Shown one piece after another: positions 1 through 59,158 of a DNA stretch of 59,158 bases. Position 1 is the first letter of the stretch, and every line of letters starts with the position of its first letter. The translations under genes and the position numbers were made by a program. The stretch covers positions 1 to 59,158 of the forward strand of contig VBKF01000158.1 of the NCBI GenBank assembly GCA_005888095.1, given 5' to 3'. Origin of the DNA: Deltaproteobacteria bacterium (GTDB lineage Bacteria; Desulfobacterota; Binatia; DP-6). The notes beneath the pieces are model-generated. The model ran no database searches, was not told where the DNA came from, and worked only from the letters and a program-made list of their open reading frames with translations.

Positions 1-356
1 CGAAGCCGGTCGAGCGCGCCGTCGGGGTGGACGGTGTCCCGGAGCTCGGAGAGCGGCGCACCCGGCCTCATCGGCAGCGAGATCTGGCGAGCGCCGTCGG
101 CCCGGCGAGGGTCGGCGTAGTCGCCGCTGAACGCGCCCCAGACGAGGCGGTGGGTCTCGCCGTCGCGGAGACGCGATCCCAGGATGCCTGGAATGACGAT
201 CACCGGGTTGCGCCAGGGTTCGTGCCGCTGGGCCGCGGCGTTGTACAGGCCGCCCAGATCAGGAAGTCGCACCGTACGCGCGCAGGCCGCGACGATGGTG
301 TGCAGGCAAACCGCAGTGAGGAGGAGCGACCTCCGGGTGGCTGAAACCGGCCGCAC
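1..356 (-). CDS. LCAT-like alpha/beta-hydrolase lipoprotein, 5' part (C-terminus off the left edge)
   Basis: The reverse strand is open from a GTG at 356 to the window edge. It begins with a short basic segment, then a hydrophobic run ending in IVAAC, which fits a lipobox and lipid-anchored export. After that comes NPVIVIPGILGSRL, the oxyanion-loop signature of lecithin:cholesterol acyltransferase-like lipases (PVILVPGxxGS). The nucleophile GxSxG, Asp and His would lie beyond the edge and cannot be checked. An AGGA about ten bases upstream of the GTG supports the start. It is divergent from the DM13 gene, sharing an 84-bp intergenic region. Family assignment rests on one motif, so the exact substrate is unknown. 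Confidence 0.7.
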   Translation of the reverse strand, partial: MRPVSATRRSLLLTAVCLHTIVAACARTVRLPDLGGLYNAAAQRHEPWRNPVIVIPGILGSRLRDGETHRLVWGAFSGDYADPRRADGARQISLPMRPGAPLSELRDTVHPDGALDRL

Positions 357-440
357 GGGAGCCGCATCCTAACACGCGACCGACTCGCGTTCGGAGAGCC
401 CGAGGCGGCGCCGACGTTCACAGGACTGGGAGGTACTCGC

Positions 441-833
441 ATGCGCAGAACCGGGATCGTCGTGCTTGCCTCGCTCGCTGCGGTGGGCCTCATGCCGATC
501 GGTAGGAGCTCCGCCGCCGGCTCCCACACCAGCGCGCCCTTCTCGGGCGTCAAGGCGAACACGGGGACCGTCACCCAATCGCAGGAGGGCGGCGAGAACG
601 TGCTGACGCTCTCGGATGACTTCAAGGTGCCCGACACTCCGGACCCTCACTGGCAGGTCGTCGACTCGAAGGGGAAGACCTACCTGCTGCAGCGGCTGCC
701 CGTGAAGGGCGACAAGGTCAACCGCAGGATCATCGTGCCTGCCTACGTGCCCGACGCGGCCAAGGTCCAGATATGGTGCGCCTTCGCCGAAACCCTGCTC
801 GGCGAGGCGGAGTTCGCATCGCCGGTGAAGTAG
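441..833 (+). CDS. Secreted DM13-domain-like protein
   Basis: A 130-residue protein with a Sec signal peptide (MRRTGIVVLASLAAVGLMPI, cleavage near SSAAG). The mature part resembles the DM13 electron-transfer domain: a GTV start, a DDFKVPDTPDPHW strand, an IIVPAYVPDAAKVQIWC segment and one conserved-looking Cys. DM13 domains are proposed to act in redox chemistry, but this is a family-level idea. GGGAGG sits seven bases before the ATG. It opens a run of secreted proteins (GlcG/HbpS-like, cupin, SMP-30-like) with 9-17 bp gaps, so it probably works in the periplasm with them. Confidence 0.65.
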   Translation: MRRTGIVVLASLAAVGLMPIGRSSAAGSHTSAPFSGVKANTGTVTQSQEGGENVLTLSDDFKVPDTPDPHWQVVDSKGKTYLLQRLPVKGDKVNRRIIVPAYVPDAAKVQIWCAFAETLLGEAEFASPVK

Positions 834-849
834 GGGAAGGACAACGCGA

Positions 850-1326
850 ATGACATCTCTCGCACGAGGCTTCCTCGCCACCGCCGTGGTCGCGTGGGCA
901 ACCGCCGCCCGCAGCGCCGAGGTGGCCGACAAGAAGGCACTCACCCTGGACGGCGCGAAGAAGGTCGCCGCCGCGGCGGCGACCGAAGCCGCGCGCAACA
1001 ATGAGGGTGCTGCCATCGCGGTCGTCGATGACGGAGGGAACCTGATGTACCTCGAGCGGATCGACGGCACCTTCGCCGCCGGCGCGCGCATCTCGATCGG
1101 CAAGGCCCGCACGGCGGCGCTGTTCAAGAAGCCGACGGCCGCCTTCGAGGACATCATCAAGAACGGTCGCACCGCGATGGTGGCCCTCGAGGACTTCACG
1201 CCGCTCCAGGGTGGCGTGCCGATCGAACTGGACGGCAAGGTGGTGGGGGCGATCGGCGTCAGCGGCGCCGCCAACCAGCAGCGGGACGAAGCGGTCGCGA
1301 AGGTCGGCGCCGCGGCGCTCAAGTAG
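850..1326 (+). CDS. GlcG/HbpS-family (DUF336) secreted protein
   Basis: A 158-residue protein with a signal peptide ending near AARSAEV. The mature domain shows the GlcG/HbpS pattern: ALTLDGAKKVAAAAATEA, AIAVVDDGGNLMYLERIDG, SIGKARTAALFKKPT, and a glycine-rich GAIGVSGA near the C-terminus. HbpS members bind haem; others are associated with glycolate or propanediol genes. Which ligand applies here cannot be read from the sequence. A GGAAGGA lies before the ATG. It is flanked by DM13-like and cupin genes in the same direction and probably shares their mRNA. Confidence 0.85.
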   Translation: MTSLARGFLATAVVAWATAARSAEVADKKALTLDGAKKVAAAAATEAARNNEGAAIAVVDDGGNLMYLERIDGTFAAGARISIGKARTAALFKKPTAAFEDIIKNGRTAMVALEDFTPLQGGVPIELDGKVVGAIGVSGAANQQRDEAVAKVGAAALK

Positions 1327-1335
1327 GAGAAGGCC

Positions 1336-1755
1336 ATGAGAGCCGTGCTCGCCCTCCTCGTCGCCGCGGCCTCGCCGTCGCTGGGCGCCGACGTCACGTA
1401 CTTCCCCGCCGATAAGGTCTCCGCGGCGTTCGCCAAAGGCACCGTGCTGTTCGACGGCGAGGGCCGGAACTACATGGTGCACGCGAGTCGCCGCGACGCC
1501 GCGGGGCAAGCCGAGGTGCACGTCAGGGACGCCGACATCATCTACGTGCTCGAGGGCTCCACGACGTTCGTCACCGGCGGCACGGTGGTCGACGGGAAGA
1601 CCACGGCGCCCGACGAGATCCGTGGCACGCGGATCGACGGCGGCGAGAGCCGCCGCCTCGGCAAGGGCGACGTCATCATCGTGCCGAACGGGACGCCGCA
1701 CTGGTTCAAGGAAGTCCAGGGGCCGGTGCTCTACTACGTCGTCAAGGTGCGATGA
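1336..1755 (+). CDS. Secreted cupin-domain protein
   Basis: A 139-residue protein with a short signal peptide (AVLALLVAAASPSLGAD). It is a single cupin barrel: motif 1 is degenerate around VHVRDADIIYVLEGSTTFVTGG, and motif 2 is GDVIIVPNGTPHWFKEV with the expected Pro-x-Gly-x-Pro-His turn. GGAGAAGG precedes the ATG by three bases. Its TGA overlaps the start of the SMP-30-like gene (ATGA), indicating translational coupling. The barrel could bind a metal or a small carbohydrate-like ligand; nothing here identifies it. Confidence 0.8.
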   Translation: MRAVLALLVAAASPSLGADVTYFPADKVSAAFAKGTVLFDGEGRNYMVHASRRDAAGQAEVHVRDADIIYVLEGSTTFVTGGTVVDGKTTAPDEIRGTRIDGGESRRLGKGDVIIVPNGTPHWFKEVQGPVLYYVVKVR

Positions 1756-3359
1756 GGACCGCCTCACTCGCCGCGACGTCCTGCGTTGTCGCCGCACTCG
1801 CTGGATCCGCCGCCGCGCTGCCCACGACGCTCGTCCGTCCCCTCGGACGCCCCGACGCGCTCGTCGACCTTCGCACCGCGGACGGCGTACACCTCGTGAA
1901 GGGAGAGTGGCGCTACGGCGACGTCAGGATCGTCGAGGTCGACGCCAAGGGTCCGGGGCCGGACTTGAAGCCGTCGGGAGCCCCGATCAAGTCCTATGAT
2001 TACACGCCCAAGGCGGGCGCGGCCGACTTCGACGACTCGGCGTGGGAGGCGGTCGAGCCGACCGCGCTCGAGGGCCGCCGCTCGACAGGGAAGGTCTGCT
2101 TCAACTGGTACCGCATCGAGGTCACCGTCCCCGAGCGCATCGCGGGGTTCGACCCGACCGGCTCCACGGTCGCGTTCGAGATCGTGATCGACGACTACGC
2201 GGAGGTCTGGCCGGACGGCAAGCTCGCGCCCGTCCTCGGCCAGACGGGGGGCGCAGTGGTCGCCGGCTTCAACGCGCCGAACCGCGTGATCATCGGGCGA
2301 AACGTGAAGCCGGGACAGAAGATCCAGCTGGCGGTCTTCGGCATGAACGGCCCGATCTCGGCGAGCCCGAACAACTTCATCTGGGTCAAGTCCGCGACGC
2401 TCGACTTCTACAAGGCGGCGGAGCCCGGCCCCAATGTTGGCGAGGTGGTGCGCCTCGATCCCGCCCTCGACGCGATCGTCCCGACGCCGGCGCGCATCGA
2501 GAAGCTCGCCGCAGGCTTCCTCTTCACCGAGGGGCCGGTCTGGGTCCGCGACGGCGGCTATCTCCTGTTCAGCGATCCCAACGACAACCGCATCTACCGC
2601 TGGACACCGGACGGCGACCTCTCGGTCTTCCGGACGAAGAGCGGCTACACGGGCCCGGACATCGCCGACTACGGCCAGCCCGGGTCGAACGGCCTCACGC
2701 TCGATCGCGAGGGCCGGCTCACCATCAACGAGCACGGCAACCGGCGCGTCACCCGTCTCGAGAAGAACGGCCAGCTCACGGTCCTCGCCGACCGCTACGA
2801 CGGCAAGCGCCTCAACAGCCCGAACGACCTCGTCTACAAGTCCGACGGCTCGCTCTATTTCACCGACCCGCCCTTCGGGCTGCCGAAGTTCTTCGACGAT
2901 GCGCGGAAGGAGCTGCCCTACAGCGGAGTCTTCCGCGTCGCCGACGGCAAGGTCCAGCTCCTCACCACGGATCTGACCGGCCCGAACGGCCTCGCCTTCT
3001 CGCCCGACGAGAAGTACCTCTACGTCGACGACTGGGACGTGAAGAAGAAGGTCGTGATGCGCTACCGCGTCGAGCGCGACGGGACGCTTTCCCACGGCGA
3101 CGTCTTCTTCGACATGACGAGCGAGCCCGGCGAGCAGGCGCTCGACGGGATGAAGGTCGATCAGAAGGGAAACCTTTACGTGTCGGGACCGGGTGGGGTC
3201 TGGATCATCTCGCCGGCGGGCAGGCATCTCGGCACGATCAAGGCGCCGGAGTTGCCCGCCAACATGGCCTGGGGCGACGAGGACGGCCGGACGCTCTACA
3301 TGACGGCGCGCACGAGCCTCTATCGCGTCCGGCTCAAGATTCCCGGCGTTCGCCGGTAA
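1752..3359 (+). CDS. Secreted SMP-30/gluconolactonase-like protein with N-terminal beta domain
   Basis: 535 residues with an N-terminal signal peptide. Residues about 40-215 form a beta-rich domain I do not recognise (VAFEIVIDDYAEVWPDG). Residues about 240-530 are a six-bladed SMP-30/gluconolactonase propeller: FTEGPVW (metal-binding Glu), FSDPNDNRIYRW, SNGLTLDREGRL, NSPNDLVYKSDGSLYFTDPP and GPNGLAFSPDEKYLYV are all present. The family hydrolyses lactones with a divalent metal. The start overlaps the upstream cupin stop (ATGA). It is about 200 residues longer than plain SMP-30 proteins because of the N-terminal domain. Confidence 0.85.
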   Translation: MRTASLAATSCVVAALAGSAAALPTTLVRPLGRPDALVDLRTADGVHLVKGEWRYGDVRIVEVDAKGPGPDLKPSGAPIKSYDYTPKAGAADFDDSAWEAVEPTALEGRRSTGKVCFNWYRIEVTVPERIAGFDPTGSTVAFEIVIDDYAEVWPDGKLAPVLGQTGGAVVAGFNAPNRVIIGRNVKPGQKIQLAVFGMNGPISASPNNFIWVKSATLDFYKAAEPGPNVGEVVRLDPALDAIVPTPARIEKLAAGFLFTEGPVWVRDGGYLLFSDPNDNRIYRWTPDGDLSVFRTKSGYTGPDIADYGQPGSNGLTLDREGRLTINEHGNRRVTRLEKNGQLTVLADRYDGKRLNSPNDLVYKSDGSLYFTDPPFGLPKFFDDARKELPYSGVFRVADGKVQLLTTDLTGPNGLAFSPDEKYLYVDDWDVKKKVVMRYRVERDGTLSHGDVFFDMTSEPGEQALDGMKVDQKGNLYVSGPGGVWIISPAGRHLGTIKAPELPANMAWGDEDGRTLYMTARTSLYRVRLKIPGVRR

Positions 3360-3373
3360 AGGAGGATCGAGTC

Positions 3374-3601
3374 ATGGCCATCGGAGTCATTCGCACGCAG
3401 ACGAATGTGATCGAGGAGACCGCGACGCGGGAGGCCGTGGCAGAGGCCATCCTGCGCTACGGCCTCGTCCTGGTCGTCGCCTGGATCGGGGCGATGAAGT
3501 TCACGGCCTACGAGGCGGCGGGCATCCAGCCGCTGGTGGCCAACAGCCCGCTCATGGGGTGGACCTACCGCTTCTTGAGCGTCCAAGCGTTCTCGAATCT
3601 C
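3374..3601 (+). pseudogene. Truncated DUF417 (YkgB-type) membrane protein, N-terminal 76 residues
   Basis: A strong Shine-Dalgarno (GGAGGA, eight bases before ATG 3374) starts a reading frame matching the N-terminal half of DUF417 membrane proteins: LRYGLVLVVAWIGAMKFTAYEA, GIQPLVANSPLMGW and [10 protein letters not shown]. Right after QAFSNL, where the family continues with further membrane helices, similarity stops. The frame then reads low-complexity residues to 3718. At the same point another frame begins matching an alpha/beta-hydrolase C-terminus. The simplest reading is a deletion fusing two genes, or an assembly chimera. About 60 per cent of the expected protein is missing. Confidence 0.75.
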
Positions 3602-3984
3602 ACCTCGATGTCCCGACGGACGACGCGGAGTTCGCCCGTGGCCAGAAGCTCGTCGCCACCACGCTCGGCTTCCACACCTTCGATCCGCCACGCGTGGAGC
3701 GTCTGTTCGGCTCGATGATCTGGAGCGCCGCCGCGTGCGCACGGAGCCGGGAGCTCATGGCAGACTGCAACGTCGCGTCGCGGCTCGGCGACATCGACGT
3801 TCCCACGCTCATCTTGACGGGCCGGTACGATTTCTTCTGTCCGCCATCGGAGGGAGCGCGGCTGCATCGCGGAATCCGGGCCTCCGAGCTGGTCCTCTTC
3901 GAGCGGAGCGGGCATTATCCTCTCGTGGAGGAGCCGGACCGTTTTCGGGCCGTAGTGCGCCGCTGGCTCGCGCAGCGCACATGA
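3602..3984 (+). pseudogene. Headless alpha/beta-hydrolase C-terminal fragment
   Basis: In the frame ending at 3984 the translation carries the last part of an alpha/beta hydrolase: [19 protein letters not shown] (acid residue Asp) followed by [16 protein letters not shown] (catalytic His). The nucleophile elbow GxSxG and all N-terminal strands are missing. The fragment begins at the junction with the truncated DUF417 gene, out of frame with it. Its TGA overlaps the msrP ATG (ATGA), so the ancestral hydrolase was probably translationally coupled to msrP. No good start codon with a ribosome-binding site is seen, so it is unlikely to be expressed as a working enzyme. Confidence 0.75.
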
Positions 3985-4964
3985 CGAAGCTCGGCAAGAG
4001 CCCTCCCGCCTCCGAGATCACGCCGGAGCCGCTGTACATGAGGCGGCGCGAGTTCGTGCGCAACGCCGTCCTCTTCACCGCGACGAGCGCCGGCGTGGGC
4101 GGGAGCCTGCTCTGGTTGATGCGAGGGGGACGGGCCGAGCGGAAGCCCGCACAATCCGCCGGCGGCGACCCCGACCTCCCCGTCGCGCGGCGCGGGGCAT
4201 ACGACACCGGCGAGCGCCGCACGCCGTACCGCGACGTCACGACCTACAACAATTTCTACGAGTTCGGGACCGACAAGGGCGACCCCGCCGAGAACGCCGG
4301 CACGCTCCGGCCGCGCCCGTGGAGGGTACGCATCGACGGCGAGGTCCACAAGCCGCAGGTCGTCGACGTCGACCAGCTGCTCGGCTGGTTCCCGCTCGAG
4401 GAGCGCGTCTACCGGATGCGCTGTGTGGAAGCATGGTCGATGGTGATCCCGTGGGTCGGATTCCCGCTCGGCGATCTCCTCAAGCGCGTCGAGCCCACGT
4501 CGCGCGCCAGGTACGTCGCCTTCACGGCGCTTCTCGATCCCGAGCAGATGCCGGGGCAGCGACGCCGCATCCTGGACTGGCCCTACGTCGAAGGGCTGCG
4601 GATCGACGAGGCGATGCACCCGCTCACGATCCTCGCCGCCGGGCTCTACGGGAAGGTGCTGCCCAACCAGAACGGCGCGCCGCTTCGCCTCGTCGTGCCG
4701 TGGAAGTACGGGTTCAAGGGCATCAAGTCGATCGTAGGGGTCCGCCTCACCGAGACGCAGCCGGCGACCACCTGGAACCTCGCCGCGGCCCGGGAGTATG
4801 GCTTCTACGCGAACGTCAACCCGGCGGTCGATCATCCGCGCTGGAGCCAGGCGACCGAGCGACGGATCGGCGAGCTGCGCCGGCGTCCGACCCTGCCGTT
4901 CAACGGCTACGCCGAGCAGGTCGCTGCGCTCTACGCAGGCATGGACCTGCGCGAGTTCTTCTAG
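3981..4964 (+). CDS. msrP: Protein-methionine-sulfoxide reductase catalytic subunit MsrP
   Basis: A 327-residue molybdopterin enzyme of the sulfite-oxidase fold that repairs oxidised methionines in periplasmic proteins. The N-terminus has a twin-arginine signal ([11 protein letters not shown], Arg21-23) followed by a hydrophobic stretch. Cys148 in [15 protein letters not shown] is the expected molybdenum ligand. [22 protein letters not shown] and the [31 protein letters not shown] tail regions are family typical. The start was chosen at 3981 because the Tat motif follows it and it forms an ATGA overlap with the preceding fragment. MsrQ follows two bases downstream. Confidence 0.95.
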
Positions 4965-4966
4965 CC

Positions 4967-5590
4967 ATGCGGCGCGCGCGGCCGTTGCCCTGGCTCAAGC
5001 CGGGCGTGTTCGTCGGCGCCCTCACGCCGCTGGCCGCAATCCTCCTGCGCGCCTGGCGCGGCGAGCTCGGGGCCAACCCGATCGCGCAGGCGCTCAACCA
5101 GCTCGGCCTCGTCGCGCTCGTCTTCCTCGTCGCCGCGCTCGCCTGCACGCCTCTGAAGACGTTCTTCGGCTGGACGTGGCCGATCCGGCTGCGCCGCATG
5201 CTCGGCCTCTTCGGCTTCTTCTACGGGCTCCTGCACGTGAGCACGTACACGGTGCTCGATCAGGTCCTCGACTGGCACGCGATCTGGGAGGACGTCACGA
5301 AGCGGAAGTTCATCTTCGTGGGCTTCGCCGCCTTCGTCCTGCTCGTGCCGCTCGCCGCGACCTCGACCGGCGGCGCGCTCAAGCGGCTCGGCTACGCGCG
5401 CTGGAAGCGGCTCCACCGCCTCGCCTACGTCGCGCCGCTCCTCGGTGTGATCCACTTCACCTGGCGGGTGAAGCGGGACGTGAGGGAGCCGGTCGCGTAC
5501 GCGGTCGTGCTGGGGGCGCTTCTCCTCGTGCGTCTCGGCGTGTACCTGCGCGCGCGTCTCTCCGTGCCAGCTTCCGCGGGCCGGCCGTAG
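4967..5590 (+). CDS. msrQ: Protein-methionine-sulfoxide reductase haem subunit MsrQ
   Basis: A 207-residue integral membrane protein with about six helices. It carries electrons from the quinone pool or flavin systems to MsrP. Family features are LGLFGFFYGLLHVSTYTVLD with a candidate haem His, TSTGGALKRLGYARWKRLHRLAYVAPLLGVIHF with two more His residues, and the long first helix region. The ATG is two bases after the msrP stop, so the pair forms one operon. The protein ends with a short polar tail and the next plus-strand sequence is non-coding. Confidence 0.95.
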   Translation: MRRARPLPWLKPGVFVGALTPLAAILLRAWRGELGANPIAQALNQLGLVALVFLVAALACTPLKTFFGWTWPIRLRRMLGLFGFFYGLLHVSTYTVLDQVLDWHAIWEDVTKRKFIFVGFAAFVLLVPLAATSTGGALKRLGYARWKRLHRLAYVAPLLGVIHFTWRVKRDVREPVAYAVVLGALLLVRLGVYLRARLSVPASAGRP

Positions 5591-5921
5591 TGGTAACTCC
5601 TGCAACTTCGCGCGAACCACGCCTTCCATGCCGCCGTGTCCTCGCCCTGTCACGAAACTGGCGATGCTCGGCCTCGACATCAGGGACGGCGCAGGTCCGG
5701 GCCCGGCGTTCCCAGCCACACGTGAACATCCGCCGCACGGTCGAGCGCAGCGCGACGGCTCGCACGTGTCGGCGCTAAAGCACGATCTCTGCGAAATGGC
5801 GAGAAACCGCGGTCGAGCGTGCTGATGAGGATGGCACTCAAAGGTCCGCGGCCCAGGGGCCTCACGCCCCTGGGCCGCGTTGTCGGCTGCTGATGCTAGG
5901 TGATTCTACCCGGCGTCGCGA
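5591..5921. other. Intergenic region between convergent genes
   Basis: This 331-bp stretch separates msrQ (plus) from the secreted duplicated-domain gene (minus). I see no credible coding frame in it: open frames here are short and lack ribosome-binding sites. The only structure I can support is the strong hairpin at 5848-5878, listed separately. Confidence 0.6.
5848..5878. terminator. Perfect 13-bp hairpin, probable bidirectional terminator
   Basis: GCGGCCCAGGGGC and GCCCCTGGGCCGC form a perfect 13-bp stem around the loop CTCAC. It lies between two convergent genes (msrQ ending at 5590, the minus-strand gene ending at 5922). On the minus strand a short T run (CTTTG) follows the stem; on the plus strand only GTTGT follows. 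The stem strength and position fit a shared terminator, although the U-tract is poor, so termination may be partly factor dependent. Confidence 0.7.
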
Positions 5922-6692
5922 CTAGAGCTGCACGCACTTGCCGAGGTAATACTCTCCGCTGAGCGGGTTCCCGCTCCCGTCGAGCAGCTGGAAGTAGATT
6001 CGCGGGTTGCCGCCGACGCCGCCGAGCGGCGGCTGCTTCGGGAACTGGATGCTTTGCCCCGGGGGCAGGACCTCGACGTCCACGGTCACGTCCTCGGTGC
6101 GGCTGTGCGTCCCCTGGACGTTGTTGCGGAAGATCAGCCGGGCAGTGAGCCCGCCGATCGTCAGCTGACCGTCGAACGTGATGAAGGGGCCCGGGTTGTT
6201 GGCACACGAGGCCGCGGCGACGTTCAGGACCACGTCGGTCGGCAGCGATACGTCCGTGCTGGTCCGGTTCAGACCCTGCACGCACCGGCCGAGATAGAGC
6301 TCGTCGGAGACCGGGTCGCCGGAGCCGTCGAGGAACTGAAGGTAGACGCGAGGATTCCCGCCGACACCACCTTCTGGCGGCTGCTTCGCAAAGCGGATGG
6401 TCAGACCCGACGGGATCACGACGACGTCCATGGTCACGTCTTCGACGTGGGTGTGCGTTCCCTGGACGTTGTTACGGAAGATGAACCGCCCCGAGATGCC
6501 GCCGAGGACGAGTTCGCCCTGTAGGTTGATGAAGGGGCCCGGGTTGTTGGTGCAGCTCTGGACCGTCGCTGATGTGTCCACCACGGCAGGCAGATCCACC
6601 GTGGCGCTGACGGTTGCGGCCCGGGCGGAAGCGCCGATCGGCAGCAGCCCGAGCACTCCCGCTGCGATCGGGAATCGAAGCGACGTCTGCAT
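5922..6692 (-). CDS. Secreted protein of two tandem homologous domains, function unknown
   Basis: 256 residues with a signal peptide (AAGVLGLLPIGASARAAT). The mature protein is an internal duplication of about 100 residues. Both copies contain NNPGPFI, an LxIGGLxxRxIFRNNVQGTH segment, an EDVTxDVxVxPxG strand, KQPPxGGVGGNPRxYxQxLDGSGxP and an LYLGxCVQ or YYLGKCVQ end. Each copy has two Cys (one before NNPGPFI, one in the closing GxCVQ), consistent with one disulfide per domain. I do not recognise the family. It is probably a beta-sandwich exported protein. It lies downstream of an ArsR-like regulator gene on the same strand but 452 bp away, so it likely has its own promoter. Confidence 0.8.
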   Translation of the reverse strand: MQTSLRFPIAAGVLGLLPIGASARAATVSATVDLPAVVDTSATVQSCTNNPGPFINLQGELVLGGISGRFIFRNNVQGTHTHVEDVTMDVVVIPSGLTIRFAKQPPEGGVGGNPRVYLQFLDGSGDPVSDELYLGRCVQGLNRTSTDVSLPTDVVLNVAAASCANNPGPFITFDGQLTIGGLTARLIFRNNVQGTHSRTEDVTVDVEVLPPGQSIQFPKQPPLGGVGGNPRIYFQLLDGSGNPLSGEYYLGKCVQL

Positions 6693-7144
6693 GATGACCT
6701 CCTACGTTGGCTTGGTAGCCGGTTGGTGTGGCGCGCCTGTCGGAGGCCAATCCGCAAGATAAGTGCCAGCGCGGATGATGTGGCGCGCCAGGCGTGTGCT
6801 CGACCGCGGGATCCGGGTCGTCCACACGACCGGACTCGAGTCCGCCGGAGTGGACGGTCCCGTGGCCCGTCGACCGAACATCGCATGGTGTGCCGGTACC
6901 AGTCAGAATCGGTCGGGCAACTTCGACGATCTGCGGAGGAACCCGCCCGGATTTTGGAGTTGATCTCGTGACGCCTGCGTGGTTGGGTGACCCGCTGTCG
7001 GGCTGAGAGCGTGGATGACGCACGCGAGCACACGCACGCGACGAGCGCAGCCCATCTTCGCGGCGACGCTCGCCGCCGCCTCCTTGGTGTGCGGCGCAGG
7101 ACTGCTCATGGAGAGGCTCCAGGCGCCTCCGGATGCTGCGAGGC
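6693..7144. other. 452-bp non-coding region upstream of the secreted duplicated-domain gene
   Basis: Nothing convincingly coding is seen. A plus-strand frame from 7015 has a hydrophobic start but runs antisense into the regulator gene and was rejected. The region should contain the promoter of the minus-strand gene starting at 6692, and holds the repeated 11-mer described separately. Confidence 0.5.
6727..6789. repeat. Direct repeat of TGTGGCGCGCC spaced 52 bp, possible operator pair
   Basis: The 11-mer TGTGGCGCGCC occurs at 6727-6737 and again at 6779-6789. The second copy is followed by A, making TGGCGCGCCA a perfect palindrome. The spacing of 52 bp is close to five helical turns. Both copies lie 35-97 bp upstream of the start of the secreted protein gene at 6692. 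In a GC-rich genome a GCGCGCC core is common, so this may be chance. Confidence 0.3.
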
Positions 7145-7723
7145 TCAACGCGGCACGCGGAAGAACAGGACCGACACGGCGAAGGGAATGGAGTCCTCGG
7201 TTGGGACTTCGAGTGCCAGTTTGTCGAGCCGGTCCTCGAACTCGTGGAGCGCCGCAGCTGCTGCCGGCACGGCCTCCGAAGGGAGTTCGATCTCGCGGGT
7301 GGTGAAGACGTCGTGCTCGGCGTCTTCGGGGTCAGGTTCAGCCGCATCGGCGTTGAGCCGGCGAAGGAGCTCCACGACGTACGCCAGGTTCATCGCCTGG
7401 CGCATGTCGGATGGAGCGTCGGGGCCCAGGTCGATCCACAGGTTGCGCGGGACCTCGAACAGCACCTCGGTCCCGCCCCGCTTGTGCCGCTCGGCAGCCT
7501 TCTGGGCGATCCCGGCCCGTCTGAGCGACTGGAGATGGAACTGGGCCGAGCCGAACCGGATCTTCAGCCGGCGGGCGAGCTCCGAGGCAGAAAGGGGCTC
7601 GGACCGCAACAGGTTCACCATCCGAACCCGGGTGGGGTGAGCGAGGGCTCTCATGGCGGCGAGTCCGCCGACACGGACCGGCTGACCGAGGGCGGGCTGC
7701 GGCTTCTGCCCTTCTGAAGACAT
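7145..7723 (-). CDS. ArsR-like winged-helix transcriptional regulator
   Basis: 192 residues from the ATG at 7723. The N-terminal half has an ArsR/HTH_20 DNA-binding domain: MRALAHPTRVRMVNLLRSE, LSASELARRLKIRFGSAQFHLQSLRRAGI, with the wing region ERHKRGGTEVLFEVP. The C-terminal half (about residues 110-190) is helical and resembles an effector or dimerisation region; no metal-binding Cys pair is seen, so a metal sensor is unlikely. I prefer ATG 7723 over the upstream in-frame ATG 7777 because TAGGA lies about nine bases before it and a small gene ends just upstream (7735). Targets are unknown; the secreted gene downstream on the same strand is one candidate. Confidence 0.8.
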   Translation of the reverse strand: MSSEGQKPQPALGQPVRVGGLAAMRALAHPTRVRMVNLLRSEPLSASELARRLKIRFGSAQFHLQSLRRAGIAQKAAERHKRGGTEVLFEVPRNLWIDLGPDAPSDMRQAMNLAYVVELLRRLNADAAEPDPEDAEHDVFTTREIELPSEAVPAAAAALHEFEDRLDKLALEVPTEDSIPFAVSVLFFRVPR

Positions 7724-7734
7724 CTTCGAGAGTC

Positions 7735-7923
7735 CTACATGAGTCGTTGTGGGGATATCGATGTCGCCCGCTGCCACGCTAGACAGAGGGTTGGGCCCGT
7801 GTCGTCACCGAGGGGAATGGCGGCCGCCGGGGAGCCGGCTGCCCCGAGCAGCACGGCGGCGATCGCGCGGGTCCCGGCGGCCCGCAGGACCCTGGCCGGA
7901 CGAGAACGTCGTGCAGTCTTCAT
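7735..7923 (-). CDS. Small exported peptide (62 aa), function unknown
   Basis: The ATG at 7923 is preceded by AGAGGA with a six-base gap, a good Shine-Dalgarno. The peptide starts with a basic region, then a hydrophobic run (IAAVLLGAAGSPAAA) that looks like a signal peptide, leaving about 27 residues after cleavage with one Cys. The stop overlaps the Shine-Dalgarno of the regulator that starts eleven bases later, so the two are probably co-transcribed and coupled. It could instead be a regulatory leader peptide. I do not recognise any family. Confidence 0.5.
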   Translation of the reverse strand: MKTARRSRPARVLRAAGTRAIAAVLLGAAGSPAAAIPLGDDTGPTLCLAWQRATSISPQRLM

Positions 7924-8281
7924 CGGGATTCCTCTACTGGCTGGCGTGAGCGGACGGCCGTCATACCGTCGCATGTCGGCCTGAAAGCTTTCCGGCTACC
8001 GATACGATGCCGAACATTTTCGCGTGGCAAGCGCTTGGTTTCCCTGCACGGAGGACGCTACGGCGCGTGCAGCAGCAGCGTAAATTGGGGGTTCCCCGCA
8101 CGCGGAACGGGCTTCCCTAGGGGGCCCGGGGCCCCGCGCGGAGTCGATGGATGATCGCGTGTCTGAGCACCGGCTGGGTAGATTCAACGATCCGCCCCAG
8201 CGGTGCCGTCCTCGGCGATGGGGAAACGCCTGGGCCGAGTCCGACTGCCGGCGGCGGCAAGGGGCCTCTTGCCGGTGTCGT
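7924..8281. other. Intergenic region with short palindromes, no gene seen
   Basis: About 360 bp without a credible coding frame. It should include the promoter for the small peptide/regulator pair (minus strand). Two perfect 10-bp palindromes stand out, GAAAGCTTTC at 7983-7992 and CAAGCGCTTG at 8028-8037, and could be regulator sites. The local base composition is lower in GC than the flanking genes. Confidence 0.4.
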
Positions 8282-8509
8282 CTAGGGGACGTCGAGCGAA
8301 CCGGGGGCGCCCGAGAGCAGGAGCCGCCCCAGTTCGGCCCGGTTCCGCGCGTTGGTCTTCGCGAAGATGCGCTTCAGATGCGTCCGGCGGCGGCGCCGGC
8401 GACGGCCACGTCCCTGACGCTGCCGCCGCCCGGCACGAGGACCGCAACATCGGCTTCGGCGGGCGTCGGTCAGGCTGTACTCTCCCGTGCCCCCGGATCG
8501 GAAGCCCAC
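8282..8509 (-). pseudogene. Decayed LuxR-family HTH fragment with two frameshifts
   Basis: On the minus strand three pieces in different frames add up to a LuxR-type C-terminal helix-turn-helix. They are EYSLTDA, then AEADVAVLVPGGGSVRDVAVAGAAAG in the next frame, then RTHLKRIFAKTNARNRAELGRLLLS in the first frame again. The last piece is the diagnostic recognition-helix and tail signature of this family. The N-terminal sensing part is not found. Two frameshifts within about 110 bp argue for real decay rather than a single base error. Confidence 0.7.
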
Positions 8510-8635
8510 TTCAAGGTTGCCGCCGGGGACACCACTCCCCGCGCGCCATGTCTGGCGGCAAACAGTAGGCGTCTCTGGCGCCCCACCTACGCCGTAGAAA
8601 CGTCGCGTCGGCAGTGCAGCGCAGCTGCGTGCCGG

Positions 8636-9241
8636 TCAGGCGCTCTGCGCGCGCGCGAGGGCGGGACGCGCGAGGCAGCGCCCGAGCCAGGCCTGCACGT
8701 TGGGCGCGCTGCCGAGGTCGAACCCCACCATCGACGCGAGCGAGACCACCGAGCACACGTTGAGGTCGGCCACGGTGAAGGCGTCGCCCAGGAGATACGG
8801 CCGTGCGGCGAGCGCGCTGTCGAGCACGGCGAGCGGCTTCTTGAACCGCTCGGCGGCGTCGGCCACCTTCTTCTCGTCACGCTGCGCTTCGGGGAGGAAC
8901 ATGCGGTTCACGATCGCCGTGATGAGCGGCTCCTCGGCCTCGGTCATCGCCCAGAAGCTCCACTGGAAGGCGCGGCCCTCGCCCTCGACCGTCTTCGGCC
9001 ACAGCCCCATGTCGTACTTGCGGGCGAGGTAGAGATTGATCGCCATCGACTCCCAGATGATCAGATCGCCGTCCTGGAGTGCCGGGATGTGCCCGTTCGG
9101 GTTGATGCGCAGGTACTCGGGCTTGCGGGTGTCGCCCGTCGCGAAGTTCACCTTCACGTTCTCGTAGGGGAGCCCGAGCTCCTCGAGCATCCAGAGCGCG
9201 CGCATCGCCCGGGACTGCGGTACGCCGTAAAGTTTGATCAT
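8636..9241 (-). CDS. Glutathione S-transferase family protein
   Basis: 201 residues. The N-terminal thioredoxin-like domain has MIKLYGVPQSRAMRALWMLEELGLPYE, NPNGHIPALQDGD with the cis-Pro, and the ES glutathione gamma-Glu site in IIWESMAINLYLA. The all-helical C-terminal domain contains the GDAFTVADLNVCSVV N-capping motif. Ser10 is a candidate catalytic residue at the position used by Ser-type GSTs. It is a minus-strand gene standing 154 bp from the upstream zinc-ribbon gene, so it may have its own promoter. Confidence 0.92.
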   Translation of the reverse strand: MIKLYGVPQSRAMRALWMLEELGLPYENVKVNFATGDTRKPEYLRINPNGHIPALQDGDLIIWESMAINLYLARKYDMGLWPKTVEGEGRAFQWSFWAMTEAEEPLITAIVNRMFLPEAQRDEKKVADAAERFKKPLAVLDSALAARPYLLGDAFTVADLNVCSVVSLASMVGFDLGSAPNVQAWLGRCLARPALARAQSA

Positions 9242-9395
9242 CGCGTCCTCCTTCCGGGCGGAGAACCTACCCCAGCCGCCTGCGCTCTGCTACAGGGCGG
9301 CGAGGCATGGATAGAAGCGGAGGGTCTCCCCGCAGGGGGGCATCTTCGCTGGGGCGTGGCGTCTCGACAAGGCGGCGATGAGGGAGAATCGAGGG

Positions 9396-9584
9396 TCAAG
9401 GCTCTCGGCGTGAGCCTCCGGTGCCGCACGCCGGACACGTGTGCAGCTCCTCGACGATCCCACCCAGCACGGGATCCGCCGAGGCATGGTCGGCAGGTGC
9501 CGTCGGCCAGACGAGCTTCTCGGCATGGCGATTCATCTCCACGCCGCAGCTCGGGCAGATCATCGGTCTCGTCTCGGCTGCCAT
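9396..9584 (-). CDS. Small zinc-ribbon protein
   Basis: 62 residues with two CxxC knuckles, CPSCGVEMNRHAEKLV and HTCPACG, separated by about 35 residues, and a DPVLGGIVEELHTC stretch that I have seen in short bacterial zinc-ribbon proteins. A shorter start at the internal MICPSCG (9563) is possible. It lies 13 bp downstream of the FMN-reductase gene and may be the last gene of that operon. The role is unknown; zinc binding is inferred from the four cysteines. Confidence 0.75.
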   Translation of the reverse strand: MAAETRPMICPSCGVEMNRHAEKLVWPTAPADHASADPVLGGIVEELHTCPACGTGGSRREP

Positions 9585-9597
9585 GCGCCGCGCTCCG

Positions 9598-10167
9598 CTA
9601 CTCGAGGGCGACGTGCTCGCGCCCGTGGCGCAGCGTCCTCGCCATCCAGACGAGCTCCTTCAGGAACTTGTCGATCCGCGGCAGGTACGCCTGGTCGCGG
9701 AGCGCTCCCGACTCGTCGAAGACGCTCTGCACGGTCGAGAAGTTCACGTCCCAGAAGATGGTGACCAGCCCGAGCTCGCGCAGCACGGGGAGCAGGTCCT
9801 GGATCCCGCGCGTCCCGCCGAAGGGGCCCGCCGACACGCCCACGATTCCGACCGCCTTGTGGATGTACTCCTTCAGGCAGCTGTCGAGCGCGTGCTTCAG
9901 GAGGCCCGAATACCCGTGATTGTATTCCGGTGAGACCACGACGAGGGCGTCGGCGCGGTTCATCTGTGCGGAGAAAGCGGGGTCCTTTATCGCCTCGCCG
10001 GCGTCGTCGATGCGCAGCGACATGCGGGCCACGTCGATCAGCTCGGTCTCGATCCCGGCTCGCCTGGAGAGCTCCGAGATCATCAGCTTCGCGACGGGCA
10101 GGCTCATCCGCCCCTGCCGCGCAGTGCCGAGAATCACGGGGATGAAGAGCGGTCGTTCTCCGTCCAT
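9598..10167 (-). CDS. NADPH-dependent FMN reductase family protein
   Basis: 189 residues with a flavodoxin-like fold. The start PVILGTARQGRMSLPVAK is the phosphate-binding loop. VVVSPEYNHGYSGLLKHALD is the family motif, and VSAGPFGGTRGIQDLLPVLRELG follows. Such enzymes reduce FMN or quinones with NAD(P)H. Its ATG shares one base with the TGA of the MFS gene (TGATG), so translation is coupled to the upstream sigma-factor operon. The C-terminal tail (VWMARTLRHGREHVALE) is slightly longer than typical. Confidence 0.9.
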   Translation of the reverse strand: MDGERPLFIPVILGTARQGRMSLPVAKLMISELSRRAGIETELIDVARMSLRIDDAGEAIKDPAFSAQMNRADALVVVSPEYNHGYSGLLKHALDSCLKEYIHKAVGIVGVSAGPFGGTRGIQDLLPVLRELGLVTIFWDVNFSTVQSVFDESGALRDQAYLPRIDKFLKELVWMARTLRHGREHVALE

Positions 10168-11306
10168 CAGCGTCCGCCGACCGCCCCGGCGCCGAGGGCG
10201 ACGAGAGCGCAGCACGTGCTCACGATCCCGAGTGCGGAGGGCAGGCCGACGGCGTCGGCCGCGAGGCCGATGAGCGGGGGGCCCGCGAGGAACCCCAGGT
10301 AGCCGGTGGTCGCGACCGCCGCCAGCGCCGTCCCGGCCGGTACGCCGTTCGCCCGACCCGCACGGCTGAAGAGCAACGGGATTAGGTTGGCGATCCCGAG
10401 CCCCACCATGCCGCACCCGGCCACACCTGCCACCGGCTCCCCGATCCCGAGGGCGGCGCCGAGGCCGAGGGCGGCCGTCGCGCCCGAGGCGCGCAGCACG
10501 CGACCCGGGCCGAAGCGAGACGCGAGGCCGTCGCCCGCGAGGCGTCCGATCGCCATGGCGAGCGAGAAGGCGGCGAAGCCGGCGGCCGCGAACGCAGGGC
10601 TCGTCCGGAGCGCGTCGCGCAGGTAGACGGCGCTCCAGTCGGCCATCGCCCCCTCCGCCAGGAGCGCGAGAAAGGCGAGGAGACCGAGACCGAGCAGCGC
10701 GCGCGTCGGTCGGGCGAGCACACGCCGCCGTGGGCCCTCGGTGGCACGCGACGGCACGAGGCAGGGGAGGGCGGTCGCCACGGCGCACATCGACACGAGG
10801 GCCATGACGAGGAGGTGCCGGGAGGCGCCCACGCCGAGCCAGATGCCGGCGCTCGCGAGCGCGGCGCCGGTGAGACCGCCCAGGCTGAAGAGCCCATGGA
10901 ACGACGACATGATCGGCCGCTGATAGTCGGCCTCGACCAGGCCGGCCTGCGCGTTCATAGAGACGTCGAGCGTCCCGTTGCAAGCCCCGAGGACGGCGAG
11001 CGCGAGGCAGAGAAGCCCGACGGTCGAGCTCAGCATGGGCAGCGGGAGCGCCAGGCAGAGCGCGACCGCCGCGACGGCCGTCATGGTACGGCTCCCGAGC
11101 CGTCCGACCATCCAGCCGGCCGCCGGCAACGCCAGTACCGCCCCTGCCGCCATGGAGAGGAGGACGACCCCGAGCTCGCCATCGCTGAACCCGTGCCGCG
11201 CCTTCACCGCGGGGACGTGCGGCACCCAGCTCGCGAGCACGAAGCCGTTCACGAAGAAGACCGTGGAGATGGCGAACCGCGCGCGCGACCGAGGTGGAGG
11301 GGTCAC
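10167..11306 (-). CDS. Major facilitator superfamily transporter (YbjJ-like)
   Basis: 379 residues with about twelve hydrophobic helices. The N-terminus FAISTVFFVNGFVLASWVPHVPAVK and GELGVVLLSMAAGAVLALPAAG fit YbjJ-type MFS proteins, as does the repeated G-rich second half. The substrate is unknown. The GTG start at 11306 was chosen because it overlaps the stop of the sigma gene (GTGA). Longer upstream frames run antisense-like through that gene and lack membrane character. The 3' end overlaps the FMN-reductase start. Confidence 0.88.
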   Translation of the reverse strand: MTPPPRSRARFAISTVFFVNGFVLASWVPHVPAVKARHGFSDGELGVVLLSMAAGAVLALPAAGWMVGRLGSRTMTAVAAVALCLALPLPMLSSTVGLLCLALAVLGACNGTLDVSMNAQAGLVEADYQRPIMSSFHGLFSLGGLTGAALASAGIWLGVGASRHLLVMALVSMCAVATALPCLVPSRATEGPRRRVLARPTRALLGLGLLAFLALLAEGAMADWSAVYLRDALRTSPAFAAAGFAAFSLAMAIGRLAGDGLASRFGPGRVLRASGATAALGLGAALGIGEPVAGVAGCGMVGLGIANLIPLLFSRAGRANGVPAGTALAAVATTGYLGFLAGPPLIGLAADAVGLPSALGIVSTCCALVALGAGAVGGR

Positions 11307-11899
11307 GCGCCGACCAGCTCGCGCTCGAGCAGCGTGCGAAGCGCCTGACGGGCGCGGTGGAGCCGGATCTTCACGGTGTTGGCCGTCGTCCCGAGGAGGT
11401 CCGCCGATTCCTGCGTGTCGAGCTCCTCGATGTCGCGCAGGAGGAGGACGGTCCGGTAGCGCTCGGGGAGCCGGTCGATGCACCGGCGAACCATGGCGCG
11501 CGTCTCGCGCCGCTCGAGCAGGATGTCGCTCGGCGTTTCCCACGTGGCGACGGCGCCGATGCGACATCCCTCCGCGTCGAAGCGCGGCAGGAGATCGTCG
11601 ATCGGCTCTTCGGCCCGCCGCTTGCGCGCCCGGAGCTTCATGAGCGCCGTGTTGATGACGATACGGTGGAGCCAGGTCGACACCTTGGAGCCGCCGGCGA
11701 AGCCGTCGATGGCCCGTGCCGCGGAGAGGAAGGCCTCTTGCACGGCGTCCTGGGCGTCGTCGTCGTTGCGCAGGATTCGGCGTGCCGTCGAGAGCATCCG
11801 GCCCGCATGCTGCCGCACGAGGGTGCCGAAGGCCTGCTCGTTACCCCGACGAAGCCCCTCGAGAAGTTCCGTGCTCTGGTCTGCGAGCGCGAGCTCCAT
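11303..11899 (-). CDS. ECF-type RNA polymerase sigma factor
   Basis: 198 residues. Region 2 is visible as RRILRNDDDAQDAVQEAFLSAARAIDGF and KVSTWLHRIVINTALMKLRARKRR. Region 4 is LPERYRTVLLLRDIEELDTQESADLLGTTANTVKIRLHRARQALRTLL. The ATG at 11899 follows a strong GAGGAGGGAG and shares one base with the STAS stop (TGATG). No membrane anti-sigma gene is adjacent. The upstream STAS protein is the only candidate regulator in the operon. Confidence 0.95.
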   Translation of the reverse strand: MELALADQSTELLEGLRRGNEQAFGTLVRQHAGRMLSTARRILRNDDDAQDAVQEAFLSAARAIDGFAGGSKVSTWLHRIVINTALMKLRARKRRAEEPIDDLLPRFDAEGCRIGAVATWETPSDILLERRETRAMVRRCIDRLPERYRTVLLLRDIEELDTQESADLLGTTANTVKIRLHRARQALRTLLERELVGA

Positions 11900-12171
11900 C
11901 AGCTCCCTCCTCGGTGATCGCGTAGCAGCTCGTCCAGGAACGGCGAGCATCCCCCGAGCGCGGCGCCGCGCCGGACGACCGCCTCGAGCAGGTCGAGGCC
12001 CTCCCGGTCGACGAAGGTCACGTCGGCGACGTCGAGCAGCAGGGGATGTCGTGCCGCCAGATAGGCCTCGCACGAGGCGGCCAGCTCCTTCACCCCGTCG
12101 CCCATCAGGCGGCCCTCGATGTGGAGCCGCGCCACCCCGTCGGTCCCCGCCACGCGTGTGATACGCATCAT
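11899..12171 (-). CDS. STAS-domain protein
   Basis: 90 residues forming a single STAS domain: GVARLHIEGRLMGDGVKELAASCEAYL and PLLLDVADVTFVDREGLDLLEAVVRRG. In anti-sigma-factor antagonists the phosphorylated Ser lies in a DSxG motif; here the motif reads DREG, so phosphorylation control of the SpoIIAA type is unlikely. The stop overlaps the ECF sigma start, suggesting that both are made together. Two adjacent ATG codons (12171 and 12168) could serve as start; the ribosome-binding site is weak for either. Confidence 0.8.
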   Translation of the reverse strand: MMRITRVAGTDGVARLHIEGRLMGDGVKELAASCEAYLAARHPLLLDVADVTFVDREGLDLLEAVVRRGAALGGCSPFLDELLRDHRGGS

Positions 12172-12312
12172 GGTTGGGAGCAACGTGAGCAACGCTCGTG
12201 CCGCCGCCGGCATGGGGGTGCCGGCGGACGAGAAGCGCCGTCGCGACGGGCACTTGCGGTGATGTCGCGAGGCGGCGCACGAGGCGCGGGGCGCCCGCGA
12301 CATTTCGCGGAT

Positions 12313-14232
<1,920 letters not shown>

Positions 14233-14352
14233 GCTGACTGCTCCGCGTCGAATACCACCTCGCGGGTGACCTCGTCGAGAGTGTCGAACGGGACGCGGTC
14301 CAGACGCCAAAAGGTGACCGTGCGCCCGCTCGTACCCAGGTGGGGGTAGCAA

Positions 14353-14381
14353 TTGACCGGTAAGACCTGAGAAGTAATACT
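14353..14381 (+). promoter_or_regulatory. Sigma-70-like promoter of vapBC with probable leaderless start
   Basis: TTGACC at 14353-14358 resembles a -35 element. AATACT at 14376-14381 (17-bp spacing), or TAATAC one base earlier, resembles a -10 element. The expected transcription start falls about seven bases further on, at or next to the vapB ATG at 14389. No purine-rich ribosome-binding site precedes that ATG (the sequence is TGGCGCCC), which is consistent with a leaderless mRNA. Confidence 0.5.
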
Positions 14382-14388
14382 GGCGCCC

Positions 14389-14631
14389 ATGAAGACCAGC
14401 ACCATGACGGTGAAGGGGCAGGTGACGGTTCCCAAGGAGCTGAGAGACGCGTTCGGCTGGAAGGTCGGAGACGAGGTGGCCTTCTTGCGCGAGAAGGACG
14501 GCGTCAAGATCGTGCGTGCCGAGCGGCAGCGGCGGGGGCGCGCCATCGTCGAACGGCTCAAGGGCGCTTCGTGGAACCGCAAGCTCACGACCGATCGGCT
14601 CATGGCCATGACGCGCGGCGAAGAACGGTGA
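14389..14631 (+). CDS. vapB: AbrB-fold antitoxin, VapB-type
   Basis: 80 residues. The N-terminal SpoVT/AbrB swapped-hairpin domain is clear: MTVKGQVTVPKELRDAFGWKVGDEVAF, with VKIVRAERQ closing the domain. The C-terminal 35 residues would wrap the toxin. It neutralises the PIN-domain toxin encoded next and probably represses the shared promoter as a complex. The toxin's GTG overlaps this gene's TGA (GTGA). Confidence 0.92.
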   Translation: MKTSTMTVKGQVTVPKELRDAFGWKVGDEVAFLREKDGVKIVRAERQRRGRAIVERLKGASWNRKLTTDRLMAMTRGEER

Positions 14632-15029
14632 TCCTAGTCGACACGAATGTCTTCGTCGATCTCTGGACCCGGGACCCTGTTTGGGGGGTCTGGTCGGAGA
14701 AGGCGCTCGCACGCGCGGCCGAGCGTGGCCCGCTCGCAGTGAACCCCATCATCTATGCAGAGCTCTGCCTCGGGTTCGAACGAGAGTCGCTGCTCGAGGA
14801 GGCCCTTGCCGACGCCGGCATACGGCGGCTGGCGCTGCCGTACCGCGCCGCCTGGCCGGCGGCCCGCGCCTTCACGGCCTACCGCAAGCGCGGCGGCAAG
14901 CGGACCGCGCCGCTCCCGGACTTCTTCATCGGGGCCCACGTCTTGGTCGAGGGCCTGACGCTCCTCACCCGCGGCGCCCGGCGATATCGGACCTACTTTC
15001 CCCGTCTCCGCCTGATCGCGCCGACTTGA
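14628..15029 (+). CDS. vapC: PIN-domain ribonuclease toxin, VapC-type
   Basis: 133 residues from a GTG that overlaps the antitoxin stop. The PIN acidic residues are present: Asp5 in VDTNVFVDL, Glu in IIYAELCLGFE, and Asp in PLPDFFIGAHVLVEG. The last segment TLLTRGARRYRTYFPRLRLIAP is typical of VapC. The family cleaves RNA in a magnesium-dependent way. Length is normal and no damage is seen, so the pair is likely functional. Confidence 0.93.
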   Translation: MILVDTNVFVDLWTRDPVWGVWSEKALARAAERGPLAVNPIIYAELCLGFERESLLEEALADAGIRRLALPYRAAWPAARAFTAYRKRGGKRTAPLPDFFIGAHVLVEGLTLLTRGARRYRTYFPRLRLIAPT

Positions 15030-15118
15030 GAGCGTGGCCTTCCTTCCCTGAAACGATAGACCGCCTTCCGGCATCCAATGGGCAGGACGGGGTCGGTCCA
15101 CCCGTCGACGCACTACCG

Positions 15119-16465
15119 ATGCGCGCCTTCGCCCATGCCCCCACGGAGCCTCGCAGGGTCCTCATCCTCGGAGGGGGATTCGGCGGGATCTACGCTGCCC
15201 TCGAGCTCGAGAAGGTCCTGGCTCGCCATGGGAATGGGACGCTCGACGTCACGCTCGTCACCCGTGACAACTTCTTCCTGTTCACTCCGATGCTGCACGA
15301 GGTGGCGGCAAGCGACCTCGAGCTGAACACGATCGTGAATCCGCTCCGCAAGCTGCTCCGGCGGGTCAACACCTTCGTGGGCGGCATCGAGGCCATCGAC
15401 CTCGAGGCCCGCCGCGTGACCGTCTCGCACGGGCTCGACGCCCACACCCACGAGCTGCCCTACGATCACCTCGTGCTGGCGCTCGGCTCGAGCACCAACT
15501 TCTACGGGCTCCCCGGTGTCGAAGAGTGCGCGCTCACGATCAAGTCGCTGGGCGACGCGGTGGCGCTGCGCAACCGGTTGATCGGCCACCTCGAGGAGGC
15601 CAGCTCCGAGTGCGCCGCCGGGGAGCGGCAGCCGCTGCTCACCTTCGTGGTCGCGGGGGGCGGCTTCGCCGGCGTCGAGACGCTCGGCGGCATCAACGAC
15701 TTCATGCGCGAGGCGCTGCGCTTCTACCCGAACCTGCGCGAGGACCACCTGCGGATGGTCCTGGTCACGCCCGACCCGATCATCCTGCCCGAGCTCGGTC
15801 CGCAGCTCGGCGCCTACGCGCAGCGGAAGCTCGCGGCCCGCGGCGTCGAGATCATCACGGGCATGAAGGTCCGCGGCATCCGGGACGGGGTCGTGGAGCT
15901 CACCGACGGCCGCACCATCCGCGCCAGCACGCTGGTGTGGACGGCGGGCACGGCGCCGAACCCTCTGATTGCCGGCCTGCCGCTGCCCAAACGGGGCGGG
16001 CGCGTGCTCGTCGACGAGTACCTCGCGGTGCCGGGCTGCCTGGGCGTGTGGGCGCTCGGCGACTGTGCCCTCGTGCCCGACAGTCGCGGCGGCTTCCAGC
16101 CGCCCACCGCCCAGCACGCCCTCCGCGAAGGCCGGACGGCCGCGCGCAACGTGGCAGCGGCGATCCTGGGGCGGCCGAAGAAGCCTTTTCGCTTCCGGAC
16201 GCTCGGCCAGCTCGCCGCGATCGGCCGGCGCACGGGCGTCGCGAACGTCTTCGGGATCAGGTTCTCGGGATTCGTCGCCTGGTGGCTCTGGCGGACGATC
16301 TACCTGAGCAAGCTCCCGCGTCTCGAGAAGAAGGTGCGCGTCGCCCTCGACTGGACCCTCGATCTCTGCTTCGCGAAGGACTTCGCTTGCCTGACGGACG
16401 GCGAGGCGGCGCGCCAGCGTGCCCCCGTGCCGGCCGCGCTGCGGGGGGCGGGCGTCGCCTCATGA
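15119..16465 (+). CDS. Type II NADH dehydrogenase (NDH-2), FAD-dependent
   Basis: 448 residues. There are two Rossmann motifs, VLILGGGFGGIYAALELE near the N-terminus for FAD and FVVAGGGFAGVETLG mid-protein for NADH. WTAGTAPNPLI and VWALGDCALVPD complete the FAD site. The amphipathic C-terminal region (FVAWWLWRTIYLSKLPRLEKKVRVALDW) anchors such enzymes to the inner membrane. It transfers electrons from NADH to quinone without pumping protons. It opens a 12-gene, same-strand run and overlaps the next small zinc-binding gene by ATGA. Confidence 0.93.
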   Translation: MRAFAHAPTEPRRVLILGGGFGGIYAALELEKVLARHGNGTLDVTLVTRDNFFLFTPMLHEVAASDLELNTIVNPLRKLLRRVNTFVGGIEAIDLEARRVTVSHGLDAHTHELPYDHLVLALGSSTNFYGLPGVEECALTIKSLGDAVALRNRLIGHLEEASSECAAGERQPLLTFVVAGGGFAGVETLGGINDFMREALRFYPNLREDHLRMVLVTPDPIILPELGPQLGAYAQRKLAARGVEIITGMKVRGIRDGVVELTDGRTIRASTLVWTAGTAPNPLIAGLPLPKRGGRVLVDEYLAVPGCLGVWALGDCALVPDSRGGFQPPTAQHALREGRTAARNVAAAILGRPKKPFRFRTLGQLAAIGRRTGVANVFGIRFSGFVAWWLWRTIYLSKLPRLEKKVRVALDWTLDLCFAKDFACLTDGEAARQRAPVPAALRGAGVAS

Positions 16466-16665
16466 CCTGCCGCGAGGTCATTGATCTCGTGGCCGATTAT
16501 CTCGCGAACGACCTCTGCCCCCGGGCGCGACACCGCTTCGAGGCTCACTTCGCTGCATGCCCCGACTGCGTGACGTACGTTCGCGGCTATGCAGATGCGA
16601 TCCGGCTGGCGCGCGCGGCCTACGCCGAGCCCGACGATCGCGTCGCCGTAACCGCGGCGTCCTGA
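16462..16665 (+). CDS. Small soluble zf-HC2 (ZAS-type) protein, orphan anti-sigma-like
   Basis: 67 residues. It has the zinc-binding anti-sigma pattern: Cys3, then RFEAHFAACPDC with the H-x3-C-x2-C triad. There is no transmembrane segment and no sigma gene next to it. It starts inside the NDH-2 stop (ATGA). A second gene of the same type lies at 24754-24999 near the end of the same run, and the two share the layout FEAHxxxCPDCVxYxRxY. It may bind a distant sigma factor or simply be a zinc or redox sensor. Confidence 0.8.
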   Translation: MTCREVIDLVADYLANDLCPRARHRFEAHFAACPDCVTYVRGYADAIRLARAAYAEPDDRVAVTAAS

Positions 16666-16694
16666 GGACCATCGAAGGCGCAGGAGGGCTTTCG

Positions 16695-16856
16695 ATGATC
16701 GTCGCACTCGAGATCGTGGCAGGACTCGTACTCACCGCTGCGCTGGTGACGGGGACGCTCGTGCTCACAGCGTTCGAGCTCGGCCGGCTGGCCGCCATGG
16801 ACGACGACCAGCGCGACGTGGAGGTCGAGACGACCGCCCTCAAGCGCGCGGCCTGA
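16695..16856 (+). CDS. Small single-pass membrane protein (53 aa), unknown
   Basis: AGGAGGG eight bases before the ATG is one of the best ribosome-binding sites in the window. The protein is one long hydrophobic helix (ALEIVAGLVLTAALVTGTLVLTAF) followed by a polar, acidic C-terminus (MDDDQRDVEVET). It sits between the zf-HC2 gene and a YceI-like gene in the long operon, so it may be an anchor or partner for a neighbouring membrane protein. No family is recognised. Confidence 0.65.
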   Translation: MIVALEIVAGLVLTAALVTGTLVLTAFELGRLAAMDDDQRDVEVETTALKRAA

Positions 16857-16862
16857 ATTCCC

Positions 16863-17567
16863 ATGCGTCTACGCGCAGCCGGGCTTTCCGCGGTCCTCAC
16901 CCTCGTCTGCTCCTCGGCCACGCTGGCGGACACGAAGTTCGCCGTGGATCCCGAGGCCGGGAACAACACGTTCACCGCGGTCTTCGATGCCGCCGTCGGC
17001 GAGCGCATCACGGCGGTCAGCTCGGCCGTCGGCTGCACCTTGACGGTGGACGAGACGACGCTCGAGGGGAAGGCCTCGTGCTCCGTCCCCCTGGCCTCCA
17101 TCCGGGTCGACAACGACGAGACCAAGAGCGACCACTTCCGGCAGTGGGCCACCAACAAGCAGGTGGACCCGAAGCGGTGCGTCTTCAAGCTCGACCTCCC
17201 AGCGGTCAAGCTGCAGGGACCGGTCGAACCCATGAAGCCCGTCGCCTTCGAGACCGAGGGCTCGTTCACCCTCTGTGGCCGCAAGCGTGACGACCAGGGC
17301 GTGGAGAGGATCCAGGGCACCGTCCTCTACCTTCCCGCCAAGGAGTACGATGCCGCCGAGACGCCCCGCACGCCGGCCCGACCGCACGACGTTCCGCGGA
17401 CGATCCGCATCCGCGCCAGGATCGAGGGCTTCGACCGCGAGCGGTACCGGGTCGGTCCCAGGTGGACCGCCGGCTGGCTCGCGCGGGTGCAACAGCTCGC
17501 CCCTGTCGTCGCCACCGAGGGCACGATCGAGGTGAACCTGTTCGCGATGGAGGCGGGCGGGAAATGA
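16863..17567 (+). CDS. Secreted YceI-like protein
   Basis: 234 residues with a signal peptide (LSAVLTLVCSSATLADT). The mature protein follows the YceI pattern of an extended lipocalin-like barrel: KFAVDPEAGNNTFTAVFD, ITAVSSAVGCTLTVDETTLEGKASCSVPLASI, DNDETKSDHFRQW. YceI proteins bind isoprenoid or amphiphilic molecules. Compared with YceI it has extra C-terminal residues (about 180-234). The stop overlaps the aquaporin start (ATGA). Confidence 0.75.
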   Translation: MRLRAAGLSAVLTLVCSSATLADTKFAVDPEAGNNTFTAVFDAAVGERITAVSSAVGCTLTVDETTLEGKASCSVPLASIRVDNDETKSDHFRQWATNKQVDPKRCVFKLDLPAVKLQGPVEPMKPVAFETEGSFTLCGRKRDDQGVERIQGTVLYLPAKEYDAAETPRTPARPHDVPRTIRIRARIEGFDRERYRVGPRWTAGWLARVQQLAPVVATEGTIEVNLFAMEAGGK

Positions 17568-18355
17568 CGGCGTCCGCCCGCCACTGGCCGGAGTTCGCGA
17601 TGGAAGCCGCGTGCCTCGGCCTCTTCATGATCGCCGCGTGCGTCTTCGTCACCCTCCTGGAGCATCCGATGTCTCCGCTCCACCGCGCGATCCCGAGCGC
17701 CACGCTCCGCCGCGTGCTCGCCGGGATCGCCATGGGCCTCACCGCCGTCGGCCTCATCTACTCGCCGTGGGGGCAACGGTCGGGCGCCCACATGAACCCG
17801 TCGCTCACGCTCACCTACCTCCGCCTGCGGAAGATCGCCGCGCCCGACGCCCTCTGCTACGTGCTGGCCCAGTTCGCCGGCGGACTCTCGGGGGTGCTGG
17901 TGGCCCGGACGCTCCTCGGCGGCGCGGTCGCGGATCCGGCGGTGCAGTATGCGGTCACGGTTCCCGGTCCGGGCGGCCGGGGCGCGGCCTTCGCGGGCGA
18001 GCTCGTCATCTCCTTCGGCATGATGCTGACGGTGCTCGTCGTATCGAACTCGCGGCTGGCGCGCTTCACCGGCCTGTTCGCCGGCATCCTGGTCGCCACC
18101 TACATCGGCGTCGAGGCGCCGCTCTCGGGCATGAGCATGAACCCGGCGCGCACGCTCGGCTCGGCGTTCCATGCCGGGCAGTGGACGGCGCTCTGGGTCT
18201 ACTTCACCGCGCCGCCGCTCGGCATGCTGGCGGCCGCCGAGCTCTACCGTCGCCTGCCGGGCGCCCCGCAGATATTCTGCGCCAAGCTGCACCACGACAA
18301 CGACAAGCGGTGTATCTTCCGCTGTCAGTATCCAAGGAATCGGAGGACCTCATGA
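17564..18355 (+). CDS. MIP-family aquaporin with Cys/His-rich C-terminal tail
   Basis: 263 residues, six hydrophobic helices plus two half-helices. The first pore motif is HMNPSLTLTYLRL (NPS, not the classical NPA). The second is SGMSMNPARTLGSAF (canonical NPA plus Arg). Members conduct water or small neutral solutes. After the last helix the tail reads FCAKLHHDNDKRCIFRCQYPR, with three Cys and two His, suggesting a metal site or redox control on the cytoplasmic side. It starts inside the YceI stop and its own stop overlaps the DoxX start. Confidence 0.88.
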   Translation: MTASARHWPEFAMEAACLGLFMIAACVFVTLLEHPMSPLHRAIPSATLRRVLAGIAMGLTAVGLIYSPWGQRSGAHMNPSLTLTYLRLRKIAAPDALCYVLAQFAGGLSGVLVARTLLGGAVADPAVQYAVTVPGPGGRGAAFAGELVISFGMMLTVLVVSNSRLARFTGLFAGILVATYIGVEAPLSGMSMNPARTLGSAFHAGQWTALWVYFTAPPLGMLAAAELYRRLPGAPQIFCAKLHHDNDKRCIFRCQYPRNRRTS

Positions 18356-18855
18356 ACCGCATCTTCACGTTGATCACGGCCGTGAGCCGGCTCGCCGAGC
18401 GCGTCGGGACCTCGCTCGAGTGGCTGTCGCCGGCCGTCGCCCGGCTGACGGTGGGACTGGTGTTCTTCCAGTCCGGCTGGGGCAAGCTCCACGACCTGGA
18501 GAAGGTCACCAACTACTTCACCGAGCTCGGGATCGCCGCCCCGGCGTTCCAGGCGCGCCTCGCCTCGACGGCGGAGTTCGTGTGCGGCGGCCTGCTGCTC
18601 CTCGGCTTCGCCACCCGCTTCGCCGTCGTGCCGCTGATCGTCACCATGTGCGTCGCGATCCGCACCGCCCTCTGGGGGCAGGTCGACGGCCTCGGGAGCC
18701 TGGTGGGACTCACGGAGTTCGCCTACATCGCGCTGCTCGTCTGGCTCGGGACGCACGGCGCCGGCCCGCTCTCGCTCGACTGGCTCGTCGCGCGCAGCGC
18801 CGGGCGGTTCGGGATGGGCGCGCTCCCCGCCACGGCGTCGCGCACGATCTCCTGA
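18352..18855 (+). CDS. DoxX-family membrane protein
   Basis: 167 residues with four hydrophobic helices: ARLTVGLVFFQSGWGKLHDLEKV is the DoxX signature, followed by TAEFVCGGLLLLGFATRFAVVPLIVTMCVAI and FAYIALLVWLG. DoxX-like proteins are linked to thiosulfate/quinone redox or oxidative stress, but most have no proven role. GGAGG precedes the ATG, which overlaps the aquaporin stop. Placement in a redox-rich operon with NDH-2 and a GMC oxidoreductase supports an envelope redox function. Confidence 0.88.
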   Translation: MNRIFTLITAVSRLAERVGTSLEWLSPAVARLTVGLVFFQSGWGKLHDLEKVTNYFTELGIAAPAFQARLASTAEFVCGGLLLLGFATRFAVVPLIVTMCVAIRTALWGQVDGLGSLVGLTEFAYIALLVWLGTHGAGPLSLDWLVARSAGRFGMGALPATASRTIS

Positions 18856-18865
18856 CGGGAGGCGC

Positions 18866-20413
18866 ATGTCGGACAACCACTACGACGTCATCATCATCGG
18901 CACGGGCGCGGGCGGCGGGACGCTCGCCTATCGCCTCGCGCCGTCCGGCAAGCGCATCCTGCTCCTCGAGCGGGGCGATTACGTCCCGCGCGAGAAGGAG
19001 AACTGGGACTCGCACGCGGTCGTCGCCGAGAGCCGCTACCACATCAAGGAGGCCTGGCGCGACAAGGACGGCCGCGAGTTCCACGCCGGCGCCCACTACA
19101 ACGTCGGCGGGAACACGAAGTTCTACGGCGCGGCACTCCTCCGGATGCGGAAGGAGGACTTCGGCCAGGTCCGCCATCACGGCGGCATCTCCCCCGCCTG
19201 GCCGATCGGCTACGACGACCTCGAGCCGTACTACACCGAGGCGGAGCAGCTCTACCAGGTGCACGGCCTCCGGGGGAGCGATCCGACCGAGCCGCCGGCG
19301 AGCGCGCCATACCTCCACCCCCCGATCAGCCACGAGCCGCGCATCCAGGCGATCTTCGATGGCTTCACCCGCCAGGGATACCGGCCGTTCCCGATTCCGA
19401 TCGGCCTCATGCTCGACGAGCAGAACCCGGGGCGAAGCCGCTGCATCCGGTGCGACACCTGCGACGGCTTCCCGTGTCTCGTCCAGGCGAAGGCCGACAC
19501 ACAGGTGATCTGCGTCGACCCGGCGCTCGAGCACCCGAACGTCACCCTGGTGACGAACGCCTTCGTCAGCCGCCTCGAGACGAGCCCGTCGGGCCGCGAG
19601 GTCACCACGGTGCACGTCGAGCGGAACGGCGTCCCGGAGACGTATTCCGCAAACGTCGTCGTCGTCTCGTGCGGCGCCATCAACTCGGCGGCCTTGCTGC
19701 TCCGCTCGGCGAACGACCAGCACCCGCGCGGCCTCGCCAACGGATCCGATGTGGTCGGCCGGCACTACATGTGCCACCTGAACACGATGTTCCTCGCGAT
19801 GTCCCGGCATCCCAACCCCACCCGGCTCAACAAGACGCTCGGCCTGAACGACTTCTACTTCCCGACCGAGGAGTGGGAATATCCGATGGGCCACATCTCG
19901 CTGATGGGCGGCATCGACGGCAACGTGCTCCGGGCCGGGGCGCCGCGGCTCGTGCCCGGCATGACGCTTGAGGTGATGGCGAAGCACGCCGTGCCGTTCT
20001 GGATGACGTCGGAAGATCTTCCGGATCCCCGGAACCGCGTGACCGTCGACCGCGACGGCGGGATCCGGCTGACGTACTCCTCGAACAACGACGAGGCGCA
20101 CCGGCGACTGGCGGCGAAGCTCAAGAGCCTGCTCAAGCACATCGAGTGCGAGGAGCATCACCTGATCCCGCTCCAGGCCTACGTGCCGGGTCGCATCCCG
20201 CTCGCCGGCGTCGCGCACCAGAACGGCACCGTCCGCTTCGGCACGGACCCCAGGGCGTCGGCGCTCGACGTGAGCTGCAAGGCGCACGACGTCGACAACC
20301 TCTACGTCGTCGACGCGAGCTTCTTCCCCTCGAGCAGCGCGGTGAACCCCGCGCTCACCATCATGGCGAACGCGCTCCGGGTGGGCGATCACCTGCGGGA
20401 GCGGCTCGGCTGA
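18866..20413 (+). CDS. GMC-family FAD oxidoreductase
   Basis: 515 residues. The ADP-binding motif is DVIIIGTGAGGGTLAYRLA, followed by LLLERGDYVPRE. AHYNVGGNTKFYGAALLRMR binds FAD. A compact Cys cluster CIRCDTCDGFPC occurs mid-protein, as in several bacterial GMC relatives. The C-terminal GMC domain is VVDASFFPSSSAVNPALTIMANALR, but the usual catalytic His is replaced or shifted (SSSAVNP). The substrate is probably an alcohol or sugar; a glucosidase is encoded two genes after the next gene. GGAGG is five bases before the ATG. Confidence 0.92.
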   Translation: MSDNHYDVIIIGTGAGGGTLAYRLAPSGKRILLLERGDYVPREKENWDSHAVVAESRYHIKEAWRDKDGREFHAGAHYNVGGNTKFYGAALLRMRKEDFGQVRHHGGISPAWPIGYDDLEPYYTEAEQLYQVHGLRGSDPTEPPASAPYLHPPISHEPRIQAIFDGFTRQGYRPFPIPIGLMLDEQNPGRSRCIRCDTCDGFPCLVQAKADTQVICVDPALEHPNVTLVTNAFVSRLETSPSGREVTTVHVERNGVPETYSANVVVVSCGAINSAALLLRSANDQHPRGLANGSDVVGRHYMCHLNTMFLAMSRHPNPTRLNKTLGLNDFYFPTEEWEYPMGHISLMGGIDGNVLRAGAPRLVPGMTLEVMAKHAVPFWMTSEDLPDPRNRVTVDRDGGIRLTYSSNNDEAHRRLAAKLKSLLKHIECEEHHLIPLQAYVPGRIPLAGVAHQNGTVRFGTDPRASALDVSCKAHDVDNLYVVDASFFPSSSAVNPALTIMANALRVGDHLRERLG

Positions 20414-20417
20414 GGCA

Positions 20418-21434
20418 ATGATGTGCGGCCGCCGCTCCGCCGCCCTCGCCGCGGTCCTGATGCTCGCCGTCGCGGCGCCTGCCTGGGCGGGCAGGGCGCT
20501 CGTCCGGGCGGTCGACTCCGTCGGGATGACCGTGTCGGACATGGACCGCTCGGTACGCTTCTTCACCGACGTCCTCACCTTCGAACCCGTGTCGGACGTG
20601 GAGCTGGCAGGCGAGCAGTACGAGCACCTCGAGGGCGTGTTCGGGCTGCGCATGCGCGTCGTCCGTCTTCGGCTGGGCGACGAGGCGATCGAGCTGACGG
20701 AATACCTGGCGCCGCGCGGGCGGCCGATCCCCCCGGATGCGCGCAGCAACGACCGCTCGTTCCAGCACATGGCGATCATCGTGAGCGACATCGACCGGGC
20801 GTACCGGCGGCTGCGAGAGCGTCGGGTCGAGCACGTCTCGGCCGGGCCGCAGCGCCTGCCCGACTGGAACGCCAAGGCCGGCGGCATCCGTGCCTTCTAC
20901 TTCAAGGACCCGGACGGCCATCCGCTGGAGATCCTGCAATTCCCGCCCGGGAAGGGCGACCCCAGGTGGCAGCGGCCGACCGCCCGGCTCTTCCTCGGCA
21001 TCGACCACACCGCGATCGTCACCGGCGACACGGACGCGAGCCTCGGCTTCTATCGCGACCTCCTGGGGCTCGAGGTGAAGGGCGAGAGCGAGAACTACGG
21101 GACCGAGCAGGAGCACCTGAACGGCGTGTTCGGCGCACGCCTGCGCATCACCGCTCTGCGGGCCGAGCGCGGGCCCGGCATCGAGCTCCTCGAGTACCTG
21201 GCACCACGCGACGGCCGGCCGATGCCGTCCGACGAGCGCGCCAACGACGTGGCTCACTGGCAGACCCGCCTGGTCGGCCGCGATGGCGATGCCGCGGGCT
21301 CGCTCGGCAAGGCGCGCGCGCCGCTCGTCTCCCCGGGCGCCGTCGCGCTTCCCGGGCGCGAGCTGGGCTTCGCGAAGGGCTTCCTGGTCCGGGATCCGGA
21401 TGGACACGTCCTGGAGATCGTCGAGGCGCGATGA
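20418..21434 (+). CDS. Secreted double VOC (glyoxalase/bleomycin-resistance fold) protein
   Basis: 338 residues with a signal peptide (AALAAVLMLAVAAPAWAG). There are two VOC domains, about 28-175 and 190-338. Each has the strand pattern SVGMTVSDMDRSVRFFTDVL or DHTAIVTGDTDASLGFYRDLLG, a middle YEHLEGVFG or EHLNGVFGA segment, and a closing KDPDGHPLEILQF or RDPDGHVLEIVEA with the metal-ligand Glu. An exported VOC protein is unusual. It starts four bases after the GMC stop and overlaps the MOSC gene by ATGA. Confidence 0.88.
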   Translation: MMCGRRSAALAAVLMLAVAAPAWAGRALVRAVDSVGMTVSDMDRSVRFFTDVLTFEPVSDVELAGEQYEHLEGVFGLRMRVVRLRLGDEAIELTEYLAPRGRPIPPDARSNDRSFQHMAIIVSDIDRAYRRLRERRVEHVSAGPQRLPDWNAKAGGIRAFYFKDPDGHPLEILQFPPGKGDPRWQRPTARLFLGIDHTAIVTGDTDASLGFYRDLLGLEVKGESENYGTEQEHLNGVFGARLRITALRAERGPGIELLEYLAPRDGRPMPSDERANDVAHWQTRLVGRDGDAAGSLGKARAPLVSPGAVALPGRELGFAKGFLVRDPDGHVLEIVEAR

Positions 21435-22075
21435 GGGTCGTCTCCGTGAACATCGGGTTGCCGCGCGAGATCGAATGGCAAGGCAAGCTGGTGACGACCG
21501 CGATCTTCAAGGAGCCGGTTGCCGGCCGCGTGGCGCTGCGCTCGCTCAACCTCGACGGCGACCGGCAGGCGGATCTCTCGGTCCATGGTGGGCGGGAGAA
21601 GGCGGTCTACGCCTATCCCGTCGAGCATTACCGCCCGTGGCGGGCCGAGCTGGCGGACGGTGCGCTTCCCTACGGGGCGTTCGGCGAGAACCTGACCACC
21701 GAGGGTCTCCGCGAGGACGCGGTCCATGTGGGTGACCGCTTCCGCGTCGGCTCCGCCGAGCTGGTCGTCACCCAGCCGCGGCTTCCCTGCTACAAGCTGA
21801 CCGTCCGGTTCCGGCGCGCGGACATGGTGAAGCGCTTCCTGGCGAGCGGCCGCACGGGGTTCTACCTGGCGGTCCTGCGCGAGGGTGAGGTCGGGGCCGG
21901 CGACGCGATCGAGCTCGTCGCCCGCGACGAGCCCGGCGTGAGCATCGCGGAGATCACGCGGTTGTACGTCGGCAAGGATCCCGACGACGAGGCCCTGCGA
22001 CGAGCGATCCGGGTCCCGGCCCTCCCCGCGAGCTGGCGGGCCCACTTCCTGGAAAGGCTCGGGCACCATGGCTGA
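21431..22075 (+). CDS. MOSC-domain protein (YiiM-like)
   Basis: 214 residues. The MOSC core has the [27 protein letters not shown] signature, [12 protein letters not shown], and the conserved Cys in [17 protein letters not shown]-terminal helical domain ([20 protein letters not shown]) is typical of the YiiM type. MOSC proteins carry sulfur to molybdenum cofactor or act as molybdoenzymes that reduce N-hydroxylated compounds. The 3' end overlaps the glucosidase start by eight bases. Confidence 0.9.
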
Positions 22076-24719
22076 GCAGCTGAAGACGCCCGAAGAGCGC
22101 CGTCTCGAGGAGGACTCACGCCGCGCACGCAACTGGAAGCGCTGGGGCCCGTACCTGGCCGAGCGCCAGTGGGGAACGGTGCGCGAGGACTACTCGCCCG
22201 ACGGGACCTGCTGGGAATACTTTCCCCACGACCAGGCGCGCAGCCGCGCGTACCGCTGGGGCGAGGACGGGCTCCTCGGCCTCACGGACCGCGAGTGCCG
22301 GCTCTGCTTCGCCGTCGCGCTCTGGAACGGTCGCGACCCGATCCTGAAGGAGCGGCTCTTCGGCCTCACCGGCCCCGAGGGCAACCACGGCGAGGACGTG
22401 AAGGAGTGCTACTTCTACCTCGACGCGACGCCCACCTCCTCGTATCTGAGGGCCCTCTACAAGTACCCGCAGCGCGAGTATCCCTACGCCTGGCTCGTCG
22501 AGGAGGGCCGGCGCCGCGGAAAGCAGGACGGCGAGTTCGAGCTGGTCGACACCGGCGTCTTCGAGAACGGCCGGTACTTCGACGTCACCATCGAGTACGC
22601 CAAGGCGTCGCCCGACGACGTCCTCGTCCGGCTGACGATCGCCAACCGCGGTCCCGAGGCGGCGCCGCTCCACGTCCTGCCGACGCTCTGGTTCCGGAAC
22701 ACCTGGTCGTGGGGTCGCACCGGCGAAGGGTACTGGCCGAAGCCTCGTCTCGCGCGCGCCGGCGACGGGGCGATCACGGCCGCGCACGCCTCCCTCGGCC
22801 GGTTCCGTCTGACGGCCGAGGGCCGTCCCGCGCTCCTCTTCACCGAGAACGAGACCAACGTCGCCCGGCTCTTCGGCGCGCCGAACGTCTCCCCATACGT
22901 GAAGGATGCGTTCCACGAGTACGTCGTCCACGGCCGGACCGACGCCGTGAACCCCGAAGGGATCGGCACCAAGGCCGCCGCGCACTACGTCCTCACGCTG
23001 CCGGCGGGCGGCGAGGCAAGGCTTCACCTGCGGCTCACCGCCGAGGCAGAGGCGGCCGGGCCGGCCTCGGGCCCCGACGTCGACCGCATCTTCGCGGACC
23101 GCATCCGCGAGGCGGACGCCTTCTACGCGCGCCACATCCCCGCCACACTGGGCGAGGGCGAGCAGGCCGCCGTTCGCCAGGCGTACGCGAGCCTGCTGTG
23201 GTCTCGGAAGTTCTTCCACTACGTCGTGAAGCAATGGCTCGAGGGCGACCCGGCGCAGCCCCCGCCTCCGGCGAGCCGGCTGAGGGGGCGCAACGCGGAC
23301 TGGCGGCATCTCTACAACCGCGACGTCATCTCGATGCCCGAAGCCTGGGAGTACCCGTGGTACGCGGCCTGGGACCTGGCGTTCCACATGATCCCCCTGG
23401 CGCGCGTCGACCCGCAGTTCGCCAAGGAGCAGCTCGTCCTCTTCACGCGCGAGTGGTACATGCACCCGAACGGGCAGCTGCCGGCGTACGAGTTCGCCTT
23501 CTCCGACGTGAACCCGCCGGTGCACGCCTGGGCCGCGTGGCGCGTCTACAAGATGACCGGGCCGCGCGGCGCCCGCGACCGCCTCTTTCTCGAGCGCGTC
23601 TTCCAGAAGATGTGTCTCAACTTCACCTGGTGGGTGAACCGTAAGGACAGCGAGGGCAACAACCTCTTCGGGGGCGGCTTCCTCGGCCTCGACAACATCG
23701 GCGTGTTCGACCGCTCGCGCCCGCTGCCGGGCGGCGGCGTCCTCGAGCAGGCCGACGGCACGGCGTGGATGGCCTTCTACTGCATGACGATGCTCGAGAT
23801 GGCGCTCGAGCTCGCACGCGAGGACCCCGCTTACGAGGACATGGCGTCCAAGTTCTTCGAGCACTTCGTGGCGATCGCCGACGCCATCAACGCCTTCGGC
23901 GGCACGGGGCTCTGGTGCCCCGACGACGGCTTCTACTACGACCAGCTCCAAACGGCCGGGCGGGTGCTCCCGCTCCGCGTCCGCTCCATGGTGGGGCTGA
24001 TCCCGCTGCTGGCGTGCACGGTGCTCGAGGACGAGACGCTCGAGCGGCTGCCCGGCTTCACCAAGCGCATGCGCTGGTTCCTCGAGAACCGGCCCGATCT
24101 CGCGGGCCACATCACCTGGGCCGAAGCCGGCCACGGCCACCGGCTCCTCGCGCTCCCCTCGCGCGAGCGGCTCGAGCGCGTGCTCCGCTACATGCTCGAC
24201 GAGAACGAGTTCCTCTCGCCCCACGGCCTCCGCTCGCTCTCGCAGGTGCACCGCGAGCGGCCCTTCGTCCTGGCGGTCGACGGCCAGGAGTACGGTGTCC
24301 ACTACACGCCCGCGGAGTCCGACACCGGGCTCTTCGGCGGCAACTCCAACTGGCGGGGCCCGATCTGGTTCCCGGTCAACTACCTCGTCGTCGAGGCGCT
24401 CGAGCGTTATCACCACTTCTACGGTGACGCGCTGCGCGTCGAGTGCCCGATCGGGTCGGGACGCCTGACGACGCTCGGCGAGGTTGCGCACGAGCTCTAC
24501 CGGCGGCTCGCGAGCCTCTTCGTCCCGGACGCCAGCGGGCGCCGGCCCTGTCACGGCGCCGATCCCCGCTTCCGCGACGATCCGCACTGGCGTGATCTGC
24601 TGCGCTTCCCCGAGTACTTCAGCGGCGACACCGGCCGGGGCCTCGGCGCGAGCTTCCAGGGCTGGACGACGCTCGCCATCCGTTGCTTCGAGGATCTCGC
24701 CCGGACGCGCGCGGAATGA
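22068..24719 (+). CDS. Large GH63-like glucosidase
   Basis: 883 residues, no signal peptide, so probably cytoplasmic. The N-terminus ([27 protein letters not shown]) and the N-terminal beta domain with [28 protein letters not shown] are typical of the bacterial glucosidase group related to mannosyl-oligosaccharide glucosidases. The (alpha/alpha)6 barrel runs from about residue 370, with [25 protein letters not shown] as a landmark and [18 protein letters not shown] near the end. The likely substrates are alpha-glucosides such as glucosylglycerate or oligosaccharides; this is inference. Confidence 0.9.
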
Positions 24720-24753
24720 GACGCACGATCCTCCTCCGCTCGGAGTTCCGCCC

Positions 24754-24999
24754 ATGACGGCCCTGACGTGCCGCGGCTTCGTCGAGTTCCTGTCGGCCTA
24801 CCTCGAAGGCAACCTCGCCCCCGAGGAGCGCGCGACGTTCGAAGCGCATCTGGTCGAGTGCCCGGACTGCGTGCGCTATCTGCGGACCTACGAGGCTGCC
24901 GTGGTCCTGGCCAAGGGTGCCTTCGACCCGAGCGATCCCGTGCCCGACAAGCTGGTGCAGGCGATCCTCGCCGCCCGCCGAAGGGTGTACCGCGAGTGA
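24754..24999 (+). CDS. Small zf-HC2 (ZAS-type) protein, second copy
   Basis: 81 residues. The zinc triad is FEAHLVECPDCVRYLRTY (H-x3-C-x2-C) plus an N-terminal Cys in LTCRGFVEFLSAYLEG. It is a paralogue in style of the protein at 16462-16665. It has no transmembrane helix. Its TGA overlaps a GTG (GTGA) that probably starts the cysteine-rich protein gene. No sigma factor gene is in this run, so it is an orphan anti-sigma-like protein or a zinc sensor. Confidence 0.8.
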   Translation: MTALTCRGFVEFLSAYLEGNLAPEERATFEAHLVECPDCVRYLRTYEAAVVLAKGAFDPSDPVPDKLVQAILAARRRVYRE

Positions 25000-26105
25000 C
25001 GTCCCGATGCACTATCCGCGCCGTGATCAGGGCCGCTCGCATTGTGGCTCGCGATGCTGGTCAGCCCGCCGGCGCCGTCACGCGCACCGCGAGCTGCGGG
25101 GCCACGAAGCTCAGGGTGACCGGAAGGACCGCCTCCTGTGTCGGGGCCGGGAGCCATCTCGCCGGCCGCTTCGCGGGCGCGGAGCGACGCGGGGGCTGCG
25201 CGACGGTCGGTGATGCCGCGGAGATCAACGATCTGGTCGACGGGTACGCGTCGACCGTGGCGAGCACGTATTCGACGCGCAACGCGTGCGCCCTCGCGAA
25301 GATCGAGGCGGAGGGGCGTCAGTTCGAGCGCGTGATGCGGGCGTACGCCCGAGACCTGATCCGCGCGGATGCCGCGCGTCTCGCGGCCGCTCTCGCGGCG
25401 GCCGATGCCCAGTGCTTCTCGGACTTCGCCACCGCGGAGACGGGCGGCCCCTGTGATTACATGGGCAACGCCCCGCGCGAGTGCCGCGAGCGGGTCAATG
25501 TGTGGGTGGCGGACTTCCGTCGCCGCCTCCTCCCGGTCTGCGGCGACGGCGTCCGGGCCGGCAGCGAGGAGTGCGACCGCAACGACAGTGCAAGCTGCCC
25601 GGACACCTGCACGACGTCGTGCCGCTGCCCGGTGTGCGGCAACGGCGTGAGGGAGCTGGGCGAGCACTGCGACGGCACGGACGACGCCCTCTGTCCGGGG
25701 CAGTGCAACGCCGACTGCACCTGCGCGACACCCGGCTTCTGCGGCGACGGCTTCGTCGACTCGGGCGAGCAGTGCGATGGGTCGGGGGCCGCGTGCGGGG
25801 ATTCGTCGCTCGGGTCCGAGGCCTCATGCGTGGCGCCGGGCGGTCCGGGAGAGTGTCGGTGCTGCTACGCGTACTGCCAGTTCCTGGGCATCTCGTTGCC
25901 GTGTTGCCCCGGGTTCGCGTGTATCCCGGTCGTCGCACCGCACGCCACGACCGCCTGTGTCCCGATGTGCGCGTCGGCGGCGGACTGCACGTCGCCGGCG
26001 GTCTGCGCGGGCATCTGCTGCCTGCCGCCCGGTGCGTCGTACGTCGGCGCGACGGTCCCGTGCTGCACCGGCATGTACGATCCAGGCACACAGACCTGCG
26101 GCTGA
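24996..26105 (+). CDS. Cysteine-rich protein with three DUF4215-type modules
   Basis: About 369 residues from the GTG at 24996. Residues about 30-180 resemble a helical domain I associate with Binatota-type secreted proteins (KLRVTGRTASCVGAG, RRGGCATVGDAAEI). Then come three CGDG/CGNG...EECD/HCDG/QCDG modules (CGDGVRAGSEECD, CGNGVRELGEHCDG, CGDGFVDSGEQCDG) and a further Cys-rich end. Such proteins are normally surface-exposed and disulfide-bonded. No clear signal peptide follows the GTG (only weakly hydrophobic IRAVIRAARIVA), so the true start may be altered by a frameshift or use another codon. Confidence 0.7.
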   Translation: MTSRCTIRAVIRAARIVARDAGQPAGAVTRTASCGATKLRVTGRTASCVGAGSHLAGRFAGAERRGGCATVGDAAEINDLVDGYASTVASTYSTRNACALAKIEAEGRQFERVMRAYARDLIRADAARLAAALAAADAQCFSDFATAETGGPCDYMGNAPRECRERVNVWVADFRRRLLPVCGDGVRAGSEECDRNDSASCPDTCTTSCRCPVCGNGVRELGEHCDGTDDALCPGQCNADCTCATPGFCGDGFVDSGEQCDGSGAACGDSSLGSEASCVAPGGPGECRCCYAYCQFLGISLPCCPGFACIPVVAPHATTACVPMCASAADCTSPAVCAGICCLPPGASYVGATVPCCTGMYDPGTQTCG

Positions 26106-26208
26106 CGGTCTCTCGCCCGCGACGACGGAGCATAGACCAGCGACCCGCGGAAGCCCGGTAAGACCGGCGCTCCGGAGCGCGATCCGCGCTTCGGGGCGAG
26201 TCTGACCA

Positions 26209-26640
26209 CTACCGCGTGAAATCCGATGACGTGACGATCTGCGGCAGGCCTCGGCGCCGGGGCACCCGGCGCACCCGTCGCGTGAACGAACCGTCGTCCG
26301 TGACGAGTCGCGCCCGTGAGGCGTCGGCGAGTGCGAGATAGACGCAGTCGTAGACCGGATGGTCGAGCGCCGCTGCCAGCTCTAGCGCGCGATCCAGGAG
26401 GGGACCCGTCGGACGCATCTCGAGGCGCGTCATCCGCAACGCGTCGAGGACCTCGCTCGCCTCGGCGACCGTCAGCTCGTGCCGGCGGACCTTCTTCCAC
26501 AGCGTGTTGGCGGCTTCGACGAGCAATAGATCGGGTGCCAGCAAGTCGTCGGTGGCCGCCAGCACGTCTTCAGCGGCGTCGCTGCGCGGCTCGGGAACGA
26601 ACCACTTGATGGCGACGCTCGCATCAACCACCAGCGTCAA
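26209..26640 (-). CDS. PIN-domain toxin, FitB/VapC-type
   Basis: 143 residues. The PIN acidic residues are Asp6 in VVDASVAIKWF, Glu in LLLVEAANTLWK, Asp in HPVYDCVYLALAD, and the TDDGSF loop. The protein is complete and of normal length. Its start overlaps the stop of the ribbon-helix-helix antitoxin gene by four bases, the usual antitoxin-first order. Confidence 0.92.
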   Translation of the reverse strand: MTLVVDASVAIKWFVPEPRSDAAEDVLAATDDLLAPDLLLVEAANTLWKKVRRHELTVAEASEVLDALRMTRLEMRPTGPLLDRALELAAALDHPVYDCVYLALADASRARLVTDDGSFTRRVRRVPRRRGLPQIVTSSDFTR

Positions 26641-26867
26641 CGGTCTCGGTCCTCGCGGATCAGGCGCGTGCTGTCGCTGTGGCGGCGGCCTCCAAGACGG
26701 ACTCGAAGCACACGGGCGCGTGTGACGTCCTCGTCACGGTCTCGGCGGGCGGCATCGGTGATGATCTTTCGCAGTTCGCCCTCCAGGGAGACGCCCTTCC
26801 GCGCCGCCCGAGACTTGAGGCGGGCGATGGCTGCATCGTCGATGTTCCGGATCACAACCTGGCCCAT
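26637..26867 (-). CDS. Ribbon-helix-helix antitoxin, FitA-type
   Basis: 76 residues. The N-terminal strand and helices MGQVVIRNIDDAAIARLKSRAARKGVSLEGELRKIIT fit the FitA ribbon-helix-helix family. The C-terminal part is highly charged and would bind the toxin's active site. A GGAG in the centre of an operator-like palindrome precedes the ATG. Repression by the antitoxin-toxin complex at that site is the expected regulation. Confidence 0.9.
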   Translation of the reverse strand: MGQVVIRNIDDAAIARLKSRAARKGVSLEGELRKIITDAARRDRDEDVTRARVLRVRLGGRRHSDSTRLIREDRDR

Positions 26868-26885
26868 GATATCACTCCGATATCA
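26867..26885. promoter_or_regulatory. Palindromic operator (TGATATC-N5-GATATCA) overlapping the antitoxin ribosome-binding site
   Basis: The two 7-bp arms are perfect inverted repeats, each containing GATATC, with a 5-bp centre. Read on the gene strand the centre is GGAGT, which is also the Shine-Dalgarno. The last base of the palindrome is the A of the antitoxin ATG. Binding here would block both promoter clearance and ribosome access. The AT-rich arms stand out in this GC-rich context. Confidence 0.65.
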
Positions 26886-26918
26886 GAAGGCTGGCCTGCG
26901 GGGCAACCGCGGCGTCGC

Positions 26919-27662
26919 TCACGTCAATGGCACCCCGAAGAGCGCGGCGATGATCCAGGTGGTGAAGCCCACGAAGAGCGGAATCGTGAGGTTGTCGTCG
27001 ATGCGAAGCGGGAGGAGCTCGCACATCGCCGCGCCAAGCCCGATCGTGGCCGAGGCCCCGGCGATCGCGAGCGCCGGGGCCTCGGCGCCCCAGCCGAGCA
27101 CGAGCGCCGCGATCACGAGCGTCGCCGCGAAGAAGGCGAGCGAGCCCTCGAGGCTCCGGTTGCGTGCGATGCGCCGGCGGCCGTACTGGATGCCGACGAC
27201 GGCGGCGAGCGGGTCGGCGACGGCGAGCGTGTAGATGCCGACGAGCGCCGCCCGCTTCGGCACGGTGAGGATCGTCAGCAGCACGGCGATCGCATAGGGG
27301 ATCATCGCCGACTCGCGAAACTGCTCCTCGGCGCGCACGAAGAAGCGGTTCACCCACGCCGCGCGGCGCGCGACGGCCTCCGGATACGCGATCCGGACGC
27401 GATCGACGACATAGACGACGCACGCGATCGTCCCGAAGATGTGGATCACCTGCTCGTGTGTGAAGAGCAGGGCGTAGGCCGTGGCGGTCGACACACCGTT
27501 CACGACATGGAAGAGCCGCCGCCCGAGCTGCAGGTCGTGCCGGGTGGCCGACGGCGCGTTGTCGGCGGGAGCGGCAGCTGGCTCGAGCGGGGTCAGCGGC
27601 CCCGGTAGTGCAGGACCGATCACGGAGAGGGCCGGTGGTTTCTTCACGCCAGCGGGCGTCAA
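26919..27662 (-). CDS. Dolichol/phytol-kinase-like membrane protein
   Basis: 247 residues with about six helices after a 45-residue Pro/Ala-rich start. RRLFHVVNG at the first helix, VADPLAAVVGIQYGRRRIARNRSLEGSLAFF in the middle and DDNLTIPL near the end follow the pattern of CTP-dependent polyprenol or phytol kinases and the related diacylglycerol kinases. The likely reaction is phosphorylation of a lipid alcohol; the substrate cannot be told. A shorter start within the first 40 residues is possible. It ends at the edge of a lower-GC island. Confidence 0.75.
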   Translation of the reverse strand: MTPAGVKKPPALSVIGPALPGPLTPLEPAAAPADNAPSATRHDLQLGRRLFHVVNGVSTATAYALLFTHEQVIHIFGTIACVVYVVDRVRIAYPEAVARRAAWVNRFFVRAEEQFRESAMIPYAIAVLLTILTVPKRAALVGIYTLAVADPLAAVVGIQYGRRRIARNRSLEGSLAFFAATLVIAALVLGWGAEAPALAIAGASATIGLGAAMCELLPLRIDDNLTIPLFVGFTTWIIAALFGVPLT

Positions 27663-27669
27663 TTATCCG

Positions 27670-29526
27670 CTAGCTTCCACGGCGATCCGGATCGCGTGCG
27701 AGACTCCGCAAGAAATCTACGACCTTCTCCTGCTCGTCGGAACTCAATCGTTGGAAATTCGCCTGGGCGGCAGCGGCCTCGCCTCCGTGCGCAACGATAG
27801 CGTCTCGCAACGTGGGAGCGCGTCCGTCGTGCAAGTAAGGAGCCGTCACTCCTACGCCCCACAGGGGTCGTGTCAACCACTCGTCTCTCGGGATCTGCGG
27901 AGCGAACGACGCGACGTGCGGATCCGCGAGCTCGGGCCCCATACGATGGCGCTTGAGATCCGACCAAAGCTCGACGGTCAATCGCCCGTCGTGCCCACGG
28001 CGTAGGCGAGGCTCGCGACCGTCTACGGTCAGATCGACCCTGTATGACGGTCCTGGTGTGAGGTCCGGTACCTCGACGTGCACGGGACTGTCGAGAGGCA
28101 GTTCCCGCACGTGGCATGAAATACAACCCAGGCTTCCGAATAAGGCTTGCCCCTCGCCGGCACGGCGGAGCGACAGTGGATCGGTAGGCATAACGCGGAT
28201 AGGAATTTGCTCGAGGGCTAGGTACACCGACAACGCCGTAAGCTGGCCTTCTGTAAACTCGGCCCTCACGCCATCGCTGTCCGGATCTTCGCAATCGAGT
28301 CCACTTCCCATGAGCTCCGGATGGGGATCCCGACAGTGCCGCGCCACCGCAGCGACCGTCTGGATTCCGAGATGGGTCTGCAGCGCATTGTCGACAAAGC
28401 GTCTGAGCGAGGCCGTGTGTCCCTTCCAGCCAAAGGGCTTCACGACCAGATCTTGATCCACCCCCTGCATGCCGCTGTAGTCCACTCGCTGACCGTCCGG
28501 TTCGATTCGCAGAAGTCCGAACGCGATTCCCTTGGCTGTGAGTGCGACCGTTCTTGATCGCCTGCCCATCCGAGCCCGCCGCCTGGCTGACGCGACCTGT
28601 CTCTGAAGCTCGCGCGTCATTTCGTCCGCAAGCTTCTCAATATAGCCGACGCCCAGTAGAGCCGGGGCATTCCGCTCCAGTGCCGAGTTTGTATTCTCAC
28701 CGTCACCATCCTGGAATACGTTGGTCAGTCCATCCCCTGCACCATCGTTGCCGCCGACGCCATGGCAGCTTGAACAATGCGTCGCGTCAGGGCCGCCAAG
28801 AGCGCGCCAGTGCACCCGCCGTAGGTTCGGTTGTTCGCTGGCGCGTCCCGGGAGATCCCTCAGTCCATTTCCAAAACCCTCTTCAACCGTAAAGGGGTGA
28901 TCGAATAGAAAATCGCCGAGACGGAACATCTCGGCCGCGGTGACCCGGCCCTGGCAGATGTCATCTTGCAGGGTTCGAGTGCGGTCGTACGTCGTCGGCC
29001 CGCGTCCGTCGAGTGGCGGTCCCGAGCACCGAGAGTTCAAGCAGAAGAGCGAAAGGGTATACATCCCGCGGCTTCGTTGATGAAAGCTCGTTGCGATGAG
29101 CTGATACTCGCCGCTTGCAGGGATTCGAAAGTCGTCTACGAGAGCGTCGCTGTGACCGCCGCTGTTGTCGTCCCATGTCAGCACCTCCCGCGGAGTTTGC
29201 GGTCCGGCAGGAGGTCCCAGCAGAACCAAGAACGCGTCTGGGTTGGCCTTCGTGTGCGCCGTTTGCGTGGCACGCACGAGCGCTCCCTCCTTGGCGTAAA
29301 AGGTGAAACCGTGCCGGTCGCCGGGGAAAAGGGAGATGTCGCGAATGGATTCGCCAAAGGCGATAGAGCCCTTGTCGACGACCGAGGACGTGGCTGCGCG
29401 AAGCTCCTCCCCGGTCATGAGCGTAGCGGTGGGATCGCGCTGCTCCGGAGCCAGACACGCGCTCGCGAAGACGACCAGTCCCGCAGCCAACCACAGCTTC
29501 ATGGCCCTGCCCGTGGCCCGCATCAT
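27670..29526 (-). CDS. Di-haem oxidoreductase (DHOR/DUF1111-type) lipoprotein
   Basis: 618 residues. The start has a signal peptide ending in FASAC24, a plausible lipobox. An ATG at 29502 (MKLWLAAG) is an alternative start. Residues about 45-165 form a beta domain like the pre-peptidase C-terminal type (LFPGDRHGFTFYAKEG, GEYQLIATSF). The catalytic part carries two haem-c sites, CSSCH at 251-255 and CISCH at 468-472, with PLWGVGVTAPYLHDGRAPTLRDAI near the end. The family is related to bacterial di-haem peroxidases. Codon use is noticeably less GC-biased than in the flanking genes, suggesting transfer. Confidence 0.88.
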   Translation of the reverse strand: MMRATGRAMKLWLAAGLVVFASACLAPEQRDPTATLMTGEELRAATSSVVDKGSIAFGESIRDISLFPGDRHGFTFYAKEGALVRATQTAHTKANPDAFLVLLGPPAGPQTPREVLTWDDNSGGHSDALVDDFRIPASGEYQLIATSFHQRSRGMYTLSLFCLNSRCSGPPLDGRGPTTYDRTRTLQDDICQGRVTAAEMFRLGDFLFDHPFTVEEGFGNGLRDLPGRASEQPNLRRVHWRALGGPDATHCSSCHGVGGNDGAGDGLTNVFQDGDGENTNSALERNAPALLGVGYIEKLADEMTRELQRQVASARRRARMGRRSRTVALTAKGIAFGLLRIEPDGQRVDYSGMQGVDQDLVVKPFGWKGHTASLRRFVDNALQTHLGIQTVAAVARHCRDPHPELMGSGLDCEDPDSDGVRAEFTEGQLTALSVYLALEQIPIRVMPTDPLSLRRAGEGQALFGSLGCISCHVRELPLDSPVHVEVPDLTPGPSYRVDLTVDGREPRLRRGHDGRLTVELWSDLKRHRMGPELADPHVASFAPQIPRDEWLTRPLWGVGVTAPYLHDGRAPTLRDAIVAHGGEAAAAQANFQRLSSDEQEKVVDFLRSLARDPDRRGS

Positions 29527-29561
29527 CCCTGGTCAGGCTGTTCGATCCTCGAGAGGTCCGG

Positions 29562-31901
29562 TCACGCCGAACCACGTTCTCGGCCGTGAGCACCCATGGC
29601 GTTAGATTCCTGAACCCTGTCGGCGCAATCCCGAGGATCCAGGCGTGCTGACGCCGTCTCTTCAGCTTCAACGGCCGACGCGTTGCCGTTTGCAACGTCG
29701 CCATAACCCTCGCGCCTGCGCTGGCTCTCAGCATGCTGCATCGAAGCTCGACGCGGCAAAACGACGGTGAAAGTCGCTCCCCGGTTGGGCTGGCTCGTGA
29801 CACGTACGGAACCGCCGGACGCGGCGACTATCGTGCGGACAATCCAAAGACCGAAGCCGAAACTACGCACGTGGGTACTTCCAGTGCCACGTGTGGCTTT
29901 GTCGAAGATTCGCTCCTGATCTTCCGGTTTGATTCCGGGGCCGTGATCTTGAATGGATAAAATGGCGTTATCGCCCTCGCTCTCAATGGTGAGTTCGATC
30001 GGTTTTCCCCTTCCGTATTTCATGGCGTTGTCGAGTAGATTCGTGATGATCTGTTCCAGACGCATGGGATCCCATCGGCCGATGAGAGATCCGCAGGATG
30101 TTAGCGTCGGCAGACATCCGGCTTGCTCAAGTTGTTCCTTCGATCGCTCGAGGATCTCTGGGACGATGACGGCAAGGTCGACGTCGCTCGGACAAAGGTC
30201 CAGTTGACTCGCTTCAAACCGCGAAACGTCGAGCAGGGAGTTCACAAAATTGTTGATCCGCACAACGTTTCTGTCTATTCGCTCGAGCCCGTTCACCATT
30301 CGGCCCGCGAAGACCGTCTGCTCACGCCGCGCGTGCAGCAGCAAGCCACGAGATTGCAGCTGAAGCGTGGACAGCGGGGACCTGAGATCGTGCGACGCCA
30401 TCGAGAGAAACTCTTCCCGTGCCCGCGCTGCCTGGTCCGCCTTCTGAAGCAGTCGATCCCGTTCGCGGAAGGCGTCCTCACGCTCCCGTTCGGCGCGCCT
30501 GCGCTCGCTGATGTCGCACAGAAGGGCCATGGCGCCTCTGGGGGTGCCGGTCGCGTCAGTCAGCGTGGCCGTGTAGATGCTCACCTCCACGATCGAGCCG
30601 TCCTTGCGCCGTCGAGTCGTCTCGTGATCTTCACAGGCGAAGCCCGCGGCAATCGCTTGGAGGATGTCGCAGGGCTCCTCTGGCTCATCGGGGGTGACCA
30701 TGACTTCCGTTACGGGCTTGGCCAGGACCTCCGAAGTCTTCCAGCCGAACAGCCGTTCAGCGGCAGGGTTCCACTTGTTGACAACCCCAGAGGTATCGAC
30801 TGCGACAACGGCAACTGGAGACGTTTGAATCAGCGCGTCGAGTGTGCGGTTGACCTCCAGGAGTTCGTCGTGGACACGCTTGTGCTCCGTGACGTCTCTG
30901 CTCATGGTCGAGAAGCCCCGGAGACGCCCCGCCGAGTCCCTCAGCGCCGTAAGGACGGTGGTCGACCAGAAGACAGATGCGTCGTCGCGTGCTCGCCATC
31001 CGTCGGCCTCGTAGCGTCCTTCCGCGGCGGCAATTCGGAGAGCAACATCGGGGTTCAGGTTCTCGCGGTCTTCCTTCAAATAAAAACGTTGGAAGGGCTG
31101 CCCTATGATGTCTTCCGCTCGATAGCCATAGATTCTCTCGGCGCCCCAATTCCACGTTGCGACGCGCCCGTCTGCCTCCAGAGAGAAAATGGCGTAGTCT
31201 TTGACCCCGACGATCAGCATCTGAAGCCGCTCTTCGCTCTGCTTCAGGCGGGCGAGTGCCGTGGCCAAGCGGGCAGCCAGGGCGGCGGCGAGAGCAAACG
31301 CCAGGAGCGCCAGGCTGGAAACCGCCAGGGCGGTGCGAAACACCTGATTCCGAGAAAGACCTCTTGCTTCCGTCAGCTGGCGCTCTTTGAATCCCTCGAA
31401 GGAATGGAGGGCGCGATCGAGCTCGCTGCGCTTCGGCCGAACGACGGTTTCGAACTGACGGAGCATCTCCGGGTCTACCGCCGCTCGTCGCTGGTTTATG
31501 AAGCGTACGCGCTCGGACTGATCCTCTTGCTCAATGTTCTGCAGCGCGTTGAGCAGCTGCATCTCGAAAGGGTTGGCCGTGCGCTGTAAGCGACTCACGA
31601 TGTCGGCGAACTCCGATCGCGCGCGGAGCATAGCATCCAGGTAATGCTCTTCGCCCGTGAGCATGAAGGCTCTGCTCTCGGCAACCTTGCGCTCGAACAG
31701 GGTGCAGAGCTCCTCGGTGTCGACGAGTCCCTGGGCGTTTTCGTCGATGATCGCATCCTTGCTGGTGCTGATACTGCGGAATGCGAGGACCGTGACCAGC
31801 GTAACGGCTGGCGCCAAGGCCAGGAGTGTAACCACCAGGCCAGCGCCAGGTCGTAGAAAGCGCGCATCGGCGCCCACGACGGAATGCGGGCTACCCTTCA
31901 T
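29562..31901 (-). CDS. Membrane sensor histidine kinase with CHASE3-like and two PAS domains
   Basis: 779 residues. Helices at about 20-41 and 187-215 flank an extracytoplasmic helical CHASE3-like domain. PAS 1 is at about 222-345 and PAS 2 at 350-470. The phospho-acceptor is His504 in SMASHDLRSPLST. The ATPase domain has N621 in NLLDNAMKYG, DHGPGI at 652-657 and GFGLWIV from 682. The C-terminal 60 residues are polar and unassigned. No response regulator is adjacent. Like the cytochrome gene downstream, it has lower GC and many A/T-ending codons. Its start overlaps a tiny leader frame. Confidence 0.92.
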   Translation of the reverse strand: MKGSPHSVVGADARFLRPGAGLVVTLLALAPAVTLVTVLAFRSISTSKDAIIDENAQGLVDTEELCTLFERKVAESRAFMLTGEEHYLDAMLRARSEFADIVSRLQRTANPFEMQLLNALQNIEQEDQSERVRFINQRRAAVDPEMLRQFETVVRPKRSELDRALHSFEGFKERQLTEARGLSRNQVFRTALAVSSLALLAFALAAALAARLATALARLKQSEERLQMLIVGVKDYAIFSLEADGRVATWNWGAERIYGYRAEDIIGQPFQRFYLKEDRENLNPDVALRIAAAEGRYEADGWRARDDASVFWSTTVLTALRDSAGRLRGFSTMSRDVTEHKRVHDELLEVNRTLDALIQTSPVAVVAVDTSGVVNKWNPAAERLFGWKTSEVLAKPVTEVMVTPDEPEEPCDILQAIAAGFACEDHETTRRRKDGSIVEVSIYTATLTDATGTPRGAMALLCDISERRRAEREREDAFRERDRLLQKADQAARAREEFLSMASHDLRSPLSTLQLQSRGLLLHARREQTVFAGRMVNGLERIDRNVVRINNFVNSLLDVSRFEASQLDLCPSDVDLAVIVPEILERSKEQLEQAGCLPTLTSCGSLIGRWDPMRLEQIITNLLDNAMKYGRGKPIELTIESEGDNAILSIQDHGPGIKPEDQERIFDKATRGTGSTHVRSFGFGLWIVRTIVAASGGSVRVTSQPNRGATFTVVLPRRASMQHAESQRRREGYGDVANGNASAVEAEETASARLDPRDCADRVQESNAMGAHGRERGSA

Positions 31902-31921
31902 CCAAGAGGCACGTCAGACAT
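31898..31921 (-). CDS. Seven-residue leader frame coupled to the histidine kinase gene
   Basis: ATG at 31921 starts MSDVPLG and the TGA overlaps the kinase ATG (ATGA). GGAGAGATC directly precedes the leader ATG, whereas the kinase ATG itself has only a weak site (CCTCTTGG). Ribosomes could load on the leader and restart at the kinase. This is inferred from the sequence arrangement only. Confidence 0.4.
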   Translation of the reverse strand: MSDVPLG

Positions 31922-31925
31922 GATC

Positions 31926-31955
31926 TCTCCTCTCTTCTCCTCTCCTCTCCTCTCC
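31926..31955. repeat. Pentanucleotide tract, six units of TCTCC (one imperfect)
   Basis: Six consecutive 5-bp units occur, the second being TCTCT instead of TCTCC. Read on the kinase strand they give repeated GGAGA, i.e. stacked Shine-Dalgarno-like sequence, ending four bases before the leader ATG. Tracts of this kind can change length by slippage, which here would alter promoter or ribosome-binding geometry rather than a reading frame. Confidence 0.8.
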
Positions 31956-32225
31956 TCGTGTCGCACGCAGTCTAGGAAGGGACGGTCGCCAGTCCGGTGA
32001 GGATCGCAGGTTGCGGTCGGCTCTGCGGGGGTTGGAAGCAGGTCAGGACCATCAACTCCCTTCAAGGTTGGCGCATGGCAGCCCGGCGCCTTCACGCGGG
32101 GGAATCAACTGGTGAGTACGGCGTGTAGAAACGCAGGCGGAGGACGACATCGCCGCGGACCCCTCCTCCCGATCCGTCGTCCTGAGGTGAGGGCGAACGC
32201 TACGCCTGCGAGCGGCAGCTGTCAA

Positions 32226-32527
32226 ATCCACGCGCTATCTGAGGCGTGCTCACCACGCTTCCTCATCAGCCCCGCATCACCGCGGACGCCGCGCTACGTC
32301 TGGTCCGGCGGAGCCTCCGCCGCTTCAAGCTCGTCTCGCCCGGCGCGCGTGACTACTCGGCGACGGTACGCACGCTGGCCGAGGCGCGGCTCGTTGGAGG
32401 CATCATCTACGACGCGCTGGTGGCGCGCGTGGCAGCCAAGAGCCGAGCGCAGGAGATACTCACCTTGAACCGGCGTGACTTCGATCGCCTCGGACCGCTC
32501 TTCGGCGTCAAGGTGAGGGCTCCCTGA
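32226..32527 (+). pseudogene. Frameshifted, N-terminally truncated PIN-domain remnant
   Basis: One frame reads IHALSEA, the start of the PIN region around the second acidic residue. The next frame continues VLTTLPHQPRITADAALRLVRRSL and ends with VGGIIYDALVARVAAKSRAQEILTLNRRDFDRLG, which matches the family C-terminus including the third acidic position (YDAL). The expected YA/YS between the pieces is lost, and the first 50-60 residues with the DxN motif are not found upstream. The toxin is therefore dead. No antitoxin gene is seen beside it. Confidence 0.7.
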
Positions 32528-32541
32528 GCCGGCATACCGGC

Positions 32542-33312
32542 TCACCCGACCCGCGCGATGATCCCGTCCTCCACCCAGCGCGCGAGCAGCGACGTCACCT
32601 CTTCCGCCGCCTCGCCCGGCGGGCGGTCGGCGAAGGCCTCGCAGACGACGACGAACGGCGCGCCCGCCGTCAGCCGGCGGAGCGCCTCCGCCGCGCACGC
32701 ATCCATGGCGGCGTGAAACACTGCGTAGCCAGCCCCACGCCAGACCCGGATGGCAGTGGGCGCCGCAGTCAGGCCGGCCGGATCGGTGCCGGCCCACAGC
32801 TCATGCACCGGCCACGAGGTGCGGACGACCTGGAGTGCGGGAATGGGAACCAGATAGAGGTGGGGCCAGTCCTCGGGGCGGACGGTTCGCAGGGCGGCTA
32901 CCGGCAGCGGCTCGGCGTCCGGGGCGTCGAACACGTCGATCCGGGCCCATTCGAGGCGGGCCAGGTCGGCGAGGTAGGGCGGCAGATCGGTCCGCCGCTC
33001 GAGGAATGCCGCCATGGCCCGGCTCAGGTGGCGAAGCGACGGATGCTCGGACGGATGGCTTCTCAGGTAGTCGCGTGCGATCTGCTCGAATCCGTCGCGG
33101 CCGAGGAGCGCCGCGAGGCGCGGAAAGTCCTCGTGCAGCACGTCGAGGAGTCGTGAGGAGTAGGCGCCGGCATAGACCTGGACGCGTGCGCTCGAGTCGA
33201 GGGTCGAGCTGGGCAGGACGGCTTCGACGAGCTCCGGCGCGATGGTATCCCACTCGTCGGCCAGGGAACGCCAGAAGAGCTGCTGGAGCTCACGCAGGCT
33301 GGCGACAAGCAC
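32542..33312 (-). CDS. bufC: DUF2063 (BufC/HvfC-type) partner protein of the MNIO enzyme
   Basis: 256 residues. The N-terminal domain shows the family pattern: LRELQQLFWRSL, ARVQVYAGAYSSRLLDVLHEDFPRLAALLG, FEQIARDYLRSHPSEHPSLRHLS. The C-terminal half is less conserved. DUF2063 proteins act with DUF692 enzymes, probably presenting the precursor peptide. I chose the GTG at 33312 because GGAGG lies six bases upstream; this makes a 23-bp overlap with bufB. A longer ATG start at 33342 would add a very basic segment. Confidence 0.88.
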   Translation of the reverse strand: MLVASLRELQQLFWRSLADEWDTIAPELVEAVLPSSTLDSSARVQVYAGAYSSRLLDVLHEDFPRLAALLGRDGFEQIARDYLRSHPSEHPSLRHLSRAMAAFLERRTDLPPYLADLARLEWARIDVFDAPDAEPLPVAALRTVRPEDWPHLYLVPIPALQVVRTSWPVHELWAGTDPAGLTAAPTAIRVWRGAGYAVFHAAMDACAAEALRRLTAGAPFVVVCEAFADRPPGEAAEEVTSLLARWVEDGIIARVG

Positions 33313-34132
33313 CCAGCGCCTCCGCCTCGACCGTACGGGCATGTTCCGCCTCGGCGACCAGCTCCTCGAAGGCGGGGATGTGGTCGTCCCACTCCACGAG
33401 CGTCGAGACCGGACCGAAGCGTCGCACGGCGTCGCGGTAGAGGGTCCACACGGGCGACGGCACGGGGTGATCGTGCGTGTCCACCAGGTGCGTACCCGCG
33501 TCGCTGTGGCCCGCGAGGTGAATCTGGCCGATGCGTTCCGGAGGCAGACCCGCGAGGTAGTCGTCCGGCGAGAAGCCGTGGTTCACGGCGCTCACGTAGA
33601 TGTTGTTCACGTCGAGCAGGATGCCGCAGTCGGCAGCCTCCGCGACGCCGCCGAGAAAGGTCCATTCCGGCATGGTCGAGTGTCTGAAGGTGACGTAGCT
33701 CGAGACGTTCTCGACCAGGATGCGCCGGCCGAGCCGTTCCTGCACGTGACGGATCCGATCCGCGACGTGCGCGAGCGTCTCCTCGGTGTACGGCAGCGGG
33801 AGCAGGTCGTGGGCGTAGTGGCGTCCGAAGGCCCCCCAGCACAGGTGCTCGGAGACCCACGCCGGCTCGAAGCGGCGGATCAGCCGCTCGAGCTCACCCA
33901 GGTGGCGCTCGTTCAGCGGGTCGGTGCCGCCGAGGTTCATCGACACCCCGTGGAGCACGACGGGCGCCAGCGCGCGCGCCTTCTCGAGCACGTGGAGCGG
34001 CCGCCCTCCCGGGATCATGAAGTTCTCCGAGATCACCTCGAACCAGTCGACGCGCGCGGTGCCGTCGACGACGCGCGGATAGTGCGGTGGGCGGAGCCCG
34101 ATACCGTGGCCGAGGTGGGAGAAGAGCGCCAT
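33290..34132 (-). CDS. bufB: DUF692 / MNIO family peptide-modifying oxidase (BufB-type)
   Basis: 280 residues in a TIM-barrel. The conserved stretches with likely iron ligands are GHGIGLRPPH (His9), VSEHLCW (Glu95, His96), ENVSSY (Glu141, Asn142), DVNNIYVSAVNHGF (Asp174, His185), IHLAGHSDAG (His205, His209), DTHDHPV (Asp218, His220) and EWDD (Glu247). Multinuclear non-haem iron oxidases of this family modify Cys or other residues in ribosomal peptides. Bufferin enzymes make thiooxazole-type heterocycles from Cys. It lies between a Cys-rich precursor gene and the DUF2063 gene. Confidence 0.92.
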   Translation of the reverse strand: MALFSHLGHGIGLRPPHYPRVVDGTARVDWFEVISENFMIPGGRPLHVLEKARALAPVVLHGVSMNLGGTDPLNERHLGELERLIRRFEPAWVSEHLCWGAFGRHYAHDLLPLPYTEETLAHVADRIRHVQERLGRRILVENVSSYVTFRHSTMPEWTFLGGVAEAADCGILLDVNNIYVSAVNHGFSPDDYLAGLPPERIGQIHLAGHSDAGTHLVDTHDHPVPSPVWTLYRDAVRRFGPVSTLVEWDDHIPAFEELVAEAEHARTVEAEALGACRQPA

Positions 34133-34143
34133 GCCGATGGTGA

Positions 34144-34169
34144 GGGCCCCGAGCTCGGGCCCGGGGCCC
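34144..34169. promoter_or_regulatory. GC-rich hairpin between precursor gene and bufB
   Basis: GGGCCCCG (34144-34151) and CGGGGCCC (34162-34169) form an 8-bp all-GC stem with a 10-base loop. It lies in the 45-bp gap between the bufA stop and the bufB start. Many RiPP operons have such a stem that lets the precursor be made in excess over the enzymes by attenuation or mRNA stabilisation. No U-run follows, so a stabiliser or partial attenuator is more likely than a full terminator. Confidence 0.55.
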
Positions 34170-34177
34170 CGCCCAAC

Positions 34178-34444
34178 TTACTGCTTCTTGGCCTCGGGGG
34201 CGACGGTTCCGCCCTTTGTCTTGCAGTCGGCCGCGCTCGCCTTGACGATCCCCTGGCCCTTGCACGCGTTCTTGCCCTTGCACTCGTTGTGCGCGCTGGC
34301 GCAGGAGCCCTGCCCCTTGCAGGCGTTGATCCCGGCGCACCGGACCTCGTCGGCGCCCGCCTTCTGTTCCGCCCGGGCCGTGACGGCACCCGATAGAAAC
34401 AGGGCCGCGGCCGCGCTGGCGATGAGGATGCTCTTGCCGTTCAT
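34178..34444 (-). CDS. bufA: Secreted Cys-rich RiPP precursor, bufferin-type (BufA2-like)
   Basis: 88 residues. A Sec signal peptide covers about residues 1-25 (ILIASAAAALFLSGAVTARA). The mature part has six Cys (36, 42, 48, 55, 61, 74) and repeats the motif NACKGQG twice (INACKGQGSC and KNACKGQGIV), ending in DCKTKGG. This arrangement is that of the small secreted Cys-rich precursors next to DUF692/DUF2063 genes (bufferins), which chelate copper after heterocycle formation. GGAGGAG lies four bases before the ATG, inside the end of the mscS-like gene, and the two genes overlap by one base (TGATG). Confidence 0.88.
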   Translation of the reverse strand: MNGKSILIASAAAALFLSGAVTARAEQKAGADEVRCAGINACKGQGSCASAHNECKGKNACKGQGIVKASAADCKTKGGTVAPEAKKQ

Positions 34445-35484
34445 CAGTCTCCTCCCTCCGCTGGGTTTGTGCGGCTTAGACGCCGGGCCTGGGAAAAGGT
34501 TTCACCGGCGCCGCCATCTGCGGAGATCACGGTCCGGATGGGGTAGGGGATCTCGAGCCCGGCGCGCTGCGCGGCGTGCCAGATACGGGTCCGGACCTCC
34601 TCGTCGATGACGGTGTCGTGCTCGAAATCCGCGATCCAGTACCGCAGGCCGTAGACGATCGCACTCTCGCCGAAGTCGTGCGGACCGCAGTCGGGCGGCG
34701 GCTGTTCCAGCACCCCCGGGACGTCCCGCACGGCGGCCACCAGCACGCCCCTCACCTGGCCCGGTGGATGGCGATAGTCGAAGCCGATCCGCACCGTCAT
34801 GCGATGCGCTCCCGTCGGCCGCGAGAAGTTGAGCACCTCGCCCGCGACGAGCTCGCTGTTCGGCACGAAGACGGTGTCCCCGTCCTTGGTGACGATGCGC
34901 GTGGACCGCCAGCCGATCTCGAGGATCCGACCGACCCGGCTGCCGACCTCGATCCACTCGCCGCGGCCGAGCGTGCGGTCGAGCTGCAGACCGAGCCCGC
35001 CGAAGACGTTGGCGATGGTCGACTGGAGCGCGAGCCCGATGACTGCCGTCAGCACCGCCGAGGTCGTGACGAGCGAGAAGAGGTCGAGGCCCGCGAGGCG
35101 GAGAAAGCCCATGACGAGAGCGACCGCCACCGACACCAGCAGGAGGTCACGCAGGATCGACGGCACATCCACCCCGACGCGTGCCAGCACGAGGTCGAAG
35201 ACCACGAGCCCGGCGATCGCGACCAGCCCGATGCCGAGCGTGAGGACGCTGAGCACCTGCACCAGAGTACCCAGAGACGCACCGGCCATGCCGCCGAGGA
35301 GAATCGCGCTGGCCGACAGCACGACGGACACGCCGAGGAACAGCACCGCGCCTCCGCCGCGATGACGGCGTCCGCGTGGGAGGAGCCGCCGCAGGATGGG
35401 CATTGCCAGCAGGGCGAGCGCCGCCACACCCAGGACCACCCACCCGGGGCCGGCATCCTGCAAGCGGTCCGAGATGGTCGTCAC
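34444..35484 (-). CDS. MscS-family mechanosensitive channel
   Basis: 346 residues. Four hydrophobic helices are followed by the pore helix region SAVLTAVIGLALQSTIANVFGGLGLQLDRTLGRGEWIEVG, the diagnostic MscS signature. The beta domain follows (GRILEIGWRSTRIVTKDGDTVFVPNSELVAGEVLNFS), then the C-terminal vestibule domain. It opens under membrane tension and releases osmolytes; some relatives pass metal ions. Its TGA overlaps the bufA ATG by one base, so both are translated from the same message. It starts 30 bp after the GT-C gene. Confidence 0.92.
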   Translation of the reverse strand: MTTISDRLQDAGPGWVVLGVAALALLAMPILRRLLPRGRRHRGGGAVLFLGVSVVLSASAILLGGMAGASLGTLVQVLSVLTLGIGLVAIAGLVVFDLVLARVGVDVPSILRDLLLVSVAVALVMGFLRLAGLDLFSLVTTSAVLTAVIGLALQSTIANVFGGLGLQLDRTLGRGEWIEVGSRVGRILEIGWRSTRIVTKDGDTVFVPNSELVAGEVLNFSRPTGAHRMTVRIGFDYRHPPGQVRGVLVAAVRDVPGVLEQPPPDCGPHDFGESAIVYGLRYWIADFEHDTVIDEEVRTRIWHAAQRAGLEIPYPIRTVISADGGAGETFSQARRLSRTNPAEGGD

Positions 35485-35514
35485 TGGGTTCAGATGCCGC
35501 GGTTTCGGTCTCGG

Positions 35515-37422
35515 TTACGGCGCTTCCCGGCTGCGGATGAGGGCATAGAACCCGAGCTGACCCTCCGCCGGGCAGGTGTGGATCGTGAGCCGGTGGCGCC
35601 CAGGGTCGAGGGCGAGCGTGACGATGACCCCCCGGCCGAGGACCCCCGCTCGGGGCGACAGGATCGCGGCCGCGAGCCGGTCGTCGACGAACACCTGGGC
35701 GGTGCCGTAGGGCGAGACCTCGAGCGCGAGGGTGGTGGGCCGATCCACCTCCTCGAGGCGCGCGAAGGCGACGCAGGCCGCCGCCTCGCCGAGGCGCCGC
35801 CCGTCGACGTATCCCTCCAGCGCGCGCTCCCGCCCGGCGCCGCGCGGGTAGCTCGGTAGACCGGGGTCGGCGACGAGCTCGAGCGGCGGCGGCAGCGGTG
35901 CACCGCCCGGCAGGACCTTCCAGTCGAGAAGGAAGTCCTGGTTGTGATCCTCGAGGAAGCGGTAGAGGTACGTGATGCCATCGTGCAGGGGCACCGCGCG
36001 CGGGTCGGCGGCGAGTCGCGCCCGCGCGAACGGATACTGCCCGTCGTCGGCGTAGTAGTCGCTGTCGAAGCGGGTAGCGGCGACCAGCGGGATGTCGGCC
36101 ACGCGACCCTCGAACAGGTCGAGGTACAGGCGGTAGGTCGCCGGGTCCTTCGCCGCGATGAAGATCGGGTCGAGGACGTCGAGGTACGCGGCGTGGGGTG
36201 CCCAGAAGACGAACGCCTCCGTGGCGGCCCAGGGCGCCGCCACCCGGGCGCCCTCGGGCAACGCCCGCGCGAAGGCCTCCCAGTCCGCACGCATGTCCGG
36301 GCGCCAGCTCCTGAGCACTGCCTGCATGCGGCCGAGCCCATAGGCGGACAGCGGGACGGCGGAGATAAGGCAGAGCACGAACGCCGGCGCGAAGGGCACG
36401 CGTCCTCGCCACGGGAGCCGCGCATACCGCCCGGGCGCCTCACCGGCCGCCTGCATCGCGCGAAGGAGGGCGAGCGTGGCGAGCGGGACGAGGTACGTGA
36501 TGAAGCGGTACACGAGCACGTAGAGGAGAGCGAAGGCCGCCGTGGCGAGGAGCGTGAAGTCCCGCAGCCGTCGATCCTCGCTCGGTGGAGCGACCGGCAC
36601 CCGGCTTCGCCAGAGGACGAGGAGGCCCGCCCACCAGCCGAGGTTCAGGACGAGCGTGTCGCGCGTGGTCCGCGACGCGTTCTCCGGGCTCGGGAGCGTC
36701 TCGTTCCCCAGGTAGAAGCTCAGGTTCTGCACCACCCAGACCCGCACGTTGGCCGGGAAATGCGGATGGAGGAGAAGTCCGAGCGCGACGCCGATCGCCG
36801 GGTAGAGGATCATGCGCCAGTCTGCCCGCTGCTCGACCCAGACGTCGTAGATGAAGAAGAGAACACAGAGTCCGAGGAACGCCTCGAACGCGGTGTAGGT
36901 GAGCGTGTACAGCCAGGCGACGACGCCGAGCCATACGGTCCGCCGGCGGCTCGCGAGCGGGATGGCGATCAGGATGAGCAGGAGCGAGAGGGTCTCGGGC
37001 CGCAGCCGGATCATGCGCAGCATGAAGTCGGCCGAGGCGCCGAAGACGAGGAGCGGGATGGCGATGCCCCAGCGTCCGATGGCGGCAACGGCGCCGTGGG
37101 CCAGCGCGGCCGCGACCAGCGCGCCGAGGAGTGCGAGGGCGATGAACCCGCCCGTGGTCGGGTCGGAGAGGACGGCGAACGGGACGAGCAGCACGTGGAA
37201 CAGGAGCTCCTTGTCGCCGAAGCCGTCGTACATGATGCTGAGGCGGGCCCACTCGAGGCGATGGAACAGACCCCGCTCGGCGTAGGCCCGCGCCACCGCC
37301 AGGTGGTAGTAGGAATCGCCGTCCGGCAGCACCGGCAGGCGCACGTAGAGCAGGCACAGAACGAGCGCAGAGGCCGCGAAGACCAGCCCGACGCTTGCCC
37401 AGAGTGTGGAGCGTGACGCCAC
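35515..37422 (-). CDS. GT-C-type polytopic membrane glycosyltransferase-like protein
   Basis: 635 residues with ten or more helices in the first 400. A DGDSYYHLAVARAYAERG motif (Asp34, Asp36, His40) sits just after the first helix, where GT-C enzymes such as STT3/PMT carry their acidic catalytic motif. A second charged loop YDGFGDKELLFHVLL resembles the STT3 second motif. The C-terminal 220 residues are soluble, rich in beta (TIHTCPAEGQLGF). It would transfer a sugar from a lipid carrier outside the membrane; acceptor unknown. It is the first gene of the minus-strand run leading to mscS and the buf genes. Confidence 0.75.
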   Translation of the reverse strand: MASRSTLWASVGLVFAASALVLCLLYVRLPVLPDGDSYYHLAVARAYAERGLFHRLEWARLSIMYDGFGDKELLFHVLLVPFAVLSDPTTGGFIALALLGALVAAALAHGAVAAIGRWGIAIPLLVFGASADFMLRMIRLRPETLSLLLILIAIPLASRRRTVWLGVVAWLYTLTYTAFEAFLGLCVLFFIYDVWVEQRADWRMILYPAIGVALGLLLHPHFPANVRVWVVQNLSFYLGNETLPSPENASRTTRDTLVLNLGWWAGLLVLWRSRVPVAPPSEDRRLRDFTLLATAAFALLYVLVYRFITYLVPLATLALLRAMQAAGEAPGRYARLPWRGRVPFAPAFVLCLISAVPLSAYGLGRMQAVLRSWRPDMRADWEAFARALPEGARVAAPWAATEAFVFWAPHAAYLDVLDPIFIAAKDPATYRLYLDLFEGRVADIPLVAATRFDSDYYADDGQYPFARARLAADPRAVPLHDGITYLYRFLEDHNQDFLLDWKVLPGGAPLPPPLELVADPGLPSYPRGAGRERALEGYVDGRRLGEAAACVAFARLEEVDRPTTLALEVSPYGTAQVFVDDRLAAAILSPRAGVLGRGVIVTLALDPGRHRLTIHTCPAEGQLGFYALIRSREAP

Positions 37423-37529
37423 GGGGGTGACTCTCCTACCGATTCGGCGGCCGTGACGGAAGGGCGAGCGGCCGGCGACGGCTGCCTGCCGCTTGACGCG
37501 AGCCTCGGGCGCGCCGTAGACGCCGCAGG

Positions 37530-39149
37530 GTGCCCACGGGCGGTGCGCGACGGAAGCGCGGCCTCGTCCTCGTCGTCCTCCTCGCCGCGACGCTCGCCTA
37601 CCTCCTCTACCCGCTCTCCAGCGCCCGCTTCCGCATCGTCGTCGACGAGGTGAAGCTGCGCGCCCGCGAGCGTTACCTGGCCGAGGCGCCCCGCATCGAC
37701 CCGTCCCGCGCCAGGCGAAACGTCGTCCTCATCCTGGCCGACGACCTCGGCAAGACCGACATCACGCGCTACGACGGCTGGGTGCCGACGCCCCGGATCG
37801 ACGCGATCGGGCGCGAAGGGGCAACCTGCGCGGAGGGCTACATCACCTCGCCGATCTGCAGCCCCTCGCGCGCGGGCCTCATGACCGGCCGCTACCAGCA
37901 GCGCTTCGGCCACGAGCTCCAGCCGCACGACCGCTACCCGCGGAACCGCCTCGAGTACTACCTCTTCAAGTACCTCCTCGCGCGCGGCGATTTCCGGGTG
38001 GCCGATCTCATCGCCTTCCCGCGCTTCGAGGACATCCTCGAGCAGGGCCTGCCCATTTCCGAGGTGACGCTCGCCGAGGTCCTGCGCCGTCAGGGCTACC
38101 GGACCGCCATCATCGGGAAGTGGCATCTCGGCAGCTACGGCGGTCACATCCCGATCCGTCGCGGCTTCGACTACCACTACGGGTTCTACGAGGCGCACAC
38201 GCTCTACGCCGACCCCGCCGATCCCGACATCGTGAACCGGCGGCACGACGACTTCACGGACCGCCACATCTGGAGCCAGGGGCGCCGCGGCAACTGCGCC
38301 CTCCGCCGCAACGACGACGTCGTCGACGAGAAGATGTACCTGACCGAGAAGATCGCCGACGAGAGCGTGCGCTGGCTCGAGGCCAACGCGACGGGGCCCT
38401 TCTTCCTCTACGTCCCTTTCAACGCCCCGCACACGCCGTTCCAGGTCCCGCGCCGCTACTACGAACGCTTTGCGCAGATCACCGACCCGAACCGGCGCAT
38501 CTACGCCGCGATGATCGCCGCCCTCGACGACGCCGTCGGCCGCATCATGGACGCCCTTGCCCGCCTCGGGCTCGACGACAACACGCTCGTCTTCTTCCTG
38601 AGCGACAACGGCGGCGCGACGTACACGGGGGCGACCGACAACGCGCCGCTGCGGGGCGGCAAGTTCACGAACTTCGAGGGCGGGATCAACGTGCCGTTCC
38701 TCGTGCGCTGGCGGGGCACGATCCCGGCGGGCGCGTCGTGCACGCACCCGGCGAGCGCCCTCGACGTGTTCGCGACGGCCGTGGACGCGGCCGGCGCCGA
38801 GCTGCCGTCGGACCGGCCCTACGACGGCGTCTCGCTCCTGCCCTACCTGACCGGCCGCACCACGGCCGCGCCCCACGAGGCGCTCTTCTGGCGTGCCGAG
38901 TACCACAAGGCCATCCGCAAGGGCGACTGGAAGCTCGTGAAGGACGAGATGAGCGGCCGCACCGTGCTCTACGATCTCGCGACGGACAAGGGAGAGCGCC
39001 GGAACCTGGCACCGGCGCAGCCCGAGGTGGTGCGCGAGCTCGAGCAGGCCCTCACGCGCTGGGAGAACGAGATGGTGAGCCCGCTCTGGCCGCGCGTCAT
39101 GGACTTCCGCTTCGTCGACGGGGAGGAAGTTTACTTCTTCCCGCTGTGA
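37530..39149 (+). CDS. Membrane-anchored sulfatase (formylglycine-type)
   Basis: 539 residues from a GTG at 37530. A single N-terminal helix (GLVLVVLLAATLAYLLYPL) anchors or exports it. The sulfatase signature is intact: ADDLGKTDITRYDG with the metal Asp pair (71-72), then ICSPSRAGLMTGRY, in which Cys110 is the residue converted to formylglycine. GKWHLG and LSDNGGATYTGATDNAPLRGGK with further metal and sulfate ligands follow. It hydrolyses sulfate esters in the periplasm. The formylglycine-generating enzyme is not in the window. Confidence 0.93.
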   Translation: MPTGGARRKRGLVLVVLLAATLAYLLYPLSSARFRIVVDEVKLRARERYLAEAPRIDPSRARRNVVLILADDLGKTDITRYDGWVPTPRIDAIGREGATCAEGYITSPICSPSRAGLMTGRYQQRFGHELQPHDRYPRNRLEYYLFKYLLARGDFRVADLIAFPRFEDILEQGLPISEVTLAEVLRRQGYRTAIIGKWHLGSYGGHIPIRRGFDYHYGFYEAHTLYADPADPDIVNRRHDDFTDRHIWSQGRRGNCALRRNDDVVDEKMYLTEKIADESVRWLEANATGPFFLYVPFNAPHTPFQVPRRYYERFAQITDPNRRIYAAMIAALDDAVGRIMDALARLGLDDNTLVFFLSDNGGATYTGATDNAPLRGGKFTNFEGGINVPFLVRWRGTIPAGASCTHPASALDVFATAVDAAGAELPSDRPYDGVSLLPYLTGRTTAAPHEALFWRAEYHKAIRKGDWKLVKDEMSGRTVLYDLATDKGERRNLAPAQPEVVRELEQALTRWENEMVSPLWPRVMDFRFVDGEEVYFFPL

Positions 39150-39152
39150 AGC

Positions 39153-39542
39153 TCAGTGATCGTGCCCTTTCGGACGCGCCGCGAGTGCGTGCGCTCGAGC
39201 GTCGACGGCGGCCGTCAGGCAGAGACCCTTGTGGGCGAGCAGATCCTCGAACGCGCGGAGCCAGCACCCGTAGTAGCTCCACTCTTCCTCGCGACGCTCC
39301 CACACGGCGATCTCGCTGATCAGCCGCTGCCGGAACTCCTCCCACTCGAACGCGCCCGCCTCGTGGAGCGCCATCGTGAGGCCGAAGACACGGCTCTCCC
39401 ACACCTCGGCGAAGGCGAGCTCGCCGTTTCTCCGCGGCGGCGCCGTAGGGCCACTCTGGTCGAGCGTCGCACGCCGTCGCGGCGTGGCGCCCTCGTCCGC
39501 CGTCGCCGCCGGCGTGCGGAGGCTCAGCCCGTCAGCTGTCAC
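39153..39542 (-). CDS. Nitrile hydratase accessory protein
   Basis: 129 residues from a GTG at 39542, overlapping the alpha-subunit stop by 11 bp. The domain [36 protein letters not shown] and [21 protein letters not shown] resembles the N-terminal half of the beta subunit and matches accessory proteins that help deliver cobalt to the alpha subunit. The first 40 residues are Pro/Ala-rich and unassigned. It is the third gene of the beta-alpha-accessory operon. Confidence 0.85.
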
Positions 39543-40134
39543 CGCCCACCTCGGGTGGCCGACCCGCCCTCGCGACGCCGATCATCGCGTCGCGCGTGAC
39601 CAGCGCCGCGAGGTCATCCTGGCTCATGGCGTCGGTGCCGGCGGGTCGCTCGGGCAGTACCATGTACCGCATCTCGGCACTCGAGTCCCACACACGGACC
39701 TCGACGTCCGCCGGCAGCACGAGACCCATCTCGGCGAGCACCGCGCGCGGCTCCCGCACCATGCGCGCACGATAGGCGGGGCTCTTGTACCAGGAGGGCG
39801 GGAGACCGAGCAGGCCCGATGGATAGCAGGAGCACAGCGTGCAGACGACGACGTTGTGCACCGCCGGGCCGTTCTCGACGACCACCAGGGGCGCATCCGG
39901 GATCGCCGTCACGCCGAGCTCGGCGATCGCCGCCCAGGGGTCGGCGAGGAGGCGCGCGCGATAGCCGGGATCGCTCCACGCGCGGGCCACCGCCTTCGCA
40001 CCGTTCATCGGCCCGATGTCCTGCTCGAAGCGGCGGATGATCGCGTCGACGACCTCCGATCGCACGAGTCCCTTCTCGACGAGCAGCGACTCCAGCGCCT
40101 CGGCGCGGAGCGCGTTGGCGTCCCGTTCCGTCAT
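39532..40134 (-). CDS. nthA: Nitrile hydratase alpha subunit (cobalt-type)
   Basis: 200 residues. The metal site is [10 protein letters not shown] with Cys98, Cys101, Ser102 and Cys103. Thr between the first Cys and Leu (CTLCSC) is the cobalt signature; iron enzymes have Ser. [15 protein letters not shown] and [21 protein letters not shown] are conserved family stretches. It hydrates nitriles to amides. The ATG overlaps the beta-subunit stop by ATGA. No amidase gene is seen nearby. Confidence 0.95.
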
Positions 40135-40790
40135 GGCTCGCCTCCGACCGGCGTCAGGTATGCCTCGAAGAGGTCGAGGTGCACCGCGCTCCCGGACTCG
40201 GCGTCGGGGCCCCACAGCTCGAGGGCACTGAAGCGCACGCCGTACACGTACTGCGGATGCTCGCCGAGGCCGTGGGCATGTGTGTCGGGAAAGACACAGG
40301 CGGGGTGCACTCGATGCACGACACCTCGCTTGCCGCGCACATATCGCGGTAGTCGCGTGTGCCCCGGCGGATGAATGTTACGCGCGAGGACCCGGTCTCC
40401 CACCGTGAAGCGCGGCGGTGCCTCGATCGGGCGGAGGACACCAGTGAACGCGCCGTGGCGCGGCGCAGTCGACGGCGCAGCTCGGGCGCGCGCCGGCGCG
40501 GCTGCGAGACGCGCCTCGAGCTCCCCCGGTTCGAGCAGGCCCGCCTCGACGAGAATGGTCTCGAGCGCGCGGAGCCACCGCCCGTAGTATCCGACGCCGA
40601 GGTAGGTGGCCGGCTCGAGGCGCTCGATCGCGTGGCGGAAGGCATCGATGTTGCTCCATCCCGTCCCCACCACCTGGAAGACCATCCCGAGCACCCGGCT
40701 CTCCCACGGCGCGTGGAAGAGGGGCTCGTTCACCTCGACGGGCACGGGGCCGAACCCGTGCATCCCGCCCATGTCGTGAATGCCGTCCAC
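40131..40790 (-). CDS. nthB: Nitrile hydratase beta subunit
   Basis: 219 residues starting [16 protein letters not shown], the family hallmark. The middle helical part [36 protein letters not shown] and the C-terminal SH3-like barrel ([31 protein letters not shown]) are intact. It forms the heterodimer with the alpha subunit. The gene order beta-alpha-accessory is the one usual for cobalt enzymes. Its start is 80 bp from the divergent thiolase-like gene. Confidence 0.95.
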
Positions 40791-40870
40791 GACGGCGCGA
40801 GCATAGGCTCGGAACCTTCGGCATTGTCAACGACAGGATCGGTGCCGAGAGCACGCGGCTGTGGTAGGCC

Positions 40871-42085
40871 ATGCGTCGCATGACCACCGCATCGCCCGAC
40901 TGGGGCTTCCCCTCCGACCTGGAGGACGTCTCCGGCGAGGTCGCGATCGCCGGCGTCGGGGAGGCGGACCACACCAAGGCCTCGGGCCGCACCACCAAGC
41001 AGATCGCCGCGCAGGCGATCGAGCGCGCGCTCGCCGATGCGGGCCTCACGCCGCGGGACGTCGACGGCATCATGTACTCGCCCTTCGACGGGCAGCAGTT
41101 CGGGGCCGACGACTACCGGGCGCACTTCGGCACGAGCCACGACATGTGGGTGTCCACCGCCGGCGGGGGCATGGTGTGGGCCGGCTCCGCCCCGCACGAG
41201 GCGGCGCTCGCGATCCGCACGGGGAAGGCGCACACCATCGTCAACGTGTTCTCGGTCGCGTGGGCCACCCAGCGCGCGGACATGGTGGGCGGTCCCGGCG
41301 AGGTGCACGCGGCGGAGCTCTTCAAGCAGAACCTCGAGGTGCCGTTCGGCTGGTTCCCGCAGCCCGTCTACTTCGCGACCATCGCGCGCCGTCACATGTA
41401 CGACTACGGCACGACGCCCGCCCAGCTCGGCGCGATCGCCGTCGCCTGCCGCCGCCACGCGAACCTCACGCCCGCGGCCGTGCTGCACGACAAGCCGCTC
41501 ACGCTCGAGCAGTACCTCGCGAGCCCCGCCATCTGCGATCCCTTTCGCAAGGAGGACTGCTGCCTCATCTCCGACGGCGGGGGCGCCTACGTCATGACGT
41601 CGGTGGATCGCGCCCGCGACCTGCGAGCGCCCGTCGTCGAAGTGGCGGGTGTCGGCGTCGGGAACTCCAAGACTCGTACCTACTGGGCGCAGCAGGGCGA
41701 CTTCACGGCGACGCCCCAGGTCTTCGCCGCGCCGGGCGCCTTCCGGATGGCGGGCATCGTCCCCGCAGACGTGGACGTGCTCGCCTGCTATGACCCGTTC
41801 ACGATCGTCTCGCTCATGCAGATCGAGGACATGGGCTTCTGCAAGAAAGGCGAGGGCGGCCCGTTCGTCGAGGGGACGACGCTGCACTTCGACGGCGGGC
41901 GACTTCCGTACAACACGCACGGGGGCATGCTCTCGCACGCCTACGTGCTCGGCATCGCGCACGTCGTGGAGGTTGTCCGCCAGCTCCGGGGTGAGGCGGC
42001 GGCACAGGTGAAGGACGCCGAGATCGGCGTCTACGGCGGCTACACCGGCCCGCAGGCGAGCACGCTCATCCTGAGGCGCCGGTGA
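40871..42085 (+). CDS. Thiolase-fold (lipid-transfer/SCP-x type) protein without the nucleophilic Cys
   Basis: 404 residues. The thiolase fold is clear (VAIAGVGEADHTKASGRTTKQIAAQAIERALADAGL, YNTHGGMLSHAYVLGIAHVVEVVRQLRG). At the usual CxSG position the sequence reads STAGGGMVWAG, so the acyl-binding Cys is absent. Such proteins pair with DUF35 partners and act as retro-aldolases or scaffolds in steroid or fatty-acid side-chain breakdown. The DUF35 gene follows with a GTGA overlap. ATG 40880 is an alternative start. Confidence 0.88.
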   Translation: MRRMTTASPDWGFPSDLEDVSGEVAIAGVGEADHTKASGRTTKQIAAQAIERALADAGLTPRDVDGIMYSPFDGQQFGADDYRAHFGTSHDMWVSTAGGGMVWAGSAPHEAALAIRTGKAHTIVNVFSVAWATQRADMVGGPGEVHAAELFKQNLEVPFGWFPQPVYFATIARRHMYDYGTTPAQLGAIAVACRRHANLTPAAVLHDKPLTLEQYLASPAICDPFRKEDCCLISDGGGAYVMTSVDRARDLRAPVVEVAGVGVGNSKTRTYWAQQGDFTATPQVFAAPGAFRMAGIVPADVDVLACYDPFTIVSLMQIEDMGFCKKGEGGPFVEGTTLHFDGGRLPYNTHGGMLSHAYVLGIAHVVEVVRQLRGEAAAQVKDAEIGVYGGYTGPQASTLILRRR

Positions 42086-42516
42086 GATTCCGTAACGAGT
42101 TCCCGCTGCCCGATACGGACTGGCCGCCGACGCGCGAGTTCTGGGCCGCGGCGGCACGCGGCGAGCTCGCGGTGCCCCGCTGCGACGCGTGCCCGCGCTA
42201 CGTCTGGTATCCCGACGGCACGTGTCGCTTCTGCGGTTCGCACACCTCCACCTGGACGGCGGTGAGCGGCCGCGGGCGGCTCTTCTCGTGGTCGGTCGTC
42301 CGCCGTGCCTTCATCCCGCAGCTCGCAGCGGACGTGCCGTACGTCGCGGGTCTGGTGGCGATCGAGGAGGATGCGGCGGTGCGCATCGTGACGTGCATCG
42401 TCGACTGCGACCCCGCGTTGCTGCGCGTGGACATGCCGATGCGCGTCGTCTTCTGGCCGCTCCGCTTCGCGGGCGTGCGGGGCGAAGTCACGGCGCCGAT
42501 GTTCGTGCCGGCGTGA
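42082..42516 (+). CDS. DUF35 zinc-ribbon/OB-fold partner protein
   Basis: 144 residues from a GTG overlapping the thiolase-like gene's stop. The rubredoxin-like knuckles are CDACPRYVWYPDGTCRFCGS (CxxC twice), followed by an OB-fold (GRGRLFSWSVVRRAFIPQLAADVPYVAGLVAIEED). DUF35 proteins form complexes with thiolase-fold proteins such as the one upstream and bind acyl-CoA. Together the pair probably acts on a CoA-linked substrate. Confidence 0.9.
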   Translation: MRFRNEFPLPDTDWPPTREFWAAAARGELAVPRCDACPRYVWYPDGTCRFCGSHTSTWTAVSGRGRLFSWSVVRRAFIPQLAADVPYVAGLVAIEEDAAVRIVTCIVDCDPALLRVDMPMRVVFWPLRFAGVRGEVTAPMFVPA

Positions 42517-42530
42517 CGGACCCCCGGCAC

Positions 42531-44102
42531 ATGTGTCCGATGGTATCGAGCCTCCCCGGCGAGCGCGCTCGCGTGCGGGCTGCGCTGCTCGCGATCGTGC
42601 TGCTCGCGGCCGGCGTCCGGTGGTGCTTCTTCGTGGGGTTCGGGGTCAGCGGGGACGACATCATCTACGCGGGGATGTCGAACGGGCTGGCGCGCGGCGG
42701 CTGGGACGCCGTCAATCTCCACTACGGCGTCAACTACCGCCTCGGGTTGAGCGTCCCGCTCGCGCTCCTCTTTCGCGCGGGTGGCATCAACGACTTCACG
42801 TACGTGATCTACCCGCTCCTCATGTCGCTGGTGTCGATCGTCGTGGTCTTCCTGCTCGGCCGCCGCCTGTTCGGGAGCGCGGCGGGCCTGACGGCGGCGT
42901 TGCTGGTGGCGACCTGCCCGTTCGACGCCGTGTTCGCCTCGTCGATGACGATCGACATCATCACCTCGTGCCTGGCGGCCATCACGGTGCTTGCGTTCCT
43001 GGCGGCCCGGGAGGTCTCCGGCGCCCGACGCTTCGGGTACGCGTTCCTCGGGGCGGCGGCGACCCTGGTCGGCTACATGATCAAGGAGCCGGCCGTCTAC
43101 GTGCTGCCCTGCCTGGGCGCCCTCGCGCTCACCCGCGTCCGCGATCGCGGAGCGGTCCTTCGCGACGTGGTGTTCTGCGGGGTGGTGGGGGCCGGCCTCG
43201 CCGCGACGTTCGCGGCGGACTACTGGACGACGGGAGACGCCCTGAATCGCCTGCACGTGCAATGGCCGCAGAGCGGCGCCGCGACGGGCTCGGTCCGCGA
43301 GACCCTCCTCATGTATCCCCGATTGGTGTGGCTGCGCTCCCCGGACGGCACGCTGCCCTTCGGTTACCTCTTCTACGCGCTCGTGCCGGCCGTGCTCTAC
43401 GTCGCGGCGCGGAGACCTGCCCGGGCGCACGTGCCGCTGCTCTGGCTGCTCGTGCTGGTGCTGTTGCTCGAGTTCTTCCCGAAGGAGCTGCATCCGCTGA
43501 CGCTCGCGCCGCGCTACGCCCGCTACGCCCACGCCTGGCTCGCCCCCGCGAGCCTCGTCGTCGCCGCCGCGCTCGAGGGGATGCGGCGATGGCGCCGCAT
43601 CCCCTTCTGGATTTGCCTCGCGGTGCTGGCGACGTCGGGGCTGCTGGAAGCGCGGACGCTCCACCGGGTCTGGACCGAGCCCCTGTCGGACCGCAACGAA
43701 GCCGCCAGCTTTCTGGCGCGGCTACCGCCGAGACCGGTGTACTCGGACTTCTGGCTCACTACCCGCTACGCGTTCGCCACGCAGTATGCGCCGACGCTTT
43801 CCATGCCGCAGGCGCTCGACGGCAAGGCGTTGCAGGTCGACGTCATCGAGAAGGACGACTTCGCGACACTCTGGACCATCCGTGAGGGATACGTCGTGAC
43901 CGGGGGCTCGCGCGGCCCCGGAGTCGGCATGTACTCGGTGCTGAACTTGAAGGGCAATGAGCCGCCGCCCACGTGGCACCTCCTCAAGGAGATCGCGAGA
44001 CCGGTCGAGCCCTGGCGCCTCGAGCCGCTGCGCATCTGGGAGGTCACCCCCGCGGGCGACAGCGCAACGGGGGCAGGGGGCGGCCCCGGCTCCGGCGGAT
44101 AG
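42531..44102 (+). CDS. GT-C/PMT-like polytopic membrane protein
   Basis: 523 residues with about ten helices. SGDDIIYAGMSNGLARGGW after the first helix places an acidic pair (GDD) where GT-C enzymes have their catalytic motif. YGVNYRLGLSVPLALLF and IKEPAVYVLP are typical of the ArnT/PMT-like group. The C-terminal 130 residues are soluble. ATG 42531 is chosen; ATG 42540 is close and equally possible. It converges with the sugar-nucleotide operon (gap 15 bp) and may use lipid-linked sugars made by it. Confidence 0.75.
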   Translation: MCPMVSSLPGERARVRAALLAIVLLAAGVRWCFFVGFGVSGDDIIYAGMSNGLARGGWDAVNLHYGVNYRLGLSVPLALLFRAGGINDFTYVIYPLLMSLVSIVVVFLLGRRLFGSAAGLTAALLVATCPFDAVFASSMTIDIITSCLAAITVLAFLAAREVSGARRFGYAFLGAAATLVGYMIKEPAVYVLPCLGALALTRVRDRGAVLRDVVFCGVVGAGLAATFAADYWTTGDALNRLHVQWPQSGAATGSVRETLLMYPRLVWLRSPDGTLPFGYLFYALVPAVLYVAARRPARAHVPLLWLLVLVLLLEFFPKELHPLTLAPRYARYAHAWLAPASLVVAAALEGMRRWRRIPFWICLAVLATSGLLEARTLHRVWTEPLSDRNEAASFLARLPPRPVYSDFWLTTRYAFATQYAPTLSMPQALDGKALQVDVIEKDDFATLWTIREGYVVTGGSRGPGVGMYSVLNLKGNEPPPTWHLLKEIARPVEPWRLEPLRIWEVTPAGDSATGAGGGPGSGG

Positions 44103-44117
44103 GGTCCGCCCCTTCCC

Positions 44118-45305
44118 TCAGGTATCCAGCCCATCGCCACGGTACGACCGGTCGATGGGGACATGGTAGTGCTCGGGCCGATGCCGAGAAAGGTCTCCGG
44201 TCGCCAGGCGGCGATGGAGATCCTCGGCAATCCGCTCGGACGCGCGACCGTCGCCGAGGTTGTGCGTCCAGCGGGTGCCGACGAGCGATTCCAGCTTCCT
44301 GAACACGGTCGGCGACGGATAGGACTCCGGCTCGGCCGGATCGAACTTGACGCTCGAGCGCGCATCGTAGACCTGCGGCCGCTCGGTCGCCCGCCGCATC
44401 TGCACCGACGGCACCTGCAGGACGCATGCTTCCTCGACCACCGTGCCGGAATCGGTGAGCACGCCACGCGACCCCACCATGAGGCACAACATCTCTTCGT
44501 AGCCGATCGGATCCACGACGTTCACGTTCGGCGGAAGGGCAAGGCCGAAATCGCGCAGCCTCTGCTGGGTGCGATAGCTGGCCGGGAAGTACACGCGGTG
44601 GGGGGCTTCTTCGACGAGCCTCAGGATGGCCTCCAGCGTGCCCCGCTGCTCGACGTTTTCCCGCCGGTGGCACGTCATGAGGTAGTATTCCCCGCGCCTG
44701 ACGCCCCGATCGGCGAAGAAGGCGTCGGTCATCATCGCCTCGTAGCGGCTGAGTCGGGAGAAGTAGTAATGCTCGAGCACGTCGACGATCGGATTGCCGA
44801 CGACGACGATGTTGGCCGGATTGAGTCCCTCCCGAATCCCCTGCGTTTTGTACTCGTCGACGTAAGCGTAAATGACATCGGCGAGATGGTCGATTGTGGT
44901 GCGGTACTTCTCCTCGGGCATGCGCCAGTCGTACGAGCGCATGCAACCCTCGATGTGCACCACCGGCACGTTGAGCTGGGCGGCCGCGATTGCCCCGAGG
45001 GTCGTGTTGTTGTCGCCCAGGAACACTGCAGCGGCCGGGTCGAGATCGCGCAGCACGGGGTAGAGTCCCGAGATGACCGACGCCGCGATGTGGGCGTCCG
45101 TCTCCCCACCGCAAGCGAGGTCGATTTCGGCCGGAACCACATCCAGCTCCCGGAAGAAGATGCCCTTCAAGTTGTCCGAGTAGTGCTGGCCCGACCAGAT
45201 GAGGTGCAGCTCGCAGTCCGCGTAGCGCCGGAGATGCTTGATGATGAGCGAGGCCCGTATGACGTCGGGCCGGATGCCCAGGATGAACGCCAGGCGGTTA
45301 TTCAT
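44118..45305 (-). CDS. UDP-N-acetylglucosamine 2-epimerase family protein (WecB-like)
   Basis: 395 residues with the GT-B fold. LAFILGIRPDVIRASLIIKHLRRY is the N-terminal signature in a variant form (GIRPD for GTRPE). Further conserved parts are FLGDNNTTLGAIAAAQLNVPVVHIEGCMRS, TCHRRENVEQRG (catalytic His/Arg/Glu region) and LTDSGTVVEEACVLQVPSVQMRRATERPQ. It would invert C2 of a UDP-sugar. In CapG/WbjD-type pathways this enzyme follows an RmlD-like reductase, as here. The start overlaps that gene by ATGA. Confidence 0.9.
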   Translation of the reverse strand: MNNRLAFILGIRPDVIRASLIIKHLRRYADCELHLIWSGQHYSDNLKGIFFRELDVVPAEIDLACGGETDAHIAASVISGLYPVLRDLDPAAAVFLGDNNTTLGAIAAAQLNVPVVHIEGCMRSYDWRMPEEKYRTTIDHLADVIYAYVDEYKTQGIREGLNPANIVVVGNPIVDVLEHYYFSRLSRYEAMMTDAFFADRGVRRGEYYLMTCHRRENVEQRGTLEAILRLVEEAPHRVYFPASYRTQQRLRDFGLALPPNVNVVDPIGYEEMLCLMVGSRGVLTDSGTVVEEACVLQVPSVQMRRATERPQVYDARSSVKFDPAEPESYPSPTVFRKLESLVGTRWTHNLGDGRASERIAEDLHRRLATGDLSRHRPEHYHVPIDRSYRGDGLDT

Positions 45306-46237
45306 GGACGGCCTGCCGAGGCGGGTGCTCCCGCCCCGCGGTAGTCGAAGGCGCCGAGCTCGCGGATCATCTCGGGCACGGACGGCGGGTCGGAGTACCC
45401 GGCGGCGTCCCAGAGACGCCGATTCAGGTCGGGGTTGATGGTGTCGAGGGTCCGGTCGACGATCGTTCCCGCCTCGACGTCCTCGATCCGGATGTCGGGG
45501 CGCCGGAAGGCCGCGGCGAAGGCATGGAGCATCGCCGCCTTGGTCATGGAGCCGGAGGGTACGACGTGGTGGAGGTGCGACAATTCGACACCGCGCGCGA
45601 TGATGCCCTCGCACAGCCTGGCGAAGTGCAACGTCGTCACGCCGTTCCAGCGGTGGTTGACGAACCCCTTGACCGTCGCTCCGCTGGGCTGCCGGCGAAA
45701 CCATTCGATCAGGAACTTGAAGTCCTTCGGCTCGGGACCGATGATCGAGCACCGCAAGTGGTGAACGTTGTCCTGGAATGACTCCCCGAGGCTCTTCGTC
45801 TTGCCGTAGACGTCCAGCGTGTCGTGCAGATCGGTCTCGACATAGCCACCTTGACGTCCCGAGTACACGCAGTCGGTCGCGATCTGCAGGACGCGGGCGC
45901 CCGAATGTTTCGCCAGGTGCCCGATGAGGTGGGGCAGCCGCGCGTTCACATCGATGGCCCTCTCGATCTCCGCGGGTTGGTCGTCGCGGATGAGCGGCTT
46001 GGTGATGCCGATCGCGTTGACGATCCAGGCCTGGCCTTCGAGCATCTCGCGGGACGGCGGGTCGCCGTCGAACCGAAAGACGCGCCAGGCCGCGCCGGGG
46101 AGGCGGGCGCCGAAGTGCGCGGCGAGGGCGGCGTCGCGCACCGTCGCGGTGACTTCGAACCTGCGGTTGCGGGACAGCAGGTCCACGACCATCGAGCCCA
46201 GCATGCCCGATCCGCCGAGCACGAGAACCTTCGTCAT
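45302..46237 (-). CDS. RmlD-like SDR sugar-nucleotide reductase
   Basis: 311 residues. Rossmann motif KVLVLGGSGMLGSMVVDLL; catalytic region ATDCVYSGRQGGYVETD and VYGKTKSLGE with the YxxxK pair. It is of the dTDP-4-dehydrorhamnose reductase/CapF type and would reduce a 4-keto sugar nucleotide. The start was placed at 46237 where it overlaps the glycosyltransferase stop (ATGA). No cupin domain is fused to it; a separate cupin-type gene lies two genes upstream. Confidence 0.88.
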   Translation of the reverse strand: MTKVLVLGGSGMLGSMVVDLLSRNRRFEVTATVRDAALAAHFGARLPGAAWRVFRFDGDPPSREMLEGQAWIVNAIGITKPLIRDDQPAEIERAIDVNARLPHLIGHLAKHSGARVLQIATDCVYSGRQGGYVETDLHDTLDVYGKTKSLGESFQDNVHHLRCSIIGPEPKDFKFLIEWFRRQPSGATVKGFVNHRWNGVTTLHFARLCEGIIARGVELSHLHHVVPSGSMTKAAMLHAFAAAFRRPDIRIEDVEAGTIVDRTLDTINPDLNRRLWDAAGYSDPPSVPEMIRELGAFDYRGAGAPASAGRP

Positions 46238-47022
46238 GCAGACGCCCTCGTCGTTTCCGGGCGCGGGCCGACCGAGGCCGCCGGCGGCCGGCGCAGGAAG
46301 GCGAGCACGGGGTAGCGCAGATACGACCAGAACACCGACGGCCGGTACACGAAGGCCGTCGGTCGCTGATCGGCCTGGCGAGCGGTGAGCACGACCGGCA
46401 CCTCGGCATAGGTACGCGCCAGGAACCGGCACCAGTGGAGCTCCTCCATGATGACCGGGAAGCGACGCTCCCGCAGCTCCATCCGCTTCAGCAGCGAAAC
46501 CTTCACCGCCCGGAAGCCGTTGGTGCAGTCGTGGATCGGGATGCCGAAGAGGGTGCGCGCAACCCGGTTACCCACCGCCGAGATGATCCACCGGGAGAAA
46601 GGAACCCCGCGCACGCCGCCGCCGCCGCTGTAGCGCGTCGCCTTGACGACGTCGGCGCCGCGCTCCATCTCGGCGACGAAGCGCGGCACGTCCGCCGGGG
46701 AGTTGGTCAGGTCGCTGTCCATGAAGAGCACGTAATCGAAGCGTCCGTCGTGCGCCGCCTCGACGCCCGTTCGCAGCGCCGCGCCGTAGCCGCGGTTGAC
46801 CGGGTGCGTGACGACTTGCAACAGGGGCTGCGCCAGGCCGATACGGTGAAGGATCGCGGCGGTGCCATCGCTGCTCCCGTCGTCGACGACGATCAGACGC
46901 GATCGATACGGCAGCCGACCGAGCTCGCGGCAGACCTCGACGACACACCGCTCCGCCCCCGCCTCCTCGTTGAACATCGGAATGACGACCGCGAAGGAGA
47001 GATTCGTCGGGCACACGAGCAA
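46234..47022 (-). CDS. Family 2 glycosyltransferase (DPM1-like)
   Basis: 262 residues from a TTG at 47022 (a GTG at 47016 is an alternative). FAVVIPMFNEEAGAERCV, LIVVDDGSSDGTAAI, VNRGYGAALRTGVEAA and LFMDSDLTNSPADVPRF give the GT-A fold with the DSD metal motif. IHDCTNGFRAVK is the region common to polyprenyl-phosphate sugar transferases. A hydrophobic C-terminal stretch is short. It probably makes a lipid-linked sugar used by the GT-C proteins nearby. Confidence 0.92.
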   Translation of the reverse strand: MLVCPTNLSFAVVIPMFNEEAGAERCVVEVCRELGRLPYRSRLIVVDDGSSDGTAAILHRIGLAQPLLQVVTHPVNRGYGAALRTGVEAAHDGRFDYVLFMDSDLTNSPADVPRFVAEMERGADVVKATRYSGGGGVRGVPFSRWIISAVGNRVARTLFGIPIHDCTNGFRAVKVSLLKRMELRERRFPVIMEELHWCRFLARTYAEVPVVLTARQADQRPTAFVYRPSVFWSYLRYPVLAFLRRPPAASVGPRPETTRASA

Positions 47023-47463
47023 CTAGCGTTCGTCGACGGTCCAGATGTCCCAGCGGCGTGCGTCATATCGCACGTCATCCGTGAGGCTGTCCTGTACGCT
47101 CGAGGTCGAGAAGAACACCATGTGCGCATCGGCCGTGAGCGACATGAAGCCGTTGGCGTAGCCCGGCGGAATGTACAATACGCGCGGCTTGTGCGCCGCC
47201 AGGATGAAGCGCTTCACAGGCAGGTGAAGGGACGGCGCGTCCCAGTCGTCGATCGCCACGGCACCGACGAGCGCGGCGCCCGAGACGACGGTCACGTACT
47301 TGGCCTCGCGCCGGTGCGCGTGCCAGGCGCGCACGAATCCCGCACGATGATTGCGGACCGTGTAAAAGCGCTTGACGCCCGCGAAGTCGAAGTCGTTCAC
47401 GAACGTTACCTCGCCCCGATCGTCGACGGCGAGGTCGCCGGTATACAGCACGGGCTCGGTCAT
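47023..47463 (-). CDS. RmlC/FdtA-like cupin sugar-nucleotide isomerase or epimerase
   Basis: 146 residues. The cupin is GDLAVDDRGEVTFVNDFDF, VKRFYTVRNHRAGFVRAWHAHRREAKYVTVVSG and RVLYIPPGYANGFMSL. The WHAHR motif supplies the His pair found in dTDP-sugar 3,4-ketoisomerases and 3,5-epimerases. It acts on a 4-keto-6-deoxy sugar nucleotide. The TAG is directly followed by the next gene's TTG start with no gap. Confidence 0.85.
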   Translation of the reverse strand: MTEPVLYTGDLAVDDRGEVTFVNDFDFAGVKRFYTVRNHRAGFVRAWHAHRREAKYVTVVSGAALVGAVAIDDWDAPSLHLPVKRFILAAHKPRVLYIPPGYANGFMSLTADAHMVFFSTSSVQDSLTDDVRYDARRWDIWTVDER

Positions 47464-47489
47464 GATGTCGGACGATGCGCGGCTGCATG

Positions 47490-48995
47490 CTAGCCAACCC
47501 GCCGCGGGGCGTAAAGCCGCTGTGATTCGAGCGGATCGTAGAAGTGCTCGACCGCCCGGCGGGTCGTGGCGACGTTGCTGTAGACCTCGTCGCGGTCATG
47601 CTGGTAGGAGCCGTTCGCGAACCGACGCGCCACCTCGCGAATGCCGTCGGCGAGCCCCGTCTCGACCTCGAAGCCGAGGTGGCGGCGAATCTTCTCGAAC
47701 GAGACCAGGTAGTTGCGCCGATCCTGCGCCGCCTGCTCCCGCACCGTGATCGTCACGGGGCCGCGAAACTCGCGTGCCACATCGGCGACCAGCTCGCCGA
47801 GCTGACCGATCGTCGCGTTCAGCCGGCGGGCGCCGACGTTGTAGACCTGGCTCTGAACGACGGCGGCGGGCGCCTCGAGGACATGCACGATGGCGCGTGC
47901 GAGATCGCGGACGTGGACGAACGGCCGCCACTGCTGCGGGCCGGTGACCGTGATGCCCCCCTCGGTCATCGCCTGGGCGGTGAACAGATTGGCCACCAGA
48001 TCGAACCGCGGGCGCCCCGAGTGCCCGAACGCCGTGGCGAAGCGGAGCACGGTGACGAAGAAGTCGTCCCGCACCGCATGCAGCAGCTCCCGCTCACTGT
48101 CGATCTTGGTCTGCGCGTAGAACGACATCGGATTGAGCGCGCTCTGCTCATCCACCTCGGTGTCGGAAACGCCGTAGACCGAGCAGCTCGACGCGAAGAC
48201 GAACCGGTAGACTCCCAGCGACTGGGCCACCTCCTTCGCCAGGCGCGTGGCCACGATGTTCGTATGCCGGGTGAAGTCGGGGTCGACGGCACAGGCTGGA
48301 TCGCCGACCAGCCCGGCCAGATGGATCACGGCGGAGGCGTTGCGGGCGGCACTCGTCAGCTTGGTGATCTCCGTGACGTCGCCCTCGATCAGCTCGAATC
48401 GCGGATGGGCGATGAACTCGGCGATCGGCTCCCGCCCGTACATGAGCCGATCGAGCACGCGGACCTCGTACCCGCGTTGCAGCAGCAGGTCGACCGTGTG
48501 CCAGCCGATGTAGCCGGCCCCCCCGAGCACCACTACCGGCCCGTGGCGGTGCGCGACCAGCGTGGTGACGAGCGAGGTATGTCGGGTGAAGGGGAGCGCG
48601 ACGAACGCGCGCCCGAGGACGACTGGAGCTGTGACGACCAGTCCCCAGAGGACGACACCCGGTACGGGCGCCCCGAGCAGGAGGCAGCTCACCGACGTCG
48701 CCGCCACCGTGCCCACGAGCACGACGGCCTTGCGCTGCCAGGCGGCGATCCGCAGCCGCGTGTAGAGCCCCGCCAGCACGTTCCACGCGATGAACACGAT
48801 CGGCGCCGCGACGAGCGGCAGGCTCTGCCGGAGCGATGTCGAGCCCGGGACGAAGAGCTCGAGAAACAGGAGGGCCGCGGCCAGGCCTGCCGCGCCGGCG
48901 GCGGCGTCGAAGAGCAGGCGGGCTTCATTCGGGCCCAGCGAGGACAGCGACCAACCCCGACTCAGGCGCGCGCGGATCCACGCCGTCGGCGTCAC
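47490..48995 (-). CDS. Four-helix membrane domain fused to an extended SDR epimerase
   Basis: 501 residues from a GTG at 48995. Residues about 20-140 contain four hydrophobic helices (LFDAAAGAAGLAAALLFLELFV, LVAAPIVFIAWNVLAGLYT, AVVLVGTVAATSVSCLLLG, VVLWGLVVTAPVVLG). Residues 160-490 are an extended short-chain dehydrogenase: VVVLGGAGYIGWHTVDLLL, FASSCSVYGVS, SFYAQTKIDSERELL with YxxxK. It lacks the Rossmann linker domain of FlaA1/CapD-type membrane dehydratases, so it is a different fusion. It heads the minus-strand sugar operon. Confidence 0.85.
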   Translation of the reverse strand: MTPTAWIRARLSRGWSLSSLGPNEARLLFDAAAGAAGLAAALLFLELFVPGSTSLRQSLPLVAAPIVFIAWNVLAGLYTRLRIAAWQRKAVVLVGTVAATSVSCLLLGAPVPGVVLWGLVVTAPVVLGRAFVALPFTRHTSLVTTLVAHRHGPVVVLGGAGYIGWHTVDLLLQRGYEVRVLDRLMYGREPIAEFIAHPRFELIEGDVTEITKLTSAARNASAVIHLAGLVGDPACAVDPDFTRHTNIVATRLAKEVAQSLGVYRFVFASSCSVYGVSDTEVDEQSALNPMSFYAQTKIDSERELLHAVRDDFFVTVLRFATAFGHSGRPRFDLVANLFTAQAMTEGGITVTGPQQWRPFVHVRDLARAIVHVLEAPAAVVQSQVYNVGARRLNATIGQLGELVADVAREFRGPVTITVREQAAQDRRNYLVSFEKIRRHLGFEVETGLADGIREVARRFANGSYQHDRDEVYSNVATTRRAVEHFYDPLESQRLYAPRRVG

Positions 48996-49147
48996 GACCG
49001 GCACCAACCGCGTACGGGCTTGCTCGGGATCACGGAGAACGCATCCTCGTTCCTGACGCTGCTCTACGCCGCCACATACGAGGCGCACGAAGCGGCTGTC
49101 AACAAGATTTTCGCAGGAGATGGACGGCCCCGACGGCTGCCGGTCCG

Positions 49148-50358
49148 TCAGTGGAGGCCGTGGCCGGCGAGCTCGGCCTCGAACCAGCTGCTGCAGCTCC
49201 CGATCGTGCTCGCGTCGATCCCGCACGCGATGTGGCTCGAGGTTGGGAACGAGGCGTAGTCGCACGTGTAGCCCGGGGCCGCAGCGATCCGATCGCACAG
49301 CGCCTGGATGGAAGCCGCGGGGAGCACGTCCTGCGCGCACGGCGAGAGCGCGCTGCCGCACTCGACGAGCTTCCAATCGCGGATCGCGAGATCACCGACG
49401 GAGACGGTGGTCAGCGTGTCGGCGGCCGTGTCCGGCGTCGCGCAGCTGCTCGGTTGGGGCCACGTCGCCGGGAGATTCCCGTTCGCGGTGGCCGGCCATG
49501 CGCAGTAGCGGCTGTACGTCCGTTCGTACGGGACCACGGAGCTCGCTTGCTTGCATTGGTTGGGGAAGCCGAAATCGAGCAGCCCGGCGACGTCGTACGT
49601 CCCGTCGAAGAAGCAACCCCCCGTGTACGCACTCCCCTTCCAGCCCGGCTGATCGTCGAACGCCTGCGTGGCCATCGTCACGACCGGCCCCGATGCGCCG
49701 TGGCTCACGCCGGAGAAGAGCAGATACTCCCCGCTCCAGCCGGCGAGCACGTCGGGGTCGGCGGTGATGGTCCGCACCAGCGTGTCGAAGCGCGGCGCCT
49801 CGCGGTGGCGCGGGAACTGTGCCGACCCCGTCGACGTCTCGAACGCCCGCGCACAGACCGCCACGTAGCCCTGCGCCGTGTAGTGGACCAGATACGAGCT
49901 GGATGTGGTGGCGTCGGGGCACGTCTCCTGCCCGCCGGAGAAGTAGATGACGGAGCACGCATTCGTTGCGGTCACACCGTCCTTCTTGGTGGCAGACTTG
50001 ATCGTACACTTGATCTTGCGGTTCAGCAGGCTCGTCTGGATGCAGGGGGCGGCGTGGAGGGCTGGGTTCCGGCCGCAGGTCGACCGAGCGTGGTATCTCT
50101 TCGTCGTGGGCTTGCACTTCGACCGGAGCGCCGCGGCCCCTACCTGGGCAGCGATCACGCCGTCTGCACACTTCACGTAGTCCCGGTGCGCGTGAAGCGC
50201 GAGCAGGGACAGGCGGCATCGATCAGGGCGCGCACCGCCCTGATCTGGGCCGCATCCTTCATGACATCGGGCGCCGTTCCGGTCAGGCACGTTTCCGTGA
50301 CCGCGGCACGTACCGGCGCCGCCAAGGCAACGACCGCTGACGCGCAGGCCAGGCTCAC
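49148..50358 (-). pseudogene. Secreted hydrolase-like protein, split by a frameshift near 50175-50205
   Basis: The first frame (from a GTG at 50358) gives a signal peptide and ETCLTGTAPDVMKDAAQIRAVRALIDAACPCSRFT, then hits a stop at 50173. The second frame continues RDYVKCADGVIAAQVGAAALRSKC, the other half of a CPC-x-F...YVxC leader domain, and runs on to 49148. The rest is a large secreted domain with GVSHGASGPVVTM (a possible nucleophile elbow) and many Cys. One indel restores a single 400-residue protein. It may be a real mutation, programmed shift or base-call error. Confidence 0.7.
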
Positions 50359-50376
50359 TCTCAGATGACGCCCTCG

Positions 50377-50571
50377 CTAACGACGGAGCAACTCCGCCCG
50401 CATCTCGCGGAGCACTTCTCCGACCCGCCGTCCCCGGCGGTAGAGCGCGGCGTCGTCCGCATCCATCTTGTCGGGACTACTGTGCACCAGCTTGGCGATG
50501 TAGACGAGGCCGGCGAACTCCAGCAGTACGGTCACAAAAATATCGTAGAACTTCCGGAGGGCCTCCGCCAA
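50377..50571 (-). CDS. Small membrane protein (64 aa), unknown
   Basis: A TTG at 50571 with GGGAG nearby starts a protein with one hydrophobic segment (FVTVLLEFAGLVYIAKLV) and a charged C-terminus (YRRGRRVGEVLREMRAELLRR). Third codon positions are strongly G/C, as in the neighbouring real genes, which supports coding. It lies between the frameshifted secreted protein and the divergent amidohydrolase. No family is recognised. The start codon is uncertain. Confidence 0.55.
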   Translation of the reverse strand: MAEALRKFYDIFVTVLLEFAGLVYIAKLVHSSPDKMDADDAALYRRGRRVGEVLREMRAELLRR

Positions 50572-50641
50572 TACTCCCGCGGCTTGGCCACCGTGCCCGC
50601 ATGCCTTGCCCGTGCGCGAGCAGGCGCGCTATGGAGCGCGC

Positions 50642-51820
50642 ATGTCGGACATCTTCCACGACGTCGCGAGCATCGACTACCCGATTCTCGACGCCGACGC
50701 GCACGTGAACGAGCCGCCCGATCTGTGGCAGACGCGCGTGCCGCAGCGGCTCCGCACGCGCGCGCCGAAGGTGCTGCGCACCGAGCAGGGCGACGTCTGG
50801 TCGTTCGACGACGGCAAGCGCCTCCGTCCCCTCGGTCTCACGGCGACGGCGGGGCTCTCCTACCTCCAGTTCCGGGCCGAGGGATATCGCTACGAGGAGA
50901 TCCGTCCGGGCAGCTTCGACCCGAAGGCGCGCGTCGAGGACCTCGACGCCGACGGCATCTGGGCGCAGGTGCTCTATCCCAGCGTCACGCTCGCGGGCGC
51001 GCGCATGTATGCCGACGACCGCGAGCTCCAGCTCGCCTGCGTGCGCGCGTACAACGAGTGGCTCGCCGACTTCTGCGCGGCGGGGGGAGGACGGCTCATC
51101 GGCCAGACGATCGTCCCGACGACGGGCGTGGCCGATGCGGTCGCCGAGCTGCGCTGGGGGCTCGACCACGGCATGAAGGGCGCGCTCATCGCCGCCTACC
51201 CGAACGGCACCTACGACGACCCGGGGCCCGCGAACGATCCCTTCTGGGACCTCGCGCAGGAATCCGGCACGCCGCTCGGCGTCCACATCGGGAGCTTCAA
51301 CGAGCTGGGCCTCGCGGCCGGCAAGATGAATCTGTCGACGGTGGGATTCATGGCCGGCGCCGGCGCGTCGAAGGCCGGCGCGCAGACGATCCCGGTCGCG
51401 GCGCAGCTCGTCTTCTCCGGCATCCCGCAGCGGTTCCCGCGCCTGCGGTTCGTCCTCGTCGAGGCGAACATCGGCTGGATCCCGACCGTGCTCGAGCAGC
51501 TCGACGACATGTTCCTCCGCTACCGCTGGTTCAGCGGCGCCGTCGAGCTCATGAAGGAGATGCCGAGCCGCATCTTCCACCGGAACTTCTGGGCGACGTT
51601 CATGATCGACACGGTCGGCATCGAGCTCCGGCACCGGCTGAACGTCGACCACGTCATGTGGTCGACCGACTACCCGCACACGGGGAGCGACTGGCCGAAC
51701 CATCGCGTCACGCTCGACCGCCTCTTCCGCGGCGTGCCCAAGGTCGAGGTGAAGAAGATGCTGCACGGCAATTGCAAGGCGCTCTACCGCCTCGACCACG
51801 TGCCCGACACGCTCCCGTGA
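50642..51820 (+). CDS. Amidohydrolase-family (amidohydro-rel, ACMSD-like) protein
   Basis: 392 residues from ATG 50642 (MSDIFHDVASIDYPILDADAHVNEPPDLW). The DADAHV motif supplies the first metal ligands. GVHIGSFNELG, LRFVLVEANIGWIPTVLEQLDDMFLRY and VMWSTDYPHTGSDWPNHR with the metal Asp follow the amidohydrolase_2 family. These enzymes hydrolyse or decarboxylate ring-cleavage products. The stop overlaps the GTG of the tandem CoA-transferase gene (GTGA), linking it to CoA-ester chemistry. Confidence 0.9.
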   Translation: MSDIFHDVASIDYPILDADAHVNEPPDLWQTRVPQRLRTRAPKVLRTEQGDVWSFDDGKRLRPLGLTATAGLSYLQFRAEGYRYEEIRPGSFDPKARVEDLDADGIWAQVLYPSVTLAGARMYADDRELQLACVRAYNEWLADFCAAGGGRLIGQTIVPTTGVADAVAELRWGLDHGMKGALIAAYPNGTYDDPGPANDPFWDLAQESGTPLGVHIGSFNELGLAAGKMNLSTVGFMAGAGASKAGAQTIPVAAQLVFSGIPQRFPRLRFVLVEANIGWIPTVLEQLDDMFLRYRWFSGAVELMKEMPSRIFHRNFWATFMIDTVGIELRHRLNVDHVMWSTDYPHTGSDWPNHRVTLDRLFRGVPKVEVKKMLHGNCKALYRLDHVPDTLP

Positions 51821-54177
51821 CCCACCCGCTCGCGGGGCTCCGCGTCGTCGAGCTCGCGACCGACATCGCTGGCCCGTACGCGACCAAGCTGCTCGCCGAC
51901 GCCGGGGCCGACGTCGTCAAGGTGGAGCATCCGGCGGGCGGCGACCCGCTGCGGCGCTGGACGTCCTCGGGCGTCGAGGTCCCACCCGGCGAGGACGGCG
52001 TCCTCTTCCGCTTTCTCAACACCTCGAAGCGGAGCGTCGCGATCGACTGGACGACGGCCGCGGGGCGCGCCGAGCTGCTCGACCTTGCCGCCGATGCCGA
52101 CGTCGTCGTCGAGAGCCTCGGGGGCATCGACTGGCCCGCGATCTCGGCGCGCAACCCGATGACCTCGCTCGTCTCGATCTCGTGGTTCGGGCGAACCGGA
52201 CCGTGGAAGGACCTCCCCGCCACCGAGTTCACGGTGCAGGCATGGGCGGGGTCGACCGCCATCCGGGGGACGCGCGAGCGGCCGCCGCTGGCGGCGGGCG
52301 GGCGGCTCGGCGAGTGGCTCGGCGGCGGCTACGCGGCGATCGGCGCGCTCGCCGCCGCGATCGGCGCGCGGCGGACCGGCCGCGGGGCGCACGTCGACCT
52401 GTCGCTGCTCGAGGTCATCCACCTCTCGATGGCGCCGTTCACCACGGTGATCGCGAGCTTCGGCGGCCCGTCCGCCGCCTACGGGCGCACCGTCGAGATC
52501 CCGTCGATCGAGCCGGCGGCCGACGGCTGGGTGGGTTTCTGCACGATCACGAACCAGCAGTGGCGCGATTTCCTCGTGCTGGTGGAGCGGGACGATTTGG
52601 TCGATGACTCCGAGCTCGCGCACTACTTCACGCGCGAGCCGCGGCGCCGGGAGGTGTACGCCTTCATCCATTCTTGGACGCGGAAACACACGGTCGCCGA
52701 CGTCATCGAGCGCGCGACCGAGCTGCGCATCCCCGTGGGACCGATCGGCAACGGCGAGACGGTGCGAACGTTCGAGCAGTTCCGCGAGCGAGGCGTGTAC
52801 GTCCCGGCTCCGCACGGCCGCGTCGTGCAACCGCGCCCGCCGTATCGGCTCGGGCGCGGGGCGCTGCGTCCGTTCGCACCGGCGCCGCGGCACGGCGAGC
52901 CCGCGGCGGGGTGGGCCCCGCGGCCACCGCCGTCATCCGGGGATGGCGGCGGCCTGCCGTTCACCGGGCTCCGCGTGCTCGACTTCACGATGTTCTGGGC
53001 CGGTCCCTTCGTGGGCCACTTCCTCGCCGTCCTCGGCGCCGACGTCGTCAAGGTCGAGTCGATCCAGCGCCCGGACGGGATCCGCCTCGCGAGCACCCAG
53101 CAGCCGGCGGCCGAGCGGTGGTGGGAGTGGTCGGCGATGTATCACGGCATCAACGCCGGCAAGCGCGGCATCACGCTCGACCTCTCGCGGCCGCGCGGGC
53201 TCGTGCTCGCGAAGGCGTTGATCGCGAAGGCGGACGCCGTGGTCGAGAACTTCTCGCCCCGCGTGCTCGACAACCTGGGCCTCCGCTACGAGGACCTCGC
53301 GCGCGAGAACCCGCGCCTGGTGATGGTGCGCATGCCCGCCTTCGGCCTCGACGGCCCGTGGCGCGACCGGACCGGCTTCGCGCAGACGATGGAGCAGATC
53401 TCGGGTCTCGCCTGGGTGACGGGCTTCGCCGACGGCCCGCCGGTCATCCCGCGCGGGCCGTGCGATCCGCTGGCCGGCCTGCATGCCGCCCTGGCGCTCC
53501 TCGTCGCCCTGGAGCACCGTCGCCGAACCGGCGAGGGGCAGCTCGTCGAGTCGACCATGGTCGAGGCCGCGCTCAACGCGACCGCCGATCAGGTGCTCGA
53601 GTGGCAGGCCTACGGGCGGCTCCTCGGCCGCGACGGGAATCGCGGTCCGGTGGCCGCGCCGCAGAACGTCTACGCCTGCCGGGGCGCGGAGCAGTGGATC
53701 GCCCTCGCCGTGGTGACCGACGAGCAGTGGCGGGCGCTCGTCGATCTGCTCGGCCGGCCGGCGTGGGCGGCGGCTCCCGCGCTCGCGACGCGTGCTGGTC
53801 GGTGTGCCCGGCACGACCGCCTCGACGTCGAGCTGTCGGCGTGGTGTGCCGCCCGGGAGCGGGACACCCTCGTCGACCTGCTCCTCGGCAGCGGCATCCC
53901 CGCCGCCCCGGTGCTCCACCCGCGCGAGGCGGCGGCGAACCCCCAGATGCGCGCGCGCGGGTTCTTCGAGGCCGAGACGCATCCGGTCACGGGGACGCAC
54001 GAGCTGCCGGGGCTGCCGATGCGCTTCTCGGGATTGGCACGCTGGTACCGGTCGCCCGCCCCCACGCTCGGGCAGCACACCGAGGAAGTGCTCCGTGAGC
54101 TGCTCGGCCTCGATGACGACACCATCGCCGAGCTGCGGGCCGAGGGAATCATCGGAGCACGTCCCGCCGGGGTTTAA
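51817..54177 (+). CDS. Tandem (two-domain) CaiB-family CoA transferase-like protein
   Basis: 786 residues from a GTG overlapping the amidohydrolase stop. Domain 1 (about 1-370) has LAGLRVVELATDIAGPYATKLLADAGADVVKVEHP. Domain 2 (about 385-786) has FTGLRVLDFTMFWAGPFVGHFLAVLGADVVKVES. Each is a full class III CoA-transferase fold. The catalytic Asp of this class lies in a YDxxxQAxxG-like stretch. Here domain 1 reads TEFTVQAWAG (Glu137) and domain 2 reads GFAQTMEQISG (Ala522). The protein may be a pseudo-dimer with altered chemistry or a CoA-ester isomerase/racemase-like protein. Confidence 0.9.
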   Translation: MTHPLAGLRVVELATDIAGPYATKLLADAGADVVKVEHPAGGDPLRRWTSSGVEVPPGEDGVLFRFLNTSKRSVAIDWTTAAGRAELLDLAADADVVVESLGGIDWPAISARNPMTSLVSISWFGRTGPWKDLPATEFTVQAWAGSTAIRGTRERPPLAAGGRLGEWLGGGYAAIGALAAAIGARRTGRGAHVDLSLLEVIHLSMAPFTTVIASFGGPSAAYGRTVEIPSIEPAADGWVGFCTITNQQWRDFLVLVERDDLVDDSELAHYFTREPRRREVYAFIHSWTRKHTVADVIERATELRIPVGPIGNGETVRTFEQFRERGVYVPAPHGRVVQPRPPYRLGRGALRPFAPAPRHGEPAAGWAPRPPPSSGDGGGLPFTGLRVLDFTMFWAGPFVGHFLAVLGADVVKVESIQRPDGIRLASTQQPAAERWWEWSAMYHGINAGKRGITLDLSRPRGLVLAKALIAKADAVVENFSPRVLDNLGLRYEDLARENPRLVMVRMPAFGLDGPWRDRTGFAQTMEQISGLAWVTGFADGPPVIPRGPCDPLAGLHAALALLVALEHRRRTGEGQLVESTMVEAALNATADQVLEWQAYGRLLGRDGNRGPVAAPQNVYACRGAEQWIALAVVTDEQWRALVDLLGRPAWAAAPALATRAGRCARHDRLDVELSAWCAARERDTLVDLLLGSGIPAAPVLHPREAAANPQMRARGFFEAETHPVTGTHELPGLPMRFSGLARWYRSPAPTLGQHTEEVLRELLGLDDDTIAELRAEGIIGARPAGV

Positions 54178-54436
54178 GCTAACTAACGCCTCCGGGGGCC
54201 CGTGCGGTGCTCGCGCCCTGCGGGCGCTGTGCTCCTCCGATGCCCCCGGACCCCGCGCCGGGCTCGGCGAAGCCTCGCCCGGCTTCTGGGGCCGCGACTC
54301 CACCTGAGCGAGCCTGGTTCGCCGAAGCTTCGGCCCCCACCGGACTCCAGCCCGCGGCGGAGCGGCAACCGTCGAGACACACGTGGAAGCGCCGGGTTTG
54401 ACGTTGAAGTCCCCGGCCTCGATAACGGATCGCGCG
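54178..54436. other. Intergenic region rich in inverted repeats
   Basis: This 259-bp stretch follows the CoA-transferase stop. It holds nested inverted repeats: TCCGGGGGC (54191-54199) with GCCCCCGGA (54242-54250) enclosing GCGCCC/GGGCGC, then GCCGGGC with GCCCGGC about 65 bp further on, then CGCCGAAGCTTCGGC. No coding frame is convincing. The first structure probably ends transcription of the amidohydrolase/CoA-transferase operon. The series of stems resembles repetitive extragenic elements, but no second copy is in the window. Confidence 0.5.
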
Positions 54437-55033
54437 ATGGCGGCCGACGAGCCCGGCTTCGGACCACGGGGGGACCCGGCGTGCCATCTCGGGCTCGATC
54501 AGCTCGAGGAGCGGCTGCGTGCGCTCCCTGCGGCTCCGCGGGACGCCGGCCGGGTGGCGCTTCTGGTGCGGAGAGGTCCGGACAAGGCTCGTGGGGCGCC
54601 GGAGCGAATCGGGCTGCGGCCCGAAACAGGCGTACCGGGGGACGCGTGGGGCCGGCAGCAGAAGCCGGATCCGACGGCGGAGCTCACGGTGATGGAGGTG
54701 GACGTCGCCGAGCTGATCGCGAACGGGCAGCCGCTCACCGTGTTCGGAGACAACGTCTTCCTGGAGCTGGATCTCTCCGCCGACAACCTCCCGACGGGAA
54801 GCCGCCTGCGCATCGGGGGCGCGACGCTGGAGGTCACGGCCAAGCCGCACAACGGCTGCCGCAAGTTCGCCGCCCGCTTCGGGCAGGACGCGCTGCGGCT
54901 GGTGTCGAAGCCCGAGCTGCGGGGCCGCAACCTGCGCGGCATCTACATGCGTGTCGTCGAGGCCGGCGAGGTTGCCGTGGGGAATGCGGTCGAGGTGCTG
55001 TCGCGGCCCGCTCGGGTGCAGCAGGGCTCGTAG
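54437..55033 (+). CDS. MOSC-domain protein, second copy
   Basis: 198 residues from ATG 54437. The MOSC core is visible as GVPGDAWGRQQ, FGDNVFLELDLSADNLPTGSRLRIGGATLEVT, and the conserved Cys in KPHNGCRKFAARFG. The first 75 residues are not clearly conserved. It differs from the YiiM-type copy at 21431 and is not its close paralogue. It likely handles molybdenum cofactor sulfur or a reductase partner. No direct operon partner is seen. Confidence 0.82.
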   Translation: MAADEPGFGPRGDPACHLGLDQLEERLRALPAAPRDAGRVALLVRRGPDKARGAPERIGLRPETGVPGDAWGRQQKPDPTAELTVMEVDVAELIANGQPLTVFGDNVFLELDLSADNLPTGSRLRIGGATLEVTAKPHNGCRKFAARFGQDALRLVSKPELRGRNLRGIYMRVVEAGEVAVGNAVEVLSRPARVQQGS

Positions 55034-55113
55034 CACCGACCGCCGCTTCATCGCCGGGAGTACTGTGCAGCAAGGCGTTGCGGGGCCGTCCCCGCAGCGG
55101 TAGCTTCACCGGG

Positions 55114-55698
55114 ATGGCGCACGCCGTCGAGAGGGAGCCGACGATCCCGCGCTACACGGTCGAACGATATCTGGGCCTGCTGCACGACGGCGTGCTCTCG
55201 CCCAACGACCGCGTGGAGCTCCTGGAGGGAGTCATCGTCGCGGAGCCGCCCTCGGACCCTCCGCACGCGGCCGGTGTGAGCCTCGCGGCCTCGGCGCTGA
55301 CGGCCGCGGTGGGCCAGCGGGCAGCGGTGCGTGTGCAGCAGCCGCTCCTGGTCGGGCGGCTCTCGCTCCCGGAGCCCGATGTTGCCGTCGTGCCTGGGCA
55401 CCTGCGCGATTACAGCACCCACCACCCGACCAGCGCGCTCCTCGTGATCGAGGTCGCCGACTCCTCGCTGGTTCAGGACCGGCTCACCAAGGCTGCGATC
55501 TACGCGGCCGGCGGCATCCCGGAGTACTGGATCGTCAACCTGCGCACCCGCGCCGTCGAGATCTTTCGCGCGCCCGATCCCGAAGCGGCTCGCTACGGGC
55601 AGACGATCACCGCCCCGGCAGGCACATGTCTGGAGCTCGCGGCGCTGCCCGGCGTGACCGTGCTGGTCGACGACCTGCTCCCGGCCGTCGCGGCGTAG
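55114..55698 (+). CDS. Uma2-family (DUF820) putative endonuclease
   Basis: 194 residues. The PD-(D/E)xK-like fold shows RVELLEGVIVAEP, LPEPDVAVVPGHLRDY, LLVIEVADSSLVQDRLTKAAIYAAGGIPEYWIVNL, which are the core motifs of Uma2 proteins. The likely catalytic residues are Asp in EPD, Glu in VIEVAD and Lys in LTKAA. Biological role is unknown; the family is common in cyanobacteria and environmental bacteria and is sometimes mobile. Its ATG lies 80 bp after the MOSC stop, with no strong ribosome-binding site. Confidence 0.88.
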   Translation: MAHAVEREPTIPRYTVERYLGLLHDGVLSPNDRVELLEGVIVAEPPSDPPHAAGVSLAASALTAAVGQRAAVRVQQPLLVGRLSLPEPDVAVVPGHLRDYSTHHPTSALLVIEVADSSLVQDRLTKAAIYAAGGIPEYWIVNLRTRAVEIFRAPDPEAARYGQTITAPAGTCLELAALPGVTVLVDDLLPAVAA

Positions 55699-55817
55699 CA
55701 GCACGGGCGGCAGGTAACCGCCCGGTCCGCCCCCGTCTCCGGGGGCCGGCCCGTGGCCGGTCGATTTCGGCTCCGCCCGTTCGACTATCAGGTAGAGAGG
55801 GGGCGCTGGCTGCGGGC

Positions 55818-55938
55818 CCTCCCGGGCCGTATGCGCTGCAGGCGGCGATCGCCGCCGTCCACGCCCGCGCCGCGCGCGCCGAGGACACGGACTGGCGGGC
55901 GATGGCGGCCCTCTATGAGCCCCAACGGCCGCTCACGC
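55818..55938 (+). pseudogene. Remnant of an ECF sigma factor (DUF6596-type C-terminal part)
   Basis: One frame reads GPYALQAAIAAVHARAARAEDTDWRAMAALYE, the very characteristic stretch from the C-terminal extension of ECF sigma factors with a DUF6596 domain (GPYQLQAAIAAVHA...DTDW...ALYD). It then ends in PQRPLTRRR with no continuation, and the sigma regions 2 and 4 are not upstream. Only about 40 codons survive, between the Uma2 gene and a minus-strand secreted protein. Confidence 0.7.
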
Positions 55939-55951
55939 GACGGCGTCTAGT

Positions 55952-56719
55952 CTATTGGGTTTCGCCGCTCAGGGAGAAGCTGCCGTTGAAGGTCGGCGCC
56001 GGCATGCCGTCGACGATGTCGGTGCCGACCCGCAGCCAGTCCGGATCCAGGTCCGCGTTGCGGATCCACATCTGCAGGTCGCCGGGGAACTGCGGGCCCG
56101 GGCGAGGTGTGGACAGCCAGAGGAAGTTGCCACCCTGACCTTGCAGCTGCACCTGGGGCACGAAGAAGAAGTGGTCGGCAGGGAGGTCGAACGGCGGGTC
56201 GAAGTCTACGTCGAAACGGACCTCCTGCCCCGCCACCGCACCCTCGCCCCCCGTGAACTGATCCGGAGACGGATGGATGCCGTTGATCACCGAGTTGGCA
56301 GCCAGGAAATGGGGATCGAGAACCGCGGCTGTGAACTGCAGGTTTCCGTCTGCGGTGCTGCGGTCGGCAAACGCGACGTCCGAAGGCGAGTTCGTCCGGG
56401 TGGGCACGTGCATCGTGCGTGCGGTGTCCGAGTCGTTCGGGAACACGCGATAGATCTCCACGCGCACTTCGCGTATCTCGCCGTGACCCCCGTGGAACAG
56501 CAGCCCGGTAAAGGTGGCGTGGTCGAGCAGCGTCGGCGACGCGAGGATGAAGTCATCGGCCGCCTCGATCTCGATCTTGCCGCGGCTTTCGGGGCGGGAT
56601 GCCGCGGCCATCAGGCCATCCGGTTCGCCCGTGCTGAAGGAGAAATCATCCGCGGAGGCTGGGGCTCCCAGCATCAACGCGAGGGCCAAGACGGCCCAGA
56701 AGTACAGTAGGTGTCGCAT
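55952..56719 (-). CDS. Secreted protein of unknown family
   Basis: 255 residues from ATG 56719. The signal peptide is MRHLLYFWAVLALALMLGAPASA. The mature part is beta-rich and acidic: ADDFILASPTLLDHATFTGLLFHGG, EIREVRVEIYRVFPNDSD, FDPPFDLPADHFFFVPQVQL and DLQMWIRNADLDPDWLRVGTDI. It has no Cys and no anchoring C-terminal motif. The pattern resembles exported proteins of one galactose-binding-like domain but no firm family is recognised. It is a single gene with a 249-bp gap upstream. Confidence 0.7.
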   Translation of the reverse strand: MRHLLYFWAVLALALMLGAPASADDFSFSTGEPDGLMAAASRPESRGKIEIEAADDFILASPTLLDHATFTGLLFHGGHGEIREVRVEIYRVFPNDSDTARTMHVPTRTNSPSDVAFADRSTADGNLQFTAAVLDPHFLAANSVINGIHPSPDQFTGGEGAVAGQEVRFDVDFDPPFDLPADHFFFVPQVQLQGQGGNFLWLSTPRPGPQFPGDLQMWIRNADLDPDWLRVGTDIVDGMPAPTFNGSFSLSGETQ

Positions 56720-56968
56720 GACCATTCTCCCCGTGTGGAGCAGAGCCCTCGTTCTGACCCCTGCGAGAACCGGCATGGTGAGCGGTTGTCCGGACGCGTA
56801 CCCGTGCTCCCGTCGCTTGTCAAGGCACCTTGCTGGCCAACCTTATTCCTTCGGAAACTCATGTCGTGCTCTTGCGCAATGCCATAGCAGGTGCGCGGAT
56901 TCATGCTAGGCACCAACGGCTCCTCCGTCGACTCGCGGGTGCACATGCGGACCAAGCGGCTCGAGAGG

Positions 56969-57442
56969 TCAGCTACGGCGCCGCAGCCAGTATTCGCGGA
57001 AAGCGCGCAGGCGGGGCAGCGACTCGCGATCCCTCAGCCGGTTCGCCGCGACCTTGCTCGCGATGATATCGTCGAGGTGGCACACGGGGAACCCTTCGAC
57101 GTCGACGTGGCGCCGCCAGGCGTCCTCGAAGCTCTCGATGCCGTCCGGGGCGAAGATCAGGTCGAGGTCGAAGGGGCCGTTCTTGAGCTGGATGAAGTCC
57201 TTGCCGCGCTCGATCTCGGCGCCCTCCGCCTCCGTCAGCGCGAACCCCAGCTCCCGCAGCGCCGCGGCCGTGGCGCGCCCGTTGGCTGCGCTCTTCTCGA
57301 CGAACACGTCGGCATCCTGGGTCGTATCGGGGAAGCCGAGCAGGATCGCGCCGGACTTCCCGATGAAGAGGTACCGAACGCGTTGGCGCGCGAAGGCGTC
57401 GCGGATCTCCTCGGCCTGCGCGTAGTCAAACCTTGCGCCCAT
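56969..57442 (-). CDS. Nucleotidyltransferase-fold protein (DUF6036-like)
   Basis: 157 residues from ATG 57442. The minimal nucleotidyltransferase signature is FIGKSGAILLGFPDTTQDADVFVEKS (Gly-x-Ser plus DxD), with a third acidic residue in GPFDLDLIFAPDG. The C-terminal helices (DIIASKVAANRLRDRESLPRL) fit the family. Members often form toxin-antitoxin or phage-defence pairs with a small partner. Here a small gene overlaps its start by 17 bp and precedes it, giving a plausible pair. Confidence 0.82.
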   Translation of the reverse strand: MGARFDYAQAEEIRDAFARQRVRYLFIGKSGAILLGFPDTTQDADVFVEKSAANGRATAAALRELGFALTEAEGAEIERGKDFIQLKNGPFDLDLIFAPDGIESFEDAWRRHVDVEGFPVCHLDDIIASKVAANRLRDRESLPRLRAFREYWLRRRS

Positions 57443-57689
57443 ATCCCAGCCAGCTCGGGAGATTGGCCTCGCACCACGCCCGATACTCTGCCATCGTGTC
57501 GAACGAGCGATAGTCCGTGTCGTCGAGCACCGGCTTGTACGTGGAGATGAATGCATAGCGCATGCGCGTCCGCAGCGGCCGGCGGGCTGCCGCCTCGAAC
57601 TGTGCCTCCCACTCACGCCGCTCCTCGAGCGTGGGTTCCACGAGCGTCACGGTAGAGAAATCGGCACGAGGGTGTCCGGGGCTCTTCAT
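57426..57689 (-). CDS. Small protein (87 aa) between hslU and the nucleotidyltransferase, unknown
   Basis: The ATG overlaps the hslU stop (ATGA) and the 3' end overlaps the nucleotidyltransferase start by 17 bp, so all three are translationally linked. The protein is charged and has a helical middle ([17 protein letters not shown]) and an aromatic C-terminal half ([25 protein letters not shown]). No family is recognised. By position it could be the partner (antitoxin-like) of the nucleotidyltransferase. Confidence 0.7.
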
Positions 57690-59047
57690 AGGATGAACCG
57701 CGACAGGTCCTGGTCCTGCAGGATCGACTCGAGCCGCTCGCGGACGTAGGCCGCGTCGATCGGGATCTCCCGGCCGCCCATCTCCGGCGCGTCGAAGGAC
57801 ACCTGATCCAGGAGCCGCTCCATCACCGTGTGCAGGCGGCGCGCGCCGATGTTCTCGGTCCGCTCGTTCACCTCGGCCGCGATGCGGGCGATCTCGGCGA
57901 CCGCGTCGTCGCGGAAAACGAGCTTCACGCGCTCGGTCTCGAGCAGCGCCGTGTACTGGCGCGTGAGCGCGTTCTCGGGCTCGGTGAGGATGCGGATGAA
58001 GTCGTCCTTGGTGAGCGGCTCGAGCTCCACGCGGATCGGGAAGCGGCCCTGAAACTCCGGGATCAGGTCCGACGGCTTGGAGACGTGGAACGCGCCCGAG
58101 GCGATGAACAGGACGTGGTCGCTGCGCACCGGCCCGTGCTTGGTCGACACCGTCGAGCCCTCGACGATCGGCAAGAGGTCGCGCTGCACGCCCTCGCGCG
58201 AGACGTCCGGGCCGTGGATGCCCTCGCGGCCGGCGATCTTGTCGATCTCGTCGATGAAGACGATGCCCGACTCCTCGACGCGCCGGACCGCCTCCTTGGT
58301 GGCGGCCTCCATGTCGATGAGGCGCGTGGCTTCCTCCTGGGTGAGCGCATCCAGCGCCTCGGGGACCCGCATGCGCGTCTTCTTCGTCTTGCGCGGCATC
58401 AGGTTCTGGAAGAGGTCGCGCAGACCGTGCTCGACTTCCTCCATGCCCTGCGGCGTCATCACCTCGATCATGGGGGAGATCGGGCGCGTCACCTCGATCT
58501 CGACCATGCGGTCCTCGAGCTTCCCCTCGCGCAGCATGCGCCGGAGCTTCTCGCGCGTCGCGGACTCGTCGGGCGTCGGCGCGGCACGTTCGGTCTCGCC
58601 GCCGACCGCCTGGATCCGTCGCTCCACCCGCACGGGCGGCAGCAGGAGGTCGAGCACCCGCTCCTCGGCCAGCTCGCGGGCGCGGACGCGGACCTTCTCC
58701 TTCTCCTCCTCGCGCACCATGTTGACCGCGATCTCGGTGAGGTCGCGGATGATCGACTCGACGTCGCGGCCGACGTAGCCCACCTCGGTGAACTTCGAGG
58801 CCTCCACCTTGACGAAGGGTGCCTGCGCCAGCTTGGCGAGCCGGCGCGAGATCTCCGTCTTCCCCACCCCCGTCGGCCCGATCATGATGATGTTCTTCGG
58901 CGCGATCTCCTCGCGCAGCGGCTCGGGCACGTGCATCCGCCGCCAGCGGTTGCGGAGCGCGATCGCGACCGCCCGCTTGGCGGCACGCTGGCCGACGATG
59001 TAGCGGTCGAGCTCGGACACGATCTCGCGCGGGGTGAAGGTGGCCAT
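57686..59047 (-). CDS. hslU: ATP-dependent protease ATPase subunit HslU
   Basis: 453 residues, near the usual length. [16 protein letters not shown] starts the protein. Walker A is GPTGVGKT at 57-64; [14 protein letters not shown] is the pore-loop motif; Walker B is VFIDEIDKI. The insertion (I) domain is present between them. Sensor 2 lies in [15 protein letters not shown]. The C-terminus is DLSRFIL, which inserts into HslV. It unfolds proteins for HslV. The start is two bases after the hslV stop. Confidence 0.97.
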
Positions 59048-59049
59048 GG

Positions 59050-59158
59050 TCAGGAGCCCTCGATCTCCTCGATCGTGAGCTGGTCGTTGGTGTAGACGCA
59101 GATGGCCGCCGCCGCGCGCATCGCCTCCTCGGCGATGGCGCGCGCCGGCATGTCGGCC
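59050..59158 (-). CDS. hslV: HslV protease subunit, C-terminal end (rest off the right edge)
   Basis: The reverse strand from the window edge to the TGA at 59050 reads [19 protein letters not shown], then [16 protein letters not shown]. This matches the HslV C-terminus (IAEEALxIAAxICIYTN...). The gene lies upstream of hslU with a two-base gap, the normal hslVU order. The catalytic N-terminal Thr is outside the window. Confidence 0.9.

What the first reader, a model, noticed from the sequence alone, without database searches (positions are those of the whole stretch)
32542..35484. Bufferin-type RiPP locus translationally coupled to an MscS channel gene
Cys-rich precursor (6 Cys, NACKGQG twice), DUF692/MNIO enzyme and DUF2063 partner form the buf trio. 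The mscS-like stop and the precursor start share one base (TGATG) and the precursor's ribosome-binding site lies inside mscS. A tension-gated channel fixed to a metallophore peptide operon would link metal stress to osmotic or envelope stress. I know the trio as a family; the channel coupling is the unusual part.
Basis: partly seen in the sequence, partly recalled or inferred. Interest (0 to 1): 0.72.

Follow-up and report, generated by a model that had tools for sequence, protein, structure and literature searches.

The report
Bufferin operon behind a channel gene
An uncultured bacterium carries a copper-binding-peptide (bufferin) gene set whose first gene overlaps the end of an ion-channel gene; the gene set is of a known kind, and the overlap with the channel is real but was found only in a few close relatives.

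Summary
On the minus strand an MscS-family channel gene (34444-35484) ends in TGATG, sharing one base with the start of a six-Cys BufA2 precursor (34178-34444); BufB/MNIO and DUF2063 genes follow. Overlap and ribosome-binding site recur in one same-genus genome; mscS is under purifying selection (dN/dS 0.21).

The trio is an ordinary bufferin-2 locus. The channel is not a fixed partner: mscS adjoins bufA in 3 of 7 family genomes (3 of 10 BufA2 loci), once without bufB/bufC nearby; 1 of the 80 best MscS loci of one scan lies by buf genes; 0 of 73 BufA2 loci from searches centred outside the class has MscS within 1.5 kb.

Two facts point the other way. Inside the class MscS lies within 3 kb at 6 of 106 BufA2 loci (0.34 expected), with three channel architectures. 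[quoted passage not shown] A lineage-limited functional pair is not excluded.

Side findings: hairpins between bufA and bufB; sigma-factor genes divergent from bufA2 in many genomes of the class.

The parts
34444..35484 (-). mscS-family channel gene, 346 aa, GTG start
   Evidence: MS_channel_2nd 55.2 bits (cut-off 20.2), MS_channel_3rd 31 (21); AlphaFold2 model pLDDT 87.0 with MscS/YnaI as best PDB matches
34450..34459 (-). Shine-Dalgarno-like GGAGGGAGGA of bufA inside the 3' end of mscS
   Evidence: sequence; GGAGGAGACTGATG identical in G004
34178..34444 (-). bufA: BufA2 precursor, 88 aa, six Cys, two NACKGQG, hydrophobic N-terminus ending in ARA
   Evidence: NF050166 86.9 bits (cut-off 60); six Cys invariant in 9 of 9
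34143..34170 (-). 12-bp G+C-rich hairpin in the 45-bp bufA-bufB gap, no T run
   Evidence: -32.4 kcal/mol, z -4.1 for the gap alone; z -0.87 when flanking coding sequence is included
33290..34132 (-). bufB: MNIO (formerly DUF692) maturase, 280 aa
   Evidence: NF050167 376 bits (310); only PF05114 match in the own genome
32542..33342 (-). bufC: DUF2063 partner protein, up to 266 aa, start uncertain, overlaps bufB
   Evidence: PF09836 64.9 bits (27.2); NF050145 HvfC 82 bits, below its cut-off of 142
35515..37422 (-). 635-aa gene 30 bp upstream of mscS, possible first gene of the unit (inference); no Pfam family over its cut-off

Best explanation
An ordinary bufferin-2 locus that in one bacterial family lies directly behind an mscS-family gene, so that bufA can be read from the mscS transcript. 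Shown from sequence: the overlap, the internal ribosome-binding site, the family assignments, the hairpin after bufA, and the same arrangement in one same-genus genome. Inferred: bufA is translated from its own strong ribosome-binding site, helped by ribosomes that end mscS; the hairpin keeps precursor mRNA above enzyme mRNA; BufB with BufC turns Cys into thiooxazoles; Sec exports the peptide, which binds copper in the periplasm. As the only MNIO found in the genome, BufB would also have to serve the second, stand-alone bufA2 on contig C91. The channel is a co-expressed neighbour kept by descent, at most a source of promoter and shared stress control, not part of the peptide's chemistry.
For: Family scores over cut-off for BufA2, BufB, DUF2063, MscS. 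Overlap and ribosome-binding site conserved in G004 with low dN/dS. The channel is dispensable for buf loci: 3 of 10 BufA2 loci in the family have it, 100 of 106 in the class lack it within 3 kb, 73 of 73 from other searches lack it within 1.5 kb. The buf genes are dispensable for this channel type: 79 of the 80 best MscS loci show no Buf gene, nor do the stretches read around homologues in G018, G021, G001, G144. Second bufA2 without MscS or BufB in the stretch read; one MNIO in the genome.
Against: MscS is over-represented near BufA2 inside the class, with different channel types. The overlap survives at dS about 0.4-0.5 between two species. mscS stays with bufA in G005 although bufB/bufC are not there, which is more than a bufABC promoter story needs. 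A paper cites copper influx through mechanosensitive channels.
Confidence: 0.6

Rival explanations
1. A lineage-limited functional pair: the channel lets copper (or another solute) cross the inner membrane or relieves envelope stress, while the exported peptide captures copper on the periplasmic side; shared transcription and coupled translation set the ratio of the two.
For: 6 of 106 BufA2 loci in the class have MscS within 3 kb against 0.336 expected (P 1.5e-6 if independent; 4e-4 for four separate events). Three architectures: plain or cNMP-related small MscS in the window family, another MscS in G142 C153 (82 bp upstream, same strand), MscS-DEP divergent in G142 C290 and G101. Both MscS genes found in G142 lie by bufA2 genes. 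[quoted passage not shown] the cited paper is not held).
Against: Excluding the discovery family leaves three events (P 0.005) or, if the MscS-DEP cases are one, two (P 0.045). No MscS at 73 of 73 loci from other groups. 3 of 9 genomes with an MscS-DEP homologue at the threshold used have it within 5 kb of bufA2.
Confidence: 0.27
2. The channel no longer works as a plain tension valve: it descends from, or is close to, MscS proteins with a C-terminal cyclic-nucleotide-binding domain and may be gated or regulated otherwise. (Compatible with either reading above.)
For: The G001 homologue carries PF00027 at 83.5 bits (cut-off 27.5); the G005 homologue has an aligned C-terminal extension without a Pfam match; the window protein ends before it. 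That such proteins can be ligand-gated is recalled, only the listing was seen.
Against: Pore helix, beta domain and C-terminal domain are MscS-like; homologues in G018 and G021 lack the domain too, so its absence need not change gating.
Confidence: 0.2
3. Pure coincidence of neighbours with no expression link: bufA has its own promoter inside mscS and the overlap is the common compact junction of tandem genes.
For: One-base stop-start overlaps are common in bacteria (recalled). bufA has its own strong ribosome-binding site.
Against: No sigma-70-type promoter was found in 32400-37650 (other promoter types not covered). The junction is conserved in G004.
Confidence: 0.13

Closest known systems
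Bufferin 2 (Buf2 / BufA2, earlier Buf_6/12Cys) clusters, PMC12452194
   Same: Six-Cys precursor with a hydrophobic N-terminus, BufB-type MNIO, DUF2063 partner, order A-B-C; stand-alone precursors are also reported there
   Different: An mscS gene overlaps the precursor start; [quoted passage not shown]
Captophorins / oxazolin / fontiphorin (other MNIO-DUF2063 peptides), PMC13097082
   Same: MNIO plus DUF2063-type partner; copper-binding thiooxazoles expected by kinship
   Different: Other precursor families; the product here has not been examined
MscS / YnaI mechanosensitive channels
   Same: Pfam beta and C-terminal domains; predicted fold matches MscS and YnaI entries
   Different: Five long helices before the beta domain in the model; about 22-25% identity to the solved channels in the Foldseek list; gene coupled to bufA

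Membership tests
Bufferin 2 cluster | BufA2-type precursor with six conserved Cys | tested here: met
   NF050166 86.9 bits, cut-off 60; six Cys invariant in 9 of 9
Bufferin 2 cluster | Sec signal peptide on the precursor | tested here: inconclusive
   Read by eye: charged start, hydrophobic stretch, ARA; no signal-peptide predictor was run
Bufferin 2 cluster | BufB-type MNIO enzyme | tested here: met
   NF050167 376.3 bits, cut-off 310
[quoted passage not shown]
   DUF2063 64.9 bits over 27.2; C-terminal NGO1945_C 20.2 bits under 27; HvfC model 82 bits under 142
Bufferin 2 cluster | Thiooxazoles on Cys, copper binding in the periplasm | not testable with these tools
   Needs expression and mass spectrometry
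MscS superfamily | Beta-domain and C-terminal domain | tested here: met
   PF00924 55.2 over 20.2, PF21082 31 over 21
MscS superfamily | Heptameric tension-gated channel | not testable with these tools
   Monomer model only
Cyclic-nucleotide-gated MscS-like channels | C-terminal cNMP-binding domain | tested here: not met
   Absent from the window protein; present in the G001 homologue
   3 of 7 family genomes; 1 of 80 MscS loci; 0 of 73 BufA2 loci; 6 of 106 loci within 3 kb in the class, which is above chance
   No expression data

The most novel reading that the evidence does not exclude
In this bacterial class MscS-type channels have been joined to bufferin-2 genes several times, by different channel types, because channel-borne copper flux across the inner membrane and periplasmic copper capture act as one response, with coupled translation setting the ratio of channel to copper-binding peptide.
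Probability: 0.2. Interest if true: 0.65.

Novelty: new variant of a known kind. Interest (0 to 1): 0.36.

Why it matters
If the link is functional, it ties periplasmic copper buffering to a membrane channel, gives bufferins a partner outside their reported core genes, and meets a recent proposal that mechanosensitive channels carry copper. As it stands it documents a rare operon form of a widespread copper-binding peptide family, with the precursor's start embedded in a channel gene, and names the genomes in which the question can be settled.

Tried and rejected
Sigma-70-type promoter scan of 32400-37650: 0 found; 2 terminator-like sites against 1.1 expected. Foldseek and PDB searches gave plain MscS-family matches and a plain MNIO match. 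Literature: I saw no paper that describes an mscS-bufferin neighbourhood; these are listings (capped) plus term searches within papers, not full reading. Opened by term search only: PMC12914433, PMC5852495 (unrelated mentions), PMC10875860 (an MscS gene co-localises with XoxF3 lanthanide genes there, unrelated to bufferins). The PNAS 2024 bufferin paper PMC11626156 and the copper-influx paper PMC12198049 are not held and were not read. Rejected: chance overlap of spurious frames (both genes conserved, low dN/dS in G004). Rejected as a general rule: fixed channel coupling.

Limits of the counts. One search listed 117 rows; the 108 over the cut-off were read (106 stretches) and 9 below it were not fetched. 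Many stretches are cut short by contig ends; the span actually read is used. The 73 loci are 15, 30 and 28 new ones, not all listed rows; four of the 15 are below the cut-off, three of those four overlap on one contig (G167:C185), and G161:C85 has the same coordinates and score as G079:C85 of the class, so it is probably a repeat. Kinship is not told for those genomes; 'outside the class' rests on the centres chosen. The scan kept the best 80 of 119 relatives and may leave out the window's own genome. The P values treat loci as independent; the number of separate events is my reading of family and channel type, not a tree. Hairpins: a first, cruder run with flanking coding sequence gave 24 of 78 with z below -2 and z -0.87 for the window; the run on the gaps alone gave 36 of 72 and -4.1.

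Full report
What is there. On the minus strand, in transcript order: a 635-aa gene (35515-37422; no Pfam family over its cut-off), 30 bp, an mscS-family gene (34444-35484, GTG start), bufA (34178-34444), 45 bp, bufB (33290-34132) and bufC (32542-33342; start uncertain). The mscS stop and the bufA start share the A of TGATG, and the bufA Shine-Dalgarno sequence lies in the last codons of mscS. Families: BufA2 86.9 bits (cut-off 60), BufB 376 (310); MbnB_TglH_ChrH 361 (25), DUF2063 64.9 (27.2), MS_channel_2nd 55.2 (20.2). The HvfC partner model stays below its cut-off (82 of 142).

Is it real? In G004 (same genus) the same four genes stand in the same order and GGAGGAGACTGATG is identical. A record of equal contig length and MscS identity, VBKG01000159.1 (L178), is titled Deltaproteobacteria bacterium isolate DP_3. 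Pairwise dN/dS, window against G004: mscS 0.21, bufA 0.12, bufB 0.14, bufC 0.35. In G005, another genus of the family, mscS is followed after 59 bp by a bufA2, but no bufB or bufC is found in the 14 kb read; a complete bufABC lies on another contig of G005. The own genome holds a second bufA2 on C91 with no MscS or BufB in the 18.8 kb read, two MscS genes and one PF05114 enzyme, so one enzyme would have to serve both precursors.

Is the channel a fixed partner? No. Family: 10 BufA2 loci in 7 genomes, 3 with mscS; two of the genomes are only 80-82% complete. Reverse test: an alignment of seven MscS homologues found 119 relatives in genome contigs, of which the best 80 were returned; the Buf models hit 1 of the 80, the G004-type locus. 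Homologues in G018, G021, G001 and G144 show no Buf gene in the 5-16 kb read. Searches centred on other groups: 73 BufA2 loci read at +-1.5 kb, MscS in 0, BufB in 63, BufC in 58.

Evidence the other way. In the class, 87 of 148 genomes have a BufA2 match. I read 106 stretches with 108 BufA2 copies from 84 genomes. MscS lies within 3 kb at 6 of the 106: window, G004, G005, G142 C153 (another MscS type, same strand, 82 bp upstream), and G142 C290 and G101 C137 (divergent, MscS with a C-terminal DEP domain); a seventh, in G143, is about 4.5 kb away. MscS density is 0.532 per Mb (203 in 381.9 Mb, 84 genomes), so 0.336 are expected in the 631 kb read: P 1.5e-6 if all are independent, 4e-4 for four separate events, 0.005 for three without the discovery family, 0.045 for two. 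Homologues of the G142 C290 channel occur in 9 of 148 genomes at the threshold used, and 3 of these 9 lie within 5 kb of a bufA2 (one search compared). Above chance, but patchy.

A published basis for a copper link. [quoted passage not shown] The cited paper is not held, so I have only its title. If right, a channel that admits copper and a periplasmic peptide that captures it would make sense as neighbours. This raises the functional reading, which I still hold less likely than descent and co-expression, because buf loci and this channel type mostly occur apart.

The channel. Seven homologues share the pore region; the G001 homologue carries a cyclic-nucleotide-binding domain (83.5 bits), G005 a C-terminal extension without a Pfam match, the window none. 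AlphaFold2 on 40 sequences gives pLDDT 87.0, pTM 0.63 and five long helices followed by the beta and C-terminal domains. Foldseek's best matches are YnaI-MscS chimeras, MscS, MscK and YnaI. Family membership is secure; tension gating is not shown.

How it most likely works. BufB and BufC modify the six-Cys precursor in the cytoplasm; Sec exports it; it binds copper in the periplasm. These steps are literature for the family (PMC12452194: abstract, sections 4 and 14 read; PMC13097082 and PMC12538549: passages) and were not tested here. A strong hairpin stands between bufA and bufB in the window. On the gaps alone, 36 of 72 in the class and 35 of 55 from the other searches have z below -2, the window -4.1; with flanking coding sequence the signal is weaker, 24 of 78 and -0.87. 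In G022 the stem is followed by a T run, as in a terminator. I infer that it keeps precursor above enzyme expression.

Regulation in relatives. A sigma-factor-like gene lies within 4 kb of bufA2 at 28 of 106 loci in 27 genomes, 25 of 28 divergent and upstream, 23 of 28 at 245-434 bp between matched stretches. The seed protein has Sigma70_r2 and Sigma70_r4_2 over their cut-offs; the seed of the accompanying gene found at 23 loci has only a sub-threshold zf-HC2 match (20.8 of 22.2), so 'anti-sigma' is tentative. [quoted passage not shown]

Verdict. Observation confirmed; known family; unusual, lineage-limited neighbour with a modest statistical signal and a possible copper rationale. The class is probably Binatia (recalled, from no call).

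Noticed in passing
28 of 106 BufA2 loci of the class, e.g. L087, L091, L092, L097, L108: Sigma-70-family genes (ECF-like), mostly divergent and 245-434 bp upstream of bufA2, often followed by a tentative anti-sigma gene; a published survey reports sigma genes for Buf1 but not Buf2 clusters.
   Followed up: partly
34143-34170, and bufA-bufB gaps of many BufA2 loci (e.g. L021, L082, L138, L273): Strong hairpins between the precursor and enzyme genes, with different sequences; in L082 followed by a T run like a terminator.
   Followed up: partly
L013 9300-9572 (G000 contig C91): A second, stand-alone bufA2 in the window's genome, which has a single MNIO enzyme.
   Followed up: partly
L152, L153, L167: MscS channels with a C-terminal DEP domain (80-85 bits), two of them divergent from a bufA2 gene, the third about 4.5 kb away.
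   Followed up: partly
L018 4199-5991: mscS and a lone bufA2 side by side without bufB/bufC; the channel has a C-terminal extension that aligns with a cyclic-nucleotide-binding domain of the G001 homologue.
   Followed up: partly
window 10170-20410: Cluster with an MFS transporter, a sigma-70-family gene, a sigma-54 activator, an NDH2-like oxidoreductase, a MIP channel and a GMC oxidoreductase; similar-looking genes stand near bufA2 in L152 and L153, by eye.
   Followed up: no
39532-40215 (-): Nitrile hydratase alpha-chain gene (277 bits) with a weak match to a Frankia-type peptide model.
   Followed up: no
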